From Yponomeuta sedellus (lineage: Eukaryota > Arthropoda > Insecta > Lepidoptera > Yponomeutidae): 64,000 bases of DNA. Made by a program: the position numbers and the translations under genes. How positions within the stretch are numbered: position 1 is the stretch's first letter; every line of letters starts with the position of its first letter. Shown here one piece after another: positions 1-64,000 of this stretch. Below the pieces are notes generated by a model. That model was not told the DNA's origin, did no database searches, and saw nothing but the letters and a program-made list of their open reading frames with translations. The stretch is from assembly GCA_934045075.1 (NCBI GenBank), contig OW203732.1, positions 4,443,501 through 4,507,500 on the forward strand. The letters are read 5' to 3'.

Positions 1-279
1 TTTGAAAAGTTAATGTAAGTGAAGTGTTTGTACCTTGATTAAAAACTAGAATAAAGAAGTATTTGAATTGTTTATCAACGCGCACATAGTGTACAGGCCA
101 AGTTCTCGGCCGGCCCTCAGACATATTTACACGAACCTATTCAAGCCCTTTTCTTTTTCCCCTCTATCTTCAAGGCTAGCTGTTTCACAGCACTGTTGTC
201 ACATTAAACCATTACCTCAAATTCCATGCTGATTCATGAAATTTAATCTAATATGCTGGCACGCAGGTTTGCACGGTGT
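1..279. other. AT-rich DNA, no gene
   Basis: No supported ORF, RNA gene or repeat recognised in this stretch. Confidence 0.5.
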
Positions 280-510
280 CGTCGTCAGGCTATACTAGCC
301 CACTGGTGGACATAGCCCTCCCATAAAGAGCGCCACGTTGTGCTATCATAGGGGGTAATGCCCATAATCCTCACGCTGGGCATGCGGGTTGGGGATCGCA
401 GTTCGGTGGAACTGTACTGCAGGGGTCGCTGCTGCCCACCCCCCGGTTTGTGTCCCTTAGTCGCCTTTTATATTCGCCTTCCCGCGGGTATCGTATACCC
501 GCGGGAAGAA
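280..510 (-). repeat. F1 interspersed repeat fragment
   Basis: This segment matches, in inverted orientation, the sequence at 7560-7740. Shared blocks include the GGGGATTATGGGCATTACCC region, the CAGCAGCGCCCCCTGCAGTA region and the 'gggagggctatgtccagcagtgg' stretch. Further copies lie at 43500-43590, 44535-44600 and 55855-56060. The class of the family is not clear from sequence alone; it may be a LINE 3' portion, because here it runs into a reverse-transcriptase fragment. Confidence 0.75.
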
Positions 511-555
511 TTGGGTTGGTGCTATTCTCTAGACCGACACCACACAGCAACACTG

Positions 556-855
556 TTTGCACGGTGTACAGTTAAACTGGCTGTCTTCCAAGCATACTGT
601 ACATGTTTCTACACCAGTAGCCTGTGGATATACTATACCGGCAAAGCCTGGGATGCTCTGCTTATCCAGTATTATAATGCTTTCAGAATGTTGTTGGGGC
701 TGCATCGGTATTGCAGTGCATTGGGCATGTTTGCGGAGGAGCGTGTTGATGAATTCGCGATCCTTCGCAATAGATGCGCATCGTCATTATATACTCGTAG
801 GATCCAAGCCGGCTCCAAGTGCACTATCCTGAAAGCTATAGCAGAGATTAATTAG
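556..855 (+). pseudogene. non-LTR retrotransposon reverse transcriptase, C-terminal fragment
   Basis: One open frame ending at 855 encodes a stretch resembling the C-terminal tail of endonuclease/reverse-transcriptase ORFs of insect LINEs. Recognisable blocks are AFRMLLGLHRYCSALGMFAEE and the region ending in LKAIAEIN. Only about 95 residues of the tail remain, and the RT core and endonuclease are missing, so this is a 5'-truncated dead copy. The frame upstream of about 556 comes from an unrelated F1 repeat. A likely 3' UTR follows, with an AATAAAG signal near 1070. Family assignment rests on remembered tail motifs; a BLAST search would settle the clade. Confidence 0.7.
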
Positions 856-1914
856 ACACTGGGACTCGCTTTTGTCTGAACCAAAGTATAAGTTTGGAGT
901 AGAACTAAAAAATTTAAATTTAAATTTCAACTCCATTTTTTTTTAATTTTTACATATATTTTAAATTTAATTTAGAACTTATGTATGGCTTGTGATCTCA
1001 CTAACAGAATATTTAGTTTTAATACTGAGTGTCATTTTAGTAACAACCTATGGATTATTCTTTATCCGAAATAAAGAAATACAATACAATGTTATGATTT
1101 AATTCATAGATTTAAAGTATTAAAATCGTTTACCCTATCGAATAATTATTCTGTTGTCAAGTGTTTACGATTTGTTTTTGAAGAGTTTTCAGTCATTCCT
1201 GTGGAAAACAATGTCATTGCAGTGTACGCAGAATTTAAGTTTTGGTTATTTTTTGAAAAAAGGAATTAAAATTGATCTCTGTGGCTATTTTTCCGTGAAT
1301 AGATATCTATAGAAAATACGTCTGAGGTATAAAAATTACGCGCTTCAGGGATATTTGTTAATTTAACTTCAGATTAGAATCACCCTTATATAATATAATA
1401 AGTTATATATAAGTAAAAGTATAATAAAATAAGATGCATGGCACTTACCTACTCACTTACTGATGACTCATCCAAAGTCTTGGGGTACTTCTAATTGAAC
1501 TAGAGATTTAAAATTTGATTATATAAACAGTCACAGTACTGATTAGGCAAAAGAACAAGTCGTAAAGCACTAAAATTATACAAGGTGACTGTATTATACG
1601 GGATCGTGAATTGATGGCAGCTACTTAAGAGAAAAATTTAATTTTATTCATTTACAATTTTTTTTTACATTGCACTTTCAGAAAAATTAAATAAAAGTTT
1701 ACTTCTTACTCTAATAACGACAACCGATCACATTTATAAGCTACTAAACTTAGTAGCACTTCATTAAACATGGGAGAAACGAGAAAAAAATGGGAAATAG
1801 TTAAAGTATACAAGGTGGCCAGATTATACAGATTGAGACAGAGTATTTTGTTAATTTGTATACCTATATACATCACACTACCATTACAGGCTTACCTTGG
1901 AACGTTTTATAACT
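856..1914. other. AT-rich non-coding DNA, probable LINE 3' UTR then unique sequence
   Basis: The first 230 bases look like the 3' UTR of the preceding LINE fragment, ending in an AATAAAG-type signal and a short ACAAT repeat. Beyond that I see no gene or recognised repeat. Confidence 0.45.
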
Positions 1915-2280
1915 TTTATAATAATAAATAAACTCTGGAACGACTTTAGGTGTGGTTTTATTTGTAGATTAGTATGTACTTAGTAATAATAAAACACGGA
2001 TAGCCAGAGGTTGCGGGTTCGAATCCTCTAAATAGGTTTTTAATGTGGTCCTTAGCACGGGTTAGTGCATTAAAAATAAAAATAGTATAATAATAAAACA
2101 GAAAAACCGGATAAAAAACGGATAAGCAGGTGAAAAGTCAGATCTGGTCAAAGGGTAAAGTAGTAGTGGTGAAAAATGAGGGAAATCGAAGAATGAGTGA
2201 CAAAATTTAAATATTTGAAAATGATAGATAGAAAAAGAAATAAAAATGGTGTAAAGAGGTTTGCACCGCTATAACCTACT
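1915..2280 (+). repeat. F2 interspersed repeat, interrupted by a SINE-B fragment
   Basis: The sequence from 'ctctggaacgact' to 'gaggtttgcaccg' recurs at 11890-12128 and, inverted, at 16615-16865. Shared internal text includes 'cagatctggtc' and 'gatagatagaaaaagaaat'. Relative to the 11.9-kb copy, this copy is interrupted by a SINE-B fragment at about 1995-2090. Class unknown; a non-autonomous element is likely. Confidence 0.8.
1995..2090 (+). repeat. SINE-B fragment nested in F2
   Basis: It has the SINE-B anticodon-arm and B-box region (GGATAGCCAGAGG, GGGTTCGAATCC) and the conserved 3' end (CACGGGTTAGTGCATTAAAA), but an internal deletion has fused the B-box to the 3' part. Flanking ATAATAAAAC on both sides fits a target-site duplication of about 10 bp. 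Confidence 0.75.
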
Positions 2281-2555
2281 CGTAATTCGATAGTGCAGGA
2301 ACATTAACTTACAATGTACTAAGGGTTACTACCTAATCTGTTATGGTTGGAGAAAAACTTTGCTAGGAAACCTACAATAATATAAAAAATAATTCTTTCG
2401 TTTTCAATTTAAAAAAGAAATGTTTACTCTTACTACTAAACTAAAACGTATACTCTATAGTTGAAAACGGCACGTAAACGTACTACTACTAAAACGTATA
2501 CTCTTTATTTGAAAACGGCAGTTTATCATACACTCTAGTCATAACTTACTTATTA

Positions 2556-2870
2556 GGACCTCTGTGGCGTAGCGGTAGCGCGTCTGACTACCATGCAAGT
2601 GGTCCTGGGTTCGATTCCCGGCTGGGGACAAAAAAAAGGCCAGGTCATGGATGTTTACATGTTTTTGATGTCGTTGTTTCTGGTTCCCACGACACAGGGT
2701 ATCCTAATGTGGGGCCAGAAGCAATGTATGTGCCTGTATGTAAATGTTATGTTACGTTACGTTACGTTACGTTACGTTACGTTACGTTACGTTACGTTAC
2801 GTTACGTCACGTCACGTCACGTCAGGTCACGTCAAGTCACGTCACGTCACGTTACGTTATGTAATGTTAT
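2556..2870 (+). repeat. SINE-A (tRNA-derived SINE) with TTACG/TCACG tail
   Basis: The 5' head resembles a tRNA with an A-box-like segment (TGGCGTAGCGGTAGCGCG) and a B-box (GGTTCGATTCC). A unique body follows (AGGTCATGGATGTTTACATG to GTGTGGGGCCAGAAGCAATG), then a tail of GTTAC pentamers drifting into GTCAC. Other copies are at 9222, 12553, 41972 and a 5'-truncated one at 55735. The long pentamer tail (about 2745-2850) makes this the most expanded copy. It is not a functional tRNA gene because it lacks a matching acceptor stem. Confidence 0.85.
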
Positions 2871-3292
2871 GTACATATATTTTTTAAATCATATTATAGT
2901 ATTAAAATAAGATTCATTCACAAAAAGCTGCGTCAGAACTAAAACTAAAAAATTCAAAATATATGGAAGTACGGAGAGCCAAGTCCCCGATTTTTAAAAC
3001 TATGGTAAAAGAATACTATCTCGCTAGTGTGATGTGAAGATTTTGCTGTTATTTGTAGTACTGTTCTGCTATTGTTGGTATTTTATTTATGTCCTGACCA
3101 TATATTGTTGTCTATAAATATATGTATTTATATAAAATATATGTTTATATACCTTTCTATTTATGTATATTATTTGTATGATCTATTTAGGTTTAGTATA
3201 ATTATTTTCTTAATTAAGCATGTTTTATTCATATGTATCTGAAAAATTGTGATTTATTTGTACATCTACTTCCTTATCCAATATATTGCTCC
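2871..3292. other. AT-rich DNA, no gene
   Basis: No supported gene. TATATGTA-rich low-complexity sequence around 3090-3180. Confidence 0.5.
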
Positions 3293-3418
3293 AGTTCATC
3301 CAAAGGTTGTCTGGAAGAGATCACTTTTAGTGAGAAGTCCGCCGTCTGTACTCTTAGGTTAAGAAATATTTGTGTAATTTCCTTTATTTTGTACAATAAA
3401 GTGTTCTCTATCTATCTA
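3293..3418 (+). repeat. F3: LINE 3' end with (CTAT)n tail
   Basis: This is a conserved 3' terminus: GGTTGTCTGGAAGAGATCAC, then TTTTAGTGA..GTCCGCCGTCTGTACTC, then an AATAAAGTGTTCTCTAT signal and (CTAT) repeats. The same end recurs at 11500-11632, 37880-37990, 41871-42215 and 57797-58100. It looks like the 3' UTR of an insect non-LTR retrotransposon; no coding sequence is retained here. Confidence 0.75.
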
Positions 3419-3948
3419 TCATATATCCATTCAAAATACTCTAAAAACATGCCAAGTTTAGTCTGTAAATTAAAAATTCAAACAACTTTTTCTTGTTAAC
3501 CTAAACACCGTTAAAATTAGGGGACAAAAAACTGTTTTTTAAAGCGACAAATTGGCCCGTTTTTATTTATTTACTTTTTTGTGAGGAATAATTAACTTTA
3601 AGAAGTTGTATGTGAATAAAATATGCCAATTTGGCGTAAGCATTATTTTAAACTGTCCGATGTATCTGTTGCGGCGCATGTTTTTACACCGCAGCGTAAA
3701 TGTCATTTAAAACGTATACTTTCTGTCATGACTACATTAAAATGAATAGCCTGTAAGGCCAATCGATAAATAATGCGAATAAAAATCCACTTAACTCGCT
3801 TCTAATATTACTTATAGCATTTATTGTATCGACACTAATGAGAGATGAATACATTATGGGGAGTTTAAATTATCTTAGCATCATTATTTACCAAGCCAGG
3901 TGTAAAAACCAATTGAAAACGTCAAAGTATCTTAAATAAACCAGTCGC
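3419..3948. other. Unique AT-rich DNA, no gene
   Basis: Nothing recognisable beyond short ORFs of no family. Confidence 0.45.
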
Positions 3949-4260
3949 TTGACTTCGATCGATATTGACCCTTCATGTGTCTCCACTGCTGGGGCACGGG
4001 TCTCTTCCTGCAACGCAGGAAGGTTAGGCCATACTCCACGACGGAGGCCAAGTCCGGGTTGGTGGAAGGATGTAATACAGTGGCGGGCTTTACTGTCAGA
4101 AATTATCAAGCCGGCCATAAGGCCTCTGTCATGGCTTAACGATTGCCATTGCATGACAGCTCGGCACTAACGGCTTAACGTACCTTGCGAAGAACGGAAG
4201 CACTCGGAAAAAATGTCACTAGTGGTAGTCAAGGGATGGACAATTATACAGCACCTGACC
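3949..4260 (+). repeat. F4 interspersed repeat
   Basis: It contains the block GCTGGGGCACGGGTCTCTTC, then GGAAGGTTAGGCCATACTCC, and a 'cagtggcgggc..tactgtcag' block. These recur at 6410-6560 (inverted), 17475-17705, 18560-18690, 19420-19550 and 21040-21120. The 3' part (about 4160-4260: 'tagtggtagtcaagggatgg..agcacctgaccgcgcc') is also found near 45720-45810 and 46080-46170. The class is not clear. Two antisense ORFs here are shadows of the repeat. Confidence 0.7.
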
Positions 4261-5012
4261 GCGCCTGTTGTTACTTAACCCTAATGATTGATTCCAATCA
4301 CTTGGTTCCACTAGACTATGAGCGCTTCAGGTTTTTATATACTCTGTCATAATCATGATACCTAAGAAAATTCAACTTCCAATAAAATCCAGAAACCTTT
4401 AAAATGCGCAGCTGCAAGTCGCAAATCGTTGTAAACGTCAAGCTTAACAATTGAAACTATCAAACCTGTTGTCAATAGAAATGTACCAAATCTCCCGCCG
4501 ATCGCCAGCTCCATAAAGCACACTTATCGTACATTTCCTGGGGCGTGCCTCACACATCGGGCGCGGAAGTCGCCGGGGGCGCCAGTTATTCACGACTCGA
4601 CGCGCTAACAATCATACGAATGCCATTAACACACAATATATTCTGTAGCAGTCGGTGAAAACACGGGCAGGAGATAAATTGTTGGGGCACGGTGCGCGCG
4701 GAGCTGGTGAAAAGTAACGTCACTGTTGGCTATATTATTGACAGACAGTCCGTCAGTGATAGTCCATACTCTTCATACCTTGGCCGGATACAGTAAGCTT
4801 CATACCGTGTCCGTATACACAATTAGTAGGTACTAACATATTTTAAACTTACGCGACTTGAACACATACCTAGTTAGCGGAATATCTGCTTGAATCAGGA
4901 TCTAACCACTGGATAGAATTACACAAACAATCGGTACTTTCCAACGATCGCTATTATTATAGCGGTTGAAATTAAGAAACACAAAATTTAATCGGGAATT
5001 TCAAACTGTCGC
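4261..5012. other. Non-coding DNA, somewhat GC-richer
   Basis: No gene or repeat recognised. Around 4490-4720 the sequence is richer in CG dinucleotides than its surroundings, but no ORF or promoter pattern supports a host gene. Confidence 0.4.
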
Positions 5013-5276
5013 AAACGTGGGATCCGGTCATCAATAAGTGTTCGAGTGGAAGAAAGTCGCATGGCTTATCGTCCGACATTGTCAGTGTAGTGTGTCGCAA
5101 CCCTAATAGTGCTTTGTGATGGCTGATTGAGGGTAGTCTGAAACCTTGTCAGCCGAAGATGCAAACGGGTGCCAGCCATCTGTCTTCTCGCGACCACGAT
5201 GACTGTAACGTCGTCGAAACGTCGAGGTAAAATAGCAATGAATTACTACACGATTAAGCCCCGAAAATATACTAAC
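5013..5276 (-). mobile_element. MITE-1 copy, truncated
   Basis: This matches the inverted MITE-1 at 23882-24183. Shared sequences are GGGATCCGGTCATCAA at the left, the ACATTGTCAGTGTAGTGTG region, ACGTCGTCGAAACGTCGAGG and the right terminal repeat (CGATTAAGCCCCGAAAATAT..AAC). The opposite terminal repeat is missing, so the copy is truncated on its left. Confidence 0.8.
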
Positions 5277-6409
5277 TATTTATATATTTTGTGTTCGCTC
5301 GGTATGATGCAAGGTACACCCAGTCCCCTGACCGGCCCGTACCTAGTTCGATCATCTGTTAATGCGCTTCATGATGCCAACTAGCGGCACCAATGGAAAA
5401 AATCATACCTTGTTTTATTTAAATACGTTTTATCTAAAGTGAACATGAGAAATCTTAACAACTGTGACAACTATAACAACTACGAACTGTGTTCTTAAAG
5501 TTTTAGTAAAAAAAAAAACGATTATTGCACAGAGCTTAACATGAGTGGCAGAGCTTAACATGAGTGGTACTTTATTTTTGTGTTGGAAAAGTCCGGGTGG
5601 CCAAATTAATTGCCGACTGGCCTTTTTGCCTTTTACTGACCACAAATTGCAAAAGTATATATTTCGGTCACCTGAAGTGTGCACTGAAATATTACAATAG
5701 TAATTATATAAAAAAAAGATTCGACATTAAAACTTACGATGCGGTCAGGCAGCAGCATAAATCAAGAATTGTCGCTATGAAATTGTTTACACCGTATATT
5801 TTGTGGCAGCGTGATCTTTTAATGTGTTCTTTAATGATAGCTACTGGTTTCATTAATAATGGTCGTAAAGAAACGCAGGAGGCATCCGTCTTCAATGGAT
5901 AGTACCTAAAGCGATCAGTCGATTTTCATAGATAGATACTGTAAAAGTCAATTTTTAGCGTTCTTTCCTCAAGGGAAAAAACAGAAGATGGACCACTTTT
6001 TACAGATGTCTTTTACTACTTGTATGACAATTAATAGCTTTTACGATGATTACAACTTCGAAATTGTAAAAAAAATAGTAGCAATTTTTTACGAATTGCG
6101 ACTATAAAATTATTGGGACATGTGTGTTTTTTTTTCAAGATTTCTTTTTTTTTAGTATTTTTATTGCACTTTAATACGGCGAACTTAACACCTTAAGCAT
6201 CTTCTGCCAGTCAACCGCAGGAAGTGGAAGAAAAATTCGTTCGCGTGCAAGAAAAAAACAAACAGTGCTAAAAAGAGGCTATGTAATTTAACATATTAAG
6301 TATATAAGGTATAATCGAATAAACCTACATATTAATATAATTATAGACATCAAGTATAATTATAATAGTCCCGCTCCCCGAACATTAGATGATTCATGTA
6401 CCGGTTGTC
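5277..6409. other. AT-rich DNA, no gene
   Basis: No supported gene. A 21-bp direct duplication (GAGCTTAACATGAGTGG) occurs at about 5531-5568. The small ORF at 5564-5902 has no recognised motif and AT-driven composition, so I do not call it a gene. Confidence 0.4.
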
Positions 6410-6560
6410 ATAATGGCAGTCCTTAAGCCATGTCAGAGGCCTTATGGGCGGCTTGATAACTTCTGACAGTGAGACCCGCCACTGTCTTACAATCCTCCAC
6501 CAACCCGGACTTGGCCCCCGTGGTGAACAGTATACAAGAATTGATACTGAGGCTTGCAAA
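6410..6560 (-). repeat. F4 repeat fragment, inverted
   Basis: It carries the complement of the F4 blocks: GGCAGTCCTTAAGCCATGTC, 'gcggcttgataacttctgacag' and 'ggcccccgtggtgaacagtat'. These match 17545-17690. Confidence 0.65.
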
Positions 6561-6804
6561 ACATAAGAAAGGTTTGCATACTCAGTGGTCTCCGGCAAGC
6601 CCACCAGATACCGGCCGGATTCCGAGCTCGATGTTCGTATTTCGATCTCGATTGTGCTGATAACAATCGCCGATATGTAGATGAGCATCGATAATGCTGG
6701 GGGCGACAACATTGGCACCAACAGGTTACAATCGTTGCTCAATGTAGAGTACGTGCCACAGAACAGCAGGGCGGCCTTTACTTACGTATTGTCGATTATA
6801 TTCT

Positions 6805-7040
6805 TTTTTTTTTTTAATGCACTAACCCGTGCTAAGGACAATTTTTAAAAAACCTATTTAGAGGCTAAAAATTCCACCCATGCCGGGACTCGAACCCGCG
6901 ACCTGTGGCTAACCGTGCCAGCGCTCTCCCAGCTGAGCTAATGGGCAACTTACCGGCATCAGTGAAATGTCGAACCTCTTTAAAATACTCTCTGTATTAC
7001 CCACAGGCAGCAACATCTGGCTGAAGCAACGTATTGTCGA
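6805..7040 (-). repeat. SINE-B copy
   Basis: On the minus strand this reads as a tRNA-like head (GCCCATTAGCTCAGCTGGGA; B-box GGGTTCGAGTCCCGGCATGG), a body 'TTTTTAGCCTCTAAATAGG' and the conserved 3' end CACGGGTTAGTGCATTAAAA followed by an A-rich tail. About 100 bases upstream of the head are also conserved between copies (CAGATGT.GC, AATACAGAGAGTAT), so the family unit is longer than the tRNA head. Confidence 0.85.
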
Positions 7041-7129
7041 CTTCAGTAAGCTAATAGTAATATACATAAAAAAAATATTCCACTAACACACTCTAAAGAT
7101 GCAGTTCAAACCGGTTTAAAATAGGAATT

Positions 7130-7290
7130 CCTAACATAACATAACCTCACACCTGTATCCCAGAGGGCTAGGCAAAGACCAGGGACTGCCACTTGCCACG
7201 ATCCTGACAGATCACCTTCGCTTCATCAACGTTCATAAGTCGGTGCATGTATGCACGCCGGTTCCGGGTACTTTTTATTCCTACTACTGT
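7130..7290 (-). pseudogene. LINE C-terminal tail fragment (TATG-tail family)
   Basis: Read on the minus strand, this matches the fragments at 22440, 39544, 42891, 43590 and 63771: GTACCCGGAACCGGCGTGC, GATCTGTCAGGATCGTGGCA, CTGGTCTTTGCCTAGCCCTC. In better copies it translates to a tail containing MQRLMNVDEAKVIC and DRGKWQSLVSAY. Only the last 50 or so codons remain here. The 3' end runs into ATAAC-type repeats. Confidence 0.7.
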
Positions 7291-7349
7291 AACAAACCAC
7301 CCCCATTATTTTTCCGGCAATACCACTTTCACTCTTCGCATCAACAACA

Positions 7350-7442
7350 ATTTGTACAAAGGCGAGCTTGAAAAGCGAGAGGGAGAGAGCTAGAGAGCGA
7401 GAAAATACTATATAGTATTAAGCTCGATTTTGTACAAATTGT
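7350..7442. repeat. Foldback repeat (ACAATTTGTACAAA ends)
   Basis: The ends ACAATTTGTACAAAGGCGAG at 7350 and the complementary CTCGATTTTGTACAAATTGT near 7442 form an inverted repeat of about 22 bp around a GA-rich middle. A related ACAAATTTGTACAAAGGCGA stretch lies at 61879-61898. Confidence 0.6.
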
Positions 7443-7491
7443 TTTTAGTGTAATAAAAATGTTCATCCTTTCATTATTTTAACATCTTAAG

Positions 7492-7845
7492 GCCCACTTG
7501 CGTCAGCTCGGATTAGCTCATTTGACTCGAGTTAACCTGTTAAACTCGGGGGCTAAACCGGGGGGTGGGCAGCAGCGGGAGGGTGGGCAGCAGCGCCCCC
7601 TGCAGTACAATTCCACCGAACTGCGATCCCCAACCCGCATGCCCAGCGTGGGGATTATGGGCATTACCCCTCAATGATGGCACAACCTTGCGCTATGGCG
7701 TTAATTAAGGGAGGGCTATGTCCAGCAGTGGACTAATATAGCCTGAAGAAGGAACCGGTTAAATCGATAATTTCGTATGCGAAATGACCGATTTAACGGG
7801 TTAATGCGAGTTTTAATGAGCTAACCCGGGCTGATGCAAGTGGGC
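7492..7845. mobile_element. MITE with long imperfect TIRs, interrupted by F1
   Basis: The left end (GCCCACTTGCGTCAGCTCGG.., about 7492-7552) is inverted at the right end (..CCGGGCTGATGCAAGTGGGC, about 7785-7845). About 58 bp align with a minority of mismatches. The middle is an F1 fragment (about 7560-7740, carrying 'caacccgcatgcccagcgtgg'), which appears to have inserted between the arms. No target-site duplication could be fixed. Confidence 0.65.
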
Positions 7846-8423
7846 TGGTTTTGCGACAGCTAACTTATAACCAGCATTAGAAGAAAAAATACTCGTATAT
7901 GTACAAAGAGGTATATTTTACTATTAATCACCAACGCCAGGTGTAGCGTAATCCCGTTAACGTGACAAAATGGTTTCTGTTCTTGAATACAAACTTTTTC
8001 CTACAACGGCGAAAGCTTTAAACTTGATTTTGATCAGCCCTTTTTCAAAACAAGAAACTGCACAGCAGTTTAGCGACATTTGTAAATCTAGAAATGTAAA
8101 GGTTTTTTTCCTGTTAATAAAAAAAAGTTATTTCGTTTGACACTTCTGGCTGTTAATTGTCACTGGATGCCACGCGAGCTGTGAATAAATTACCTGGTTT
8201 TATTATGCCATTCAATGTAGGAAACCTGTGAGGTTCTAATTTTACGTGTTCTTAATTAATAGCTATTTGAATAAATCAATATGCAACATTCCTTCGAAGA
8301 GGTGCTAAAATATGTCATTATAAAATTTTATGTCCATTATTACTGGCAACCGTTAGTCCCATCGGATTAATAATCATGACATTTTATTAAGTGTGTAGAC
8401 CCAATAAAATCCTACTAATACTA
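7846..8423. other. AT-rich DNA, no gene
   Basis: Nothing recognised. Confidence 0.45.
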
Positions 8424-8890
8424 CCTCCTAAGCCCTGGGGGTAACACTTACTTCAAGTCTTCTAAGACTACAGTCTATTTATTCTTACTTGTCCAATTTA
8501 GTAAACAAGATTCTACCCTTAAACTGTGACTTTTTAGTCCAAAACTGCCATATTTCCATAAATGAAGTAACCTGGAACACTCTTTTAGATAACACGCTGC
8601 CAATTTTATAAACATAGTTCATGATAGTTCATGAATTTGCAAGAAAATGTCTAGTTTAAGCATCTAATCTCAATTTTAAGGTTAGAATCTTGTTTAGTAA
8701 ATTGGACAAGTAAGTATAAATAGACTGTACGTAGATTTTTAAGAAACTTTTCTTCTTGTTGTCCTAAGAATGATGAGGAAAATATAGGACCTGGAACAGT
8801 AAGTTTTCCGGACTTCCTACTAAATCATTGGGTGTGAATTGAGAAAGTTATTCGTGGTGTCCTATTTTTAGGACGCTAGGGCTTAGGAGG
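8424..8890. repeat. Foldback element with nested inverted repeats
   Basis: The outer ends CCTCCTAAGCCCT (8424-8436) and AGGGCTTAGGAGG (8878-8890) are exact complements. Inside, 8473-8520 (starting GTCTATTTATTCTTACTTGT) is inverted at 8678-8725 with few mismatches. The two tiers of inverted repeats fit a MITE or foldback transposon with insertions or deletions between tiers. No coding capacity. Confidence 0.6.
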
Positions 8891-8956
8891 ATAAATGTGA
8901 AAGTTTGTGAAGATGCTCGGATGTTCGTTATTTGTTGCACCACTCGTTAACGCAGG

Positions 8957-9068
8957 ATGGGTTTAATTACCACATGGGTCCACCACGGATTGGCAACTTG
9001 AAGCGCGTATGTAAACACGCGCTTCAAGTTGCCAATCCGTGGTGGACCCATGTGGTAATTAAACCCAT
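8957..9068. repeat. Perfect palindrome, 52-bp arms
   Basis: Positions 8957-9008 are the exact reverse complement of 9017-9068, around an 8-base loop (ATGTAAAC). Arm sequence starts ATGGGTTTAATTACCACATG. The arm resembles the F8 repeat (cf. 47068-47118 'gggcttaattagcacacgtg'), so this is two head-to-head F8 copies. Perfect identity suggests a recent foldback duplication or gene conversion. Confidence 0.9.
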
Positions 9069-9221
9069 ACTCTCTTTTTCTGTCTCTGAGAGAAGAGCCG
9101 TACCCTGCACTGGGACGTATATAGGCTACACAAAGAAAAGAAATATGAAATTAAAATTATGTCAGTCAAAACAATGAATACACAATGTATGAATTATTTT
9201 GACTGACATCATTTATATATA

Positions 9222-9418
9222 GGACCTCTGTCGGTAGCGCGTCTGCCTACCATGCAAGAGGTCCCGGGTTCGAATCCCGGCTAGAAACAAAAAAAAAGTC
9301 CAGGTCTTGGATGTTTACATGTTTGTGATGTCGTTGTTTCTGGTTCCCACGACACAGGGTATCCCAGTGTGGGGCCAGAAGCAATGTATGTGCCTGTATG
9401 TAAATGTTATGTTTTGTT
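9222..9418 (+). repeat. SINE-A copy with a deletion in the A-box
   Basis: Same organisation as the copy at 2556, but the head reads GACCTCTGTCGGTAGCGCG, lacking about 8 bases of the A-box. B-box GGTTCGAATCCCGGCTAG. The body ends near GTAAATGTTATG. A short minus-strand SINE-B 3' end (TGCACTAACCCGTGCTAAGG) abuts it at about 9427-9455. Confidence 0.8.
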
Positions 9419-9455
9419 ATATTATTGCACTAACCCGTGCTAAGGACAATTTTAA

Positions 9456-11499
9456 AAATGTTATAGGCTAGGTATAAAGACAACAAAAAAGTAGGTTTCC
9501 AACTTAATTTTTAACACGATGTCTTTAATTCATCATTCTGCCTGCGTCCGTGGTAGCTGAAACTTAATATTTAATCATCTTGGTAACAATCTCTTTCCTT
9601 ACATATCAAATTGTTTTAAAGGAACCCACTGTAATGAAAAATAAACGATTAGCGAGACGCAAAACATAAGCAGATAGATATCGCGGACCAAGCGCAGAGA
9701 TGGGCTCTCATTAACGTAGGGGATACCGAATAAAGCTCTATTTCTTCATACGAAAGCTTTCAATGCGTGATTTATCTGCCCCGTCTGCCCCTTAATTGAT
9801 CGATGCCAATCGCTAAATGAATCGATTCATTAGGCAACTTAAGGCGATGTCACAATACTCATAGTTGTCCTTATTGGTAATTACCTCGCGGTTAATTGAA
9901 CATAGATCTAGGCTGTTGTCGGTAGAAGGTATTTATTAGTCGAAAGATCTCGGTATGTGACCTCGGGTATCTAACGACTGTGTTAAGACCTTATTTCACT
10001 GGACGTATGCTATATAAGTTGGTAAAGTTAGAAAGCTCTGATTTAACAATGTACATAAATTGGTAAGCTTTAGTATTTGTTTGATATCTGTAAGCGTTCC
10101 ATGGAAGGATTGTCATCTTCACCGAATGCCTGTGTGAATGGTAAAGTTGACGAGTGAGTTATAAAATTTCATCACCTTGCTTATTGTTGTCATCGTCTTA
10201 CCATAATGAATTATAGTTTTCTTGCAAACGGTGGAAAATGGTAAACTACTCTAGCTCATGCACAACCAGTTCAGAATGTCGTATTGAGTATTTTTTAGGA
10301 AAGTTGATCTATGCCCTAATGAAAACCTTTATAAAGAAACACAAATCTTAAACATTATACACGAGACACGCTGTGTCACGAGATTTTTATATATTAGATT
10401 ATTTTATTCTTTATGCCATGTATAGCATTTATTTCGTAATTTGTATGTCTGAAGCTATGTTTGGAGTTTTCGACCATTATTTCACCAGATTTTACCAAAA
10501 TGATACAAATTTTTAAATGGACATCTAGTTTGACTTGTAATGTTCATTACGCCGCAGATTCTGTGCTACTTCGAATAGTTAATTTTCATTTCATTCATTC
10601 CGTTTAATTTCATAGTATGTTGTTTGTTATACTTATAATAGTTGTTTATTTTTAGTATGTAACTTTATGTAATCATATAATGTCTATTATTGTGTTTTAA
10701 ATGATTCTGTATCACGGCCTCTTTTTACGCACATACCAATCAGTAACTGACCTGGGGCCTAATTATACGCACTAAATCCTAAGCGATTTCAATCGTCTAA
10801 CTGTCAAATTGCGTACTAATTTTACAGTTTGATGATTGGAATCATTGAGGATTTGGTGCGTGCAATATGGGAGCTGATTACTTCACTGAAGCACGGGCTA
10901 GCCTACTGAAATGTTCAAGGTCTTCATCATTGTAATAATCAGCGGGTCTCAGTCCAGTGCCGGACACAAGCCTCTTCCGAGACATGCCACTGAGCCCGAT
11001 CTACGGCTCTCTTCTTCCAGGATCTCTCTTTGTATTCTATATCGCGTACTTTTTGAAGAAATAAATACAAAAAAACTGCAAAGAAAAGACACACAATCAA
11101 ACAGAGAGGAAGGCTGATGTACCGACCGAACTCAATTTAATAAATTTTTAGTTCCCATGAAGAGGACTAAAAAACCAAGGTTGTTATCGGATCCGTTGTT
11201 TTTTAGTGTGTCTTTTATCGATTGTTCATTACTGAATGCTGATTTGGTAACAGGTGAAGAAAAGAAAATTTTGTAACATTGATAACAAACGGAACGAAGC
11301 CCGCAACACAGTAAAAACTAATCGATTGTCGACCCACCCTCACAGAACAATGAATGACGTGTCCACGTCGACGCTTTTTTGAGACAACTTTTTCATCATG
11401 CTTCGCTCAATCACACCGCTAAAGCCAGCTCGATTAATTCCACATTTTTTCGTTCAGACAAAGAAGTGCACTTTGCATTGAAATCACATATGGCTGAAA
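9456..11499. other. Long non-coding stretch with one small foldback
   Basis: I see no gene. Within it, about 10755-10866 is an inverted repeat: 'gcactaaatcctaagcgatt' on the left and 'ggatttggtgcgtgc' on the right, with about 45-bp imperfect arms. It looks like a small MITE. A short ORF at 10911-11117 has no family resemblance. Confidence 0.4.
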
Positions 11500-11632
11500 G
11501 CCTGGACTAACTCTTAGCGATAAGACCGCCAATTGTATAACATTACTTAGATTTTAGAAACATGGTTGTAATATTTTTCTGGTTGTGCAATAAAGTGTTC
11601 TCTATCTATCTATATTTCTATCTATCTAACCA
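11500..11632 (+). repeat. F3 LINE 3' end with (CTAT)n tail
   Basis: It contains the GATAAGACCGCCAATTGTA variant of the F3 block, then GCAATAAAGTGTTCTCTATC and CTAT repeats, as at 3293-3418. Confidence 0.7.
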
Positions 11633-11659
11633 AAAAAGAAGTTTAAGTAGGTACTATAA

Positions 11660-11845
11660 GGCCAATTTCTGAATTGAGGATTTTGCTAAGTAAATACTTA
11701 ACTGAAGCTGCTGTCTCTTCGAATTTCTCAGAACAGAGCGTGACGAAACATTACTTAAGTATTTACTTGGTGAAATTTTCATTTACAAATCTACCCTAAG
11801 AGGGCCGTTAACGCTCTATTATGGGAAATTCGAAGAGGCAGCACT
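11660..11845. repeat. Imperfect foldback repeat
   Basis: TAAGTAAATACTTAA near 11690 pairs with TTAAGTATTTACTT near 11755. GCTGTCTCTTCGAATTTC near 11711 pairs with GAAATTCGAAGAGGCAGC near 11826. This suggests a degenerate MITE. Confidence 0.5.
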
Positions 11846-11889
11846 ATAAGAGCAGCCCCACGTTGGGCGCCAATGAAATACTGTATATC

Positions 11890-12128
11890 CTTTACAAATA
11901 ATAAGAACTGGAACGACTTCAGGTGTTGTTTATTTGTAGATTAGTAGTATAATAAAACAGAAAAACTGGATAAAACCGGATAAGCAGGTAAAATAGTCAG
12001 ATCTGGTCGAAGGGTATAGTTGTAATGATGAAAAATGAGGGAAATCGAGAAATGTGTGACGTAATTTAAATATTTGAAAATGATAGATAGAAAAAGAAAT
12101 AAAAATGGTGTAAAGAGGTTTGCACCGT
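11890..12128 (+). repeat. F2 repeat, uninterrupted copy
   Basis: Matches the F2 copy at 1915-2280 without the nested SINE and so defines the empty site. Also inverted at 16615-16865. Confidence 0.8.
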
Positions 12129-12552
12129 TACACTATTAACTATTTATTAAGAGAAATTCTGAATTCAGAAACCGCTCTGAGTAAATTATTATAAATAATG
12201 TGCTTATAACAAGAGGCAAGTGGCAAACACTTAGCCGCGTTTCATAACATTACAATCCACAATTCATTATGACAATTCGATGTGCATTGCGCAGATGACG
12301 ATGATTACTGTTAGACTTTTGTTCGTCTTCTCCTTCTTAGCGTATCGATACATCGATAAGTCGATACTGTCAGCGTCGGGCTCACCCCCTCGACGTGCGC
12401 GCATTCAATACGGATTTGTTTGCTTTACTGCACGGCTGAGAGTAATGCCTGGCCGTTTTTATTTGCAAAGCAGGTACAGTCTGTTATTTTTTAGAATATA
12501 CCTTGGCTACTATCGGATATATTCGTGTTATAGAAATATCGGAACTAATGAC
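12129..12552. other. Non-coding, no recognised repeat
   Basis: A longer ORF covers 12280-12759, but its 3' half is SINE-A sequence and the rest shows no motif. I do not call a gene. Confidence 0.4.
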
Positions 12553-12745
12553 GACCTCTGTGGCGTAGCGGTAGCGCGTCTGCCTACCATGCAAGAGGTC
12601 CCGGGTTCGAATCCCGGCTGGAAACAAAAAAAAACCCAGGTCTTGGATGTTCACATGTTTGTGATGTCGTTGTTTCTGGTTCCCACGACACAGGGTATCC
12701 TAGTGTGGGGCCAGAAGCAATGTATGTGCCAGTATGTAAATGTAA
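12553..12745 (+). repeat. SINE-A copy, near full length
   Basis: The head is GACCTCTGTGGCGTAGCGGT, with B-box GGTTCGAATCCCGGCTGG and the conserved body through GGGGCCAGAAGCAATGTATG. It ends in an A-rich tail rather than the TTACG tail seen at 2745. This is the best-preserved head in the window. Confidence 0.85.
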
Positions 12746-13289
12746 AAAAAAAAATGTAAAAAAAAATAACATGACACTTAATTTTACATAAGTTTTCAAA
12801 ATAGTGAAGAAAAGTTTTATACAGAGCAGGAAGTAGTACACTCGTGTGCTTTCGGCGAAAACTGAAGCCTACTCTAGAGCCCGAGGTATATTCTAAAAGT
12901 TAACAGACTGTACTTGTTAACCTGGGGGTTTTCGTCTATGCAAGTGTCAGCCTTACTCACCGAGATAGAGGCGAGAGTATTTTTTATTTCATTTTATTTA
13001 AGACACAAACAGTCATACAGAAAAACTGTAAAAGTATGTGTATATATAATTAAACCCAGAGGTCCCTTAAGTAAAGAAAATATTAATAAGAAAATCATTC
13101 CATCTTAACCAGTAAACAGTTAATCAGAATTAAACATTACAATAATACAGTACAATTGATTTATCTTGCACTGTACTAGTCTGGGTGTTTTTTTCTGCTT
13201 GTGATGTCTTGTCTGGTCATATGGCACAGGCTATCCAAATTCAGATGTCGTTTGTGGAAGCTATAATTATTATTTTTACTAGCTGCGCC
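12746..13289. other. Non-coding, nothing recognised
   Basis: AT-rich DNA with no supported feature. Confidence 0.45.
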
Positions 13290-13450
13290 CCGCGGTGGCA
13301 GCCGCGTTTATCGATTTTCCCATGGGTATAAGATATTTTCCCGTAGTAAAACGTAGCCTATGTGTTAGTCCAGATTGTTAGCTAACTCCAGACCAAATTT
13401 TATTAAAATCGCTCCAGCTGTTTAGACGTGAAGAAGTAACAAATATACAC
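13290..13450 (+). repeat. RTE-like LINE 3' end
   Basis: The text 'tagctgcgccccgcggtggc' followed by 'gatattttcccgtagtaaaacgtagccta' and 'taaaatcgctccagc' is typical of the 3' ends of abundant insect RTE-type LINE/SINE repeats. A related copy is at 21590-21830. Identification is from memory of such sequences. Confidence 0.6.
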
Positions 13451-14034
13451 ATTCACAAACTTTCACCTTCATAATTTTAGTGTGATGTGATGTTATGTGA
13501 TGTGATCTACTATGTAGATGACATGAGGTGTTAAATTGAAAGCTGTTTTGAAAATTCCTCGGCTCTTTCTGTCGTTTCAAAGAGTCGTGGATCTGTAAAG
13601 ATCTTCGCCCATGATTGCATGGCAACTATGCCTGCGACGACCCGACGATGATTCGCCACACCTGTCGCGGTAAGCGCTCGGTCATGGCGCGTCAACTCGT
13701 TAGCTTCTTGGCACTGCCATGTCAGTAAACGCAACCACTAATTTGACTACCCACTACATAGATATACCCACTGGAAGCTGTATAAATCATCTCATTAAGT
13801 AGATGCAAAAAGGCCAATATTATTACATAGATATAACAATAATACAGCCTTTATACGTACCACTGAAGGGTACAGGCCTTCTCTCTTAGAAAGAAAATAT
13901 GGGTAATTTCTGCGCTAACGTTTATGAACACCGAAAGAACTCAGGTCTCTTCACGATGTTTTCCTTTACCGCTAGCGAGTAGCATTGCTGCCGAAAAGTA
14001 ATGTTCGTAACTTAGAAAATAATTTTTGAAAACC
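13451..14034. other. Non-coding; F5 repeat piece and an unassigned minus ORF
   Basis: About 13755-13820 is an inverted F5 piece (cf. 15006-15110 and 55640-55735: 'gatgatttatacagcgtccagtgg'). A minus-strand ORF at 13531-13734 shows no known motif. It may be repeat-derived; not called as a gene. Confidence 0.4.
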
Positions 14035-14217
14035 TATAATACAGAGAGTATTGTAATGAGGTTTCACTGATGCTGGTGAGTCGTCCATTAGCTCAGTTGG
14101 AAGAGCGCTGGCACGGATAGCCAGAGGTCGCGGGTTTGAATCCCGGCATGGGTGGAAATTTCAGCCTCTAAATAGGTTTTTTAAATTGTCCTTAGGACGG
14201 GTTAGTGCATTAAAAAG
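14035..14217 (+). repeat. SINE-B copy
   Basis: The head GTCCATTAGCTCAGTTGGAA, B-box GGGTTTGAATCCCGGCATGG and 3' end ACGGGTTAGTGCATTAAAA are all present, as is the conserved upstream AATACAGAGAGTATTGTAA. Confidence 0.85.
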
Positions 14218-15005
14218 AATATAAGAAAGAATTACATTTATTCTATTTATGCGAGCCAAGAGTTCTTATATAATTACGAGTTCTCATGCATATATGTAAG
14301 AAAATGTATTTATGGTCCTTTTGGACTAGGTATTTGTTTGTTTGTTACGCTTTATCGCATAAAAATAGTGTTCTTAAATAGATAACTCTCACTCCTCCTC
14401 TTATTCTTTCTTAACTACCAACACATTCTCAACATGACAATCATGAATTTAGGAAATATATTTAGAACTAAATACAAGAAAAATAGTGGTCCTTAAAAAG
14501 ATAGTTAATGGTAAGTTTGAACTTTCCTTATTTTCATAGACAGTGTCAATTAATTTTCAATCCTTTCTAAAGTAGGTAACTTCCTTTGTTGACTAGGTAC
14601 GTTGTATGTATTTAGGTTAAGAAAAATCACAAACCTAAAAAAATCACTGTATGAGAAAGATCACAACTTTTATAGACCTAAGAAGATTTACTTTATTCAG
14701 TTTACTGAGCTGTCGCCTTAAATTATGATAAATTTCATTCCGCCTACCACAAGCGCTGACACGGTCTTGAAGTCACTTTTATCATCGGCCTAGAAAACCA
14801 GTTAGCCAGTATAATTTTTGTATGTAGTAAATATTTAGGAAACCATCGTTAGGAAACCTGAATGTCTGAGACGTTCAAATACCTCAATGCTTGAAACTGC
14901 CATTCCGAGGTAGGCTCGCCTAGTAATTAAGCCCCTCTGAGAGGAGGCTTGTGCCCTGCCCCCTGGAGTGGGACGTATACGAGTATAGGCATATGATGAT
15001 GATTG
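14218..15005. other. Non-coding, nothing recognised
   Basis: No supported gene. F8-like text ('aacctgaatgtctgagacgttcaaa') occurs near 14856. Confidence 0.4.
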
Positions 15006-15110
15006 GCCTTTTTGCATCTACGTAATGAGATGATTTATACAGCGTCCAGTGGTATCCTCACTCACACTAGATGGGTGAAGGGACCACTCCGACGCTGTAG
15101 TGCCTGGGAC
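15006..15110 (+). repeat. F5 repeat
   Basis: GGCCTTTTTGCATCTACGTA through GACGCTGTAGTGCC recurs at 55640-55735 and, inverted, near 13755-13820. Class unknown. Confidence 0.6.
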
Positions 15111-15319
15111 ATGGTTTTATAGATGGTGTAGGCTTGCCCAGCACCTATACCATCCTGACAGCTGATTCGGCCTAGCCCACAGGAAAGACTAGTCAATACG
15201 TGCGGAGCCAACCAAACCGCGGGTTTCCTTACGATGTTATCCTTCACCGTTAGCGTGTGGTATTGCGGCTACAAATTCGCAAATGTTCGTAACTTTGAAA
15301 CTAAACAAAGTCATTGGTA

Positions 15320-15400
15320 CATGCCCGCACTCGGGATCGAACCTGGGGCTCTTGCTTGCCATTTCATGGTTCTACCCACTGAGCTACCACCGCTCTCATA
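15320..15400 (-). repeat. tRNA-like SINE-C head
   Basis: The minus strand reads GGTGGTAGCTCAGTGGGTAG (A-box) and GGTTCGATCCCGAGTGCGG (B-box), so it resembles a tRNA but without a paired acceptor stem. It is most likely a SINE head rather than a functional tRNA gene. Confidence 0.55.
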
Positions 15401-15489
15401 AAAAAATATGCATAAAAAACATAAAAACGGATATGTGACTGCGTAGCCACTCGAACCCCTTCATTTTAAAGCGTGGACTCAATGTATAA

Positions 15490-16140
15490 CTTTATAATAG
15501 TTTGGTGCGAAGTATACTGGAATATGGTAGTGTAGTACGGCACCCTCACTTCGCAGTACATATGCTACGAATAGAGAGGGTACAAAAGAGGTTTATGTGG
15601 CACTTAGTCTACTCTTTTGGATTAGGTGAAAATTGGGGGCATATCATCAACGGTTACAACATTTTGGCATATCGCCTATATCTAAAAGGTTGGATTTTCC
15701 CGATTTTAAGTTCCTGCATAACATCTTAAACAATAAAATCGACTGCCCTCTTTTACTTGAAAAATTCAACCTTAGGGTACCCCGAAACAATCCCCGAAAT
15801 CCCATAACACCTTTATGCCCTCCCTTGCGTCGTTCGGTTCTCGGAGCTAACTCTGCTGTTCCTAGACTCTGCAAATTGGCAAATCACTACAGCGGTAGTT
15901 TTGATCTGTTTAATGACAACATTTGGAAATTAAAAAAAGAATACATTTTGCGACCACTTGATTGGAGATCCCTAAGCTTCTTATACAATACGTGCCTCTT
16001 TGTTTTTATTATAATTTTATTTCTATATAATATACTCTATTTTAAGATATAAAAAGTAACGCATGTGGTGTTTACCTTTAATTAGTTTTTTGTATCAAGA
16101 CTCAGCGTAGACTTAAGTTAATTGTTACGCATGTTAAGAT
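15490..16140 (+). pseudogene. non-LTR retrotransposon RT 3' end, frameshifted
   Basis: Two overlapping frames together cover the C-terminal part of a LINE reverse transcriptase. The first (to about 15640) has the block VRSILEYGSVV followed by RIERVQKRF, typical of the thumb region of jockey/CR1-type RTs. The second continues from about 15633 to 16052 with LHNILNNKIDCPLLLEKFNL and ends LDWRSLSFLYN. The switch between frames marks a frameshift, and the 5' end is truncated. The 3' UTR runs directly into the (CAAA)n array, which is probably its tail. Confidence 0.8.
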
Positions 16141-16172
16141 ACAAAAAGTGTTGTTAGACCTAATAAAACAAA

Positions 16173-16541
16173 CAAACGTACAAACAAACAAACAAACAAA
16201 CAAACAAACAAACAAACAAACAAACAAACAAACAAACAAACAAACAAACAAACAAACAAACAAACAAACAAACAAACAAACAAACAAACAAACAAACAAA
16301 CAAACAAACAAACAAACAAACAAACAAACAAACAAACAAACAAACAAACAAACAAACAAACAAACAAACAAACAAACAAACAAACAAACAAACAAACAAA
16401 CAAACAAACAAACAAACAAACAAACAAACAAACAAACAAACAAACAAACAAACAAACAAACAAACAAACAAACAAACAAACAAACAAACAAACAAACAAA
16501 CAAACAAACAAACAAACAAACAAACAAACAAACAAACAAAT
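16173..16541 (+). repeat. (CAAA)n microsatellite, about 90 units
   Basis: An almost perfect array of CAAA (AAAC) tetranucleotides follows a LINE 3' end ('cctaataaaacaaacaaacgtac'). ORFs of alternating NKQT or FVCL residues over this span are artefacts of the array. Confidence 0.97.
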
Positions 16542-16614
16542 AAATAACCAAGCTATCTGATACAACTAGAAGAGGCTTTAGCACCTCCTGCTTCCCCTTG
16601 TATTCTTAAGACTG

Positions 16615-16865
16615 TAACGGTACAAACCTCTTTACACCATTTTTATTTCTTTTTCTATCTATCACTTTCAAATATTTAAATTACGTCACACATTTTTCGA
16701 TTCCCCTCATTTTTCATCACTACAACTTTACGCTTCGTCCAGATCTGACTATATTACCTGTATCCGTTTTTATCCAGTTTTTCTGTTTTATTATAAAATA
16801 ATACTACCAATCTACAAATAAAGCAACAATTGGAGTCGTTCCAGTTTTTTTATTATTTATAAAAG
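16615..16865 (-). repeat. F2 repeat, inverted copy
   Basis: Reverse complement of the 11890-12128 copy: GGTACAAACCTCTTTACACC.. through 'ggagtcgttccag'. Confidence 0.8.
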
Positions 16866-17474
16866 TCGTACTACATTTCAACTTTATAGCTTTTCGACAA
16901 GTAAAGGCTGAAATTAATTATCCTAAGACGCTTTCCGTCCGTTTTAAACGATCTCAGAATCACTCTAAAGGTTTCAAAGCAGTTCACGTTGATTTATACT
17001 AAAATTACAGGTATCATTTTGCAGATTTGTTACAGTAAAAAAAATAAGATATATCTGTTTTTATTATTTATAAAAGATATACAACATTTCAAGCCTACTC
17101 GGTCCCCTCACATCGCGCAAATAGAATAAAGCGAGGGCAGGGATTTTTTTGCACTTCGATGACACTTTGATGGAGTGTATTTTGATGTCTCCAGAGTGTC
17201 GTCACGGTGCCTCGTTAGCCGAGACCCCCCCCCCCCCCCCCATTCATCTCCCAGACATCTGACATTGCTTACACGCGACCATCACTTGCGGAATAATAAG
17301 CACCGCAGTACACTCAACGTCCTCCTTTACATCAATGCATTCTACTCAGTTACCTTAAGGGTGGCTTTGCAACAAATTGTAAAGGTTGAATTGCTGATGA
17401 CTGAAGTAGAAGAACTGTTAAGCAACATCGTGCGCGTTCAGTGCATGGATGAGTGACCGTCTATGACTAACGCT
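16866..17474. other. Non-coding; poly-C tract
   Basis: No gene is supported. A run of cytosines lies at about 17226-17241. The ORF over 17175-17456 has no recognised motif. Confidence 0.4.
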
Positions 17475-17705
17475 AGTGACATTTTTCCGAGCGGTTCCGT
17501 GCTTCGCAAGGCACGTTAAGCAGTTGGTGCCGGCTGCCCTCGATATATGGCAGTCGTTAAGCCAAGTCAGAGGTCTTAGGGCGGCTAGAAAACTTCTGAC
17601 AGAAAGACCAGCCACTAGTCTTGCAAACCTCCACCAATCCGGACTTGGCCCTTTCCCGTGCCCCTCGGTGGGGACATACTGGGTTGATGATGATGAATCG
17701 GGATA
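17475..17705 (+). repeat. F4 repeat
   Basis: It includes GGCAGTCGTTAAGCCAAGTC, GGCGGCTAGAAAACTTCTGA and 'cccctcggtggggacatactgggttgatgatg'. The last block also appears in short form near 18290-18320. Confidence 0.7.
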
Positions 17706-17772
17706 AGATCCGTTAAATATGTAACTAAGCACTTATACAAGCTGTTTTTAGCTGGTCAAAGAAGTCAACAAC

Positions 17773-18081
17773 AGAGTGCTTAGTGCGAGTTTGACAGATC
17801 CAATCGAATAACTTTACTACCGCGTTAATCGAGCATTGAGTAGTGAGTATGAGTAAGTTAACCGTTCGAACTGGCAAAACGCTGTCACAGTACAACTCGC
17901 ACTCGCGTTTATTCGTGTTTTGGCTGGTAAACGTGTTCACTTCTCAACGTAAACCATTACAACTCGCACTCAGCAATTTTAATTTCCATACTTGTCGCTA
18001 GGTGGCGCTTCCTCGATGCCATAGAAATATGAGTTTACGTTAACGCGATCGAGTAGTTAAAAAACTCGCACTAAGCACTCT
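17773..18081. mobile_element. MITE with 20-bp perfect TIRs
   Basis: AGAGTGCTTAGTGCGAGTTT at 17773-17792 is the exact reverse complement of 18062-18081. The 309-bp interior has no ORF. The target-site duplication is not clear. Confidence 0.7.
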
Positions 18082-18384
18082 GGTCCCATAATAATTATGC
18101 GACGAGTTGATATTATAATAGAGGTATGTAATTATTATTTTCCCCGCACATTTATCAATGACTTAATTATTCATCCACCTTACGAGCAAGACCAAACTGA
18201 GAGCAAGTGCACCATGTCAGTTTGGAGCCATCTCAATAGATAATTTCAATAACTTATGGTTACTTAGTATAGCTCAGGGGAGAGTCCCGTGCCCCTCGGT
18301 TGGGGACATAATGGGTAGATGTTAATATTTATTTTTCTAAAAATTTCTAGTATGCACGCTGAAATCTGGTTGAAAGCCACGCTT
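18082..18384. other. Non-coding, nothing recognised except a short F4 piece
   Basis: Short F4 text near 18288-18320; otherwise unique. Confidence 0.4.
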
Positions 18385-19243
18385 ATGTTATTAGTAATTT
18401 AAAGTTGCTTATATTTTAGTCTAATAATTTGAAATATTGACGTAAATAAAAAATAATTGAGTTGAGAATTCAAAAATTGAGAACCATTAATACCGGCTCA
18501 CCAACCAATAACTCGCGCACGGGTCACACACACCGCTGGATATCAACCGTTTGTACGTCTTCTTTCTGCTGGGGCATGGGTCTCTTCCTGCCTCGCAGGA
18601 AGGTTTGGCCGTACTCCACCAGGGGCTCCCCTGGTCCGGCTTGGTGAAGGATTGTAAGACAGTGGCGGGCCTCACTGTCAGAAGTTATATTTAGCTATTA
18701 AATGTTTGAAGTCCAAGGACAGTTTTGATAATTCTTTTTTGTGAAATATACCACCTAGCAGAGCACAGGCCTTGAAAGAGATTAGAAGAAGAAGAAACCA
18801 TTTATTGCATCAACAGAAACACACATTTGTTAACCGCATTACAATAAGAAATATCCAAACAGAATACAAATACGGACATAAAAAAACAAAAAAGAATAAT
18901 AAATAAACTGTTATTTATTTAAAAACCTATTTAGAGGCTAAAAATTTCACCCATGCCGGGATTCGAACCCGCAACCTCTGGCTATCCGTACCAGCGCTCT
19001 ACCAATTGAGCCAATGGGCGACTCACGGCATCAGTGAATTAATTTCGAACCTCTTTACAATATTCTCTGTATTACGTACAGGCAGCGACATCTGACTTAA
19101 GCAAATTGCATTACTTACAGCCCCGACTACCTACTTTGCAGTTAGGTTTTAACATCGGAACGATATAACTGCACGGGTTAGTGCATTAAAAATAAAAATA
19201 GTGTAATCATGTGGGTACAGTGATATCGTTACTTTAAATTACT
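18385..19243 (+). repeat. 859-bp duplication, copy A
   Basis: This segment, containing an F4 block (about 18560-18690) and a minus-strand SINE-B (about 18925-19150), is repeated almost exactly at 19244 onward with a period of 859 bp. At its right end the short spacer after 'ggaacgatat' is in inverted orientation relative to copy B. Confidence 0.9.
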
Positions 19244-20036
19244 ATGTTATTAGTAATTTAAAGTTGCTTATATTTTAGTCTAATAATTTGAAATATTGAC
19301 GTAAATAAAAAATAATTGAGTTGAGAATTCAAAAATTGAGAACCATTAATACCGGCTCACCAACCAATAACTCGCGCACGGGTCACACACACCGCTGGAT
19401 ATCAACCGTTTGTACGTCTTCTTTCTGCTGGGGCATGGGTCTCTTCCTGCCTCGCAGGAAGGTTTGGCCGTACTCCACCAGGGGCTCCCCTGGTCCGGCT
19501 TGGTGAAGGATTGTAAGACAGTGGCGGGCCTCACTGTCAGAAGTTATATTTAGCTATTAAATGTTTGAAGTCCAAGGACAGTTTTGATAATTCTTTTTTG
19601 TGAAATATACCACCTAGCAGAGCACAGGCCTTGAAAGAGATTAGAAGAAGAAGAAACCATTTATTGCATCAACAGAAACACACATTTGTTAACCGCATTA
19701 CAATAAGAAATATCCAAACAGAATACAAATACGGACATAAAAAAACAAAAAAGAATAATAAATAAACTGTTATTTATTTAAAAACCTATTTAGAGGCTAA
19801 AAATTTCACCCATGCCGGGATTCGAACCCGCAACCTCTGGCTATCCGTACCAGCGCTCTACCAATTGAGCCAATGGGCGACTCACGGCATCAGTGAAATT
19901 TCGAACCTCTTTACAATATTCTCTGTATTACGTACAGGCAGCGACATCTGACTTAAGCAAATTGCATTACTTACAGCCCCAACTACCTACTTTGCAGTTA
20001 GGTTTTAACATCGGAACGATATCACTGTACCCACAT
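19244..20036 (+). repeat. 859-bp duplication, copy B
   Basis: A near-identical direct repeat of 18385-19177, including the F4 block and the minus-strand SINE-B. It differs by a few bases (for example near 19895 versus 19036). Either a recent segmental duplication or an assembly duplication. Confidence 0.9.
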
Positions 20037-20330
20037 GATTACACTATTTTTATTTTTAATGCACTAACCCGTGCAGTTATATCGTTCCGATGTTAAAACC
20101 TAACTGCAAAGTAGGTAGTCGGGGCTGTAAGTAATGCAATTTGCTTAAGTCAGATGTCGCTGCCTGTACGTAATACAGAGAATATTGTAAAGAGGTTCGA
20201 AATTAATTCACTGATGCCGTGAGTCGCCCATTGGCTCAATTGGTAGAGCGCTGGTACGGATAGCCAGAGGTTGCGGGTTCGAATCCCGGCATGGGTGAAA
20301 TTTTTAGCCTCTAAATAGGTTTTTAAATTT
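19785..20330. repeat. Head-to-head SINE-B palindrome
   Basis: A minus-strand SINE-B (about 19785-20020) and a plus-strand SINE-B (about 20085-20370) form inverted arms of roughly 240 bp. They are separated by a spacer of about 65 bp containing 'cccacatgattacac'. Arm identity is very high. Confidence 0.85.
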
Positions 20331-20370
20331 GTTCCTTAGCACGGGTTAGTGCATTAAAAATAAAAATAGT

Positions 20371-21039
20371 GTTATTTATTTATTTACTTAAAGCACACCA
20401 ACAGGTAACATACGAGTATTACATGATAGCCTACCTTACGTTCTGTTCTTGTATGTTAGCCAATTACGGGTGAGTACAGCATTACATAATATACCTATCT
20501 AATTTTTGCTACTACTGTTGACAGTACATGGGTAGATCTTGACGCTTTGCTAAAGCGTCAGACGGTATTGGGTATGTTATATACTAAAATTAATTGTAAC
20601 TATAACTAGATATAAATAACCTACTTTTAATGAATACGGGAAACCTTTTTATTTGTATGGGTTTAATTACAACGCGTGCCCACCGCGTACTGACAATTTC
20701 AAGCGGTATATGTACATCCTAAACACTCAGGTTCCTTACAATATTTTCCTTAAAAATAAATTAATAGTCCCTATGAAAAAATCTAGGAGAAAAGTCAATA
20801 TTGAACAGAGAAAAGACAAATGTTCTTAACTGTACATTGAAGGGCAATGTCTCAGTGACCCTTACGTCTGTAATAATATAATTGGTAATGACGAGCGAGC
20901 GTCGGAAATGACATTGTTTGACGACACAGGGTAATCGTTTATGAAGTGTAATGAATGAAGTGTGGTGAATGTCATAGAGCAGGACTGCCTGCTCAGAAAT
21001 TTAATAAACTGCCGGTACATAGGTAATTGTACTTCGATA
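20371..21039. other. Non-coding, F8 piece
   Basis: An F8-like piece ('gggtttaattacaacgcgtgcccaccgcg') lies at about 20660-20700. No gene. Confidence 0.4.
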
Positions 21040-21120
21040 TCAACCCTTGTACGTCCTGCTGGGGCACGGGTCTCTTCCTGTATCGCGAAGGTTAGGCCAT
21101 ACTCCACCACTGGGCCAAGT
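21040..21120 (+). repeat. F4 fragment
   Basis: GCTGGGGCACGGGTCTCTTC and GGTTAGGCCATACTCCACCA match F4. Confidence 0.65.
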
Positions 21121-21589
21121 ACATATTTGTGCTTATCTTAATTTTTTTTTGTTGGCCAGCAGCAGCGGTAGAAGCCAGGACCATTTTTGTATCTATATTT
21201 TGTATGTAGAGCAGAATATTTTATAAAAACCAAACAAACCGACATCATAAAAAAATATACCTAGTGTTATTTTCATGGTCAAACCATGCACTTGAAAAAA
21301 ATAACCCTCTTTCTGACGCAGACGCGCAAAAAATTATGGTTTACCCCTTACAAATCCTTACAAATCTTCACATAATCTATTAATCGTGAAACTAACATTT
21401 TTGATGTATACATTCAGTAAACATTTCGTTTTTATATAAATAAATACTAAATAAGGTCACTAGCAATAGTTTTTACTAAGTATTTTAATCACGTGAGTGT
21501 TGCATATATCTTTCTAATGCTCCAATTACACATTGTTCAACAAAAAAAGTCCATTTAATGCATGAAAGTTTTTTATAGTGAACTAGCTG
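21121..21589. other. Non-coding, nothing recognised
   Basis: AT-rich DNA, no supported feature. Confidence 0.45.
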
Positions 21590-21830
21590 GTGCCCGCGAC
21601 TTCGTCTACGCAGGAGTATCGGGTAGATTTTTTCCTACTTTATAAAAATAAAGATATTTACACAATATCTTTATAGGTGTAGCCAATGTGTTATTCTGAT
21701 GTATACGCTGTATGATTATGTACGATGAATTGTGATTAAAATCCATTCAGAATTATTACACGAAAGAGTAACAAACATACGTCCATCCATTCATACTTAA
21801 AAACTTTCGCGTTTATATTATTAGTAAAGA
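21590..21830 (+). repeat. RTE-like LINE 3' end
   Basis: The opening 'actagctggtgcccgcgacttcgtctacgc' and the later 'gagtaacaaacatacgtcc' resemble the common insect RTE-type 3' repeat also seen, diverged, at 13290-13450. Confidence 0.6.
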
Positions 21831-22439
21831 TAAAACATATTTGAATTTGAGTTCTGCGCCTCCGCCCTAGCCGTTGAAAGGGTTATTTACGAAGCGCTCA
21901 AGGTGGAAACAGGTGACAAACGTAATATTGATATTAAGACGTCAAAGTACACACGACGCGCGAGACCATCTTCAGAGCCAAATTGATGTATCAATGTGTC
22001 TAAACGATACCTGGCTGACAAATGACAAGTTAATTTCTTCGTGTTCACGGTACATAAGTCAAGCGTTAAAATGATGGCTAGAAAAGGCCGGTATTATTAG
22101 GAAAACACACAATGTCACACCCTTGGGGCCTAATTTTCTGCACGCGTTGCTGCTTACAGCGTTAAAAAGCTTGCGCCCTGTTTCTTGTGTCAATTTGAAT
22201 ATTGTCAATCAAAGCCGTTTCATAATTCTACAATTCAAAGAAATTCAATCAAATGAAATAATATATTTAAAAAAAGCTTAATTACTAGTGACATGACTAG
22301 AATTCGGTTAGTGGGTAAGGTGGGTAAGTAAGTTTGAATAAGATGGCCACTAAATACACGTCGTGCACTAATTCGTAGTTTTGTAGGACAATTCGAGGTA
22401 TTGACCAAATAGGGGATGCAAAGGCGAAGATAAAAAGTA
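21831..22439. other. Non-coding
   Basis: About 22213-22281 is the first copy of a 68-bp direct repeat that recurs at 22851-22921 (GTTTCATAA.TCTACAATTC.., ending AAAAAGCTTA). No gene seen. Confidence 0.45.
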
Positions 22440-22560
22440 CCCGGAACCGGCGTGCCATGCAACGACTTATGAACGTTAAGGAAGTGAAGGTGATCTGTCA
22501 GGATCGTGGCAAGTGGCAGTCCCTGGTCTCTGCCTACCCCTCTGGGATACAGGCGTCAAT
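22415..22560 (+). pseudogene. LINE C-terminal tail fragment (TATG-tail family)
   Basis: A frame here encodes MQRLMNVKEVKVIC, QDRGKWQSLVSAYPSG, the same tail as at 39544 (inverted), 42891 and 63771. It ends a few bases before the TATG array, which therefore looks like the element's 3' tail. Confidence 0.75.
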
Positions 22561-22692
22561 TTATGTATGTATGTATGTATGTATGTATGTATGTATGTAT
22601 GTATGTATGTATGTATGTATGTATGTATGTATGTATGTATGTATGTATGTATGTATGTATGTATGTATGTATGTATGTATGCATGTATGTAT
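22561..22692 (+). repeat. (TATG)n microsatellite, about 32 units
   Basis: A pure tetranucleotide array with one variant (TGCATGTA near the end), directly 3' of a LINE tail. The MYVC peptides it encodes are artefacts. Confidence 0.97.
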
Positions 22693-23228
22693 TTTTTTAT
22701 TATCCTTTATTGCACACGAAAAACACAAAAAAGAAATACGATTTTAGAAAATACATGTACAAAGGCTAGCTTATCTCTGTAAGAGATTTCTTACAGCAAA
22801 CCTCGGGGAGTCGGAGTGGAGATGTGACACATAACAAAACAATATTATAAATAGAGTTTCATAAGTCTACAATTCAAAGAAATCCAATCAAATCAAATAA
22901 TTTATTTACAAAAAAGCTTATATCCGACCCAAAGATTCCCAAATAAATTTTATAAAAACACAATTCCTTAACACTCCAAAACCGCTCACTAATATAGTTT
23001 ATGGTGAAGATTTTACAAGGAATAGACCTAATCACAGATTAAGTAAAATGCCTATAGGAGTGTTTCAGAGGAGTTGTGTTATGTATACTGTGTATACCAT
23101 ACCGTAAGTTTTCTTTAGTCTTATTGTGTATGTAGGTAGATGCGCGAGGCCGGCGTGCTGCCAGTCTGCAATAAATGGTTGTACCCACAAGACACGCCTT
23201 TTATTCATCAAGTCTCAAGTCCATCGTC
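22693..23228. other. Non-coding, second copy of 68-bp direct repeat
   Basis: 22851-22921 repeats 22213-22281. Otherwise unique. Confidence 0.45.
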
Positions 23229-23330
23229 AACTCATCCCTATTATCCCTATTATCCCTATTATCCCTATTATCCCTATTATCCCTATTATCCCTATTATCC
23301 CTATTATCCCTATTATCCCTATTATTATTA
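23229..23330 (+). repeat. 9-bp minisatellite (CCCTATTAT)n
   Basis: About 11 perfect copies of a 9-base unit CCCTATTAT. It is in frame with its ORFs, giving PII or YYP peptides, which are composition artefacts. Confidence 0.95.
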
Positions 23331-23881
23331 CGCAGATTTTGATTAAGTTATGTGGTGGGTACTATACTCTACCTTACCCCTCTCTACCTTACTCTCTACC
23401 TAAGAAGCGATAAACTTCAAAAGATTTCCATGTAATCAATTAGAAACACTCGTAACTGCTTCAGCCTTTACAACTACAGTTAGTAACTCACTTATTCTGA
23501 ATTGTGAATGTTACCTCACTTATTCCAAAGGCGTTGAGTTGAATTTCGTTTGTCGATGGAAACAATCGCTGTCGCACGTCCATCCGTTAGCGTAGCGCCT
23601 GTATCACGCGCTACTTCCTTCCCACCCCCCTCCCAGGCGGGCCAATCACAGTAATCTATTCGACACTCCTCACTAGTCGAAGTGCCGCTTGGGCGCGCGC
23701 GCAATCATTGTGATCTACACAATCGCAGAGGCTGGAAATTGGACCGCGCGGCCGCAATGGATATATTGCGAGCTAAACTTTACGATGGCGCTACGGTGAG
23801 ATATACATAGCAGGCTGTAGATTCTTACGATAAAAAAAATTAATCTGTTTATTTTATAAAAATAATCGACAAAATATTCTG
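23331..23881. other. Non-coding; locally GC-rich
   Basis: Around 23550-23770 the DNA is CG-richer (for example 'gcgcgcgcgcaatc' near 23692), but there is no coding evidence. Confidence 0.4.
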
Positions 23882-24183
23882 GTTAGAATATTTTCGGGGC
23901 TTAATCGCGTAGTAATTTATTGCTATTTTACCTCGACGTTTCGACGACGTTACAGTCATTGTGGTCACGAGAAGACTGATGGCTGGCACCCGTTTGCATC
24001 TTCGGCTGATGAGGTTTCAGACTACCTTCAATCAGCCATCACAAAGCACTATTAGGATTGCGACACACTACACTGACAATGTCTGACGATAAGCCATGCG
24101 ACTTTTTTCCACTCGAACACATCTTGATGGCCGGATCCCACGTTTTCTACTACTACGCGATTAAGCCCCGAAAATATTCTAAC
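23882..24183 (+). mobile_element. MITE-1, complete copy with 33-bp perfect TIRs
   Basis: Positions 23882-23914 (starting GTTAGAATATTTTCGGGGCT) are the exact reverse complement of 24151-24183. The interior (302 bp total) has no ORF. Other copies: 5013-5276 (inverted, one end lost) and 47998-48127 (3' part lost). I could not fix a target-site duplication, so the superfamily stays open. Confidence 0.85.
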
Positions 24184-24644
24184 TATGAAAGTACTTATAG
24201 TTAAGTCAATTATACATTTCCACGTAATTACTAAAGAATGTTTCTTATTGGCACCAGCAACATGTATGGAGATATAAAAGTAGAAATAGTAATGACTTCT
24301 CGACTTCTTTTACAAGACAAGTTCTTTGTTAAGATTTGAGATGTTCACTTTGTAAAAAAAAAGTATTATAAAAACAGTTATGGTTCTTTTTCCGTTGGTG
24401 GCGGTAGTGAGCACCGTTCCTTAACGACAAGCTTGCAATAGGCCACTGTAGATCTGCGAGGTGTTAACACGCGTCTTGCCCGATAAGTCTTGCGGCTACA
24501 TAGTTGTAACTCTACTTGAATGAGTGTTATTGGATGATGCTGCAGTCATTGTGATCTAGCTGCACTGCGCTCCAGAAGGCAACAACACATAAATAACGGA
24601 ACTCGTGCAATTTGGATAATATAGTAGATACAGTAACTGTACCC
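24184..24644. other. Non-coding, nothing recognised
   Basis: No supported feature. Confidence 0.45.
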
Positions 24645-24755
24645 GCGACCTCTGGCTATCCGTGCCTGGCATCGAATCCCGGCATGGGTAGATTTTTTAG
24701 CCTCTAAATAAGTTTTTAAAATTGTCCTTCACACGGGTTAGTGCATTAAAAATAA
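24645..24755. repeat. SINE-B copy with internal inversion
   Basis: The left half reads as minus-strand SINE-B (CCCGCGACCTCTGGCTATCC). It switches within a few bases to plus-strand SINE-B (GAATCCCGGCATGGGTAGAT to CACGGGTTAGTGCATTAAAA). Confidence 0.75.
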
Positions 24756-25223
24756 TATAATCATACTTCAACAAATAAATATTGTTCATTTTATTTTTTT
24801 CGTCTATCTACTTCGATCGAGGCGAACCACTCAGCTGTGCTAATGTGTGCCAACTATCTGACCGCAACCAACGAGGTAGCTGTCCGCAAAAAGAAGTCCG
24901 ATTAGGCGACATCGTTAGCGCACGCTGCTGAGCTAGAAAATAATATTTCAAAGCTCAATTACACCATCCGTCAAGTAGATCCTCCTGCAATTTTGTCATT
25001 CAAAATCGGTGGGACCGGTCCCCTTATGGGCTTAATTATGAGGTGGATGGTGAGCCGAGGCCATAAGGCGATGTTAACGAGCGCCTCTCATGTGTTCACC
25101 GGCCACTTCCGGTCTGACTCACTTCATTTAACTCTGGGGCTTGCTGGAATTAAATTGTGAGAATCCATACATTTCCCACAGACTTCAAAAGTTCGTTGGT
25201 TGGGCGGTCGGTAGTAAGACTGT
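24756..25223. other. Non-coding flank of the Polinton
   Basis: No gene or repeat recognised. Confidence 0.45.
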
Positions 25224-25229
25224 ATGAGA
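25224..25229. repeat. Target-site duplication, left (ATGAGA)
   Basis: ATGAGA immediately precedes the left terminal repeat and is repeated immediately after the right one at 36939-36944. Six bases is the length made by Polinton integrases. Confidence 0.9.
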
Positions 25230-25355
25230 AGTAGGATGTTATTGGGCATTCTGGACCAGCTTCCATTCGTTTGAGCTCACGACGCACCGCGCCGGTTGGC
25301 GCGGCTTGTCGCTCTCTCAAACTCATTACAGCTATTCCAGAATACCCAATAACAT
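25230..25355 (+). repeat. Polinton left terminal inverted repeat, itself a hairpin
   Basis: This 126-bp repeat is inverted at 36813-36938 with about four mismatches by eye. The repeat is also an imperfect palindrome: 25237-25293 pairs with 25298-25354 around GGTT, at about 42 of 57 positions. It starts TGTTATTGGG and has a strong GC core (CCGCGCC GGTT GGCGCGG). Similarity continues weakly inward (GATTCT). Confidence 0.92.
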
Positions 25356-27780
25356 CGAGTGATTCTAATTTATAGTTTCAATAATTTTACGAGCAACCTA
25401 CACAGTTTATGATAAATTCCATCAATGAAAACGAATGACACTAGGAAGCTTGAGTGAATGCAACTCACCATCATCTTGGTGGAGATAGGTCCGCATAGTC
25501 ACTGAGTTGAATTAAATAAAGGATCCCCAAGCTCAACTGAATTGTATTTACCCACTAGCTATGTTTTGTGCAGTTTCGTAATATACTAGATAAAACAGCA
25601 CACATTATTTGCGGTATCGGTTAGGTTTCCTCATTAAGACAATGACATGAAATATTCCAAGTGATACTTGTATTTACCCAGTCATAGTTTTGTGACCAGA
25701 TTGGCTTCTCCCACTGAATGAGTTTAACACCACTGGTGTCTACTTTTCATAACAGTGACACAAAACTTTGCTTTTTCAACCCAGTTTGTTTTGTAGTCAG
25801 ATTGACGTCTCCCACATGAACAAGGTACAACACCACAAATTTTGTTATCAGATTGACTTCCCGTGATGGCCCTTCATACAATAACATAAAAGTACAATTT
25901 CAACTTAATCATATTTTGTGGTCAGATTGACGGCTCCCACTGTTAGAAAGATTCAGCACCACAAATTACTTTGTGATCAGATTGACTTCATGTGATGAAC
26001 CTTCTTGCGCAACAGTGACACAAAACATTTTCGTCTTAACTGTATTTTATGGTCAGATTGACGTCTCCCATTGTAAAAAAGGTGATTCCAACACAACAAA
26101 ATTTTGTGATCCTTTTCATGTGACACAAATACTGGGTGATTGGCAGAACCAGGAAATACTTGTATTTTAGGCATATTTTATGGTCGGCACAAAGAATACC
26201 TTACTTTTCCCACAAAAATGTTAGTGATCAGATTGAAGTCTCCTGTTTATCGTTCACTACGGAAAACACAAAACATTGCACAGTAGGAAAAATTTACTTC
26301 TACAGTTACTTGAATCCTTGGGTATACTTAAGTAAAATCGTGAATTAATGATAATATCACTGACACATAAAAGTATACTTTCATTAATGGAAATCTATTT
26401 CCTACTAACGTGTCACTTTAGTTAACGCGAATGCGAATATGATAGGTGGCTGGCAGGGATTGTCAACCTTTAGCTGTTGACGCAGGAGTTATAAATTTGA
26501 TACGAAGTATACACGGTGTAAGAAAAAATATGTTGTCAAAAAGTACAGTTTTATTTATAAAAGTTGGTTCCTTTGAACATTCCTTAAAGGTATTCCGGTA
26601 ATAAAGCATTTTCCATGTTATTATTTTTTTAAGACTTGATGTTAAAGTATTTTAAGAAATCATGATTTTGTAAATACGACCGACAGCATTTTGTCTTTTT
26701 TTAATTGAAACTTGAAGATATTATTCTCATCCCATTATACGTAACTGAACCTATGCAGATAGTTTTATATTTTTTCAACAGTTTTCTAACATCAGTTCTC
26801 GTTCATTTTCTATCTAAATTTATCTGTAACATACAGTAAAATAAATACAGTAAATTTTACATAACCCATAAATAAAGAATTTAGAGGGGTCATAATATTT
26901 TAATGTATCACCTACATAAGAGATAACCAAAGGTTGACTATACTAGCTATACTCTAGTCTAAGATCCACACGGAAAAAACTCGTTGCATCAAAATATTTA
27001 GCTGTAGGTATCATTAATACCTAATGTTTGACTTTCACATAATATTGTGGAGTCTACCAAATGCTTTATAAAGAATACCTAGATAAGTATTATTTATCCT
27101 GAAATACATTTATATAGTAATTTCATCGATATCATACGATGTTTTCTATGGATAAGCTAGAGGAATTAATTATAATTTCCTATTTAGCTCATCATCCGAT
27201 TTCTGGTAACTGGAAATAACAGTTTATTTTCTTCTGCTATAGTGAAATATTCACCCAATTCGAACATTATCTGATTAAGATCAAGAAAATCTAAAGTAAA
27301 TTGCAACATGTGTATCTAGGACTATTTACTCCTACCTAGGTATGAAACCTACGAATTTGCTACGTTAACGTTATTGGATCCGTTGCAAGCTTCTGATTGC
27401 GAAACATCTTACCTACAATAATCGATATATTGGTCACATTATGTTGCAATGGCAACCAGCCACATTAACTTGAGCTATTAAATAGTGCTGACATTATGAG
27501 AATAACATATAGGCTTGACCTTGCTACCGGTCAAGATGATTTGGTTAAGTACCTACTTTTGAAGGCAAAGCAAAAATTTTGGGTGTTCGATACTAAAAAG
27601 TAATATGTATTACTTTTATCAACAATCACCTATATTCATACACCTATAAATAAAGGCGATTTTCGCATTTACTTCATTACAGTACTTGTAATAAAAAAAC
27701 AACATACACATTTAGGATATAAACCTATAACACCCTGATTTATCTAAAATTCTCATCACTTCCGATAACGTGATAACGCT
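25356..27780. other. Polinton left non-coding arm
   Basis: No ORF above about 70 codons is credible here. In a canonical Polinton this length would hold part of a polymerase gene. The only structure seen is the iterated CAGATTGA array (25697-26236). The remainder is AT-rich and unstructured by eye. Confidence 0.6.
25680..26250 (+). repeat. Iterated CAGATTGA motif array in the Polinton
   Basis: Seven same-orientation motifs start at 25697 (CAGATTGG), 25798, 25849, 25923, 25978, 26054 and 26229 (all CAGATTGA). Two context types alternate: a long form around TTTTGTGGTCAGATTGACGT followed by CTCCCAC, and a short form around TTTGTGATCAGATTGACTTC followed by GTGATG. Together they make a degenerate repeat of about 125-131 bp. 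Degenerate copies lacking the core lie near 26104 and 26177. The array could be a replication-origin iteron set, a regulatory region for the rightward gene, or a decayed minisatellite. Confidence 0.75.
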
Positions 27781-27853
27781 GTTCAGTACAGTCTCCGTGT
27801 GGTGTAATTATCTACGACTTCCTCGCTACCAGTCACTCCATCGGTATCAAAAT
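27720..27853 (+). promoter_or_regulatory. Putative promoter and 5' leader of the rightward Polinton gene
   Basis: A TTCAGTACAGT initiator-like sequence (arthropod Inr TCAGT at 27783-27787) lies about 70 bases upstream of the first splice donor. No strong TATA box at the usual spacing. Inferred from position only. Confidence 0.35.
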
Positions 27854-29446
27854 GTTAGTAAGTATATTTATTTACATCCTAATTTTTTTTTTTTTTACGT
27901 GTTCCACTGACTAAACCGTATTAGTCCCTATATGAAAACTATGTCCCGAACTATGTCTAAAAAATATGTTCCAGTCACTACATTTATCTAGTATAGTAAT
28001 TACAATACGGTGTATAAATCGTTTAGGTTAAATGTATAAGACTGGTATAAAACTATGTTATTATTATTTCAGGTCTGACTCCGAGTTTGAATTCTCTGGT
28101 GTACCTATTGCTGTGCAGTCGAGTAAGAAGCAAAAGACTCCAACCAGCTCCAAACGCAAAGCATCGAGCTACGTTGAGGAGACAGTTAGGTAAGAATACA
28201 ATACATCTATAGTTTATTATAAATGATTGTACACTTTACACATCGTTTCAAATGACGATTCCCTCGATGTAATCAAGCTGTTGATGAAAATCTTGGAACA
28301 TTGAAAGAGATAACAACTGTTTATTTGTTTGTTTCATAACTAAAAGTTGTTTATTCGTCTTAATAATTCAAACCATAGGTTTGACCCTTAAACCTTATTT
28401 TCTATAGCCTAAAGCCGGGGCCGCTGCACCATGTTACGCGTGTTACAAAAAACGTAACACTTAAATATAATAAAAGTGGGACATGGTATAACACGTTAGG
28501 TACTTGTTATATAACGTTACGTTACGTAACACGTAAAGTGTTAATACCACTCCCCATTTTTGTTTTAATAACGTGTTACATTTTTTGTAACACGCGTAAC
28601 ATGGCGCAGCGGACCCGGCTTAACATTGATCGTTACGGTAAATGTTTACATCCAGGGAAAAGTTTACTGGAATAGAATTAGTCTCGTTATATTATTCGTT
28701 GTTACGTTGTCGCGTCATTTGACTCTAGCACACCGCTGAGTCATTGAATCGTTGATTACATTGCAGGCATGTACTCGTAAAGGTTAACATGCTGTCGACT
28801 GTTTACTTTGCATCTTACTAGTCGTGGGTTCGATACCCGCTTCGCGTAGTATTTTTGTTTTCCATGTAAGATATGCTTATTAAGAATCACTTGGGATATT
28901 TGCTTATTAAGAATGACATATATGGGATAGATCAAAAGTAGATATGTACCCTTCATATTAAACTATCATCCACTTCATACTCGTTCAATGTATGTGTATC
29001 TCCTATAGATAGCCTACCCAATCGGAATATAGGTATAAGTTTATGAAGGTACTTATGTTTTAAAATATATTGTTCACTTTTACAGGTCTGCAAGCACCTT
29101 AAAGAAAAAGACGGTGGGAGATCTTTTCGGGATTTTGCGAGACGCAGAGAAGGTCGCTAAAGCGACTCCCGAGCAGCACCAACTGGGGTCGAGTCTAGTG
29201 ACGCGGGTCGCCAATGGTCACGTTCGTCGGACAGCAACGACGGAAGGAGAATTCTATATAGAATTGAAGGTCTACAACACTACCGATGCTGCAAGTACCA
29301 ACGTTCAAGAGAGGTGGAAAAAAGCGTTGATGGTAATAAAATTGCAGACTGATACGGACACACCGCACTGGGACGTATTACAGAAATTTATTAAACAAGT
29401 TTATTCACTGTATGATAATAGTGAGGCGAGTTTTTTTAGATTTTAG
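27852..29446 (+). CDS. Spliced Polinton protein of unknown function (about 159 residues)
   Basis: This is the only rightward gene seen in the element. Its frame is interrupted by two introns with clean signals. Intron 1 runs 27854-28072 (donor GTTAGTAAGT, acceptor TTATTTCAG), so the start codon is built across the junction from AT at 27852-27853 and G at 28073. Intron 2 runs 28190-29085 (donor GTAAGAATA, acceptor ACTTTTACAG) and joins in phase. Exon 2 is Ser-, Lys- and Glu-rich, suggesting a nuclear, basic N-terminus. Exon 3 encodes a mixed helical domain (motifs TVGDLFGILRDAEKVAK and WKKALMVIKLQTDTDTPHWD). I recognise no family. In Polintons this arm usually holds replication genes, so a replication or regulatory role is a guess. 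The first-exon choice is uncertain. Intron 2 contains a nested MITE. Confidence 0.55.
28412..28621. mobile_element. MITE nested in intron 2 of the Polinton gene
   Basis: The left end AAGCCGGGGCCGCTGCACCA.. and right end ..GGCGCAGCGGACCCGGCTT are inverted, with about 48-bp arms that also share CATGTTACGCGTGTTACAAA. The element is about 210 bp. The palindromic middle is rich in GTAACGTTACGTTACGTAAC. Having landed in an intron, it may be tolerated. Confidence 0.8.
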
Positions 29447-29808
29447 GCGAGACTGATCCGACTGACCCTTACTACTACGCGCAAAATATTTTGAGTGGGT
29501 TCGATAGTGATGTCGAAGAAATACGAAACCCGGCTCCATCAGACGTGGGGAAGCGGAAAAGTAAGACTTCAAGGAAACGGGTTGCAAAGGACTCCACGTC
29601 TACATCATATGTGGTTAGCAAGGCGGCAAGAAGAGGAAATCGGTTGATAAAAATAGAAGTATTCGACTTAAATGAGTGTAAGGACACAAACAGTGAAAGT
29701 GCGGTGTTAAGTGCCCAATATGTTGTGATAGATCCTGTAGACGAAATAATGGACATGGTGGAAAACGTAGTTAAGAACATTTCTAAAAATATGTGCAATA
29801 GTTATTAA
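29447..29808 (+). CDS. Possible C-terminal extension of the rightward gene
   Basis: The open frame from just after TTTTAG at 29446 to 29808 encodes an acidic start (ETDPTDPYYYAQ), a basic patch (KRKSKTSRKRVAK) and a hydrophobic-acidic tail (MDMVENVVKNISKN). It has no good start codon of its own. It is one frame off the previous exon, but the 17-base stretch 29430-29446 begins GT and ends TTTTAG. Treating it as removed keeps the two frames in register (343 + 359 bases, divisible by 3). Such an intron is far shorter than known insect introns. Programmed frameshifting, a sequencing error, or an alternative upstream donor are other options. Confidence 0.4.
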
Positions 29809-29834
29809 TTTCGTTTTAAATTAAAAATTAATTA

Positions 29835-29875
29835 AATAAAACATGTTTTCTTTTTTAAATACATTTACATTTATT
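29835..29875. terminator. Back-to-back polyadenylation signals
   Basis: AATAAA on the plus strand (29835-29840) ends the rightward gene. Its complement TTTATT (29870-29875) ends the leftward gene block. The convergent units therefore end within about 40 bases of each other. Confidence 0.7.
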
Positions 29876-29916
29876 TCTTACTTTCAATAAAAAAGTTACA
29901 TAAATACTTGCTTATT

Positions 29917-30405
29917 CTAAATAAATTCTATAACATTATTTTCATAAAACCATTTCTTGACACATAGTACATTTTTCAACGCACATTGTTTGTGGTGAGA
30001 AAAACACGTAAAATTGCATACACTATATTTATCATGCAGGTATTTTATATTAGGACATTGATTTTCCTCGATATTAATAACACAACAATCACCACAAAGT
30101 TTATTTACCCACATGATTTTTTCTAAACCTTTTACAAAAATTTTCTTATTCCTCAATAAACTATAAATTAACCTATGAAATTCGCGGTAGTCAATAAAAC
30201 CTTCACGCCAATAAATTCCTCTATTCTTTTCCAACCAAACAACTTGCTTTTTTTCGCTATCTGATAAAGTAGAAAATGGATAAGGAGGTTTTACCAAGTA
30301 GACCATAGTAAATTCTTTAGTAGCGAGAGCAAACTCTTTAATAATAAAATTATTTTTATAATCTCTAAATCCTTGTAAATCTACAAAAATATGTTCAGAA
30401 TTCAT
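29917..30405 (-). CDS. Conserved Cys/His-rich protein, function unknown (162 aa)
   Basis: This is the last gene of the leftward block; its ATG overlaps the capsid gene stop as ATGA (30402-30405). The N-terminus has IFVDLQGFRDYKNNFIIKEF, a motif I recall from uncharacterised insect and Polinton proteins and which loosely resembles the first motif of DEDD exonucleases with one acidic residue replaced. The C-terminal third contains clustered Cys and His residues (CGDCC, then C-N-F-T-C-F-S-H-H-K-Q-C), which could bind zinc. No enzyme class can be assigned from the sequence alone. Possible roles are nucleic-acid binding or processing. It is intact. Confidence 0.75.
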   Translation of the reverse strand: MNSEHIFVDLQGFRDYKNNFIIKEFALATKEFTMVYLVKPPYPFSTLSDSEKKQVVWLEKNRGIYWREGFIDYREFHRLIYSLLRNKKIFVKGLEKIMWVNKLCGDCCVINIEENQCPNIKYLHDKYSVCNFTCFSHHKQCALKNVLCVKKWFYENNVIEFI

Positions 30406-31616
30406 GTTATTTTTTTAACGATGTTAGAAAGTGGTTTATATTCGATTACACAATCGTTTAGTATGAGGCAGTAAGCAGAAGTTTGATCTGGTATTTCTAA
30501 ATCACTCTCTATTTCTACTCTAACATCAATGGGACCTGTCTTCAGGGTCTCATTTTGCCTGCAGCAATCTATTACAAATAATGGTGCTTTATCTTTGAAA
30601 TCCTTCAGATTTAACAACGGCTCACACCGACGTCCATAGTAAGACTGTTGGAATCTAGCGTACTGCTCATATAATATCATATACCTTTCTTCAGTAAACT
30701 TAATATTGAGACTTTCATATGGAAAGTAAGTTGAATTTAAAAAAACCTTGACATCACGTACATAACAATGATCAAAGTGAGACATGTCTTTCATACCTAA
30801 ACTTTTCCGATTAGTTTGTAAACCAATAATCACATAACGTGGTTTCTCTAATTGAGATGTGGTTTTTATAGACCAAGTATGTTTTGTAGTCTGTGGTAAA
30901 AGAGGGTATTCATAGAGATCCCAATTCCTAAATGCTAAACTGATAGGTCTATCTTTCTCCAAACATCTCAGCAAGTTAACTCTTTCACGATCAGATACTT
31001 TTATATGCGGTACTCTCCATACAATTTTGTTAATGGTTATGTCATCTAACACTTCATTAGTGGTTAATTTAATAGAATTAAGGTTTGTATTACTACGCAA
31101 AAGAACCAGCTCATGTTTACAGTTCATTATTATTTTATTATAATCTTCAGCGAAACCTAAAACTTTATTCAATGGGATACAGGCGGAAAAATTACCAGTA
31201 GTATTTTTTATTCCATCAATGTCCCACCCCCATAGCCGTGACATTTTTGATTCATTTTCATTCATCGAGAGCAATGATTTAATAGTAGTTGTGATCCCAG
31301 CATTTTTTATCCTATCAATTTCTACGCCATTTAGTTCATATCGAATGTCTTGGAAAAGAAAAAGCGCTGCATTATTCACCAACTCAATATTACTCACTCT
31401 CTCTTTTTTATCGCCATTTGGACGGTGCACTGTGATAGAACCTTCGATGTATAGTGTACTCTGTGACGGTAAGACGTATAAGTCTTGTTGATTGATGGGA
31501 ATGCGTATTTCATCGTTTTTGTTAAAACTATTAATGTAGGGCTTATACGAATGGATTTGGTAGCTTTCAATGCTGTTGTCGTAGGCGAAAGAATCCAAGA
31601 TATTTAAGATATTCAT
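30402..31616 (-). CDS. Double-jelly-roll-like major capsid protein (404 aa)
   Basis: This is the longest ORF of the element, in the capsid position between penton-like and tail genes. The N-terminal text ..YKPYINSFNKNDEIRIPIN, followed by LPSQSTLYIEGSITV and DIRYELNGVEIDRI, matches what I know of the double-jelly-roll-like domain proteins common in arthropod and cnidarian Polinton-type elements. The rest is beta-rich with no catalytic motif. In the virion it would form the pseudo-hexameric capsomers. At 404 residues it is short compared with the 500-600 of many Polinton capsid proteins, but typical of this insect group. Its ATG overlaps the 48-codon ORF stop and its stop overlaps the next ATG, both as ATGA. 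A structure prediction would confirm two stacked jelly-rolls. Confidence 0.8.
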   Translation of the reverse strand: MNILNILDSFAYDNSIESYQIHSYKPYINSFNKNDEIRIPINQQDLYVLPSQSTLYIEGSITVHRPNGDKKERVSNIELVNNAALFLFQDIRYELNGVEIDRIKNAGITTTIKSLLSMNENESKMSRLWGWDIDGIKNTTGNFSACIPLNKVLGFAEDYNKIIMNCKHELVLLRSNTNLNSIKLTTNEVLDDITINKIVWRVPHIKVSDRERVNLLRCLEKDRPISLAFRNWDLYEYPLLPQTTKHTWSIKTTSQLEKPRYVIIGLQTNRKSLGMKDMSHFDHCYVRDVKVFLNSTYFPYESLNIKFTEERYMILYEQYARFQQSYYGRRCEPLLNLKDFKDKAPLFVIDCCRQNETLKTGPIDVRVEIESDLEIPDQTSAYCLILNDCVIEYKPLSNIVKKIT

Positions 31617-31759
31617 TTTATGACTTTTAAGTATCTGAGAAATTGTTTATTTTCCTTAGTCAGTTTTTTCTTTTTAGCAGGTGGTTTCTGTTGCGGTGGA
31701 TGTGTTGTACTGAGATCTTTGGTTTCGGGTACCAATGTTTTATTTATGAAATCTATCAT
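31613..31759 (-). CDS. Small lysine-rich protein (48 aa), between penton and capsid genes
   Basis: This ORF is too short for routine gene calling, but it exactly fills the gap between the penton-like and capsid genes. It overlaps both as ATGA: its ATG is at 31759-31757 over the penton stop, and its TGA at 31615-31613 over the capsid start. The product has a proline/glutamine/lysine core (HPPQQKPPAKKKKLTKEN) followed by a hydrophobic-basic tail. It could be a capsid cement or DNA-packing peptide, comparable in size and charge to adenovirus core peptides; that is inference only. The double ATGA overlap is the main evidence that it is translated. Confidence 0.65.
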   Translation of the reverse strand: MIDFINKTLVPETKDLSTTHPPQQKPPAKKKKLTKENKQFLRYLKVIK

Positions 31760-32427
31760 TTTCGTCTTAGGTGTAAATATAACTGTAGTTCTTCTTGTCG
31801 TAGATTTATAAGGTTGTTATTTGCATCCAAAATCCTTATATTAATCTCGCTAACTGTATTTTGATTTACTGGGAAATATATCAAATTTTTTGGGATTTCT
31901 ATAATCCTGTACCCTGGCGGTACATTAGGTGCAAATTCGTAAATTATATGGCTAGGCTTCCCATTTATGTACGATCCGCTCACGATATCACATTCTATTC
32001 GAACGATGGTTGTTGGTAGAATGTTTACAGGGAAGAGAGACTCATGTAATATATTAGCTTTAAGAGTCTGATTTCCAAAACCCAATATCCTTCCGATTGA
32101 ACCGGATTTCTCAAAATGAATATCTTTTGAACAAATTATTTTTGTGCTCAAAGTGTTATTGTTACATATCAAATTAAACGTACAGTCTACTAAATTTGTT
32201 TTTAAAAAGTCATTTATATCTAATAGCTCGTATGATCCTTCGGGTATTTCAATCATTTCGTTGTCGCCATAATGAAATTTGTTGTTGTAGCATTCTATGT
32301 TAGGAATCGAATTAAACGTCGAAAAAAAGATCAGCCCACATTCATATTCACCATCAAGCTGCAGAGCCGGCGAATAAAATGTTGACAAAGCTGGTTTACA
32401 ACCGGTTATTGATAGCGTGAATGACAT
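31756..32427 (-). CDS. Penton-like minor capsid protein, single jelly-roll (223 aa)
   Basis: The protein is beta-rich. It carries the motifs GRILGF (central) and PPGYRIIEIPKNLIYFPVN, and ends in a segment like INIRILDANNNLINLRQEEL, which I recognise from minor capsid (penton) proteins of Polinton/adintovirus-like elements in invertebrates. It would form the pentameric capsid vertices. It lies between protease and capsid genes as expected. The stop overlaps the start of the 48-codon ORF by four bases. It is complete, with a start codon at 32427 and no upstream in-frame Met. Confidence 0.8.
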   Translation of the reverse strand: MSFTLSITGCKPALSTFYSPALQLDGEYECGLIFFSTFNSIPNIECYNNKFHYGDNEMIEIPEGSYELLDINDFLKTNLVDCTFNLICNNNTLSTKIICSKDIHFEKSGSIGRILGFGNQTLKANILHESLFPVNILPTTIVRIECDIVSGSYINGKPSHIIYEFAPNVPPGYRIIEIPKNLIYFPVNQNTVSEINIRILDANNNLINLRQEELQLYLHLRRK

Positions 32428-32458
32428 CGTAATAATGGTGAGAATAGTTTATGATTTC

Positions 32459-32854
32459 TTAATATAAATGTTTCAACCAGAATGTTTTTAAAAATTTTAT
32501 GCATAAATGACCGCAATTATAGGTGTTGTTTTGTTGATAGTTCATATAACTATAATAAACGTTAGTGTTTTTTGTTAAGTACTTGATTAATTCTACAGGT
32601 GGTTTTAAACCATAACTATCAAAGTACACGCTGTAATTATTTATCTTAATGTAGGCTACCCAGTGAGTTCCCGGATTTATTGAATTATCTAGATTCAGGA
32701 TAGCGCACTCGATGTTATTTGATTTGCTTGGTAAAGTGTCTCTCATATAGACACCTCGAAAGTATGGGATGTCCCGAGTATAATATATTAAATCTATATT
32801 ACTCAGTGCTCGTCTGGGTAACCTTTTAACTAGTTTTTTGAAGAATGTACGCAC
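32459..32854 (-). CDS. Adenain-type cysteine protease (131 aa)
   Basis: This is a small Ulp1/adenovirus-type protease fold. The catalytic set is visible in order: His64 in GTHWVAY, Asp79 in YFDSYG, Gln107 in NYQQNNT and Cys114 in YNCGHLC. It would process capsid and core proteins during maturation. At 131 residues it is compact compared with adenain (about 200), keeping only the core. It starts 25 bases inside the end of the PLA2 gene in another frame. All four catalytic residues are present, so activity is plausible. Confidence 0.9.
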   Translation of the reverse strand: MRTFFKKLVKRLPRRALSNIDLIYYTRDIPYFRGVYMRDTLPSKSNNIECAILNLDNSINPGTHWVAYIKINNYSVYFDSYGLKPPVELIKYLTKNTNVYYSYMNYQQNNTYNCGHLCIKFLKTFWLKHLY

Positions 32855-33558
32855 AATCCCTTACCTGTCTTGTATGGTTTGATGTATAAACCTTTGCCTA
32901 AGGAGATCGATTCCATCATTTTATTGTGACGCACGGATTCAGAAAGATTTTTTTGGGCTGACTTGTAATCATTAACTGCTTTTGCTATTCCACCAATACC
33001 TCCAGCTAAAGAACCCAATGCTGATAGACCAGCAAAAATAGGAATGAGTGGAAGTATTCCTCCAGTTTTAGGGATGGGAATAATTCTTGGCAGCTTCATA
33101 TTATTTTTCTTATGAAATATTTTTTTTGCTGCTAAGTATGCAAACTGAATAGCATCTTGAATATTTTTAGGTTTCTTTTTTTTCAGATGCGATTTTAATT
33201 TAGCCATAGAAGTTTTGAATGATTTAATTCCAGCACCCGATTTAATTTTTGCTTTCATTACTTTATTCACCAACCATGATGCAACTTTTTCACCTCTGCT
33301 AGCATCTTCTGATTTTAATCGTTGCTTTGCCATCTTTCTTAGCTCTAAGTCAGCCTTATGCCGATCTTCTAAACTTGAATACTTTGAATAAGCTATGTCG
33401 TGCAGCATACAAGCGCTGTCCAAAGGGTTTATGCCTTTATCGCCTCTTTGCAAACGTTCTTGTAATCGAGTACCTGGACCGCAGTAGTTGTAGCCTGGTA
33501 AGTGTAACTCTATTGGTAAATTATTGATTAAAGTATTGAGAAGTCCTTTCCCTTTCAT
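32830..33558 (-). CDS. Phospholipase A2 domain fused to a pX-like membrane-active protein (242 aa)
   Basis: The N-terminal domain is a parvovirus VP1-type PLA2: calcium loop YNYCGPGT (residues 23-30), followed by GINPLDSACMLHDIAY with the catalytic His53-Asp54. A long basic segment follows (Lys-rich, about 100-155). Then comes a glycine/alanine hydrophobic helix (GGILPLIPIFAGLSALGSLA), much like adenovirus pX/pVI membrane-active peptides. GKGL motifs near both ends could be maturation sites for the neighbouring protease (inference). In adintovirus-type elements such proteins are thought to breach endosomal membranes during entry. Intact; its 3' end overlaps the protease start. Confidence 0.88.
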   Translation of the reverse strand: MKGKGLLNTLINNLPIELHLPGYNYCGPGTRLQERLQRGDKGINPLDSACMLHDIAYSKYSSLEDRHKADLELRKMAKQRLKSEDASRGEKVASWLVNKVMKAKIKSGAGIKSFKTSMAKLKSHLKKKKPKNIQDAIQFAYLAAKKIFHKKNNMKLPRIIPIPKTGGILPLIPIFAGLSALGSLAGGIGGIAKAVNDYKSAQKNLSESVRHNKMMESISLGKGLYIKPYKTGKGLCVHSSKN

Positions 33559-33607
33559 AACTAACGATGTAATGAAAAATAAGTTAACTAATCTGTAGTA
33601 ATATACT

Positions 33608-34540
33608 TCAATGCTTTATTATAGCACTTTTATTAATCCAACTATTTTCCTCTTGACCTAAGCCGAGCCATTTAACAAGATATTTGTTTCCCTTTTTTTT
33701 AATTACCTTCTCAACTAAATAAATATTGGGACAGCTAGTTTTTTGCAGTTCGTGTTCGTAAAAACAACCTTTTATTGGTATACAATGTTGATCTCGTATG
33801 TAATATGTTGTGGGTATAGATTTTATTACTTTTACAACAGTGAATAATTCGGTAGACCAGTTTGGTGTATATCCTTTTTGAAAATCTCCTTTGTGCTTGC
33901 TGATACGGACAAAGTCTCCAACACGAAATTTAATTTTCTTTGCAGGTAAGGAAGGTTGTGATTTGTTTATATTACATGCAACGAGTGATTCATTTAACTT
34001 GTTTATTTCAGACGGCATATGTTTTGTAGTGCGATGCATAGTATTATTATAGCTCTTAACTATATCACATAAAGGTTCTCCAATCCACTTATAATTTCCA
34101 AACAAGCTAAAATGTTTAAACAACTTGCTCTTCAAAGTTCTTATTAATCTTTCTACTATAGACGCTTTTTTTGTTGAATAAGTTGAATAATGATTTATTT
34201 TCCATCGGTTCGTAAGCTTCTGAAAAACGTCATTGTGAAATTCGGTACCCTTGTCGGTTTGTAAATTAGCAGGTGATCGGCCTTCTTGTAAAACCTTATC
34301 AAACGCTAGAGACACCTCAGTTTTTGTTTTATTCTTTAATGGAGCGATCCATGCGTATTTAGAAAAAGCATCGATGACTACTAAAATAAATTTGAATCCT
34401 TTGTTAACCTTCTGATAGTTTTGCATATCAATCAAATCGGCTTGCCATAAATCATCAATCCCTTTTAAAATAACAGAACGACGTGGGAAATTTCTTCTAG
34501 CTGCTTTATGGATTTCATTTACAACAGATTGTTTGCTCAT
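33608..34540 (-). CDS. Retrovirus-type integrase with chromodomain (310 aa)
   Basis: The DDE core is complete: Asp35 (QADLID), Asp96 (LQTDKGTEF) and Glu130 (KASIVERLIRTLK), with the spacing usual for Polinton integrases. The C-terminus carries an SH3-like region (VGDFVRISKHKGDF) and a chromodomain (VEKVIKKKGNKYLVKWLGLG, about residues 272-310), which may bias insertion to certain chromatin. It would insert the element with a 6-bp duplication, matching the ATGAGA seen outside. The start codon overlaps the stop of the 120-codon gene as ATGA. Confidence 0.95.
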   Translation of the reverse strand: MSKQSVVNEIHKAARRNFPRRSVILKGIDDLWQADLIDMQNYQKVNKGFKFILVVIDAFSKYAWIAPLKNKTKTEVSLAFDKVLQEGRSPANLQTDKGTEFHNDVFQKLTNRWKINHYSTYSTKKASIVERLIRTLKSKLFKHFSLFGNYKWIGEPLCDIVKSYNNTMHRTTKHMPSEINKLNESLVACNINKSQPSLPAKKIKFRVGDFVRISKHKGDFQKGYTPNWSTELFTVVKVIKSIPTTYYIRDQHCIPIKGCFYEHELQKTSCPNIYLVEKVIKKKGNKYLVKWLGLGQEENSWINKSAIIKH

Positions 34541-34899
34541 GCTGGTTTCGATGAGTCTCTGAGTGCTACTATATGATCTTTAATAATATTACTCGCTTCT
34601 ACCTTTGAACACTTCTCATCTAACTGTTTCTGTAGCAGTTGTATTTGAGTTTTTATACTTTTAAGTTCATTAATGAAATCTTGTTTTTTACAATATAATT
34701 TATTGTTTTTTTCTACATACTCCTTGCTAACAGCTTCATCTGCTGCTACAGCTAACGGTAATCCTCTCAATATACATTGTTTTAAGTCGTAAACTCCTGA
34801 CTCATTTTTACTTAGCCCTGTGTTTATAGGAACCAAATTTAATGGATCTGACACACGCAGTCTTTTATGAACATGATGTCCAAATTTATCTATATTCAT
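34537..34899 (-). CDS. Small coiled-coil protein, possible fibre-like (120 aa)
   Basis: No enzyme motif. The middle has RGLPLAVAADEAVSKEYVEKN, which resembles the repeated N-terminal motif of phage tail-fibre proteins (..DAVNK.YVD..). It is followed by a lysine/glutamine/leucine heptad stretch (about residues 65-105), probably a coiled coil. A vertex or fibre-like attachment role is therefore conceivable; I hold this weakly. It overlaps the integrase start by four bases. Confidence 0.6.
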   Translation of the reverse strand: MNIDKFGHHVHKRLRVSDPLNLVPINTGLSKNESGVYDLKQCILRGLPLAVAADEAVSKEYVEKNNKLYCKKQDFINELKSIKTQIQLLQKQLDEKCSKVEASNIIKDHIVALRDSSKPA

Positions 34900-34967
34900 C
34901 TTGTAAATAGTGTGAAGGTTAGAGTAGAAATAAAATAAAATATAGATTACATAAGTATTTATTCATT

Positions 34968-35912
34968 TTATATCACACCACGTTTTTTCAGTTCTGTTAA
35001 AACTGATACAATTTCATCATCTAAGCCAGTATTACCGGCATCTTTCGAAGCTATTAATAATTTCAATGTTTCAACTAATTCGTTTGGATCATTCCAAAAA
35101 ATGTAATCTACTTTGTTATCAACTTTTTTAAGCAATGATAAACCCTTTCCTTTGGAAACATTGGCGGAACATAATAAGGGTTTTACAATTTGTAAATACT
35201 TAAATCCTCTGTTGCTATTGATTGGTTGATTGGGATCATATTTACGTCGATGAGCGTTTGTGCTTATTAGTATAAATTTATAATTCCTTTTATCATCTTC
35301 AGTGATAATGTTTAGATCAGGATTTTTTTTGTAAAGTAATTCACTGAGTCCATTAGTTTTGACATACGAATGACCTGCTATTTCAAATGCATCATTAGTT
35401 ATGGAGAGCGGTGCTGATCCTATCATAGGTTTTCCATTTTCCAATCTAATTCCATAAGGTACATCTTTGAATACTTCTGATGATAAAGACCATGACGATA
35501 AAGACTTTGCATTTGGTGTTGAAGCACCATCCGAATTTGTTTCAAAAAATATGTCACTCATGTTATTTCTAAGACTTTGATTCAGTTCAGAGTCACTTAT
35601 GTTATCATCGCTGTTACTAGCATTCGATACCTCTTGGAGTGATTCCCTTGAAGAGCTAATTTCAGAAAATTTTCGTTTCTTCGTAGGTGTAGACTGTCGT
35701 GCTAAATGTTCAAGCGAATCAACATCTTCATTACTTAACTGTTCTTGATACGGGGTTCTCGTTAGCTGTTTAAGTGGATCTGTTACTGGTTTGAACATAG
35801 TTTCTAATGCCAACTCAGAATCCATTTTAGTATTTTTCATGTTTTGAACCTTCTTTTTAACAGCCTCAGCAGACTTAATTATTTGTTGTTTAATTGATTT
35901 TTCATCACACAT
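34968..35912 (-). CDS. DUF8207-type Polinton protein (314 aa)
   Basis: The C-terminal half matches my memory of the DUF8207 family of arthropod and cnidarian Polinton-type elements. The text YGIRLENGKPMIGSAPLSI, FEIAGHSYVKTNGLSELLY, ISTNAHRRKYDPNQPINSN and FWNDPNELVETLKLLIASKDAGN are the recurring blocks. The N-terminal half is acidic/Ser-rich and coiled (residues 1-140), probably disordered. Function is unknown; in these elements the gene always sits near ATPase and integrase, so a virion or packaging role is possible. An AATAAA signal lies just past the stop (34958-34963). Confidence 0.8.
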   Translation of the reverse strand: MCDEKSIKQQIIKSAEAVKKKVQNMKNTKMDSELALETMFKPVTDPLKQLTRTPYQEQLSNEDVDSLEHLARQSTPTKKRKFSEISSSRESLQEVSNASNSDDNISDSELNQSLRNNMSDIFFETNSDGASTPNAKSLSSWSLSSEVFKDVPYGIRLENGKPMIGSAPLSITNDAFEIAGHSYVKTNGLSELLYKKNPDLNIITEDDKRNYKFILISTNAHRRKYDPNQPINSNRGFKYLQIVKPLLCSANVSKGKGLSLLKKVDNKVDYIFWNDPNELVETLKLLIASKDAGNTGLDDEIVSVLTELKKRGVI

Positions 35913-35993
35913 TTTTTCTTATTTTACAACTACTCGCATATAAAGAAGATAAGAAAGTGGCTTCTGATTTAAAAAAAACGGCATTTATGTATC

Positions 35994-36683
35994 TCACTCG
36001 TCGAAAGTAATAAAGGTGTCGAATTTCATTCTGTAGCATCCGTTATTTCTTTGACAGTCTTTATTAATCACTAAATAGCTAAATGTATCTTTCCAAACTT
36101 GTGAACAAAGTTCGCGAAATTGATGCCAAGGCATATCAGTGTTCACATGTTCATCATAAATATGACGTAAGTTAATATCATCCTGTTTGAATATGATGAG
36201 TAGATTTGCATTGTCGCGAACCAGTTGTTTTGGGACTTTGCTATAAGTTTGGTTCAAATAAAAACAGTCTATATTTTTATGTCTACCCATGGCAAAGTAA
36301 TCACGAATGTTATTTTGATTTTCACAGGCAACATCGTCGAAAATAATGACAGAATTTTGAGACGCTAAGCTTGGATTTAAGACTTCTTTGTTATCGCGAT
36401 ATTTATAATAACGTATTCCTGGAACGAGATTCATTACCTTCTCTAAAAATATGTATTTTGGTTGATACAACGTTTTCGAATAAACGTACACGTTACGGAA
36501 ATGTAAACCATTAGGATGTAAAAGTAACCCAAGGACTAAGTTTGTTTTTCCGCAGTTAGACGGTCCGCAAACTATACAACGGATGGTGTTTGGTAAAAGC
36601 TTTCCGTGACGATATGTATTTTTTTCAGATCCTACATCAATATTCTCAAGATTTAGTGATGTAGGTTGTTTAACAAATTTCAT
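35994..36683 (-). CDS. FtsK/HerA-type packaging ATPase (A32-like, 229 aa)
   Basis: Walker A is GPSNCGKT (residues 40-47) and Walker B is IIFDD (113-117). A sensor-like FYLNQTYSKVPKQLVRDNANL follows around 155-175. This is the layout of poxvirus A32-like ATPases that pump DNA into capsids. It is the first gene of the leftward block, beginning about 255 bases from the right element end, with an Inr-like sequence shortly upstream. Complete. Confidence 0.93.
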   Translation of the reverse strand: MKFVKQPTSLNLENIDVGSEKNTYRHGKLLPNTIRCIVCGPSNCGKTNLVLGLLLHPNGLHFRNVYVYSKTLYQPKYIFLEKVMNLVPGIRYYKYRDNKEVLNPSLASQNSVIIFDDVACENQNNIRDYFAMGRHKNIDCFYLNQTYSKVPKQLVRDNANLLIIFKQDDINLRHIYDEHVNTDMPWHQFRELCSQVWKDTFSYLVINKDCQRNNGCYRMKFDTFITFDE

Positions 36684-36812
36684 TTTTGGAGAAATATGTT
36701 ACCAGTGATGTCCTCATTACTGAAATGCGATCATCACGATTAAACTTCAGTATTTATCTGTGTTACTAACATCATTTCATTTCCTGCCGCAAGTAAAATT
36801 CAGAATCAATCA
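36684..36812 (-). promoter_or_regulatory. Putative promoter of the leftward gene block
   Basis: Between the right terminal repeat and the ATPase start, the minus strand has TTCAGTAATG (complement at about 36715-36724), an arthropod initiator-like site about 35-40 bases before the start codon. AT-rich. Position-based inference. Confidence 0.4.
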
Positions 36813-36938
36813 ATATTATTGGGTATTCTGGAACAGATGTAATGAGTTTGAGTGAACGACAAGCCGCGCCAACCGGCGCGGTGCGTCGTGAGCTCAAACG
36901 AATGGAAGCTGGTCCAGAATGCCCAATAACATCCTACT
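36813..36938 (-). repeat. Polinton right terminal inverted repeat, itself a hairpin
   Basis: Reverse complement of the left terminal repeat with only a few substitutions near the inner side (for example GTTCACTC for GCTCTCTC). It ends CATCCTACT, directly before the ATGAGA duplication. Confidence 0.92.
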
Positions 36939-36944
36939 ATGAGA
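36939..36944. repeat. Target-site duplication, right (ATGAGA)
   Basis: Matches the left copy at 25224-25229. Confidence 0.9.
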
Positions 36945-37434
36945 AAAGGAATTTTAAGCTTTGTCTCATCGTAATTGGTGTAATTCTCAATCTGCTTAAA
37001 TAGATAACTTCTTTTTCTTTGGTCCCTTTACTCCTCGGTGGAATCTGGGGCTGATACAAGGGATATCCATCTATCTCTGTTCTGTATCTTTACCCTAGTT
37101 ACCGAAAACCGAGATAGGGAAAGTTTATACGATGGGATGCAAAGGGTTCTTGAAAGAACGCAATTACACAGGAAGATCAATTGCTGGCGATTAATAAAAG
37201 AAATTGCTGCTACTAAGATTAGAAATTAAGTTATAATAACAAATAATAGATTTTCAGAATAATAGAGAACACTTGCACCATCAGAAAAAATGTTAATAAT
37301 TATCCGAAATATTTAAATGTTTTATTATTTTTATTAAGAATTTTACCGCTACTTAATTCGGCAAAACGACTCGAGGAAACTTTGTTTACTACTTCCAATC
37401 TTTTCTGCAATCCTTGTAAAAAAAATTAATATAT
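36945..37434. other. Non-coding flank
   Basis: Nothing recognised beyond short ORFs. Confidence 0.45.
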
Positions 37435-37608
37435 ATAAAATACAGACGACTAGGACGTCGAAGTCGAGTCCGGCCTAGGAGACGATGGACAGATGATCTC
37501 GACCAACATCTGCTGGAGTGGTCTGACGTGGCCCAGGACAGAAAACTCTGGACTGAATTAATCGAAGCCTCTTCCCAGCAGTGGGACACAAACATAGAGG
37601 CTAAGTAA
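37435..37608 (+). pseudogene. LINE RT C-terminal tail, truncated
   Basis: The frame encodes a basic stretch (RRLGRRSRVRPRRRWTDDL) followed by LEWSDVAQDRKLWTELIEAS and a terminal QQWD, ending at a stop near 37608. This pattern (RWxDD.., AQDRxxW) is common at the C-terminus of insect RTE-type and related LINEs. All upstream coding sequence is lost. Confidence 0.75.
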
Positions 37609-37879
37609 AAATATATAATTTTACTTTAATAAAATATTGATCGAAATCGAACTTCACTTCAGGTTCACTTTCGGTTCACTTCGTTTGATCATTTAACAAT
37701 ATTAACTTCATGGAATTGTTCCGAAATAAAAATGTATAATTTCAATTTCAATTCGAACATTTCATCATTCATTATGTATCTTTATTCAACTACCACTTGC
37801 TAAATTGAAGGAATACATCGTGAGGAAACCTGAGTGTCTGAGGTTTTCAAATGTCTCTCTTATTTCCTTAGACAACTTT

Positions 37880-37990
37880 CCGTCGTAAGGTTGTCTGGAA
37901 GAAATTGCTTTTAGCAATAAGGCCGCCAATTGTACTTTGTATCTTTACGTGTTTTATAATATGTGCTCTGGTGTACAATGAAGAATATTC
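37880..37990 (+). repeat. F3 LINE 3' end, diverged
   Basis: AAGGTTGTCTGGAAGAAATT and 'gcaataaggccgccaattgtac' match F3. Here it ends in CTTATC repeats instead of CTAT. Confidence 0.65.
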
Positions 37991-39124
37991 TTATCTTATC
38001 TTATACGTCAGCGCTTGAAATTGCCCATCCGCCGTGGGCACGTGTGGCAATCAACCCGATACTCTCTCTCTGAGAGAAGGCCTGTGCCATATAAAATAAA
38101 TATCTTGCTCACGAAAAACATACTTATTAATACAGTTGCTCAAAAAGTGGCGTATTACAGGGACGTATAGAGTGCGGGATGGGGGCTATTACACACGCGT
38201 GCTTTTTTTTACCTTTGCCGCACTCGTGCCTTTTCTTTCCCAACTGTCAAAATAATTCAGTCTAGTCAAACTCTATTAAAAACAAAAACCAACCATGAAG
38301 TTTTTACTAAAAAAAATCATAGAAGTTTTTCTGAGCTACTAATTTGTTTCAATATCAGATTTAATGATTTGATTGAATGAGTTAAGTTTGGTTTCATTTA
38401 ATCTCATTAAATTTCATTTTCATTTCATATCAAAAAAAAAATCTATAGAAGACTTGGCTGTATGGGCATAGTTCCCTTTGCCTACTAGAATGGGTGAAGA
38501 AAAAAAATCTCTGCTTATATTTTTTACGGTTGGCGCCATTTTACAAATATTTTTTCTTTATTAAATTGCTTATTTTTTCGCAACTGTATTAAAAATAGTC
38601 GTTCAGTACACATGCGGAACCGTCATTGCAACTTGTTCCGACTGTCAACACTCGCCTTCGGCTGCGCCTCGGCTCGGGTAGACATTTGTCGGAACTCTTT
38701 GCAATGACAGCCTTTCCGCACTTGTAATGAAATATACTATTTCTATGCAGAACTATCAGGCTGCAGGACACATCCCCGTTTTGTGAAGAAGGCAAAGTTG
38801 AAAAACACCAATTGATATTCAACCTCAATACATAATACATACTTATCGGGAAACACATCCCAGCGAGAGGAACTGTCACATTTATCGTTCCTGGGTAACT
38901 CGGACCCAGTTTTTACCAACTTAGGGCTACTTGTCAAACCATGGCAGATCCACTAACATGATCAAATTATAGCCCGGTATTGGAACAAAACAGACTAGTC
39001 CTACTTGAAGTCCATACTGTCTTGATATGACGATGTTTGATGCGATTGTGGAGATTTTTGTGTCATTACTCATTATACATCATCATGTGCATTATACCCT
39101 CAGACTACATTTATCAAAACTTTA
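37991..39124. other. Non-coding, nothing recognised
   Basis: An F8-like piece ('gcttgaaattgcccatccgccgtgggcacgtg') lies at about 38012-38046. Otherwise no supported gene; ORFs at 38589-38937 have no motif. Confidence 0.4.
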
Positions 39125-39132
39125 CTTATTTA

Positions 39133-39133
<1 letters not shown>

Positions 39134-39163
<30 letters not shown>

Positions 39164-39543
39164 CATACATACATACATACATACATACATACATACATAC
39201 ATACATACATACATACATACATACATACATACATACATACATACATACATACATACATACATACATACATACATACATACATACATACATACATACATAC
39301 ATACATACATACATACATACATACATACATACATACATACATACATACATACATACATACATACATACATACATACATACATACATACATACATACATAC
39401 ATACATACATACATACATACATACATACATACATACATACATACATACATACATACATACATACATACATACATACATACATACATACATACATACATAC
39501 ATACATACATACATACATACATACATACATACATACATACATA
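39134..39543 (+). repeat. (ATAC)n microsatellite, about 102 units
   Basis: A pure ATAC (minus strand TATG) array of about 410 bp adjoining a minus-strand LINE tail at 39544. YIHT and MYVC ORFs are array artefacts. Confidence 0.97.
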
Positions 39544-39826
39544 ACGTCACGCCTGTATCCCAGAGAGATAGGCAGAGACCAGGGACTGCCACTTGCCACG
39601 ATCCTCACAGATCACCTTTGCTTCATCAACGTTCATAATATTAAGTCGTTGCATGCACGGACGCCGGTTCCGGGTACTTTTTATATTTCCCTTTGCTAAT
39701 ACATCCCCTATCTGGTCGATGTATGTCCGCCTGGGACGACCCACAAACCCTCACATTCGCAATATATATTTGTTTCGTCAATCTTTCTTCCTTCATCCTC
39801 TCTACATGTCCAAACCAATGCAACAT
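39544..39826 (-). pseudogene. LINE C-terminal tail (TATG-tail family), the longest copy
   Basis: The minus strand encodes LHWFGHVERMKEERLTKQIY in one frame, then, after a frame change, GRPRRTYIDQIGDVLAKGNI, DEAKVICEDRGKWQSLVSAY and the element end. This is the RT tail block of an insect LINE. The stop is followed at once by the microsatellite. Confidence 0.8.
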
Positions 39827-40744
39827 TCCTTTCTCAATTCTAGAAATTTATTTAGAATTTTATTTTATTACAATAATAGAAAATGTCAAATTGTGCTAGC
39901 GAGACTTTGCTCCACGCAATAATAGCCTATACAAGTAGGAATACTTGTACTAATCGGCTAAGCAATATACATAGAATTGCCATAATAAATAACGAATTTT
40001 TGTTTTATGAATATATGTGGTTTTGTGGTCTTGAGCCGTGGCTTCATTCACCGGCAATCCGCTGCAAACGATGAATCTACAAATGACCGACGCAATTATA
40101 TAAAAGTGTAGAAATTGCGGAAGGAAGTGATGATTGGCACTATCCACGGCGCCCGGATGGCAAAGCGCTGGCTCAATTTGATTTGCTCTACTCTGCCATG
40201 GTATAAATGAAACAGTAAGTTGTCAATGTGGCCTAGCATCTAGCTTGGTATTGATTGATTGATTTTTAAAATTCTTTATTCGACATAAACATTATAAATG
40301 GTATAAAAAACCAAAATTCGGTCATAGTTTACACATTTTCATAAACTGATATATGTTATCAGGCTAAAACACCTCTTTAACCTTCTTGCATAGAATAGGA
40401 AACTTGTTACAACAATGTTCACTTAGGAAATACTTAGGTACATCGGTATTTTTCTATGTTACCTTTGTATAGTTCATATTTTTTGGATAATACATAATTG
40501 ATGATAATATACACACAAGTATACAGATTAATTTACAAGGAAACTAACACTCTTTTAAATTAATAATAATATTAAATAATATACATCCTATGGATAACGG
40601 CGAAGGATAAAATCATAACAGAGACCGCAGAGCTGAAAATTGCTAATCCGCCGCCCCTAGTCTTACTGTGAGAAAAAGCTTCTGGCATTCAATAAGTTCA
40701 ATGAGCGTAAGATATTTTATGACTATTTATACCTTTTTTATAAA
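39827..40744. other. Non-coding, nothing recognised
   Basis: No supported gene. Confidence 0.45.
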
Positions 40745-40885
40745 GCCTCGATTGTGTCGCACTGCTGGGCAAAGACCTCCCCTTTCGCTTTCCACTCCTC
40801 CTTGTTCATGGCCACCTCCTGCCAGCCCCGCAAAAAGGTCGCGAGGTCGTCCCGCCATCTCCGTTTGGGTCGGCCCCGTTTGCGA
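40745..40885 (-). pseudogene. RTE-type LINE C-terminal tail, truncated
   Basis: The minus strand encodes RKRGRPKRRWRDDLATFLRG, then EVAMNKEEWKAKGEVFAQQC, the typical C-terminal end of RTE-like ORFs. Only about 47 codons remain. Confidence 0.75.
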
Positions 40886-41197
40886 TATTTATCGCGCGGA
40901 TTAATTTTTTTATGTGTAAATATGAATGAAGTGTGCTTAATATGTATTTTATTTCATTTATTATGTACATTTCCGGCTACCAGAAAATAAAACAAAAATT
41001 AATGAGCCCAACTGAAAATCAGTTTTGCTGGTGATGTGTAAGTCACACCACACACCGTCAATGCAAGATGAGTTGGTGACGCTTTTTTTGCCATGAAGGC
41101 ACAGGTATATGAACAAATGTCTTTTTCCTTTCTCGTTCTTTATGTAATTATGTTATTTTTGCTTTTGCTGTAAATTAAATATTTTCCTTCTTATATT
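40886..41197. other. Non-coding, nothing recognised
   Basis: No supported feature. Confidence 0.45.
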
Positions 41198-41440
41198 CTT
41201 TTTAATGCACTAACCCGTGCTAAGGACAATTTTTAAAAACCTATTTAGAGGCTAAAAATTTCACCTATGCCGGGATTCGAACCCGCGACCTCTGGTTATC
41301 CGTGCCAGCGCTCTTCCAACTGAGCTAATAGGCAACTCACCGTCATCAGTGAAATTTCGAACCTCACAATACTCTCTGTATTACGGGTGCAAATCCCGGC
41401 ATGGGTGGAATTTTTAGCTTCTAAATAGTTTTTTAAAAAT
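41198..41440. repeat. SINE-B copy, then inverted 3' piece
   Basis: A complete minus-strand SINE-B (TGCACTAACCCGTGCTAAGG to GTATTACG) is followed directly by plus-strand SINE-B text (GCAAATCCCGGCATGGGTGG, AGCTTCTAAATAG). The rearranged copy resembles 24645-24755. Confidence 0.8.
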
Positions 41441-41870
41441 TTTCTTTCTTTCATTTCAATGGGTGGTATGGCTATAATAATTTACTTACACAAAATATCA
41501 AAATATAGAATCTTGAGGATTCTTTCCACTGAGATAAACTACTGTTTCACCCTTAACAACCTTACATCCTCCGTCTGGCGGGGCGACAAAAACATAAGCG
41601 GTTTAATGAGCTCAGTCATTGATTTGCGTCCCGCTGGGACGATGCCTTCTTGCACGTCTTACTTAACTCGCTTAATAGTCCGTTTTAATTATCATTAATA
41701 CTTCGCTACCTTACGTAGCGATATAGCCGTGCCGTTTTGTCTCGTCTTACTAAACCATTATTACTATTAGGTATTATTAAATTCTTTATTGTACCAGTAA
41801 TGATTCTAAAAATAGATGTCATAGTTGTTAAGAAATGTCATGTGTTTGGTTTTAGATAAAAACGTATTAT
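41441..41870. other. Non-coding, nothing recognised
   Basis: No supported feature. Confidence 0.45.
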
Positions 41871-42215
41871 AAAGGCTTTAAAGGTTGTCTAGAATTGATC
41901 ACTTTTAGTGATAAGGCCGCCGTCTGTACTCTTAAGTAAAAAAAATCTGTGTAATTTCCATTTTTTATGACGACCTCTATGGCGTAGCGGTAGCGCATCT
42001 GCCTACCATGCAAGAGGTCCCTGGTTCGAATCCCGGCTGGGGACGAAAACAAACCCTAGGTCTTGGATGTTTACATGTTTGTGATGTCGTTGTTTCTGGT
42101 TCCCACGACACAGGTTATCCTAGTGTGGGGCCAGAAGCAATGTATGTGCCTGTATGTAAATGTTATGTTGTTATGTTATGTAGAATGAAGTGTTGTCTAT
42201 CTATCTATCTATAAA
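41871..42215 (+). repeat. F3 LINE 3' end interrupted by SINE-A
   Basis: The F3 block (GATAAGGCCGCCGTCTGTAC) runs to 'gtgtaatttccattttttatga'. A full SINE-A (41972-42180) follows, and then the F3 terminus resumes as 'agaatgaagtgttgtctatctatc' at about 42181. Confidence 0.8.
41972..42180 (+). repeat. SINE-A nested in F3
   Basis: The head is GACCTCTATGGCGTAGCGGT, with B-box GGTTCGAATCCCGGCTGG, the usual body and a short GTTATG tail. Confidence 0.85.
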
Positions 42216-42890
42216 ACAAGTTATGATTTTTTCCATTAGTGGTGCTAGTTGACTGCCTGACGAAAATATAGCGATAGCGCGCTACAGGCGCACCGCTGTC
42301 ACTGTAAAAGAACTCGAATAGCCTGCCGTATTACGCGCTGGGATCTCGAGAACTACATTAGTATGTGGTACCAGGTAGGATAACAACAAGAGGTCGCTTA
42401 TGTGCCTACTTCGAGTCCGAAAGAAACAGATATATATTTCGTCACCACGCCCCTTGTAGTCGGTTGATTGTGGTTTAACAATTTTCATTTAGCAATGGCT
42501 GTTAAACATCCGTTAAGGCTTAAAGCAATGCCTTGATCATAGAACTGTTTGTTTTGTATCCGTAAAAGCATGGACTAATATGTCCAATATTGCTGAGGTG
42601 ATTGGCATATTGTCGGTTTCTTAATTGAACTGAACACCGATACCGTACAAAGGAAAAGTAAAAACAACTAAAAAGTACTCACGAACTTACCAGCTAACTA
42701 ATTCAACGACATCATTTAGGTATTAAGGATATGAAATTGTGCATAATACTCTTAGGATTAGAATCTAAACATAGGCACAAACCTGAAACAGATGCATGGC
42801 TTTACTCTATATATCTTATATAGAAAATATAATAATATAATATAAGACATTAAGAAGACAAAGTTGTTCCCACATATATTGTGAATGTGA
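42216..42890. other. Non-coding, nothing recognised
   Basis: No supported feature. Confidence 0.45.
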
Positions 42891-43102
42891 GTAGAAGGGC
42901 TGGTAAGGGACGTCCCAGGTGGACATACATCGATTAAATAAGGGATGTATTAGCAAAGGGGAAGTTAAAATGTACCCGGAACCGACGTGCGTGGATGCAA
43001 CTACTTATGGACGTTGATGAAGCGAAGGTGATCTGTCAGGATCGTGGCAAGTGGCAGTCCCTGGTCTCTGCCTACATCTCCTGGGATACAGGCGTGAGGT
43101 TA
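42891..43102 (+). pseudogene. LINE C-terminal tail (TATG-tail family)
   Basis: It encodes MDVDEAKVICQDRGKWQSLV near the end, with upstream text for the GRPRWTYID-like block in a degraded frame. It ends seven to ten bases before the TATG array. Confidence 0.75.
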
Positions 43103-43256
43103 TGTATGTATGTATGTATGTATGTATGTATGTATGTATGTATGTATGTATGTATGTATGTATGTATGTATGTATGTATGTATGTATGTATGTATGTATG
43201 TATGTATGTATGTATGTATGTATGTATGTATGTATGTATGTATGTATGTATGTATG

Positions 43257-43286
<30 letters not shown>
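43103..43286 (+). repeat. (TATG)n microsatellite, about 46 units
   Basis: A pure array 3' of a LINE tail, third case in the window. Confidence 0.97.
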
Positions 43287-43287
<1 letters not shown>

Positions 43288-43499
43288 TAGATGAAACATT
43301 TTGTAGCACATACTCATGGTTGAGTGGATTGTATTTTATAGGCTGGTGATTAATGAAAACCGATATTTACTATTTATAAGACTGTATTATAAAAATGAAC
43401 AGCATAACAAAGTAAATTAATGTTGCCACAATAAAACCATGCTAAAATAATCTATATCGCGAACAATTTTTATTTTATGTTACAAAACCCATACAATTC

Positions 43500-43590
43500 A
43501 GTACAATACCACCAAACTGCGATCCCCAACCCGCATGCCCAGCGTGGGGATTATGGGCATCACCCCCTATGATAGCACAACGTGGCGCTC
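43500..43590 (+). repeat. F1 fragment
   Basis: CTGCGATCCCCAACCCGCAT and 'gcccagcgtggggattatgg' match F1. Confidence 0.7.
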
Positions 43591-43790
43591 ATGCACGCAC
43601 CCCGGTTCCGGGTACTTTTTATCTTTCCTTTTGTCAATACATCCCCTATTTGGTCGATGTATGTCCGTCTGGGACATACATATAACTTACTAGCCCTTCC
43701 ACTCACATTCGCAATATATATTTATATATTTCTTTCGTCAATCTTTCTTCCTTCAACCTCTCCACATGTGCAAACCAACGCAAATAATAA
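43590..43790 (-). pseudogene. LINE C-terminal tail (TATG-tail family), 5' part
   Basis: The minus strand of 'ccccggttccgggtactttttatc' through 'atcccctatttggtcgatgtatgtccg' matches 39660-39730. The most 3' part is replaced by F1. Confidence 0.65.
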
Positions 43791-44102
43791 TAACCAAATA
43801 GTAGTTTCATCTATTATTTATTTAATAAATAATATTTTTCCGAGTGGTTTTTGGCGAGTCCCGTTACATTCCGTGCAGGCCGCGACACCAAACGCTAAGA
43901 AAAGGGGACAAAAAAGTGCCACGTCAAAGGGTTATAGTGGAACTAACCGGTACAGGCAGGGGAAAAACGTCGCAAGCGCGTGCCGGGTCGTGACTGCATC
44001 AGTCTAATCTGCTCCCGATATGCAGCAGATAGCACTCGTTATGCCACCGGCGACGGATGCCGGGCGTGGTACAGTCATGCGCACTAACGTGTTTGCACTG
44101 CA
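43791..44102. other. Non-coding, nothing recognised
   Basis: An ORF reaching 44007 has no family resemblance. Confidence 0.4.
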
Positions 44103-44240
44103 GTGCCTTGTCAAAGTTAACATAATTAAAACTGTTTTTACACGGATTTTACTCGTTTATTAAAATTTTTACAATTTTCCGACGTTTCGACACTTTTTCA
44201 GGTGAAAAAGTATCGAAACGTCCGAAAACAGTTTTAATTA
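44103..44240. repeat. F6 foldback repeat
   Basis: CATAATTAAAACTGTTTT at the left pairs with AAAACAGTTTTAATTATG at the right. An inner CGACGTTTCGACACTTTTTC pairs with GAAAAAGTATCGAAACGTCC. A half copy is at 45075-45165 ('gccgaaacgtcggaaaattg'). Confidence 0.7.
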
Positions 44241-45660
44241 TGTATAGTGCTCGTGTTAACCTTCGAAAATACTATAAAGGTAACATAGTGACTTTCTCAT
44301 ACATCAAGAAATTAAATTAAAAGGTTTTATTCGAAGCCGCGCAAAAACTGCGGCTTAATGAACGTTACAAGTCAAACTAGGTGTCCATTTTAAAATCTAG
44401 ATCATTTTGGAGAAAAAATGGACAAAGAAACTCCAAACTTAGCCTTTTCAAAGTCCTTAATTAATAGAGTTTACGTAGTTTTGACGATCTGCGAAAAACT
44501 GCAGGCAGATGCTGGATGCGGCAAGCTGAAGAACGGGCGCTATGGCGCTCATTAGGGGAGGGCTATGTCCAGCAGTGGTGGACTAGTATAGCCTGACGAC
44601 ATGACACATACGTAGTTTTTACAAAACTCATGCATTTTAAATGTTTAATTCCTGATGTCAGTGTCATCTAAATAATGCTTAATATTATAGTAGTCCTTTT
44701 AGCACAAAGTGTACTTTGCACATTTTTTGTTTCAGTCAAACTTAATAGGCTATTTAACAGGCTAGAGGAGGTTAATGTGACAAAGTTCTAACGTGTTTAC
44801 ATGTTAGTGTACGCGACTGTACACAGTTGACAGCGGGCCTTATTTCATAAAACTCGGCTTACCGTGACAACACGATGTACATTGAATCAAATCAAATCAA
44901 TTCATTTCAACGTAAAGAATGTAAAATTTAATTTTAACTTCAATTATTAATAATCAATAATTGGTTTACCTATTTTGGAACGTAACTTGATAATTATCTT
45001 TTGTAATTTTGGTAGTAAACTAACAGTTAATGCTTTCAAAAATACGCCTGTCACCTCAGTCATCCGAGACCACGGCACCTGTAAAAGTGCCGAAACGTCG
45101 GAAAATTGTAAAAATATAATAAACGAGTGAAATCCACATAAAAACAGTTTTAATTATGTCTAGTCGTATCTGCGCGAGAGTCATACAAAGGCTGTTTAAA
45201 ATGCTTTGGGGTGTTCACTATCGCCGCCAATGGAATTAAAATCATAACTTGTATAATACGTTGTGTTTCAAAAAGAAAAAAAAAATGTACGCCAAAAAGA
45301 ACAAAACAAAGAGATATCTTAATCTTATCTAACCGAGTGGTTGGCTAATAGCAGTAGTTTCGCCCGCTGGTGGAATAAGTTCACTTTGGGCGAAAAAAAT
45401 ATATAAACAATCTGCTCTTCCTAATTGTAACATCTCAACTCTGCAGTACCTATGTTTTACAAAGAATCTATCTTTAGCCAATTATTGCCTACGCAATGTA
45501 CATCGTATTGTCATTATAAACTGTGACTAGCAGTAATATGAAATGATGAAGCACGGCCCTGGTCATCGTTCTTTTGCATTTTTTTTTTTTGTTGCAAAGC
45601 ACCTTTAACGTAACTTTAAACAGCACATGAATAAAAGATTGAATTGAATTGTACCTACTG
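44241..45660. other. Non-coding with small repeat pieces
   Basis: An F1 piece at about 44535-44600 and an F6 half at 45075-45165; otherwise unique. No gene. Confidence 0.45.
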
Positions 45661-46175
45661 CAACGAGACTTATTAGAATGCGTGTAAAGGTTCATGTACT
45701 GCCGACTGCACACTCTTGCGAGCTTCGTGCCTTGCGGAGCACGGAAGCGCTCGAAAAATGCGCCACTAGCGATAGTCACGGGATGGTCATATGTCCAGCA
45801 CCTGGCCGTACCTATGGAACGAGACTGAGTAGAATGCGTGTAAAGGTTCATGTACTGTCGACTGTGTGGCGAGCACATGTCAACTCTGCGCGCGCACTAC
45901 AAACTCCAACATTCCTGCATCGCGCAATCAGTGTTTCAATGACATACCATAAATATAAGGTTCGATTAACAATATTTGGACCGGTCGTCCCAAGGCATAC
46001 GATCTGCCTGGCGGGAAATTTCTCTTTATAGTGGAAGAGCACGATCGCCCGCTCTTCCCTATAACTGCACACTCTTGCGAGCTTCGTGCATTGCGAAGCA
46101 CGGAAGCGCTCGAAAAATGTACCACTAGCGGTAGTCACGGGATGGACACATATCCAGCACCTGACCGCGCCAAAT
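45661..46175 (+). repeat. F7 repeats, partly tandem
   Basis: The text 'gaatgcgtgtaaaggttcatgtactg' occurs at about 45676 and 45831 (155-bp spacing). The block 'actcttgcgagcttcgtgc..cgctcgaaaaatg..cactagcg.tagtcacgggatgg' occurs at about 45713 and 46069, and in diverged form at 4180-4245. Confidence 0.65.
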
Positions 46176-47050
46176 ACTTGAAGGTCACAGCACACATATC
46201 AAATCGGAAAGGGATCGCCACCGTATCGCCTCGAGCCGTTCAGTATTGTTTGTATGAAACTCCCTACTGCAACGCACACTAATTGGAATCGTAACGTAAT
46301 CGCTTCGCCTCGGAACAGGCTCCGAACCTCGATGCAGTGCGTGGTCAACTTGCAGTTCCCGCGCTTACGGCTCGTCGTTCCCGCGCTTACGCGAGCTCAC
46401 GGCTCTTCGTCCACCCTTGCCCCTGTCCCCTCGGGTCTATACCCAAGTGCTATGGCTATGATAGCCATCTCACGTATTGTAAACCGAGACATAACCGTGC
46501 GCAACACTCAACGTTTGGGTTCATACTGAGGTGCCAACCAGGTCAGCCAGCGGTCGGCGAGCCGTAAGCGCGGTGTCGCCTAGCTGTAGCCGAATTGACG
46601 TACAGGAGCCTCAGGAGCCGCTGCTACGCTTTGGTTACATGCATACGTTAGGTTGACGCCTGGTTGACGGCGAGGCGAAAGAATATACGGTGACGATCCC
46701 TTTCCGAGTTGATGTGTGTGCTGTGACCTTTTCCACTAAGCCACGAGCGCTTCAGGTTATTTAAAAAAATATATTGATAATGTTAAACTTTTGCTCATGC
46801 AGGTACCCAAATTATCAATACTGAACCACAGATTTCAGGTTATCCATTCTTTACGATACTGCATGTATACATTTTTTATTGTAGGCTACAGGCCTTCCTT
46901 AATTATTGAGAGAAGGCATTCCTTTACAACCATAAAAAATTTTTGACCGACTAATCGAGAAAGATCCTTACCCGGTTTCTATCAGATGTCTTCTAATCTT
47001 GTTGTTTCTTTATGTAGCCTATATACGTCCGATTGTAGGGCACGGGCCTT
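46176..47050. other. Non-coding, locally GC-rich
   Basis: Short direct repeat TTCCCGCGCTTACG near 46356 and 46379. ORFs at 46254-46567 have no motif. Nothing else. Confidence 0.4.
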
Positions 47051-47059
47051 GTGTCAGAA

Positions 47060-47155
47060 ACATAAAGTATGGGCTTAATTAGCACACGTGCCCACCGCAG
47101 ATTGGCAATTTCAAACGCCGAGGTACCTTCAGCCTGGCTGAGGTGTTCTCAGAAA
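47060..47155 (+). repeat. F8 repeat
   Basis: 'gggcttaattagcacacgtgcccaccgcagattggcaatttcaaacg' is one of several F8 copies (8957-9068 arms, 20660, 38012, 59383). Confidence 0.6.
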
Positions 47156-47997
47156 TCCAGTTTCTTCACCATGTACTCCTTCACTGTTCTTCCCTCTAAT
47201 CTTGTTATCTTAATTTATTATTATTGCCGTGCACTACAAGAGCAATTCATATAATTTCAATTATCTCGAGCTATTAAACTAACGGGGCCTTTGTCTGCCT
47301 CCGCGGTAGTGGGCGCCTGACAGTAATTAACATCTGGTTAGGAGATTTGAACAATATGGTTGTAACAATTCTACCGAGCCACTGGTGACCCGAAGTGCCG
47401 TAGGATTAGTAAGACGAGCGGTGTCTTCATAGATGGGCCGTTAAGGGGTAATTATAACGTGTTAGGAAGTTATTTATATTGTTGCCGATGGGGTATGGGC
47501 TGGAATTTGCGTGAGCTTTAGCAATGATGAGCAGTTGCGAAAAATATTTATGGGTTCAAGTTTAATATTGTCCTGTAGTAATTTTTTGTATACACTTTAG
47601 CTTGTTTCCTGTTTTTTTCCGAATAAATAAAATAAAAATAAATAAAATGAGCTTCATGTAAGATGCTCCAATACTTTTTATAATTATTATAACAGCGGTG
47701 GAAGCGGAACAGGCTTCTCCATCGAATGGTTGTGGGTTCGAATTCCGGGACGTAATAATGACTTTGTTTTCAAGATACGTACATTTGTGAAGTTAAAGTA
47801 GCAATACCACTCGCTGACGCTAAAGGAAAACGTGGAGAGAAAACCTGAGTGTCTGAAGTATTCGCGTACCTCAAGTACTTGAAATTGTCATAGCGCGGTT
47901 GGCACCCGTGCTGATTAAGCCTATTTTCTCTGAGAGAAGACCAGTGGAACGTATGAGCTGCAATCTAAACTTATTAGTAATACAGTGGTAAACATTG
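47156..47997. other. Non-coding; a tRNA-like B-box
   Basis: A B-box-like GGGTTCGAATTCCGGG at about 47734 may mark another degenerate SINE. No gene. Confidence 0.4.
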
Positions 47998-48127
47998 TTA
48001 GAATATTTTCGGGGCTTAATCGCGTAGTAATTTATTGCTACTTTACCTCGACGTTTCGACGACGTTAAAGTCATTGTGGTCACGAGAAGACTGGTGGCTG
48101 GTACCCGTTCGCATCTTCGGCTGATAA
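47998..48127 (+). mobile_element. MITE-1 copy, 3' truncated
   Basis: Starts with the intact left terminal repeat (GTTAGAATATTTTCGGGGCT) and runs to GCATCTTCGGCTGATAAGG, then stops at a junction with the repeat that begins 'ccctcgcccacgagcg'. Confidence 0.8.
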
Positions 48128-48543
48128 GGCCCTCGCCCACGAGCGATTTTTTTTAGCGATGCAGTCGCGATGCTGTCGCGCGTAGGATCGATACAGACAC
48201 GAAGCGGTCGCTAGCTGTGTGCCCTCGCCCACGTAACCACGATTCAGTCGCGATGCAAACGCGATACCGTCGCGCTTCTGGCGCGATGCAAAAGCTATTC
48301 AGTAACGGCACAAAAATGCCTACAATCACCATAGTTGCAAGATGGACTCCGTTGAGGCCAAAAAATGCCTACGATCACGATAATTGCAAGATGAACTCCG
48401 TTGAGGCAACATTAGTCACGTTGTCTTTGGTGCTGCTTTTTCGTTAGTAGCGCGTTGGCATCGCTTCTGTAGCGCGTTGTTAATGCGACTTAAGCGCGTT
48501 CGTAGCGATGCTGTTGTGCGTTTACGAAACGCGCGACAGCATC
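48128..48543. repeat. CG-rich degenerate repeat (GCGATGC..GTCGCG)
   Basis: Multiple short related motifs such as GCGATGCAGTCGCGATGCTG and 'tagcgatgctgttgtgcg', with both orientations present, look like a decayed foldback element. 'ccctcgcccacg' occurs twice (about 48129 and 48222). Confidence 0.5.
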
Positions 48544-48573
48544 AGTTTAAAATATGTTAACATATTTTAAACT
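48544..48573. repeat. 30-bp perfect palindrome
   Basis: AGTTTAAAATATGTT is followed directly by its exact reverse complement. Confidence 0.9.
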
Positions 48574-48705
48574 CGCTGTAGGGGATTTCAGGTGCAGGGT
48601 GGCATAGCAGGTCCAGTGAAAAACACGATGATGTCGATTTCAGACGTATATTGGCACACGGTATACGGTATACAAGAGTGTTGAAGAGCGCGGCGGTAGA
48701 ACGAC
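48574..48705. other. Short non-coding flank of LINE insertion
   Basis: Nothing recognised. Confidence 0.4.
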
Positions 48706-48716
48706 TGACTGACAAT
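48706..48716. repeat. LINE target-site duplication, 3' side
   Basis: TGACTGACAAT, repeated at 52874-52884. Confidence 0.9.
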
Positions 48717-48991
48717 TTTTTTTTTTTTTTTAACCCTATAACGGGCACCCTCCGGAGGACACGGGGGAGGGAGGTGGTGAATGCTCATGCATAACAGCAC
48801 GGACCCGGCCGTGCTGCCAATGTGGGACTCACAAGAAGTGCGCCTACCCACTAAACACCACCTTGGGACTGGTTTTGGTCCTAGAGACCCCTAAACCCAC
48901 ATCGGGAGCGACCCCCCTCGAGGCCGAGGAGGGCGCACAGCGGAGCTCCCTAGCGGAGCGTCCGCTTAGAAGAGTTTATATTACAAAACTG

Positions 48992-51886
48992 CTATGAAAG
49001 AGCAGTGCCCCCCCTAGGGGGGACACTGGCAGAGGAGGGGGGCGCGTCTGACTGAGACCGAGCCTCTAAGAGGTGGTTCAGGTCAGACGACAATTTGTCG
49101 GGCGGGTCAACGAGTACGTTCCTGGGCCTGCGCACCAGGTAACGTGGGTCCGTCGTGGGCGGAGAGTAAGCCGCTGCTTCGCGGATCAGGGGGTTGGGAT
49201 GTTCTTCAGCAGTGCTGAAGAACGTCTCTGAGAGGGACCTAATAAATTGCTGCATGGTTGGGATTTCCATGTCCCGATGTAGGTCTGCGTTCCTGACGCA
49301 CCAGTGAGCGTTCAGTGCCCTACGAATAAAAATGTTCTGTACCCTCTGCAGTCCGTACAGGGCTGAGGGGGACGCGTGAGCGAAGACGGGTGCCGCGTAA
49401 GTCATCACGGGACGAATGCAAACCTTATAGAGCGTTCGCTTGTTCCTAGCTGACATCCTACTGTGCCGGCCTATCATGGATGATAGGCGGCCTAGGTAAA
49501 ATCGGGCTGTCCGGGTCACCTTCCGGATGTGTGGGACGAAAGTCAGGTTCCTATCTAAAATGACACCTAGGTACTTGGCGGATTTTTGCCAGGGGACTGG
49601 GGTCCCTAACATGCGAATGGGGGGGTCCTCGCCGAGAAACCGTCCACGCTTGTGTTCAAAACGCACAGCCGTGCTTTTCTCCGGGTTGACCTCGATGCGC
49701 CATAGTCTGAACCAGGCTCCTAGCTTATCGACCGCGGGTTGGAGTTTGCGGAGGATACACGACATCTGCCGACTCTTGCAGTAGAGTGCGGTGTCGTCGG
49801 CAAAAAGTGACAATTGGACCCCATCGCCGGGAATGGGAATGTCATTTGTGTACGAAATGTACAGGAGGGGGGAGAGCACGGAGCCTTGCGGGACCCCGGC
49901 TCTGAGCGGACGGGGGGACGAGAGTACCCCCTCGTGTCTAAAACGGAAGGACCGATCCTTCAAAAAGCTATATATGACGCGGACAAGTCGGTCGGGGAGA
50001 CCCAGTTCGTACAATTTGTACACGAGCCCTGCGTGCCAGACCTTGTCAAAGGCCTTGGCGACATCGAAGAAGACGGCTACCGTCTTTTCGCGCCTAGGGA
50101 AGAAACCACTCAAGATATACTCTACTATGCGGTGGACTTGTTGAGGGCAAGAGTGCCTAGCTCGAAAGCCAAATTGGTGATGGATGATGAGAGGGGGTCC
50201 CTCTGACGGGAAGAGGTGGTTTCTCATACGAGTGAGAATAACTCGTTCGAAGAGCTTGCCCATGGCCTTAAGAAGGCTGATGGGGCGGTGGCTAGATGGG
50301 ACGTTGAGGGGCTTCCCGGGCTTGGGAATGCCTATGACTGTCGCCTCTTTCCATGCGGATGGAAAGTGACAGAGGTCAAAGCAGGCATTGAAGAGAATGG
50401 CAAGGAGGGTGAGCACCTGGCCGGGGAAGTTTTTGAGCGCTAGGTTGGCAATACCGTCCGCTCCTGGGGCCTTTTTACGTTTCAGTCTTTTGATAAAAAG
50501 CTGAATTTCGTCAGTGGATACCGCGATAGGGTCGTCGGTTAAGGGGAGGGAGGTCTTTTTACGGACCTCCTCCTCAACCTTGCCTATGTGAACTGGGTCT
50601 CTATGCTGGACGCTGGGAGAGCATTGAGCCTCAATGCTGTCAGCGAAGCATTCGGCCTTTTCGTCGTCCTCGAAGGCGGTAGTGCCATCGGGACGCATCA
50701 AGGGAGGGGTGTGGGTGATCGCGTCAACCCGAAGGGCCCTAGCTACTTTATAGTATGCTACGTGGGAGGGGGAGATGGTCTCCATGAGGTCACCCCAATT
50801 GGAGTTGCTCAATTCGGAGAGCCGCGACCGGACTTGCCGTTGGAGGACGTTTGCACGTTTCCTGTAGGCAGGAGTTGGGTAGAGCGAGGCCCTTCGAAGG
50901 GCGGCTCTTTTGGCCCTTATCAGATTTCTGACGTCGAGAGGGAGCTTACGGTCATGGACCGGGACTTGGTGTTCGTTGTCACGGATGGCTGTTTGGATCA
51001 CATGCGTGAGGGAGTCTACGGCGCTATCTATTTTATCCGTGCTGTCAAGACAGCCGGGTGTAAGCACAAGCGGCGAATCGGGGGCTTCAGCAACGGTGAC
51101 TAGGGAGGCTTTAACACCGTCCCAGTTAGTGATAGTCTTAACAGAGAGTGTGGAGTGAGTCGGGGGACCTAGCTGGAGCGAGACCGGTCGGTGGTCGGAA
51201 CCTAGGTCGTCGAGAGGCTCGATCGACCTGAGGTTGAGGCTGACGCCCTTTAAAAGGGCGAAATCTAGCACGTCGGGGGAGTGCGCTGGGTTGTCAGGGT
51301 AGTGAGTTGGAGAAAACGGACATAGGACGTCTAATTCCAACGATTCGGTTAGACCGAGAAGGGCAATGCCACCAGAGTTCGTCTGTAGGCAGGTCCAATC
51401 CGTGTGTTTCGAGTTGAAATCCCCGAACATCACGGTATGGGGGCCTAGAGCGAGGATGGCTTCGAAATCACTCCGTAAGGGTAGTGTTCCGCTGGGAATA
51501 TAAATTGAAGCTACTACTAAGGACGGATGTCCCGTCATACCTAGTCTGCAGACAGTGGCTTCCATGTTGGAGAGAGCCGGAGTGGGGACATGGGAGCAGT
51601 GAAGGGAACTCTTGTAATAAATGGCAGTGCCGCCGCCTTGACGGCCGTCGGCTCTGTCATTTCTTACGAGAGTAAACTTGGGAATCCTCAGTCCCCGAGT
51701 ACGGGGCTTGAGCCAAGTTTCCTGCACTAGGAGCAGGTCCACTTCGTTGACTTTAACGAATTCCCTGAGTTCGTGTACATTGCTGCGGAGACCGCGAGCG
51801 TTGTACGAAATAAGCGAGACGCCCTTAGGCTTGAGTCGGCCCGTGCTGACGCGCGGGGGTGGGGGAGTGACCTGAGGGACCGGCAT
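48992..51886 (-). CDS. LINE ORF2: endonuclease and reverse transcriptase (964 aa)
   Basis: The APE-type endonuclease lies at residues about 20-240, with Asn29 (SYNARGL), Glu56 (VQETWL), GDFN around 155-158 and SDH 230-232. The RT domain (about 465-745) has KKAPGADGIANLALKNF, Asp608 in FFDVAKAFDKVW, GVPQGSVLSPLLY and the catalytic FADD at 695-698. The C-terminus contains a Cys/His cluster and the usual jockey tail. Together these nick target DNA and copy the RNA into it. There are no internal stops, so the protein could be functional. It begins 27 bases after the ORF1 stop, so expression may depend on reinitiation. Clade is jockey-like by gag structure; not tested by phylogeny. Confidence 0.95.
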   Translation of the reverse strand: MPVPQVTPPPPRVSTGRLKPKGVSLISYNARGLRSNVHELREFVKVNEVDLLLVQETWLKPRTRGLRIPKFTLVRNDRADGRQGGGTAIYYKSSLHCSHVPTPALSNMEATVCRLGMTGHPSLVVASIYIPSGTLPLRSDFEAILALGPHTVMFGDFNSKHTDWTCLQTNSGGIALLGLTESLELDVLCPFSPTHYPDNPAHSPDVLDFALLKGVSLNLRSIEPLDDLGSDHRPVSLQLGPPTHSTLSVKTITNWDGVKASLVTVAEAPDSPLVLTPGCLDSTDKIDSAVDSLTHVIQTAIRDNEHQVPVHDRKLPLDVRNLIRAKRAALRRASLYPTPAYRKRANVLQRQVRSRLSELSNSNWGDLMETISPSHVAYYKVARALRVDAITHTPPLMRPDGTTAFEDDEKAECFADSIEAQCSPSVQHRDPVHIGKVEEEVRKKTSLPLTDDPIAVSTDEIQLFIKRLKRKKAPGADGIANLALKNFPGQVLTLLAILFNACFDLCHFPSAWKEATVIGIPKPGKPLNVPSSHRPISLLKAMGKLFERVILTRMRNHLFPSEGPPLIIHHQFGFRARHSCPQQVHRIVEYILSGFFPRREKTVAVFFDVAKAFDKVWHAGLVYKLYELGLPDRLVRVIYSFLKDRSFRFRHEGVLSSPRPLRAGVPQGSVLSPLLYISYTNDIPIPGDGVQLSLFADDTALYCKSRQMSCILRKLQPAVDKLGAWFRLWRIEVNPEKSTAVRFEHKRGRFLGEDPPIRMLGTPVPWQKSAKYLGVILDRNLTFVPHIRKVTRTARFYLGRLSSMIGRHSRMSARNKRTLYKVCIRPVMTYAAPVFAHASPSALYGLQRVQNIFIRRALNAHWCVRNADLHRDMEIPTMQQFIRSLSETFFSTAEEHPNPLIREAAAYSPPTTDPRYLVRRPRNVLVDPPDKLSSDLNHLLEARSQSDAPPSSASVPPRGGTALS

Positions 51887-51913
51887 TAGTTAGTTTAGCT
51901 ATAAACTAACTAA

Positions 51914-52873
51914 CTAAGCAAGACGAGAGAGCATATAACTATGCTCGGCAAGGGCGGCAAGACGCGCGCCGGGGGAGGTCGCGGTGCGCAGCTTGTGCGC
52001 CAATACGGAAATCTCCGCCAAATCAATATTTTGAATGGCATCACTGATGACTCTAAGGTCGTCAGCTGTCTGAGACCTGATTGGGGCAGAGGGGGGACAA
52101 GCCTGAGTGGCCGCTACGGGCCTTGCTGTGGAGGGAGGAGGGATAGGGCGGGGGCCCCATGCTGGGGTTGGAGGAGGGGTGGGTTTCGCACTGGAGCGGC
52201 CCAGGGGCGGGAAGGCGGGAGTGTTCAGTGCCGGCACTGATTTCCTCTGGGAGAGGGGGGCCTTTGGGGCCTTGGGAGCCTTAGGGGCGGAGGGGCGGGG
52301 GGCACGCGGGCACCCCCGGTAATTGGCCGTATGGCCGGACTGGTTGCACAGTACGCAAGCCGGAGGGACTTCCGAGTCGCGAGTGCGCAAGCACTCCCCG
52401 GTGGCGTGAGGCTCTAGGCACTTCACGCATCTGGGAGGAGCGGAGCAGTTTGCCGCCGCGTGGCCATAGAGCTGGCAGCGGTGGCATTGGCCGGGGTGGC
52501 CCCGCCTATGGGGCTTTTCAACTTTGATGTTCGAGAGCCCACAAACTGTGGGGACTCCCGAGAAGATGGAGCGGGCTTGGGGGGAATTGGTGAGTATCAC
52601 CAAGACAAGGGGGAAGGACTTCCCGCGGCTGCTGTGCATGGGATGCACCGCCTCGACGGGATGACCTTGTGAGACAAGGTCGTCCTTAATGGCGTCCTTG
52701 GAAAGTTCCATGGGAACGCCTCGGAGCACGGCCCGCACCTTGCGCTCCTCGGGGAGCGCATAGGTGTGATATGGGACCTTGTGGAGAGTGAGGAGCCTAG
52801 TCAGGCTCCTGAAGTGGTCGGTAGTCGCGGTCTCGATAACTATGTTATCGGCGTTGTTCCGCGATAATAAAAA
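51914..52873 (-). CDS. LINE ORF1: gag-like nucleocapsid, 5'-truncated
   Basis: The element-derived part is residues 33-351 of the open frame. The first 32 codons (52969-52874) come from flanking DNA and the target-site duplication. A PRE_C2HC-like region (about 75-150) is followed by zinc knuckles: Cys162-Cys165-His170-Cys175 and Cys181-Cys184-His188-Cys193, then CVLCNQSGHTANYRGC. A Pro/Ala-rich region follows, ending at the stop. Such proteins bind the element RNA. The missing N-terminus and original start codon mean ORF1 of this copy is probably defective, although the frame reads through into flanking DNA by chance. Confidence 0.88.
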   Translation of the reverse strand, partial: FLLSRNNADNIVIETATTDHFRSLTRLLTLHKVPYHTYALPEERKVRAVLRGVPMELSKDAIKDDLVSQGHPVEAVHPMHSSRGKSFPLVLVILTNSPQARSIFSGVPTVCGLSNIKVEKPHRRGHPGQCHRCQLYGHAAANCSAPPRCVKCLEPHATGECLRTRDSEVPPACVLCNQSGHTANYRGCPRAPRPSAPKAPKAPKAPLSQRKSVPALNTPAFPPLGRSSAKPTPPPTPAWGPRPIPPPSTARPVAATQACPPSAPIRSQTADDLRVISDAIQNIDLAEISVLAHKLRTATSPGARLAALAEHSYMLSRLA

Positions 52874-52884
52874 ATGACTGACAA
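52874..52884. repeat. LINE target-site duplication, 5' side
   Basis: TGACTGACAAT, matching 48706-48716. Confidence 0.9.
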
Positions 52885-54720
52885 TAAAAAATGCGCTCAA
52901 TTTATGCAGAAAAATACAATCGTAGCTTGGTGTTGTTGTAACGAGATGAACATAATAGGTGTGGCTCACAATAACGCGAGAGCGAGATAGCGCTGCCGCA
53001 CCGTTCTAACTATTCAATACAAAGTTTGAATTTACATCATTTAGATTTCTTTGATTAAAAGTATGCAATTCGAAAGAAAATTTGTTCACAATTCCAATGG
53101 TGTAAGTTTCATTACGCTAACTTTAACAGTTTGGGAGTTATTGAGCAAAATGTACTACGAACTTTCAACACTACTTTTTTTTTCCATGAAATACATAAAA
53201 AATTAACATTATACCTATTTACATTTGTTTGTTTTCATGAACTCTTCAGTATAAAACCATTTATTTGCATTTTCCAATTATAACTTTGAAGATATTAGGC
53301 TTTAAACATTGCAAACTTTGAACAGCTTTAATTGGTAGAAAAATGTAACAATTTTCAGATATTTTTAGCTTATTCACTAGATATTAACATTCTTTACGTA
53401 AACAACGTACATTTTTGTAAAATTTTCCAAATTAAAGTGCTGAAATAAGCCTCTAAAGTTTCTCCATACAAACTTTAACATCGATTTTCTCCTAGTAAAC
53501 GTAGGCCGATCATCATCAAATTTTACAAATATACTAAACAAAACACGCTTAATCAAACTACGTTCTTAAATTTTAATTTACGTGCAAATTTTAAACGTAG
53601 AAGACTTACTCAAGGGATTTGCATAAAAGTCGAAGCGCCAGCCCGCGCGCGCCACTCAGCGATCGACCGGCATTGGAAGCAGACGCGTCCATGCGGCCGT
53701 TTTCAATACTTGTTATCGCTGGGTCAGACTTGTCCCAAGTCTTTAAACTATGGGAGCACCGGCCGGTCTGCGAGACAAACAGCTCTTTTCAGAGCTATGG
53801 TACTTCGAGTTTCTTTTATTGGTTGGACGTCAATAAATGCTGCATAAGGAATCCCAGGTACACGTCGACGGCGTGGGATGACTTATGCATACTTGTTTTA
53901 TTTATTCCCTCATATAAATATTATATTTACTTATCTATATGGGCCCTGGGTACTTTAAGGCTGCTTTGCTTACAAATTATCTTAGGATTAAGAATAAAAT
54001 ACAATGAATTTTTCCTAGTTGTAAGTTTGATCGGCTTTCTAGGCTTAAGTTTTATGCATTAAGTGCTTTTAGATTTAAGGCTTTCATTTATGCATGTATT
54101 TATTTAACTCTTTATTTATTAGCGCACCCTATTTTTATTATTGCTTCTATCTAAACCTATATATATCTAGATTTTAAGGCTTGCATGGTACTAACGCTTG
54201 TGAATTGTAGACACAATGTTTTGCAAACTAGGTCTTGGATATGCTTTATCTATGTATGCATCTATTAACCTACTGCAGGACCTAGATTAGAGTAGGCTTC
54301 GTCGAGGTTAGGCTTTCAAAAACTTGACAAAATACCTAGATGACTCTAGGCGCACGCGTCGCTGGTGGCCGCTCACATCTGTGTGCGTGAGTCACCACGT
54401 CAGTGTATGCGTTTATTGCCTTTACTGCGCGCCGCCACGCGTTTATGGCAGAGAGTTGTAAAAGCCCAAAACTAGACAATGGGCCTCGCACCGAATGTTC
54501 GTCTAAATGCAAACAAAAGAAATCGAGCAAAACAAGGTCATAAATCTTTTAAAGCAAATTAACTTTTGTAAAATCCAAGGCAAAAATAAAAACCTATTTA
54601 CCCTAACACACATAATACCTAACTACAGAATACTACTCTTACCTAAAGTACATACTAACATCAAACTGGCGTTGCTCGATAACACTCGCTGTTTAACAAT
54701 ATGTTAAACAGTGGAAAAGT
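52885..54720. other. Non-coding, nothing recognised
   Basis: Very AT-rich to about 53600, then mixed. ORFs at 53619-54062 and 54336-54530 show no family motifs. A CG-richer patch lies around 53630-53720, and another at 54340-54450. No support for a host gene or promoter. Confidence 0.45.
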
Positions 54721-55560
54721 TACACTATTTTTATTTTTAATGCACTAACCCGTGCTAAAGAACAAATTTAAAAACCTATTTAGAGGCTAAAAATTTCACC
54801 CATGCCGGGATTCGAACCCGCAACCTCTGGCTATCCGTACCAGCGCTCTACCAATTGAGCCAATGGGCGACTCACGGCATCAGTGAAATTTCGAACCTCT
54901 TTACAATATTCTCTGTATTACGTACAGGCAGCGACATCTGACTTAAGCAAATTGCATTACTTACAGCCCCGACTACCTTCTTTGCAGTTAGGTTTAACAT
55001 CGGAACGATATCACTGTACCCACATGATTACACTATTTTTATTTTTAATGCACTAACCCGTGCTAAGGAACAAATTTAAAAACCTATTTAGAGGCTAAAA
55101 ATTTCACCCATGCCGGGATTCGAACCCGCAACCTCTGGCTATCCGTACCAGCGCTCTACCAATTGAGCCAATGGGCGACTCACGGCATCAGTAAAATTTC
55201 GAACCTTTTTACAATATTCTCTGTATTACGTACAGGCAGCGACATCTGACTTAAGCAAATTGCATTACTTACAGCACCGACTACCTACTTTGCAGTTAGG
55301 TTTAACATCGGAACGATATCACTGTACCCACATGATTACACTATTTTTATTTTTAATGCACTAACCCGTGCTAAGGAACAAATTTAAAAACCTATTTAGA
55401 GGCTAAAAATTTCACCCATGCCGGGATTCGAACCCGCAACCTCTGGCTATCCGTACCAGCGCTCTACCAATTGAGCCAATGGGCGACTCACGGCATCAGT
55501 GAAATTTCGAACCTCTTTACAATATTCTCTGTATTACGTACAGGCAGCGACATCTGACTT
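54721..55560 (-). repeat. Tandem array of SINE-B units, 308-bp period
   Basis: Three head-to-tail minus-strand copies start at 54721, 55029 and 55337; the spacing is exactly 308 bp in both steps. Each unit has the 3' end (TGCACTAACCCGTGCTAA), the body, the tRNA-like head and the ~100-bp conserved upstream part. A short spacer follows ('ggaacgatatcactgtaccc..catgattacac'). The last is cut at about 55560. The copies are nearly identical. Confidence 0.93.
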
Positions 55561-55619
55561 AACCAAAAAATAAGCAGTGGAAAAGTTTGTAAGTTTATAT
55601 ATAGGGGGTGATATACAGA

Positions 55620-55735
55620 GACGAACAAAAAACAAAAAAACACTGGCCTTTGCATATACGCAACGAGATGACTTATACAGCGTCCAGTGGCACTTCCACT
55701 TGGGTGAAGGCACCACTCGAACGCTGCAGTGCCGC
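55620..55735 (+). repeat. F5 repeat
   Basis: Matches 15006-15110 (GCATATACGCAACGAGATGA..CGCTGCAGTGCC). Confidence 0.65.
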
Positions 55736-55842
55736 AGGTATAGACCCCAGGTCTTGGATGTTTACATGATTGTGATGTCGTTGTTTCTGGTTCCCACGAC
55801 ACAGGGTATCCCAGTATGGGGCCAGAAGAAATGCATATCGTC
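55736..55842 (+). repeat. SINE-A, 5'-truncated
   Basis: Only the body remains (CAGGTCTTGGATGTTTACAT to 'ggggccagaagaaatgc'); the tRNA head is gone. Confidence 0.75.
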
Positions 55843-55854
55843 GTAGTCGTCGTC

Positions 55855-56060
55855 GTCAAGCTATATATACTAGTCCACTGCTAGACATAGTCCTCCATTA
55901 AAGAGCGCCACGTTGTGCTATCGTAGGGGGTAATGCCTATAATCCCCACGCTGGGTTGGGGATCGCAGTTAGATGGATTTGTAATGCAGGGGGCGCTGCT
56001 GCCCACCCCCCCGGTTTGTGTCCCTAAGTCGCCTTGTGCGACACCCGCGGGAAGAATTGG
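55855..56060 (-). repeat. F1 fragment
   Basis: Resembles 280-510 closely (GAGCGCCACGTTGTGCTATC..GTTTGTGTCCCTAAGTCGC). Confidence 0.75.
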
Positions 56061-57044
56061 AATTGAAATGTAAGTGCCTGTATAGCCCCTTTAAAAATCT
56101 GTAAAGTTCATACAAGTGAAACCAATTATCATTTCATAAAGAAGCAGCTTAAAACGAAACCGCTCGTTTCCCGTCAGAATATGCCCACTTTTGTCACTGT
56201 CCCATAAAAGGCCCAACCGCCGTGATTACGTGGCCATAATTTCTCCGACATTATAATTAAGCTACCACAAACTCGAGACAATCCTCTTTGTACGGCCCCA
56301 ATGGAACGCCACTCACGCGCATAAGGCGTTCCTTCGCACGCAACGAAGCGTCGGGAGCACAAAATGGCTCACCTGACCATTGATACAAGCAACTTTGCGA
56401 CCTAACACTGTGAATTTAAAGGTCACAGAGGTGGCATAGATAATGTTGCAACGCCGCTCACAAAGGACAATGCTAATAAGACAAGTGCTTGCTTCTATCT
56501 GCTCTTCGTTGGTATGACAACCAACATGGACTTGAGACGTCTTGTAAAATTGTTTTGGACTTGCTGCTTACGGGAGGCATAAACATGAACGAGTTAGTGA
56601 TGGTCTGGTTTCAGTTCCAAATTGAGAATGTTGGATCCTTATATCGATGTTAACGTTAGATCTTACGTGCCATCATTTGAATAAGTATTGGGATAGCATT
56701 GCTGTATATGGCTTGTTCCATGGACGTAAAATAATCACGGATGGGATAGATAGAGAATTTGAAATAGTGACTAGCTGATACCAAAGTATCATCTGTAAAA
56801 CCTATTCGTAGTGGTTTTATCTTGATAGAATATAAATTGTTTATTTGGTACGAACATTACATACCAAGCTAAACTATTTGTCTGGCGTCTGGATGTGGAT
56901 GTCAATGGACCGTGAATTGTGGTATTGGGGGGAAAGGCCCATCAGTGGGCAGAGTTGGGCTGACAATGATGATTATTGATTAGATAAGAAAGGAAAGAGA
57001 CACATGTTAGAGTTTCTGGTAAACTGGCACATATACACATAAAC
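56061..57044. other. Non-coding, nothing recognised
   Basis: No supported gene. ORF at 56174-56362 without motif. A diverged F4-type 'gggcccatcagtgggcagagttgggctgac' lies near 56930. Confidence 0.4.
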
Positions 57045-57290
57045 CTAACTGCAAAGTAGGTACTCGGGGCTGCAAGTGATGCAATTTACTTCAGCCAGAT
57101 GTCGCTTCCTGTACGTAATACAGAGAATATTGTAAAGAGTTTCGAAATTTTACTGCTGCTGGTGAGTCGCCCATTAGCTCAGTTGAAATGAGTGCTGGCA
57201 CGAATAGCCAGAGGTCGCGGGTTCGAATCCCGGTATGGGTTGAATTTTTAGCCTCTAAATAGGTTTTTAAAAATTGGCACATATATTATA
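57045..57290 (+). repeat. SINE-B copy with upstream part
   Basis: Contains CTAACTGCAAAGTAGGTACT, the upstream AATACAGAGAATATTGTAA, the head GCCCATTAGCTCAGTTGAAA, the B-box GGGTTCGAATCCCGGTATGG and the body; the 3' end is absent. Confidence 0.8.
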
Positions 57291-57796
57291 TTTTTCTTAT
57301 TCTATGTATATATGACATCTGTTATTCAAACCACTTCCAAAACAAACACCGTATTATACACATCTTTTCCTTCTATTATTATTATTATAAAACGTTATCG
57401 GCATGAATTCATATCGAGCTAAAATAGGCGTGAACTAATGTGCGTGTGAAATAAATAAAAAGGTGATATTTTATATTCTAACACGCCCCCTTAAACTGAC
57501 GATATTTTGATATGACCATGAATGATACAAATCAAGACACATCACAGAAACAAAAACACAAGTGTAAAATGGAATGTTTTGAAGTTCTTAAAGAGATTTA
57601 TTCCTTCCTTCTCCAATGTATTTGGAGAAGGAATGTTTAATTAATTGGAAAGTTACTGTAAACTGCACTACCTGTCAATCTTGTCCCCATAACTTAGGTT
57701 AGCTGGTAGGTAATTCTAAGTAGAAGTAAATTCACCTATGTGCAAAATTTTTATGCATTGAAGAAGTTTAATAATAATAATAAGGATGGACTAAAA
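57291..57796. other. Non-coding; local duplications
   Basis: The text 'cacagaaacaaaaacac..gttttgaagttct' at about 57540-57605 is repeated in diverged form at 58140-58210. No gene. Confidence 0.4.
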
Positions 57797-58100
57797 GGTT
57801 TTCTGGAAGCGATCACGTTTCGTGATAAAATCGGCGTCTGTACTCTAAGGTACATGAATGAAGGTAAAATATATGAAGAAGAAGTAGAAGAAACATCTAT
57901 TAAAAAAACCCAAAATAAAAACATATAAATCATTCAAAAATAAACAGAAGAAAAACACAGCTATTATAAATAGCAGCTGACTCAGCAGTATCCTGATGGG
58001 CAAGCCTTCAGCGCTGATTTTCAGTCAGTGCCAAGAGATCTGTGTAATTTCCTTTAGTTATTATTAATTTTATGTGCAAGAAAGCGTTCTCTATCTATCT
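57797..58100 (+). repeat. F3 LINE 3' end, interrupted
   Basis: The F3 block 'ttttctggaagcgatcac..atcggcgtctgtactctaag' is followed by an insertion (about 57852-58030). The terminus then resumes at 'gatctgtgtaatttcctttagtt', with (CTAT) repeats. Confidence 0.6.
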
Positions 58101-58525
58101 AATCCTTAATTATCGACTAGGCATTTATTATAACATCAAGACAAGACACAGAAACAGGAACGCAAAACAGAGACGCTGTGTTTTGAAGTTCTAGAAGATA
58201 TTTATTCCTTATCTAACATCTCACAATAATTTATAACAAATTGTTCAATCAGCGCCACTATAAATGGAAAATTCTTCCCCGTCCTCGCTCTTTACAAAGT
58301 CGCGCGGGCATGCCTCGCATATTTCATTATACAATATTCGCTTTACATATTCATGTGATGTCCTTAGCCTGCTGCAATTAATCCGGCCTGCTTTCCGCGT
58401 CGTGCTAATGAAAATATGAGGGCATATGTCTTTGACTTGGCTTTCACTGCGGATATTTATTCCAATTATATCTTTCTCAATGTTTCTGGGAAGAAAACAC
58501 TTTTACACTTTTAAAACACTTTAAA
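58101..58525. other. Non-coding, nothing recognised
   Basis: No supported gene. Confidence 0.45.
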
Positions 58526-58875
58526 CACTTAACAGCGATTGCAAAAAAAAAACTTAAGCAGCGATTGCTTGAAAACACTTTTAACAGCGATTGCAAGAAA
58601 AGACTTCAACAGCGATTGCATGAAAATTGTTTTAATAGCGATCGCAAGAAAATACATATACATATATAGAAAAAGAAAAGAAAGCAGCAATTGCTTAAAA
58701 ATGTTTTAACAGCGATTGCTTGAACACACTTTTAACAGCGACTGCAAGAAAATACTTCAAGCAGCGATTACTTGAAACTGCTTTTAACAGCGATTGTAAG
58801 AAAATACCTTTAACAGCGATTGCAAGAAAAACACTTTAAATAGCGATTGCAAGTAAACAATTTTAAACATCGATT
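58526..58875 (+). repeat. GCGATTGC minisatellite, about 28-bp period
   Basis: About a dozen degenerate units of the form AACAGCGATTGCAAGAAAA + TACTTT. Variants are CAGCGATTGCTTGAAAA, AGCGATCGCAAGAAAA and ATAGCGATTGCAAG. Unit lengths vary from about 26 to 32. Confidence 0.85.
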
Positions 58876-59640
58876 GAATCACACTCAGAAACGCTACTTC
58901 TTAACGAATTTACTATACCTACGTAAATTCTCCGCTCTATGAACTCGTCCGATTTAACCTACTGTGAACTGTCAAATAAATGCATAGTTTGACAGTTCGG
59001 AAACGTCAAAATTGTGCAGTGCACACTTACATAGGACAGTTTTATCATTAAATTATTTTATCTATCTATTAAATTTATTATTTCATCTAAGTGAACAACA
59101 ATCAATAACTGTCATCGCGACTTTGCCACCTGTTGAGGGCAATTCGCTAAAATATTGAGCGCGTTATCGACTTACAAGTTAATCGCAGATCTTCATTTGC
59201 TAGCAGAAAAAGAGCAATTTATAAAATGATGAGTTCACTACGGGATGTCTTTTGCCAGCTTCGGATTGGAGCTTAAGATGACTTGGCAGTCTTAACCGGC
59301 CGTCTTGATGAAATTGGGCAAAATTACTTCACAAGAAAATACTGCACTAATCATTCTGTAATTTATATAGGTATATGGTACGGGCTTAGTCACCAAACGC
59401 GTTCACCGAGATTTGGCGGTTTCAAGCGCTGACGATTATTCATTTTAACTTTGACACTTGGGTTTCCTCACGATGTTAGAATTTACCGTTGGCAAGTGAA
59501 ATTCCCATTTAAGTGTCTTAAAACATTGGTACGTGCTGGGATTCGAACAGACAACCCCACGCATGGGAGGCACTGATTCTGCCGCTACCCTTCATGCCGC
59601 CTTTCTGTAATAATTTTTAACAATAACGTTAATACACACA
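58876..59640. other. Non-coding; F8 and a tRNA-like SINE head
   Basis: The F8 piece is at about 59383-59440. A minus-strand B-box-like GTTCGAATCCCAGCAC at about 59529-59544 suggests a SINE-C-like head. No gene. Confidence 0.4.
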
Positions 59641-59664
59641 TACATTCGGTATTTAACGAACATT

Positions 59665-59880
59665 GTGAAATTAAACCTCACTTATTTCAATAAATGTTGT
59701 ACATTTTCGCGTGCGTTTGTATTTCGTGGAAGTTTCAGGTTTGCGGCGTCCAAGTGCTGGAATGATACCCCTCCCCCAGTCCGTGACGCTTCCAGTAGAT
59801 GTACTTTTGGGCGTAAGCTCAAGCTATATTTGCTTGAAAAGCAGAGACTGTCCCATCCAGTCTTTCGCCGCTTCTGACTT
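59665..59880 (+). pseudogene. LINE RT C-terminal tail, frameshifted
   Basis: It encodes VFRGSFRFAASKCWNDTPPP, RDASSRCTFGRKLKLYLLEK, the end of a CR1/L2-type LINE ORF (FA..WN.LP..R..S....F...LK..L). Only about 65 codons remain. A trailing UTR leads into the TTTC microsatellite. Confidence 0.75.
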
Positions 59881-60330
59881 ACTACTACAGGGGACTGGTA
59901 ATTGTATCAAATATGGGTGTCTTGTCTTTGTGGTTTCGTCCGTGAATTGCCGGCTCCTTTTCCTCTGGCAGGACATGGTCACGGTTCCTTGCCTGTTTTC
60001 ATATTATTTTTATTTTAGTATATTTATTTTAGAGATTATTGAGATTGTCTTCCACTTTCTCATAATATACTCGTTTATAAATATAATATGTAAATATTGT
60101 CTCTGTTTTCAATTGTTACGCACCAGTTCGTTGTTCGAAAACCAGCGCTGAGGGCTCACACCATCAGCACAACGCTGAGTCAGATGCCCTTTGTGGCAAC
60201 ATTGACACACCACAGGATGTACGCTCTGAGCTTGCCCAGTCCTATCTTGTATTTATGTGAATTGTTCTTGTTCGACTTATGATTGGTATGCCTTTTCTTT
60301 CCTGTGATGTGTTAATTTTTTCCAATACAT
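59881..60330. other. Probable LINE 3' UTR and flank
   Basis: No gene. Likely belongs to the preceding LINE copy. Confidence 0.35.
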
Positions 60331-60342
60331 GTCTTTCTTTCT

Positions 60343-60405
<63 letters not shown>

Positions 60406-60418
60406 GTCTTTCTTTTTT

Positions 60419-60450
<32 letters not shown>
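60331..60450 (+). repeat. (TTTC)n microsatellite
   Basis: About 28 imperfect TTTC units (with TGTC and TTTT variants). The SFFL ORF is an artefact. Confidence 0.95.
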
Positions 60451-60619
60451 ATTTTATGTATATCCCAAACACGTCCCACTGTAGGGCAAAGGCCTTCTTT
60501 TAGAGAGAAAGTATACTTCTTTTTTTTAGCATTAGAAATTCAGCCCGCAGCTTTTAGCTGGGGTGGGTCTTTGGGCGCCGCCAAGACGGCCACGTCACAC
60601 ACAGTGCTTTAATATTCCC

Positions 60620-60770
60620 ACGCATTCAAATAACTATAGTAATAATGCTGTATTAACCCGTCTGCCTAGGACATATTGTAAATTTTTTGCTGATTTCGAT
60701 ATCTTTGATGGATCAAAATCTAGTTTCAAAACGAAAATAAGAAAATTCTTACTAGATAACGTAGACCCTA
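60620..60770 (+). pseudogene. Possible LINE ORF end fragment
   Basis: The frame KFFADFDIFDGSKSSFKTKI followed by RKFLLDN resembles the 'F..KLK..L' ending of jockey-like RTs. Weak. Confidence 0.35.
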
Positions 60771-60900
60771 TATATATGTATATGTATGTAAATATGAATA
60801 TGTTTATATTACGTATATTTATGTAGGTGTATGCATGTGCGTATGTGTGGTGTGTGTGTGTATATATATGTATGTATGTATGTGTATATGTGTATACGCG
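60771..60900 (+). repeat. TATG/TG-rich low-complexity stretch
   Basis: Mixed (TATG)n and (TG)n text 'gtgtggtgtgtgtgtgtatatatatgtatgtatg'. Confidence 0.8.
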
Positions 60901-61289
60901 CAATATCCTACACACATTAGGTGATACGAGTTGATTCACTGAATTTGTACAATGTCGTCCTCTTTAGTTCTAATTACAAGCAGCCGCAATCCAGTGTTTT
61001 CTATCCCAGAAAGATTATCTCTCTGGGATGGAAAATATTGGAATCATTTATGTCAATGAACAATGCCTTCTTTTCTATATGAAGGGATCATTAATAAATT
61101 TTAATTAAAAAAGTACGTAAAATACAAAAATGAATATGTTAACTACATTAAGATAATTTTGTTATGTAAATTATAATGTTATTCTGATTGTCAGCGAAAA
61201 CCTGTTATTGGCTTTAAATCTAATTCATCTTATTCTATGTAAAAATGCCTCGTGTATAAGCTGTTGGTTTTCCAATAAACAATAAAATA
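60901..61289. other. Non-coding, nothing recognised
   Basis: No supported feature. Confidence 0.45.
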
Positions 61290-61477
61290 AAATTTGGTAA
61301 ACAAAGAAGCAGGGCTACTGCTTATTGTTACGTAGATACCTATAACATCTGAAACGTAGATAGATCTGTATTTACTTGGCTCAACAGTGGACGAAGTGGG
61401 TATGTAAATAAAAAAAAATATAAATTAGGCAGACGATGTTTAGGTTGACTAGCCCTGCTTCTTTGTTTACGAAATTT
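61290..61477. repeat. Foldback repeat with 27-bp arms
   Basis: AAATTTGGTAAACAAAGAAG at the left is inverted at the right (CTTCTTTGTTTACGAAATTT), continuing to GCAGGGCTA / TAGCCCTGC. One mismatch seen. The middle is unique. Confidence 0.7.
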
Positions 61478-62140
61478 GTAATGCGAAAAAAACGCAATAT
61501 AGTTAATTACCACAATAGAGCCCTTCATTCCATTACACAACAGATATATAACTGTCAAGAACGTATCTGTGCTAACACAAACTAACTCACGCCTGTACCC
61601 GGGAGGGGCAGGTAGGTTTGTTACGACAGAACTACAACACATCAAGCATTTCGAACGACACCATTGGCATTTCTCGTGACTATATCGGCGATCGTTCCGA
61701 GACATCAATTTATATTCGAACGCATACCTCAGCCGTTGAATCTAGTTAAGGGCCTAGCCCACAACGAAGAGCATGCAAAAAACAGACAAAATATGTATAC
61801 CTTCAATACTTACACACGCACGCACTCACTCACACTCATAATGAATGAATGAATAAAAATTCTTTATTGCACTAAAACAAATTTGTACAAAGGCGAGCTT
61901 AATACTAGATAGCATTTTCTTCCAGCTAACCCACGATAATGCGCACAAACACATACACACACACATACACACATTATTTTCTCTTCTTTTATTGCATAAT
62001 GCTAACTCACTGTTATGCGGAAATAGTGTCCACTTACATAGCAACATTAAGTAAAACTGTAAAAGAAACAGATGCCTATAGCATAGCTTCGACCTAGTTT
62101 AGTTATTTAAAGACCCTGTAAGATAAGCTCTGTCCTTGTC
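61478..62140. other. Non-coding; small repeat pieces
   Basis: A TATG-family LINE end remnant at about 61583-61620 ('cacgcctgtacccgggaggggcaggtagg'). A 'attctttattgcactaaaacaaatttgtac' piece at about 61856-61890. No gene. Confidence 0.4.
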
Positions 62141-62181
62141 ACACACACACACACACACGTAAACACACACACACACACACA
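62141..62181 (+). repeat. (CA)n microsatellite
   Basis: CA dinucleotide repeats interrupted by CGTAAA. Confidence 0.9.
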
Positions 62182-63770
62182 ATTTTATAAGTATTGATCT
62201 GTAAGCATATTTTTTGTGGCATAAAAAATAAATCATCGATTCATTCATTCACTCCCTATTTCGTGAACATGATTGTAAAGTTTTCGCTCAAATAAATTAT
62301 CTTATCCGATGTAGCGTCGGTCTCATATTCTCTGCAGCCCAGCCCTCCATCATCGCGAGCTCCATTAACACCCCGTTGGAACAACAATGACATAGCTGCG
62401 CTGTCACGGCAGTACACAGCACGCGCACCTACGCGGTCACGTGACTCGATTCCCTTTAGCCAAAACTTTACTAGGCAACTTCGGTTTATTTATTTATTTA
62501 TTCAGATTGGAGAAACATCGGCTTACAGTGCTACACAAGAAATAAGTCTCGCGGATGTACCTGCGCAGATGAACAAATTTTGGATGTGCGGCAAGTTGAT
62601 CGACCAATCAGATAGTTTCATTTTATGGCAGGCCGCGCGCCTTTGTTGCTATTTGTTGATTCAACGTCATCGATGCAGGTTATTATTAGTTTGGCAATAT
62701 TAGCGTGAGCGAAATATGAGCGCTACTGCGGCAATGATTCTGCACCTTAACCGTATCGGTTAAAGATCATGTTGAATGCACTTATAGCTTCGGATACTTT
62801 CGTTACACTTCTTCCTAGTCTGCGCGAACGTAGATTCCCGAAGGGACTTTTATGATGTGTAGTATTGTACAAAATTATGCTAGTAGAATAAAAATAGGTG
62901 CTAATAACAGATTCCTATAGATACAACGCAATCAACGTGCGATCAACAGTTGTAAACTTAAGTGTGAGTATTGAATAAAGTTGTGGAGGTTTTTGAGGAC
63001 TGATACAGTTATGAGTTTTTGGGATGGCAAATTGTTACTGATTCATTCATTTATTTTGTTGCCTCATGTAAAACAGACAAGAATCGTAGTACAATATAAT
63101 TGTAGTATATAGTAGTTGTAAGCTAGATTGACACCCAAAGTATACAAGTGTCATGATTTTGCATGATATATCTAATTTTATGCGTGTTATCGAATAAAGT
63201 AGGTAAATTCATAATGATATCTGCATCAGCCACCATGCCATTGAAGAATTATTAATTGTGGGTACGTACACATTAAATTGACAAGCAAAAACATACTAAA
63301 AATATTGGAGGGAAGTTTTAAAAAAGAAAAGGGAAATCGAGTGGGGTTTGAAAGTGGCTTCACGTCGCACGCTAGCGGCGGGGAGCCATTGCGTTCCCGA
63401 ATACGGTGCTGATCGGATCTCCTGAACCAAGTTTATAATACAAGCACGTTAAAATGCTCAGACAAACTAGACGACTACCGTCGTCATAGTTAGTAGCAAT
63501 GGAACAAGTATTATATAAAAACTACAGAGGACCTTCCCCCAACTTTGAAGAACAAAAATACTCTTAAACGTTTATTAAATTTTTGACCTAGGGCTTTCGA
63601 AAACACTAGGCACACATTATTACCGTACTTACCGACTCATTCACTTGAAAACTCTAGTAAGGGATAATTATTTGAAATTATTATTGGATTTCTCCCGAGT
63701 CTGAAATCCAGAATACAGCCAATAACATAATAACAATATTTATAGGTAATACTATTTTATACATATTTAT
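62182..63770. other. Non-coding, nothing recognised
   Basis: A CG-richer patch at about 62330-62720 could be regulatory, but no ORF or promoter motif supports a gene. Confidence 0.4.
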
Positions 63771-63990
63771 GGAAGGGCCGGTAAGAGACGTCCCAGACGG
63801 ACATACTTCGACCAAATAGGGTATGTATTAGCGAAGGGGAAGATAAAAAGTACCCGTACCCGGCGTGCGTGTATGCAAAGACTAATGAACGTAGATGAAG
63901 TGGTGATCTGTCGGGATCGTGGCAAGTAGCAGTCACTGGTATCTGCCCGCCCCTGTGGAATGCAGGTGTGGGTTAGTTATGCATTTGCGT
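63771..63990 (+). pseudogene. LINE C-terminal tail (TATG-tail family), without microsatellite
   Basis: Encodes the VLAKGKIKSTRTRRACMQRL and NVDE blocks, then the 'gatcgtggcaag' region with a frame break and an in-frame TAG. It ends at 'ggtgtgggttagttatgcat' without a TATG array, so it is the one copy in the window that did not expand. Confidence 0.75.
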
Positions 63991-64000
63991 TTGGAAGCAG

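What the first reader, a model, noticed from the sequence alone, without database searches (positions are those of the whole stretch)
25230..36938. Intact, TSD-flanked Polinton/adintovirus-like element that lacks DNA polymerase B
The sequence shows matching 126-bp terminal repeats with AG/CT ends, a 6-bp ATGAGA duplication on both flanks, and intact packaging ATPase, integrase, protease, penton-like, capsid and PLA2 genes. Known Polintons and adintoviruses are defined in part by a protein-primed polymerase B of about 1,000 residues. Here no frame can hold it and there is no trace of one. At 11.7 kb it is also short. Either this is a lineage that replicates another way, a satellite using a helper, or a derivative that lost polymerase after integration.
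Basis: partly seen in the sequence, partly recalled or inferred. Interest (0 to 1): 0.92.

Follow-up and report, generated by a model that had tools for sequence, protein, structure and literature searches.

The report
Moth virus-transposon missing its polymerase
A recently inserted virus-like element in what is probably a moth genome keeps its shell, packaging and integration genes but has no DNA polymerase of its own; a gene that may be related to one of small insect parvoviruses lies where the polymerase should be, and its ends can fold into hairpins, so if it still multiplies it probably borrows a polymerase.

Summary
25230-36938 is a TSD-flanked (ATGAGA) element of the lepidopteran Maverick/adintovirus kind: nine open minus-strand ORFs, eight in the published Spodoptera frugiperda Maverick order plus one extra, and no polymerase B. 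Its capsid protein is 70% identical to Spodoptera moth adintovirus 1 hexon.

Two things were missed. (1) The only arm with room for PolB (25378-29916) holds a spliced plus-strand gene (about 159 aa predicted) of a lepidopteran family with apparently conserved introns. Its composition differs from the virus genes (GC3 0.49 against 0.28), and its best matches among modelled viral proteins are densovirus NS2. (2) Each terminal repeat contains a 122-nt imperfect palindrome that folds into a hairpin (0 of 200 shuffles as stable), as in densoviruses; bidnavirus ITRs are reported not to.

Most likely this is a non-autonomous element whose PolB arm was replaced, before a recent integration, by a segment with a host or densovirus-like gene, and whose DNA is copied by a polymerase supplied in trans. 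A densovirus-style hairpin route is possible but unproven: no NS1 was found.

The parts
25224..25229 (.). Left copy of the 6-bp target-site duplication ATGAGA
   Evidence: read directly
25230..25377 (+). Left terminal inverted repeat; nt 6-127 (122 nt) form an imperfect palindrome (hairpin, 4-nt loop)
   Evidence: (MFE -39.3/-43.0 kcal/mol on the two strands, 0 of 200 shuffles as stable)
25769..26255 (.). Subterminal repeats of about 50-60 nt, mostly at 125-131 nt spacing (core GATCAGATTGA / GGTCAGATTGA)
   Evidence: families D2 and D3; sequence
27836..27853 (+). Predicted end of exon 1 of the NS2-like gene (5' UTR plus first two bases of a split start codon); inferred, no RNA
   Evidence: splice-site reading; N-terminus by comparison with P0121
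28073..28189 (+). Exon 2 of the NS2-like gene (N-terminal acidic/basic tail)
   Evidence: 69% identical over 32 aa to Plutella P0121, E 9e-14 in a single comparison
28413..28620 (.). 208-bp palindromic MITE flanked by TAA, inside intron 2
   Evidence: I2; borders read
29086..29446 (+). Exon 3 of the NS2-like gene (conserved domain) with stop
   Evidence: 71% to P0121; 13 further family members
29440..29808 (+). Open frame of 122 codons downstream (ORF B), unknown; GC3 0.43
   Evidence: (8.5 bits, E 0.21 to the NS2-like profile, not significant)
29810..29915 (.). AT-rich (14% GC) convergence point; AATAAA on + at 29835 and 29886 (and 29920), on - at 29870
29917..30405 (-). 162-aa ORF, position of Sf Maverick ORF8
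30402..31616 (-). [quoted passage not shown]
   Evidence: PF21738 2e-112; 70% to Spodoptera moth adintovirus 1 hexon, 81-83% to the closest eight clusters
31756..32427 (-). 223-aa ORF, position of Sf Maverick ORF6 (148 aa there); possible minor capsid/penton protein, not shown
   Evidence: no Pfam family above cut-off; position only
32459..32854 (-). Adenain/Ulp1-type cysteine protease, His-Asp-Cys motifs present; start codon unclear
   Evidence: Peptidase_C5 0.002, below cut-off; motifs; frame from GTG
32830..33558 (-). Parvovirus-type phospholipase A2 protein (CAP of Sf Mavericks)
   Evidence: PF08398 2e-15; HD motif
33608..34540 (-). RVE integrase with chromodomain, 310 aa
   Evidence: PF00665 3e-10, PF00385 1e-6; D-D-E motifs
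34537..34899 (-). 120-aa ORF, not among the nine ORFs listed for Sf Mavericks
34968..35912 (-). 314-aa ORF, position of Sf Maverick ORF2
35994..36683 (-). A32/FtsK-type packaging ATPase, 229 aa
   Evidence: PF04665 1.5e-6; Walker motifs
36791..36938 (-). Right terminal inverted repeat, palindromic
   Evidence: (MFE -34.3/-39.6 kcal/mol)
36939..36944 (.). Right copy of the target-site duplication ATGAGA

Best explanation
It is a young provirus-like insertion of a lepidopteran Maverick/Polinton (adintovirus kin) in which the PolB arm was replaced, before this integration, by about 4.5 kb carrying a spliced NS2-like gene. The element is non-autonomous. It supplies its own capsid, protease, packaging ATPase and integrase, and its hairpin-forming 148-nt TIRs are the cis signals. 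Its DNA is copied by a polymerase supplied in trans, most simply PolB from a related intact element or virus recognising the same ends. Shown: open genes, TSD, identical outer TIRs, absence of an intact PolB, presence and family of the plus-strand gene, hairpin potential. Inferred: mobilisation in PolB-less form, the helper, and the role of the NS2-like gene (host- or densovirus-derived cargo that may help replication or expression).
For: Gene order matches Sf Maverick 1/2, which both carry POLB, and gene sizes are close (here/there, aa: ATP 229/228, ORF2 314/305, INT 310/310, CAP 242/258, PRO 131/133, ORF7 404/404, ORF8 162/158; the exception is ORF6, 223/148). The capsid is 70% identical to a named adintovirus. 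No PolB found. The plus-strand gene lies in the only arm with room for PolB, has introns, and has GC3 0.49 (77 of 157 codons, exons 2 and 3) against 0.28 (608 of 2135) in the nine minus-strand ORFs, Fisher p = 2e-7; no 157-codon stretch of those ORFs exceeds 0.40. Its relatives are annotated lepidopteran proteins, one or two clusters per named species. A perfect TSD, 82 identical terminal bases and nine open frames argue for recent integration of the whole unit with both ends.
Against: Only one copy has been seen; no helper, and no second copy of the same form, could be looked for because the assembly did not answer (25 calls). Replacement after integration would give the same sequence. The MITE in intron 2 shows that this arm has had time to take an insertion somewhere. 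Some clusters of the NS2-like family stand for 8-9 contigs, so the family may itself be mobile or element-borne rather than a host gene. ORF6 differs in size and the protease start is unclear. If the TIR palindrome is peculiar to this element, a PolB helper with ordinary ends might not recognise it.
Confidence: 0.5

Rival explanations
1. Post-integration loss: an ordinary PolB-bearing Maverick inserted, and later a local rearrangement removed PolB and brought in the NS2-like gene. The element is a dying copy with no lifestyle of its own.
For: Introns, higher GC3 and a MITE in the arm look like chromosomal DNA; both described Sf Mavericks carry PolB.
Against: Everything else looks young: nine ORFs open, TSD perfect, outer 82 nt of the TIRs identical. 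A deletion and an insertion in the same arm without touching the TIR or ORF8 are needed.
Confidence: 0.27
2. Adintovirus-densovirus hybrid lineage: the element has exchanged protein-primed replication for parvovirus-style hairpin-primed replication, keeping a densovirus-like NS2 and hairpin ends, with NS1 (HUH nickase/helicase) supplied by a coinfecting densovirus or an endogenous copy. It would be the mirror image of bidnaviruses, which are parvovirus-derived but use Polinton PolB.
For: Both TIRs fold as hairpins, z -7.2 to -9.9, 0 of 200 shuffles as stable in each of four foldings. Bidnavirus ITRs are said not to form the hairpins characteristic of parvoviruses (PMC4061559 passages). An ambisense densovirus has I-shaped hairpin ITRs of similar size and convergent NS (rightward) and virion (leftward) units (PMC12297876 passages), as here. 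The exon-3 model's best BFVD match is H. armigera densovirus NS2 (E 1.1e-4), with 16 of the 18 best rows from parvo-, denso- or parvo-like viruses; the separate Plutella model also ranks H. armigera densovirus NS2 first (E 9.6e-3, next 0.18).
Against: No NS1, HUH or superfamily 3 helicase family in any frame (the scan is not sensitive to weak remnants). Models are weak (pLDDT 56.5 and 41.5) with low TM-scores (0.36 or less for the best rows). Only 1 of 152 matches and 0 of 322 are below E 0.001. The gene has introns and belongs to a family annotated in lepidopteran chromosomes. Convergent layout is no special sign: in Sf Maverick 2 the POLB also faces the eight small ORFs. Identity between the two ends stops at nt 82, inside the palindrome, instead of covering the hairpin. 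It is not known whether PolB-bearing moth Mavericks also have palindromic TIRs.
Confidence: 0.1
3. Chance composite: a solo TIR or fold-back element lies 4.5 kb from a truncated Maverick with a host gene between them.
For: The plus-strand gene looks like chromosomal DNA; the TIR is itself a palindrome.
Against: The 6-bp flanking sequence matches exactly on both outer sides (1 in 4096 for random DNA, simple arithmetic), with TIRs in the right orientation and 82 identical bases.
Confidence: 0.05

Closest known systems
Sf Maverick 1 and 2 (Spodoptera frugiperda; KY042018/KY042019) and Spodoptera moth adintovirus 1
   Same: Same order ATP-ORF2-INT-CAP(PLA2)-PRO-ORF6-ORF7(hexon)-ORF8 and, ORF6 apart, close gene sizes; hexon 70% identical
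   Different: They carry a 1162-aa POLB, in Maverick 2 after the small ORFs on the opposite strand; here it is absent, that arm holds a spliced NS2-like gene, ORF6 is longer (223 against 148 aa) and there is an extra 120-aa ORF. The paper's main text holds none of the words 'inverted', 'TIR' or 'ITR', so termini could not be compared
Tlr1-type polinton-like elements of Tetrahymena (PMC11071308 passages)
   Same: RVE integrase retained while a normal pPolB is not encoded
   Different: Tlr1 encodes a large multidomain protein with a superfamily 1 helicase instead; no such gene, and no frame long enough for one, is seen here, and the host is an insect
Bidnaviridae (e.g. Bombyx mori bidensovirus)
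   Same: Chimaera of parvovirus and Polinton parts in Lepidoptera (PMC4061559 passages)
   Different: They have PolB, a superfamily 3 helicase and a parvovirus-type capsid, and their ITRs do not form hairpins; this element lacks the first two, has a double jelly-roll capsid and has hairpin-forming ends
Ambisense densoviruses (Densovirinae)
   Same: Hairpin-forming ITRs, convergent rightward NS and leftward virion units, possible NS2-like gene, PLA2
   Different: No NS1; adenovirus-type capsid genes and an integrase instead of a parvovirus VP; 11.7 kb against 5.1 kb for the one described
Adenovirus-class genomes lacking PolB and Integrase ('meldviruses') in the survey of Buck et al. 2024 (PMC11071296, section 16)
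   Same: Virion genes of this class without a recognisable PolB
   Different: Those lack integrase as well; this one keeps integrase, TIRs and a TSD

Membership tests
Polinton/Maverick | Terminal inverted repeats with a short (about 6 bp) target-site duplication (size recalled) | tested here: met
   148-nt TIR, ATGAGA on both sides
Polinton/Maverick | Retrovirus-like RVE integrase | tested here: met
   PF00665 3e-10, PF00385 1e-6, D-D-E motifs
Polinton/Maverick | A32/FtsK packaging ATPase | tested here: met
   PF04665 1.5e-6
Polinton/Maverick | Ulp1/adenain cysteine protease | tested here: inconclusive
   PF00770 0.002, below the curated cut-off; catalytic motifs and position agree
[quoted passage not shown]
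   PF21738 2e-112
[quoted passage not shown]
   223-aa ORF without a Pfam match above cut-off; not modelled
Polinton/Maverick | Protein-primed family B polymerase | tested here: not met
   no frame of sufficient length, no Pfam match in the six frames
Adintovirus (definition of PMC11071296, section 16) | Hexon recognisable by BLASTP | tested here: met
   70% to Spodoptera moth adintovirus 1 hexon over the whole length
Adintovirus (definition of PMC11071296, section 16) | rve integrase with C-terminal chromodomain | tested here: met
Adintovirus (definition of PMC11071296, section 16) | PolB with N-terminal OTU-like domain | tested here: not met
   so it is filed as adintovirus-derived, not as an adintovirus in the strict sense
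Parvovirus-type (rolling-hairpin) replicon | Terminal palindromes that fold into hairpins | tested here: met
Parvovirus-type (rolling-hairpin) replicon | NS1 with HUH nickase and superfamily 3 helicase | tested here: not met
   no frame long enough in the left arm and no such Pfam family in the six frames
Parvovirus-type (rolling-hairpin) replicon | NS2 | tested here: inconclusive
   Foldseek E 1.1e-4 with a low-confidence model; no densovirus sequence could be compared directly
Parvovirus-type (rolling-hairpin) replicon | Packaged single-stranded DNA with hairpin ends | not testable with these tools
   needs virions or episomal DNA
Bidnaviridae | PolB plus superfamily 3 helicase plus parvovirus-type capsid | tested here: not met
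Polinton-like virus of Tlr1 type | Large protein with superfamily 1 helicase in place of pPolB | tested here: not met
   no such Pfam family in the six frames, no frame above 135 aa in the left arm

The most novel reading that the evidence does not exclude
A lineage of moth Polintons has given up protein-primed PolB and become a densovirus-like replicon: hairpin telomeres, a rightward NS2-type gene and leftward adenovirus-type virion and integrase genes, replicated by a rolling-hairpin mechanism with NS1 borrowed from a densovirus or an endogenous copy. It would be a mirror image of bidnaviruses and an integrating satellite in an animal.
Probability: 0.1. Interest if true: 0.93.

Novelty: new variant of a known kind. 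Interest (0 to 1): 0.67.

Why it matters
Polintons are described as self-synthesising because they carry their own polymerase. A young copy with capsid and integrase genes open but without a polymerase, and with a compositionally foreign gene in its place, would show either that these viruses have integrating satellites that carry host or parvovirus genes between genomes, or that the replication module can be swapped for a hairpin-based one. Both can be tested by comparing termini and left arms across moth genomes. It also points to an apparently unnamed lepidopteran gene family that may be kin to densovirus NS2.

Tried and rejected
Relatives in IMG/VR: capsid single and alignment, integrase, ATPase, NS2-like alignment and a TIR pattern gave none. 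GTDB genomes with the capsid alignment gave none. These collections hold metagenomic viruses and prokaryotes, so the absence means little.

The first homology search for exon 3 found one protein of 5 candidates; the tool's length window had shut out longer relatives, and the wider profile search found 14 of 5383 candidates, so 'unique to Plutella' was dropped. A first exon-2 range was in the wrong frame and was corrected; its alignment (A3) was not used further.

Seven paper searches on this point did not show, in the listings I saw, a Polinton with palindromic TIRs or a PolB-less moth Maverick: polinton/lack/PolB/insect/integrase, polinton/terminal inverted repeat/palindrom, maverick/without PolB/Lepidoptera/non-autonomous/integrase, polinton/hairpin/insect/inverted terminal repeat, polinton/Lepidoptera/PolB/endogenous from 2019, polinton/densovirus/NS2/rolling-hairpin/adintovirus, maverick/polinton/terminal inverted repeat/hairpin. 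I saw titles, starts of abstracts and chosen passages of six papers, so this is not proof of absence. Starrett et al. 2021 is not held and is known to me only by recall and through PMC11071296.

Changed on rechecking: layout was at first counted for the densovirus-type reading; Sf Maverick 2 has the same convergent layout, so its odds went from 0.12 to 0.10.
Full report
What is there. The host is probably a moth or butterfly: the named relatives among the listed hits of the capsid and of the plus-strand gene are lepidopteran; the species is not known to me. The element runs from 25230 to 36938. Its two ends read AGTAGGATG...CATCCTACT and are flanked on both sides by ATGAGA. The repeat finder gives inverted arms of 148 nt at 93%. 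The outer 82 nt are identical and all 11 differences within the 148 fall in nt 83-148 (p = 8e-5).

Gene content. The right 7 kb carries nine open ORFs on the minus strand; from the right end: ATPase (229 aa), 314-aa ORF, 120-aa ORF, integrase with chromodomain (310), PLA2 protein (242), protease (131, listed from a GTG, so its start is unclear), 223-aa ORF, double jelly-roll capsid (404) and a 162-aa ORF. Key catalytic motifs are present. The capsid protein has 2155 relatives at E<=0.001 among 3448 candidates; the 120 best were listed. The closest eight (81-83%) come from unnamed assemblies; named ones in the list include Loxostege, Ostrinia, Helicoverpa, Chrysodeixis, Parnassius and Spodoptera moth adintovirus 1 (70%). 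PMC5803895 (section 11, part 1 of 2; passages) describes Sf Maverick 1 and 2 with eight small ORFs in one order plus a POLB of 1162 aa, on the same strand in Maverick 1 and following on the opposite strand in Maverick 2. Eight of the nine ORFs here follow that order with close sizes, except ORF6 (223 against 148 aa); the 120-aa ORF is extra.

No polymerase. Between the left TIR and 29916 no stop-to-stop frame exceeds 135 codons. Stop-masked translation of all six frames of the arm matches no Pfam family at E<=1. The same treatment of the rest of the element recovers integrase/chromo, capsid and PLA2 (and one RGCC match at E 0.8), and no polymerase, Rep or helicase. It missed the ATPase and protease, so it is not sensitive to weak fragments.

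What lies in its place. The ATPase gene ends close to the right TIR, so the left arm is the only space for PolB. It holds a plus-strand gene with canonical splice signals: exon 2 at 28073-28189 and exon 3 at 29086-29446, and probably a start codon split by an intron after 27853. Predicted protein: about 159 aa, inferred without RNA. Exon 3 is 71% identical to a Plutella xylostella protein and exon 2 is 69% identical to its N-terminus over 32 aa. A profile search found 14 proteins among 5383 candidates: eight from named species (Plutella 2, Choristoneura 2, Leguminivora, Ostrinia, Maniola, Aricia one each) and six from unnamed assemblies. Four of them begin at what look like the same exon borders (P0122, P0123, P0125, P0130), so the intron positions look conserved. 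GC3 of exons 2 and 3 is 77 of 157 codons against 608 of 2135 in the nine minus-strand ORFs (p = 2e-7). So the gene has another compositional history than the virus genes beside it, and probably arrived as genomic DNA with introns. Whether the family is a host gene or is itself carried by mobile elements is open: some clusters stand for 8-9 contigs.

What the gene is. AlphaFold2 with 14 sequences gave a weak model (pLDDT 56.5). Against predicted viral proteins its best match is NS2 of Helicoverpa armigera densovirus (E 1.1e-4, probability 1.00, 28% identity over 127 columns, TM 0.36). Of the 18 best rows, 16 are proteins of parvo-, denso- or parvo-like viruses, 12 of them named NS2; only 1 of 152 matches is below E 0.001. 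The poorer, separate model of the Plutella protein also puts H. armigera densovirus NS2 first (E 9.6e-3; next 0.18; 0 of 322 below 0.001). Solved structures give nothing, nor does Pfam. I take kinship to NS2 as likely but not proven. Whether densoviruses took it from moths or moths from densoviruses is open.

The ends. Each TIR contains a 122-nt imperfect palindrome, 44 (left) and 43 (right) of 59 pairs, folding as a hairpin at -34 to -43 kcal/mol with 0 of 200 shuffles as stable in each of four foldings. PMC4061559 (passages) says bidnavirus ITRs do not form the hairpins characteristic of parvoviruses. PMC12297876 (passages) describes I-shaped hairpin ITRs with 107-nt hairpin-forming repeats and convergent NS and virion units in an ambisense densovirus. 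The layout here (rightward NS2-like gene, leftward virion genes, poly(A) signals of both strands in a 106-bp, 14% GC gap) is similar, but Sf Maverick 2 is laid out convergently too. Against a hairpin mechanism: no NS1, and end-to-end identity stops inside the palindrome. I could not learn whether PolB-bearing moth Mavericks have such ends; the main text on Sf Mavericks does not mention inverted repeats.

How it most likely works. Integrase, capsid, protease and packaging genes are open and the insertion looks young, so the unit probably moved as it is. Without a polymerase it needs one in trans, most simply PolB from a relative with matching ends (about 0.5). Loss after insertion is the main rival (0.27), a densovirus-type hybrid the boldest (0.10). 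The matching TSD makes a chance composite unlikely (0.05).

Limits. The host's own assembly was never reachable (25 calls), so copies, helper and host locus are untested. No RNA data. PMC11071296 was read in abstract, passages and section 16: it reports adenovirus-class virion genes in genomes lacking both PolB and integrase. PMC11071308 (passages) reports polinton-like viruses that mostly lack both, and the Tlr1 element of Tetrahymena with an RVE integrase but a helicase protein in place of pPolB. So absence of PolB has precedent; absence with integrase kept and no replacement replicase, in an insect, is what is unusual here. PMC8363768 (passages) describes Drosophila-associated adintoviruses with PolB.

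Noticed in passing
28413-28620: 208-bp palindromic MITE flanked by TAA with termini AGCCGGG...CCCGGCT, PIF/Harbinger-like by its 3-bp duplication (label recalled), inside intron 2 of the NS2-like gene.
   Followed up: partly
48992-53005: Non-LTR retrotransposon (Jockey/R1-type by recall) on the minus strand: 965-codon frame with endonuclease and reverse transcriptase domains and an upstream frame with PRE_C2HC.
   Followed up: partly
18384-20030: Two tandem copies of about 790 bp at 99.2% identity, followed by an inverted relative at about 20015-20375.
   Followed up: no
54720-55567: Three copies of a 308-bp tandem unit at 98-99% identity, related to repeats at 18.9-20.4 kb.
   Followed up: no
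16130-16550 and 39120-39600: Long simple-repeat tracts open in all six frames (frames reading (TNKQ)n/(LFVC)n and (TYIH)n/(YVCM)n).
   Followed up: no
29440-29808: A 122-codon plus-strand frame with intermediate GC3 (0.43) and no Pfam match above cut-off; it may be a further exon or gene of the replaced arm.
   Followed up: partly
25769-26255: Subterminal repeats with a GATCAGATTGA-like core, mostly at about 130-nt spacing, found near the left end; possible protein-binding array.
   Followed up: no
P0121-P0134: A lepidopteran protein family (full-length members about 150-230 aa, MSDSE N-terminus, basic tail, C-terminal domain) without a Pfam name and with apparent kinship to densovirus NS2.
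   Followed up: partly
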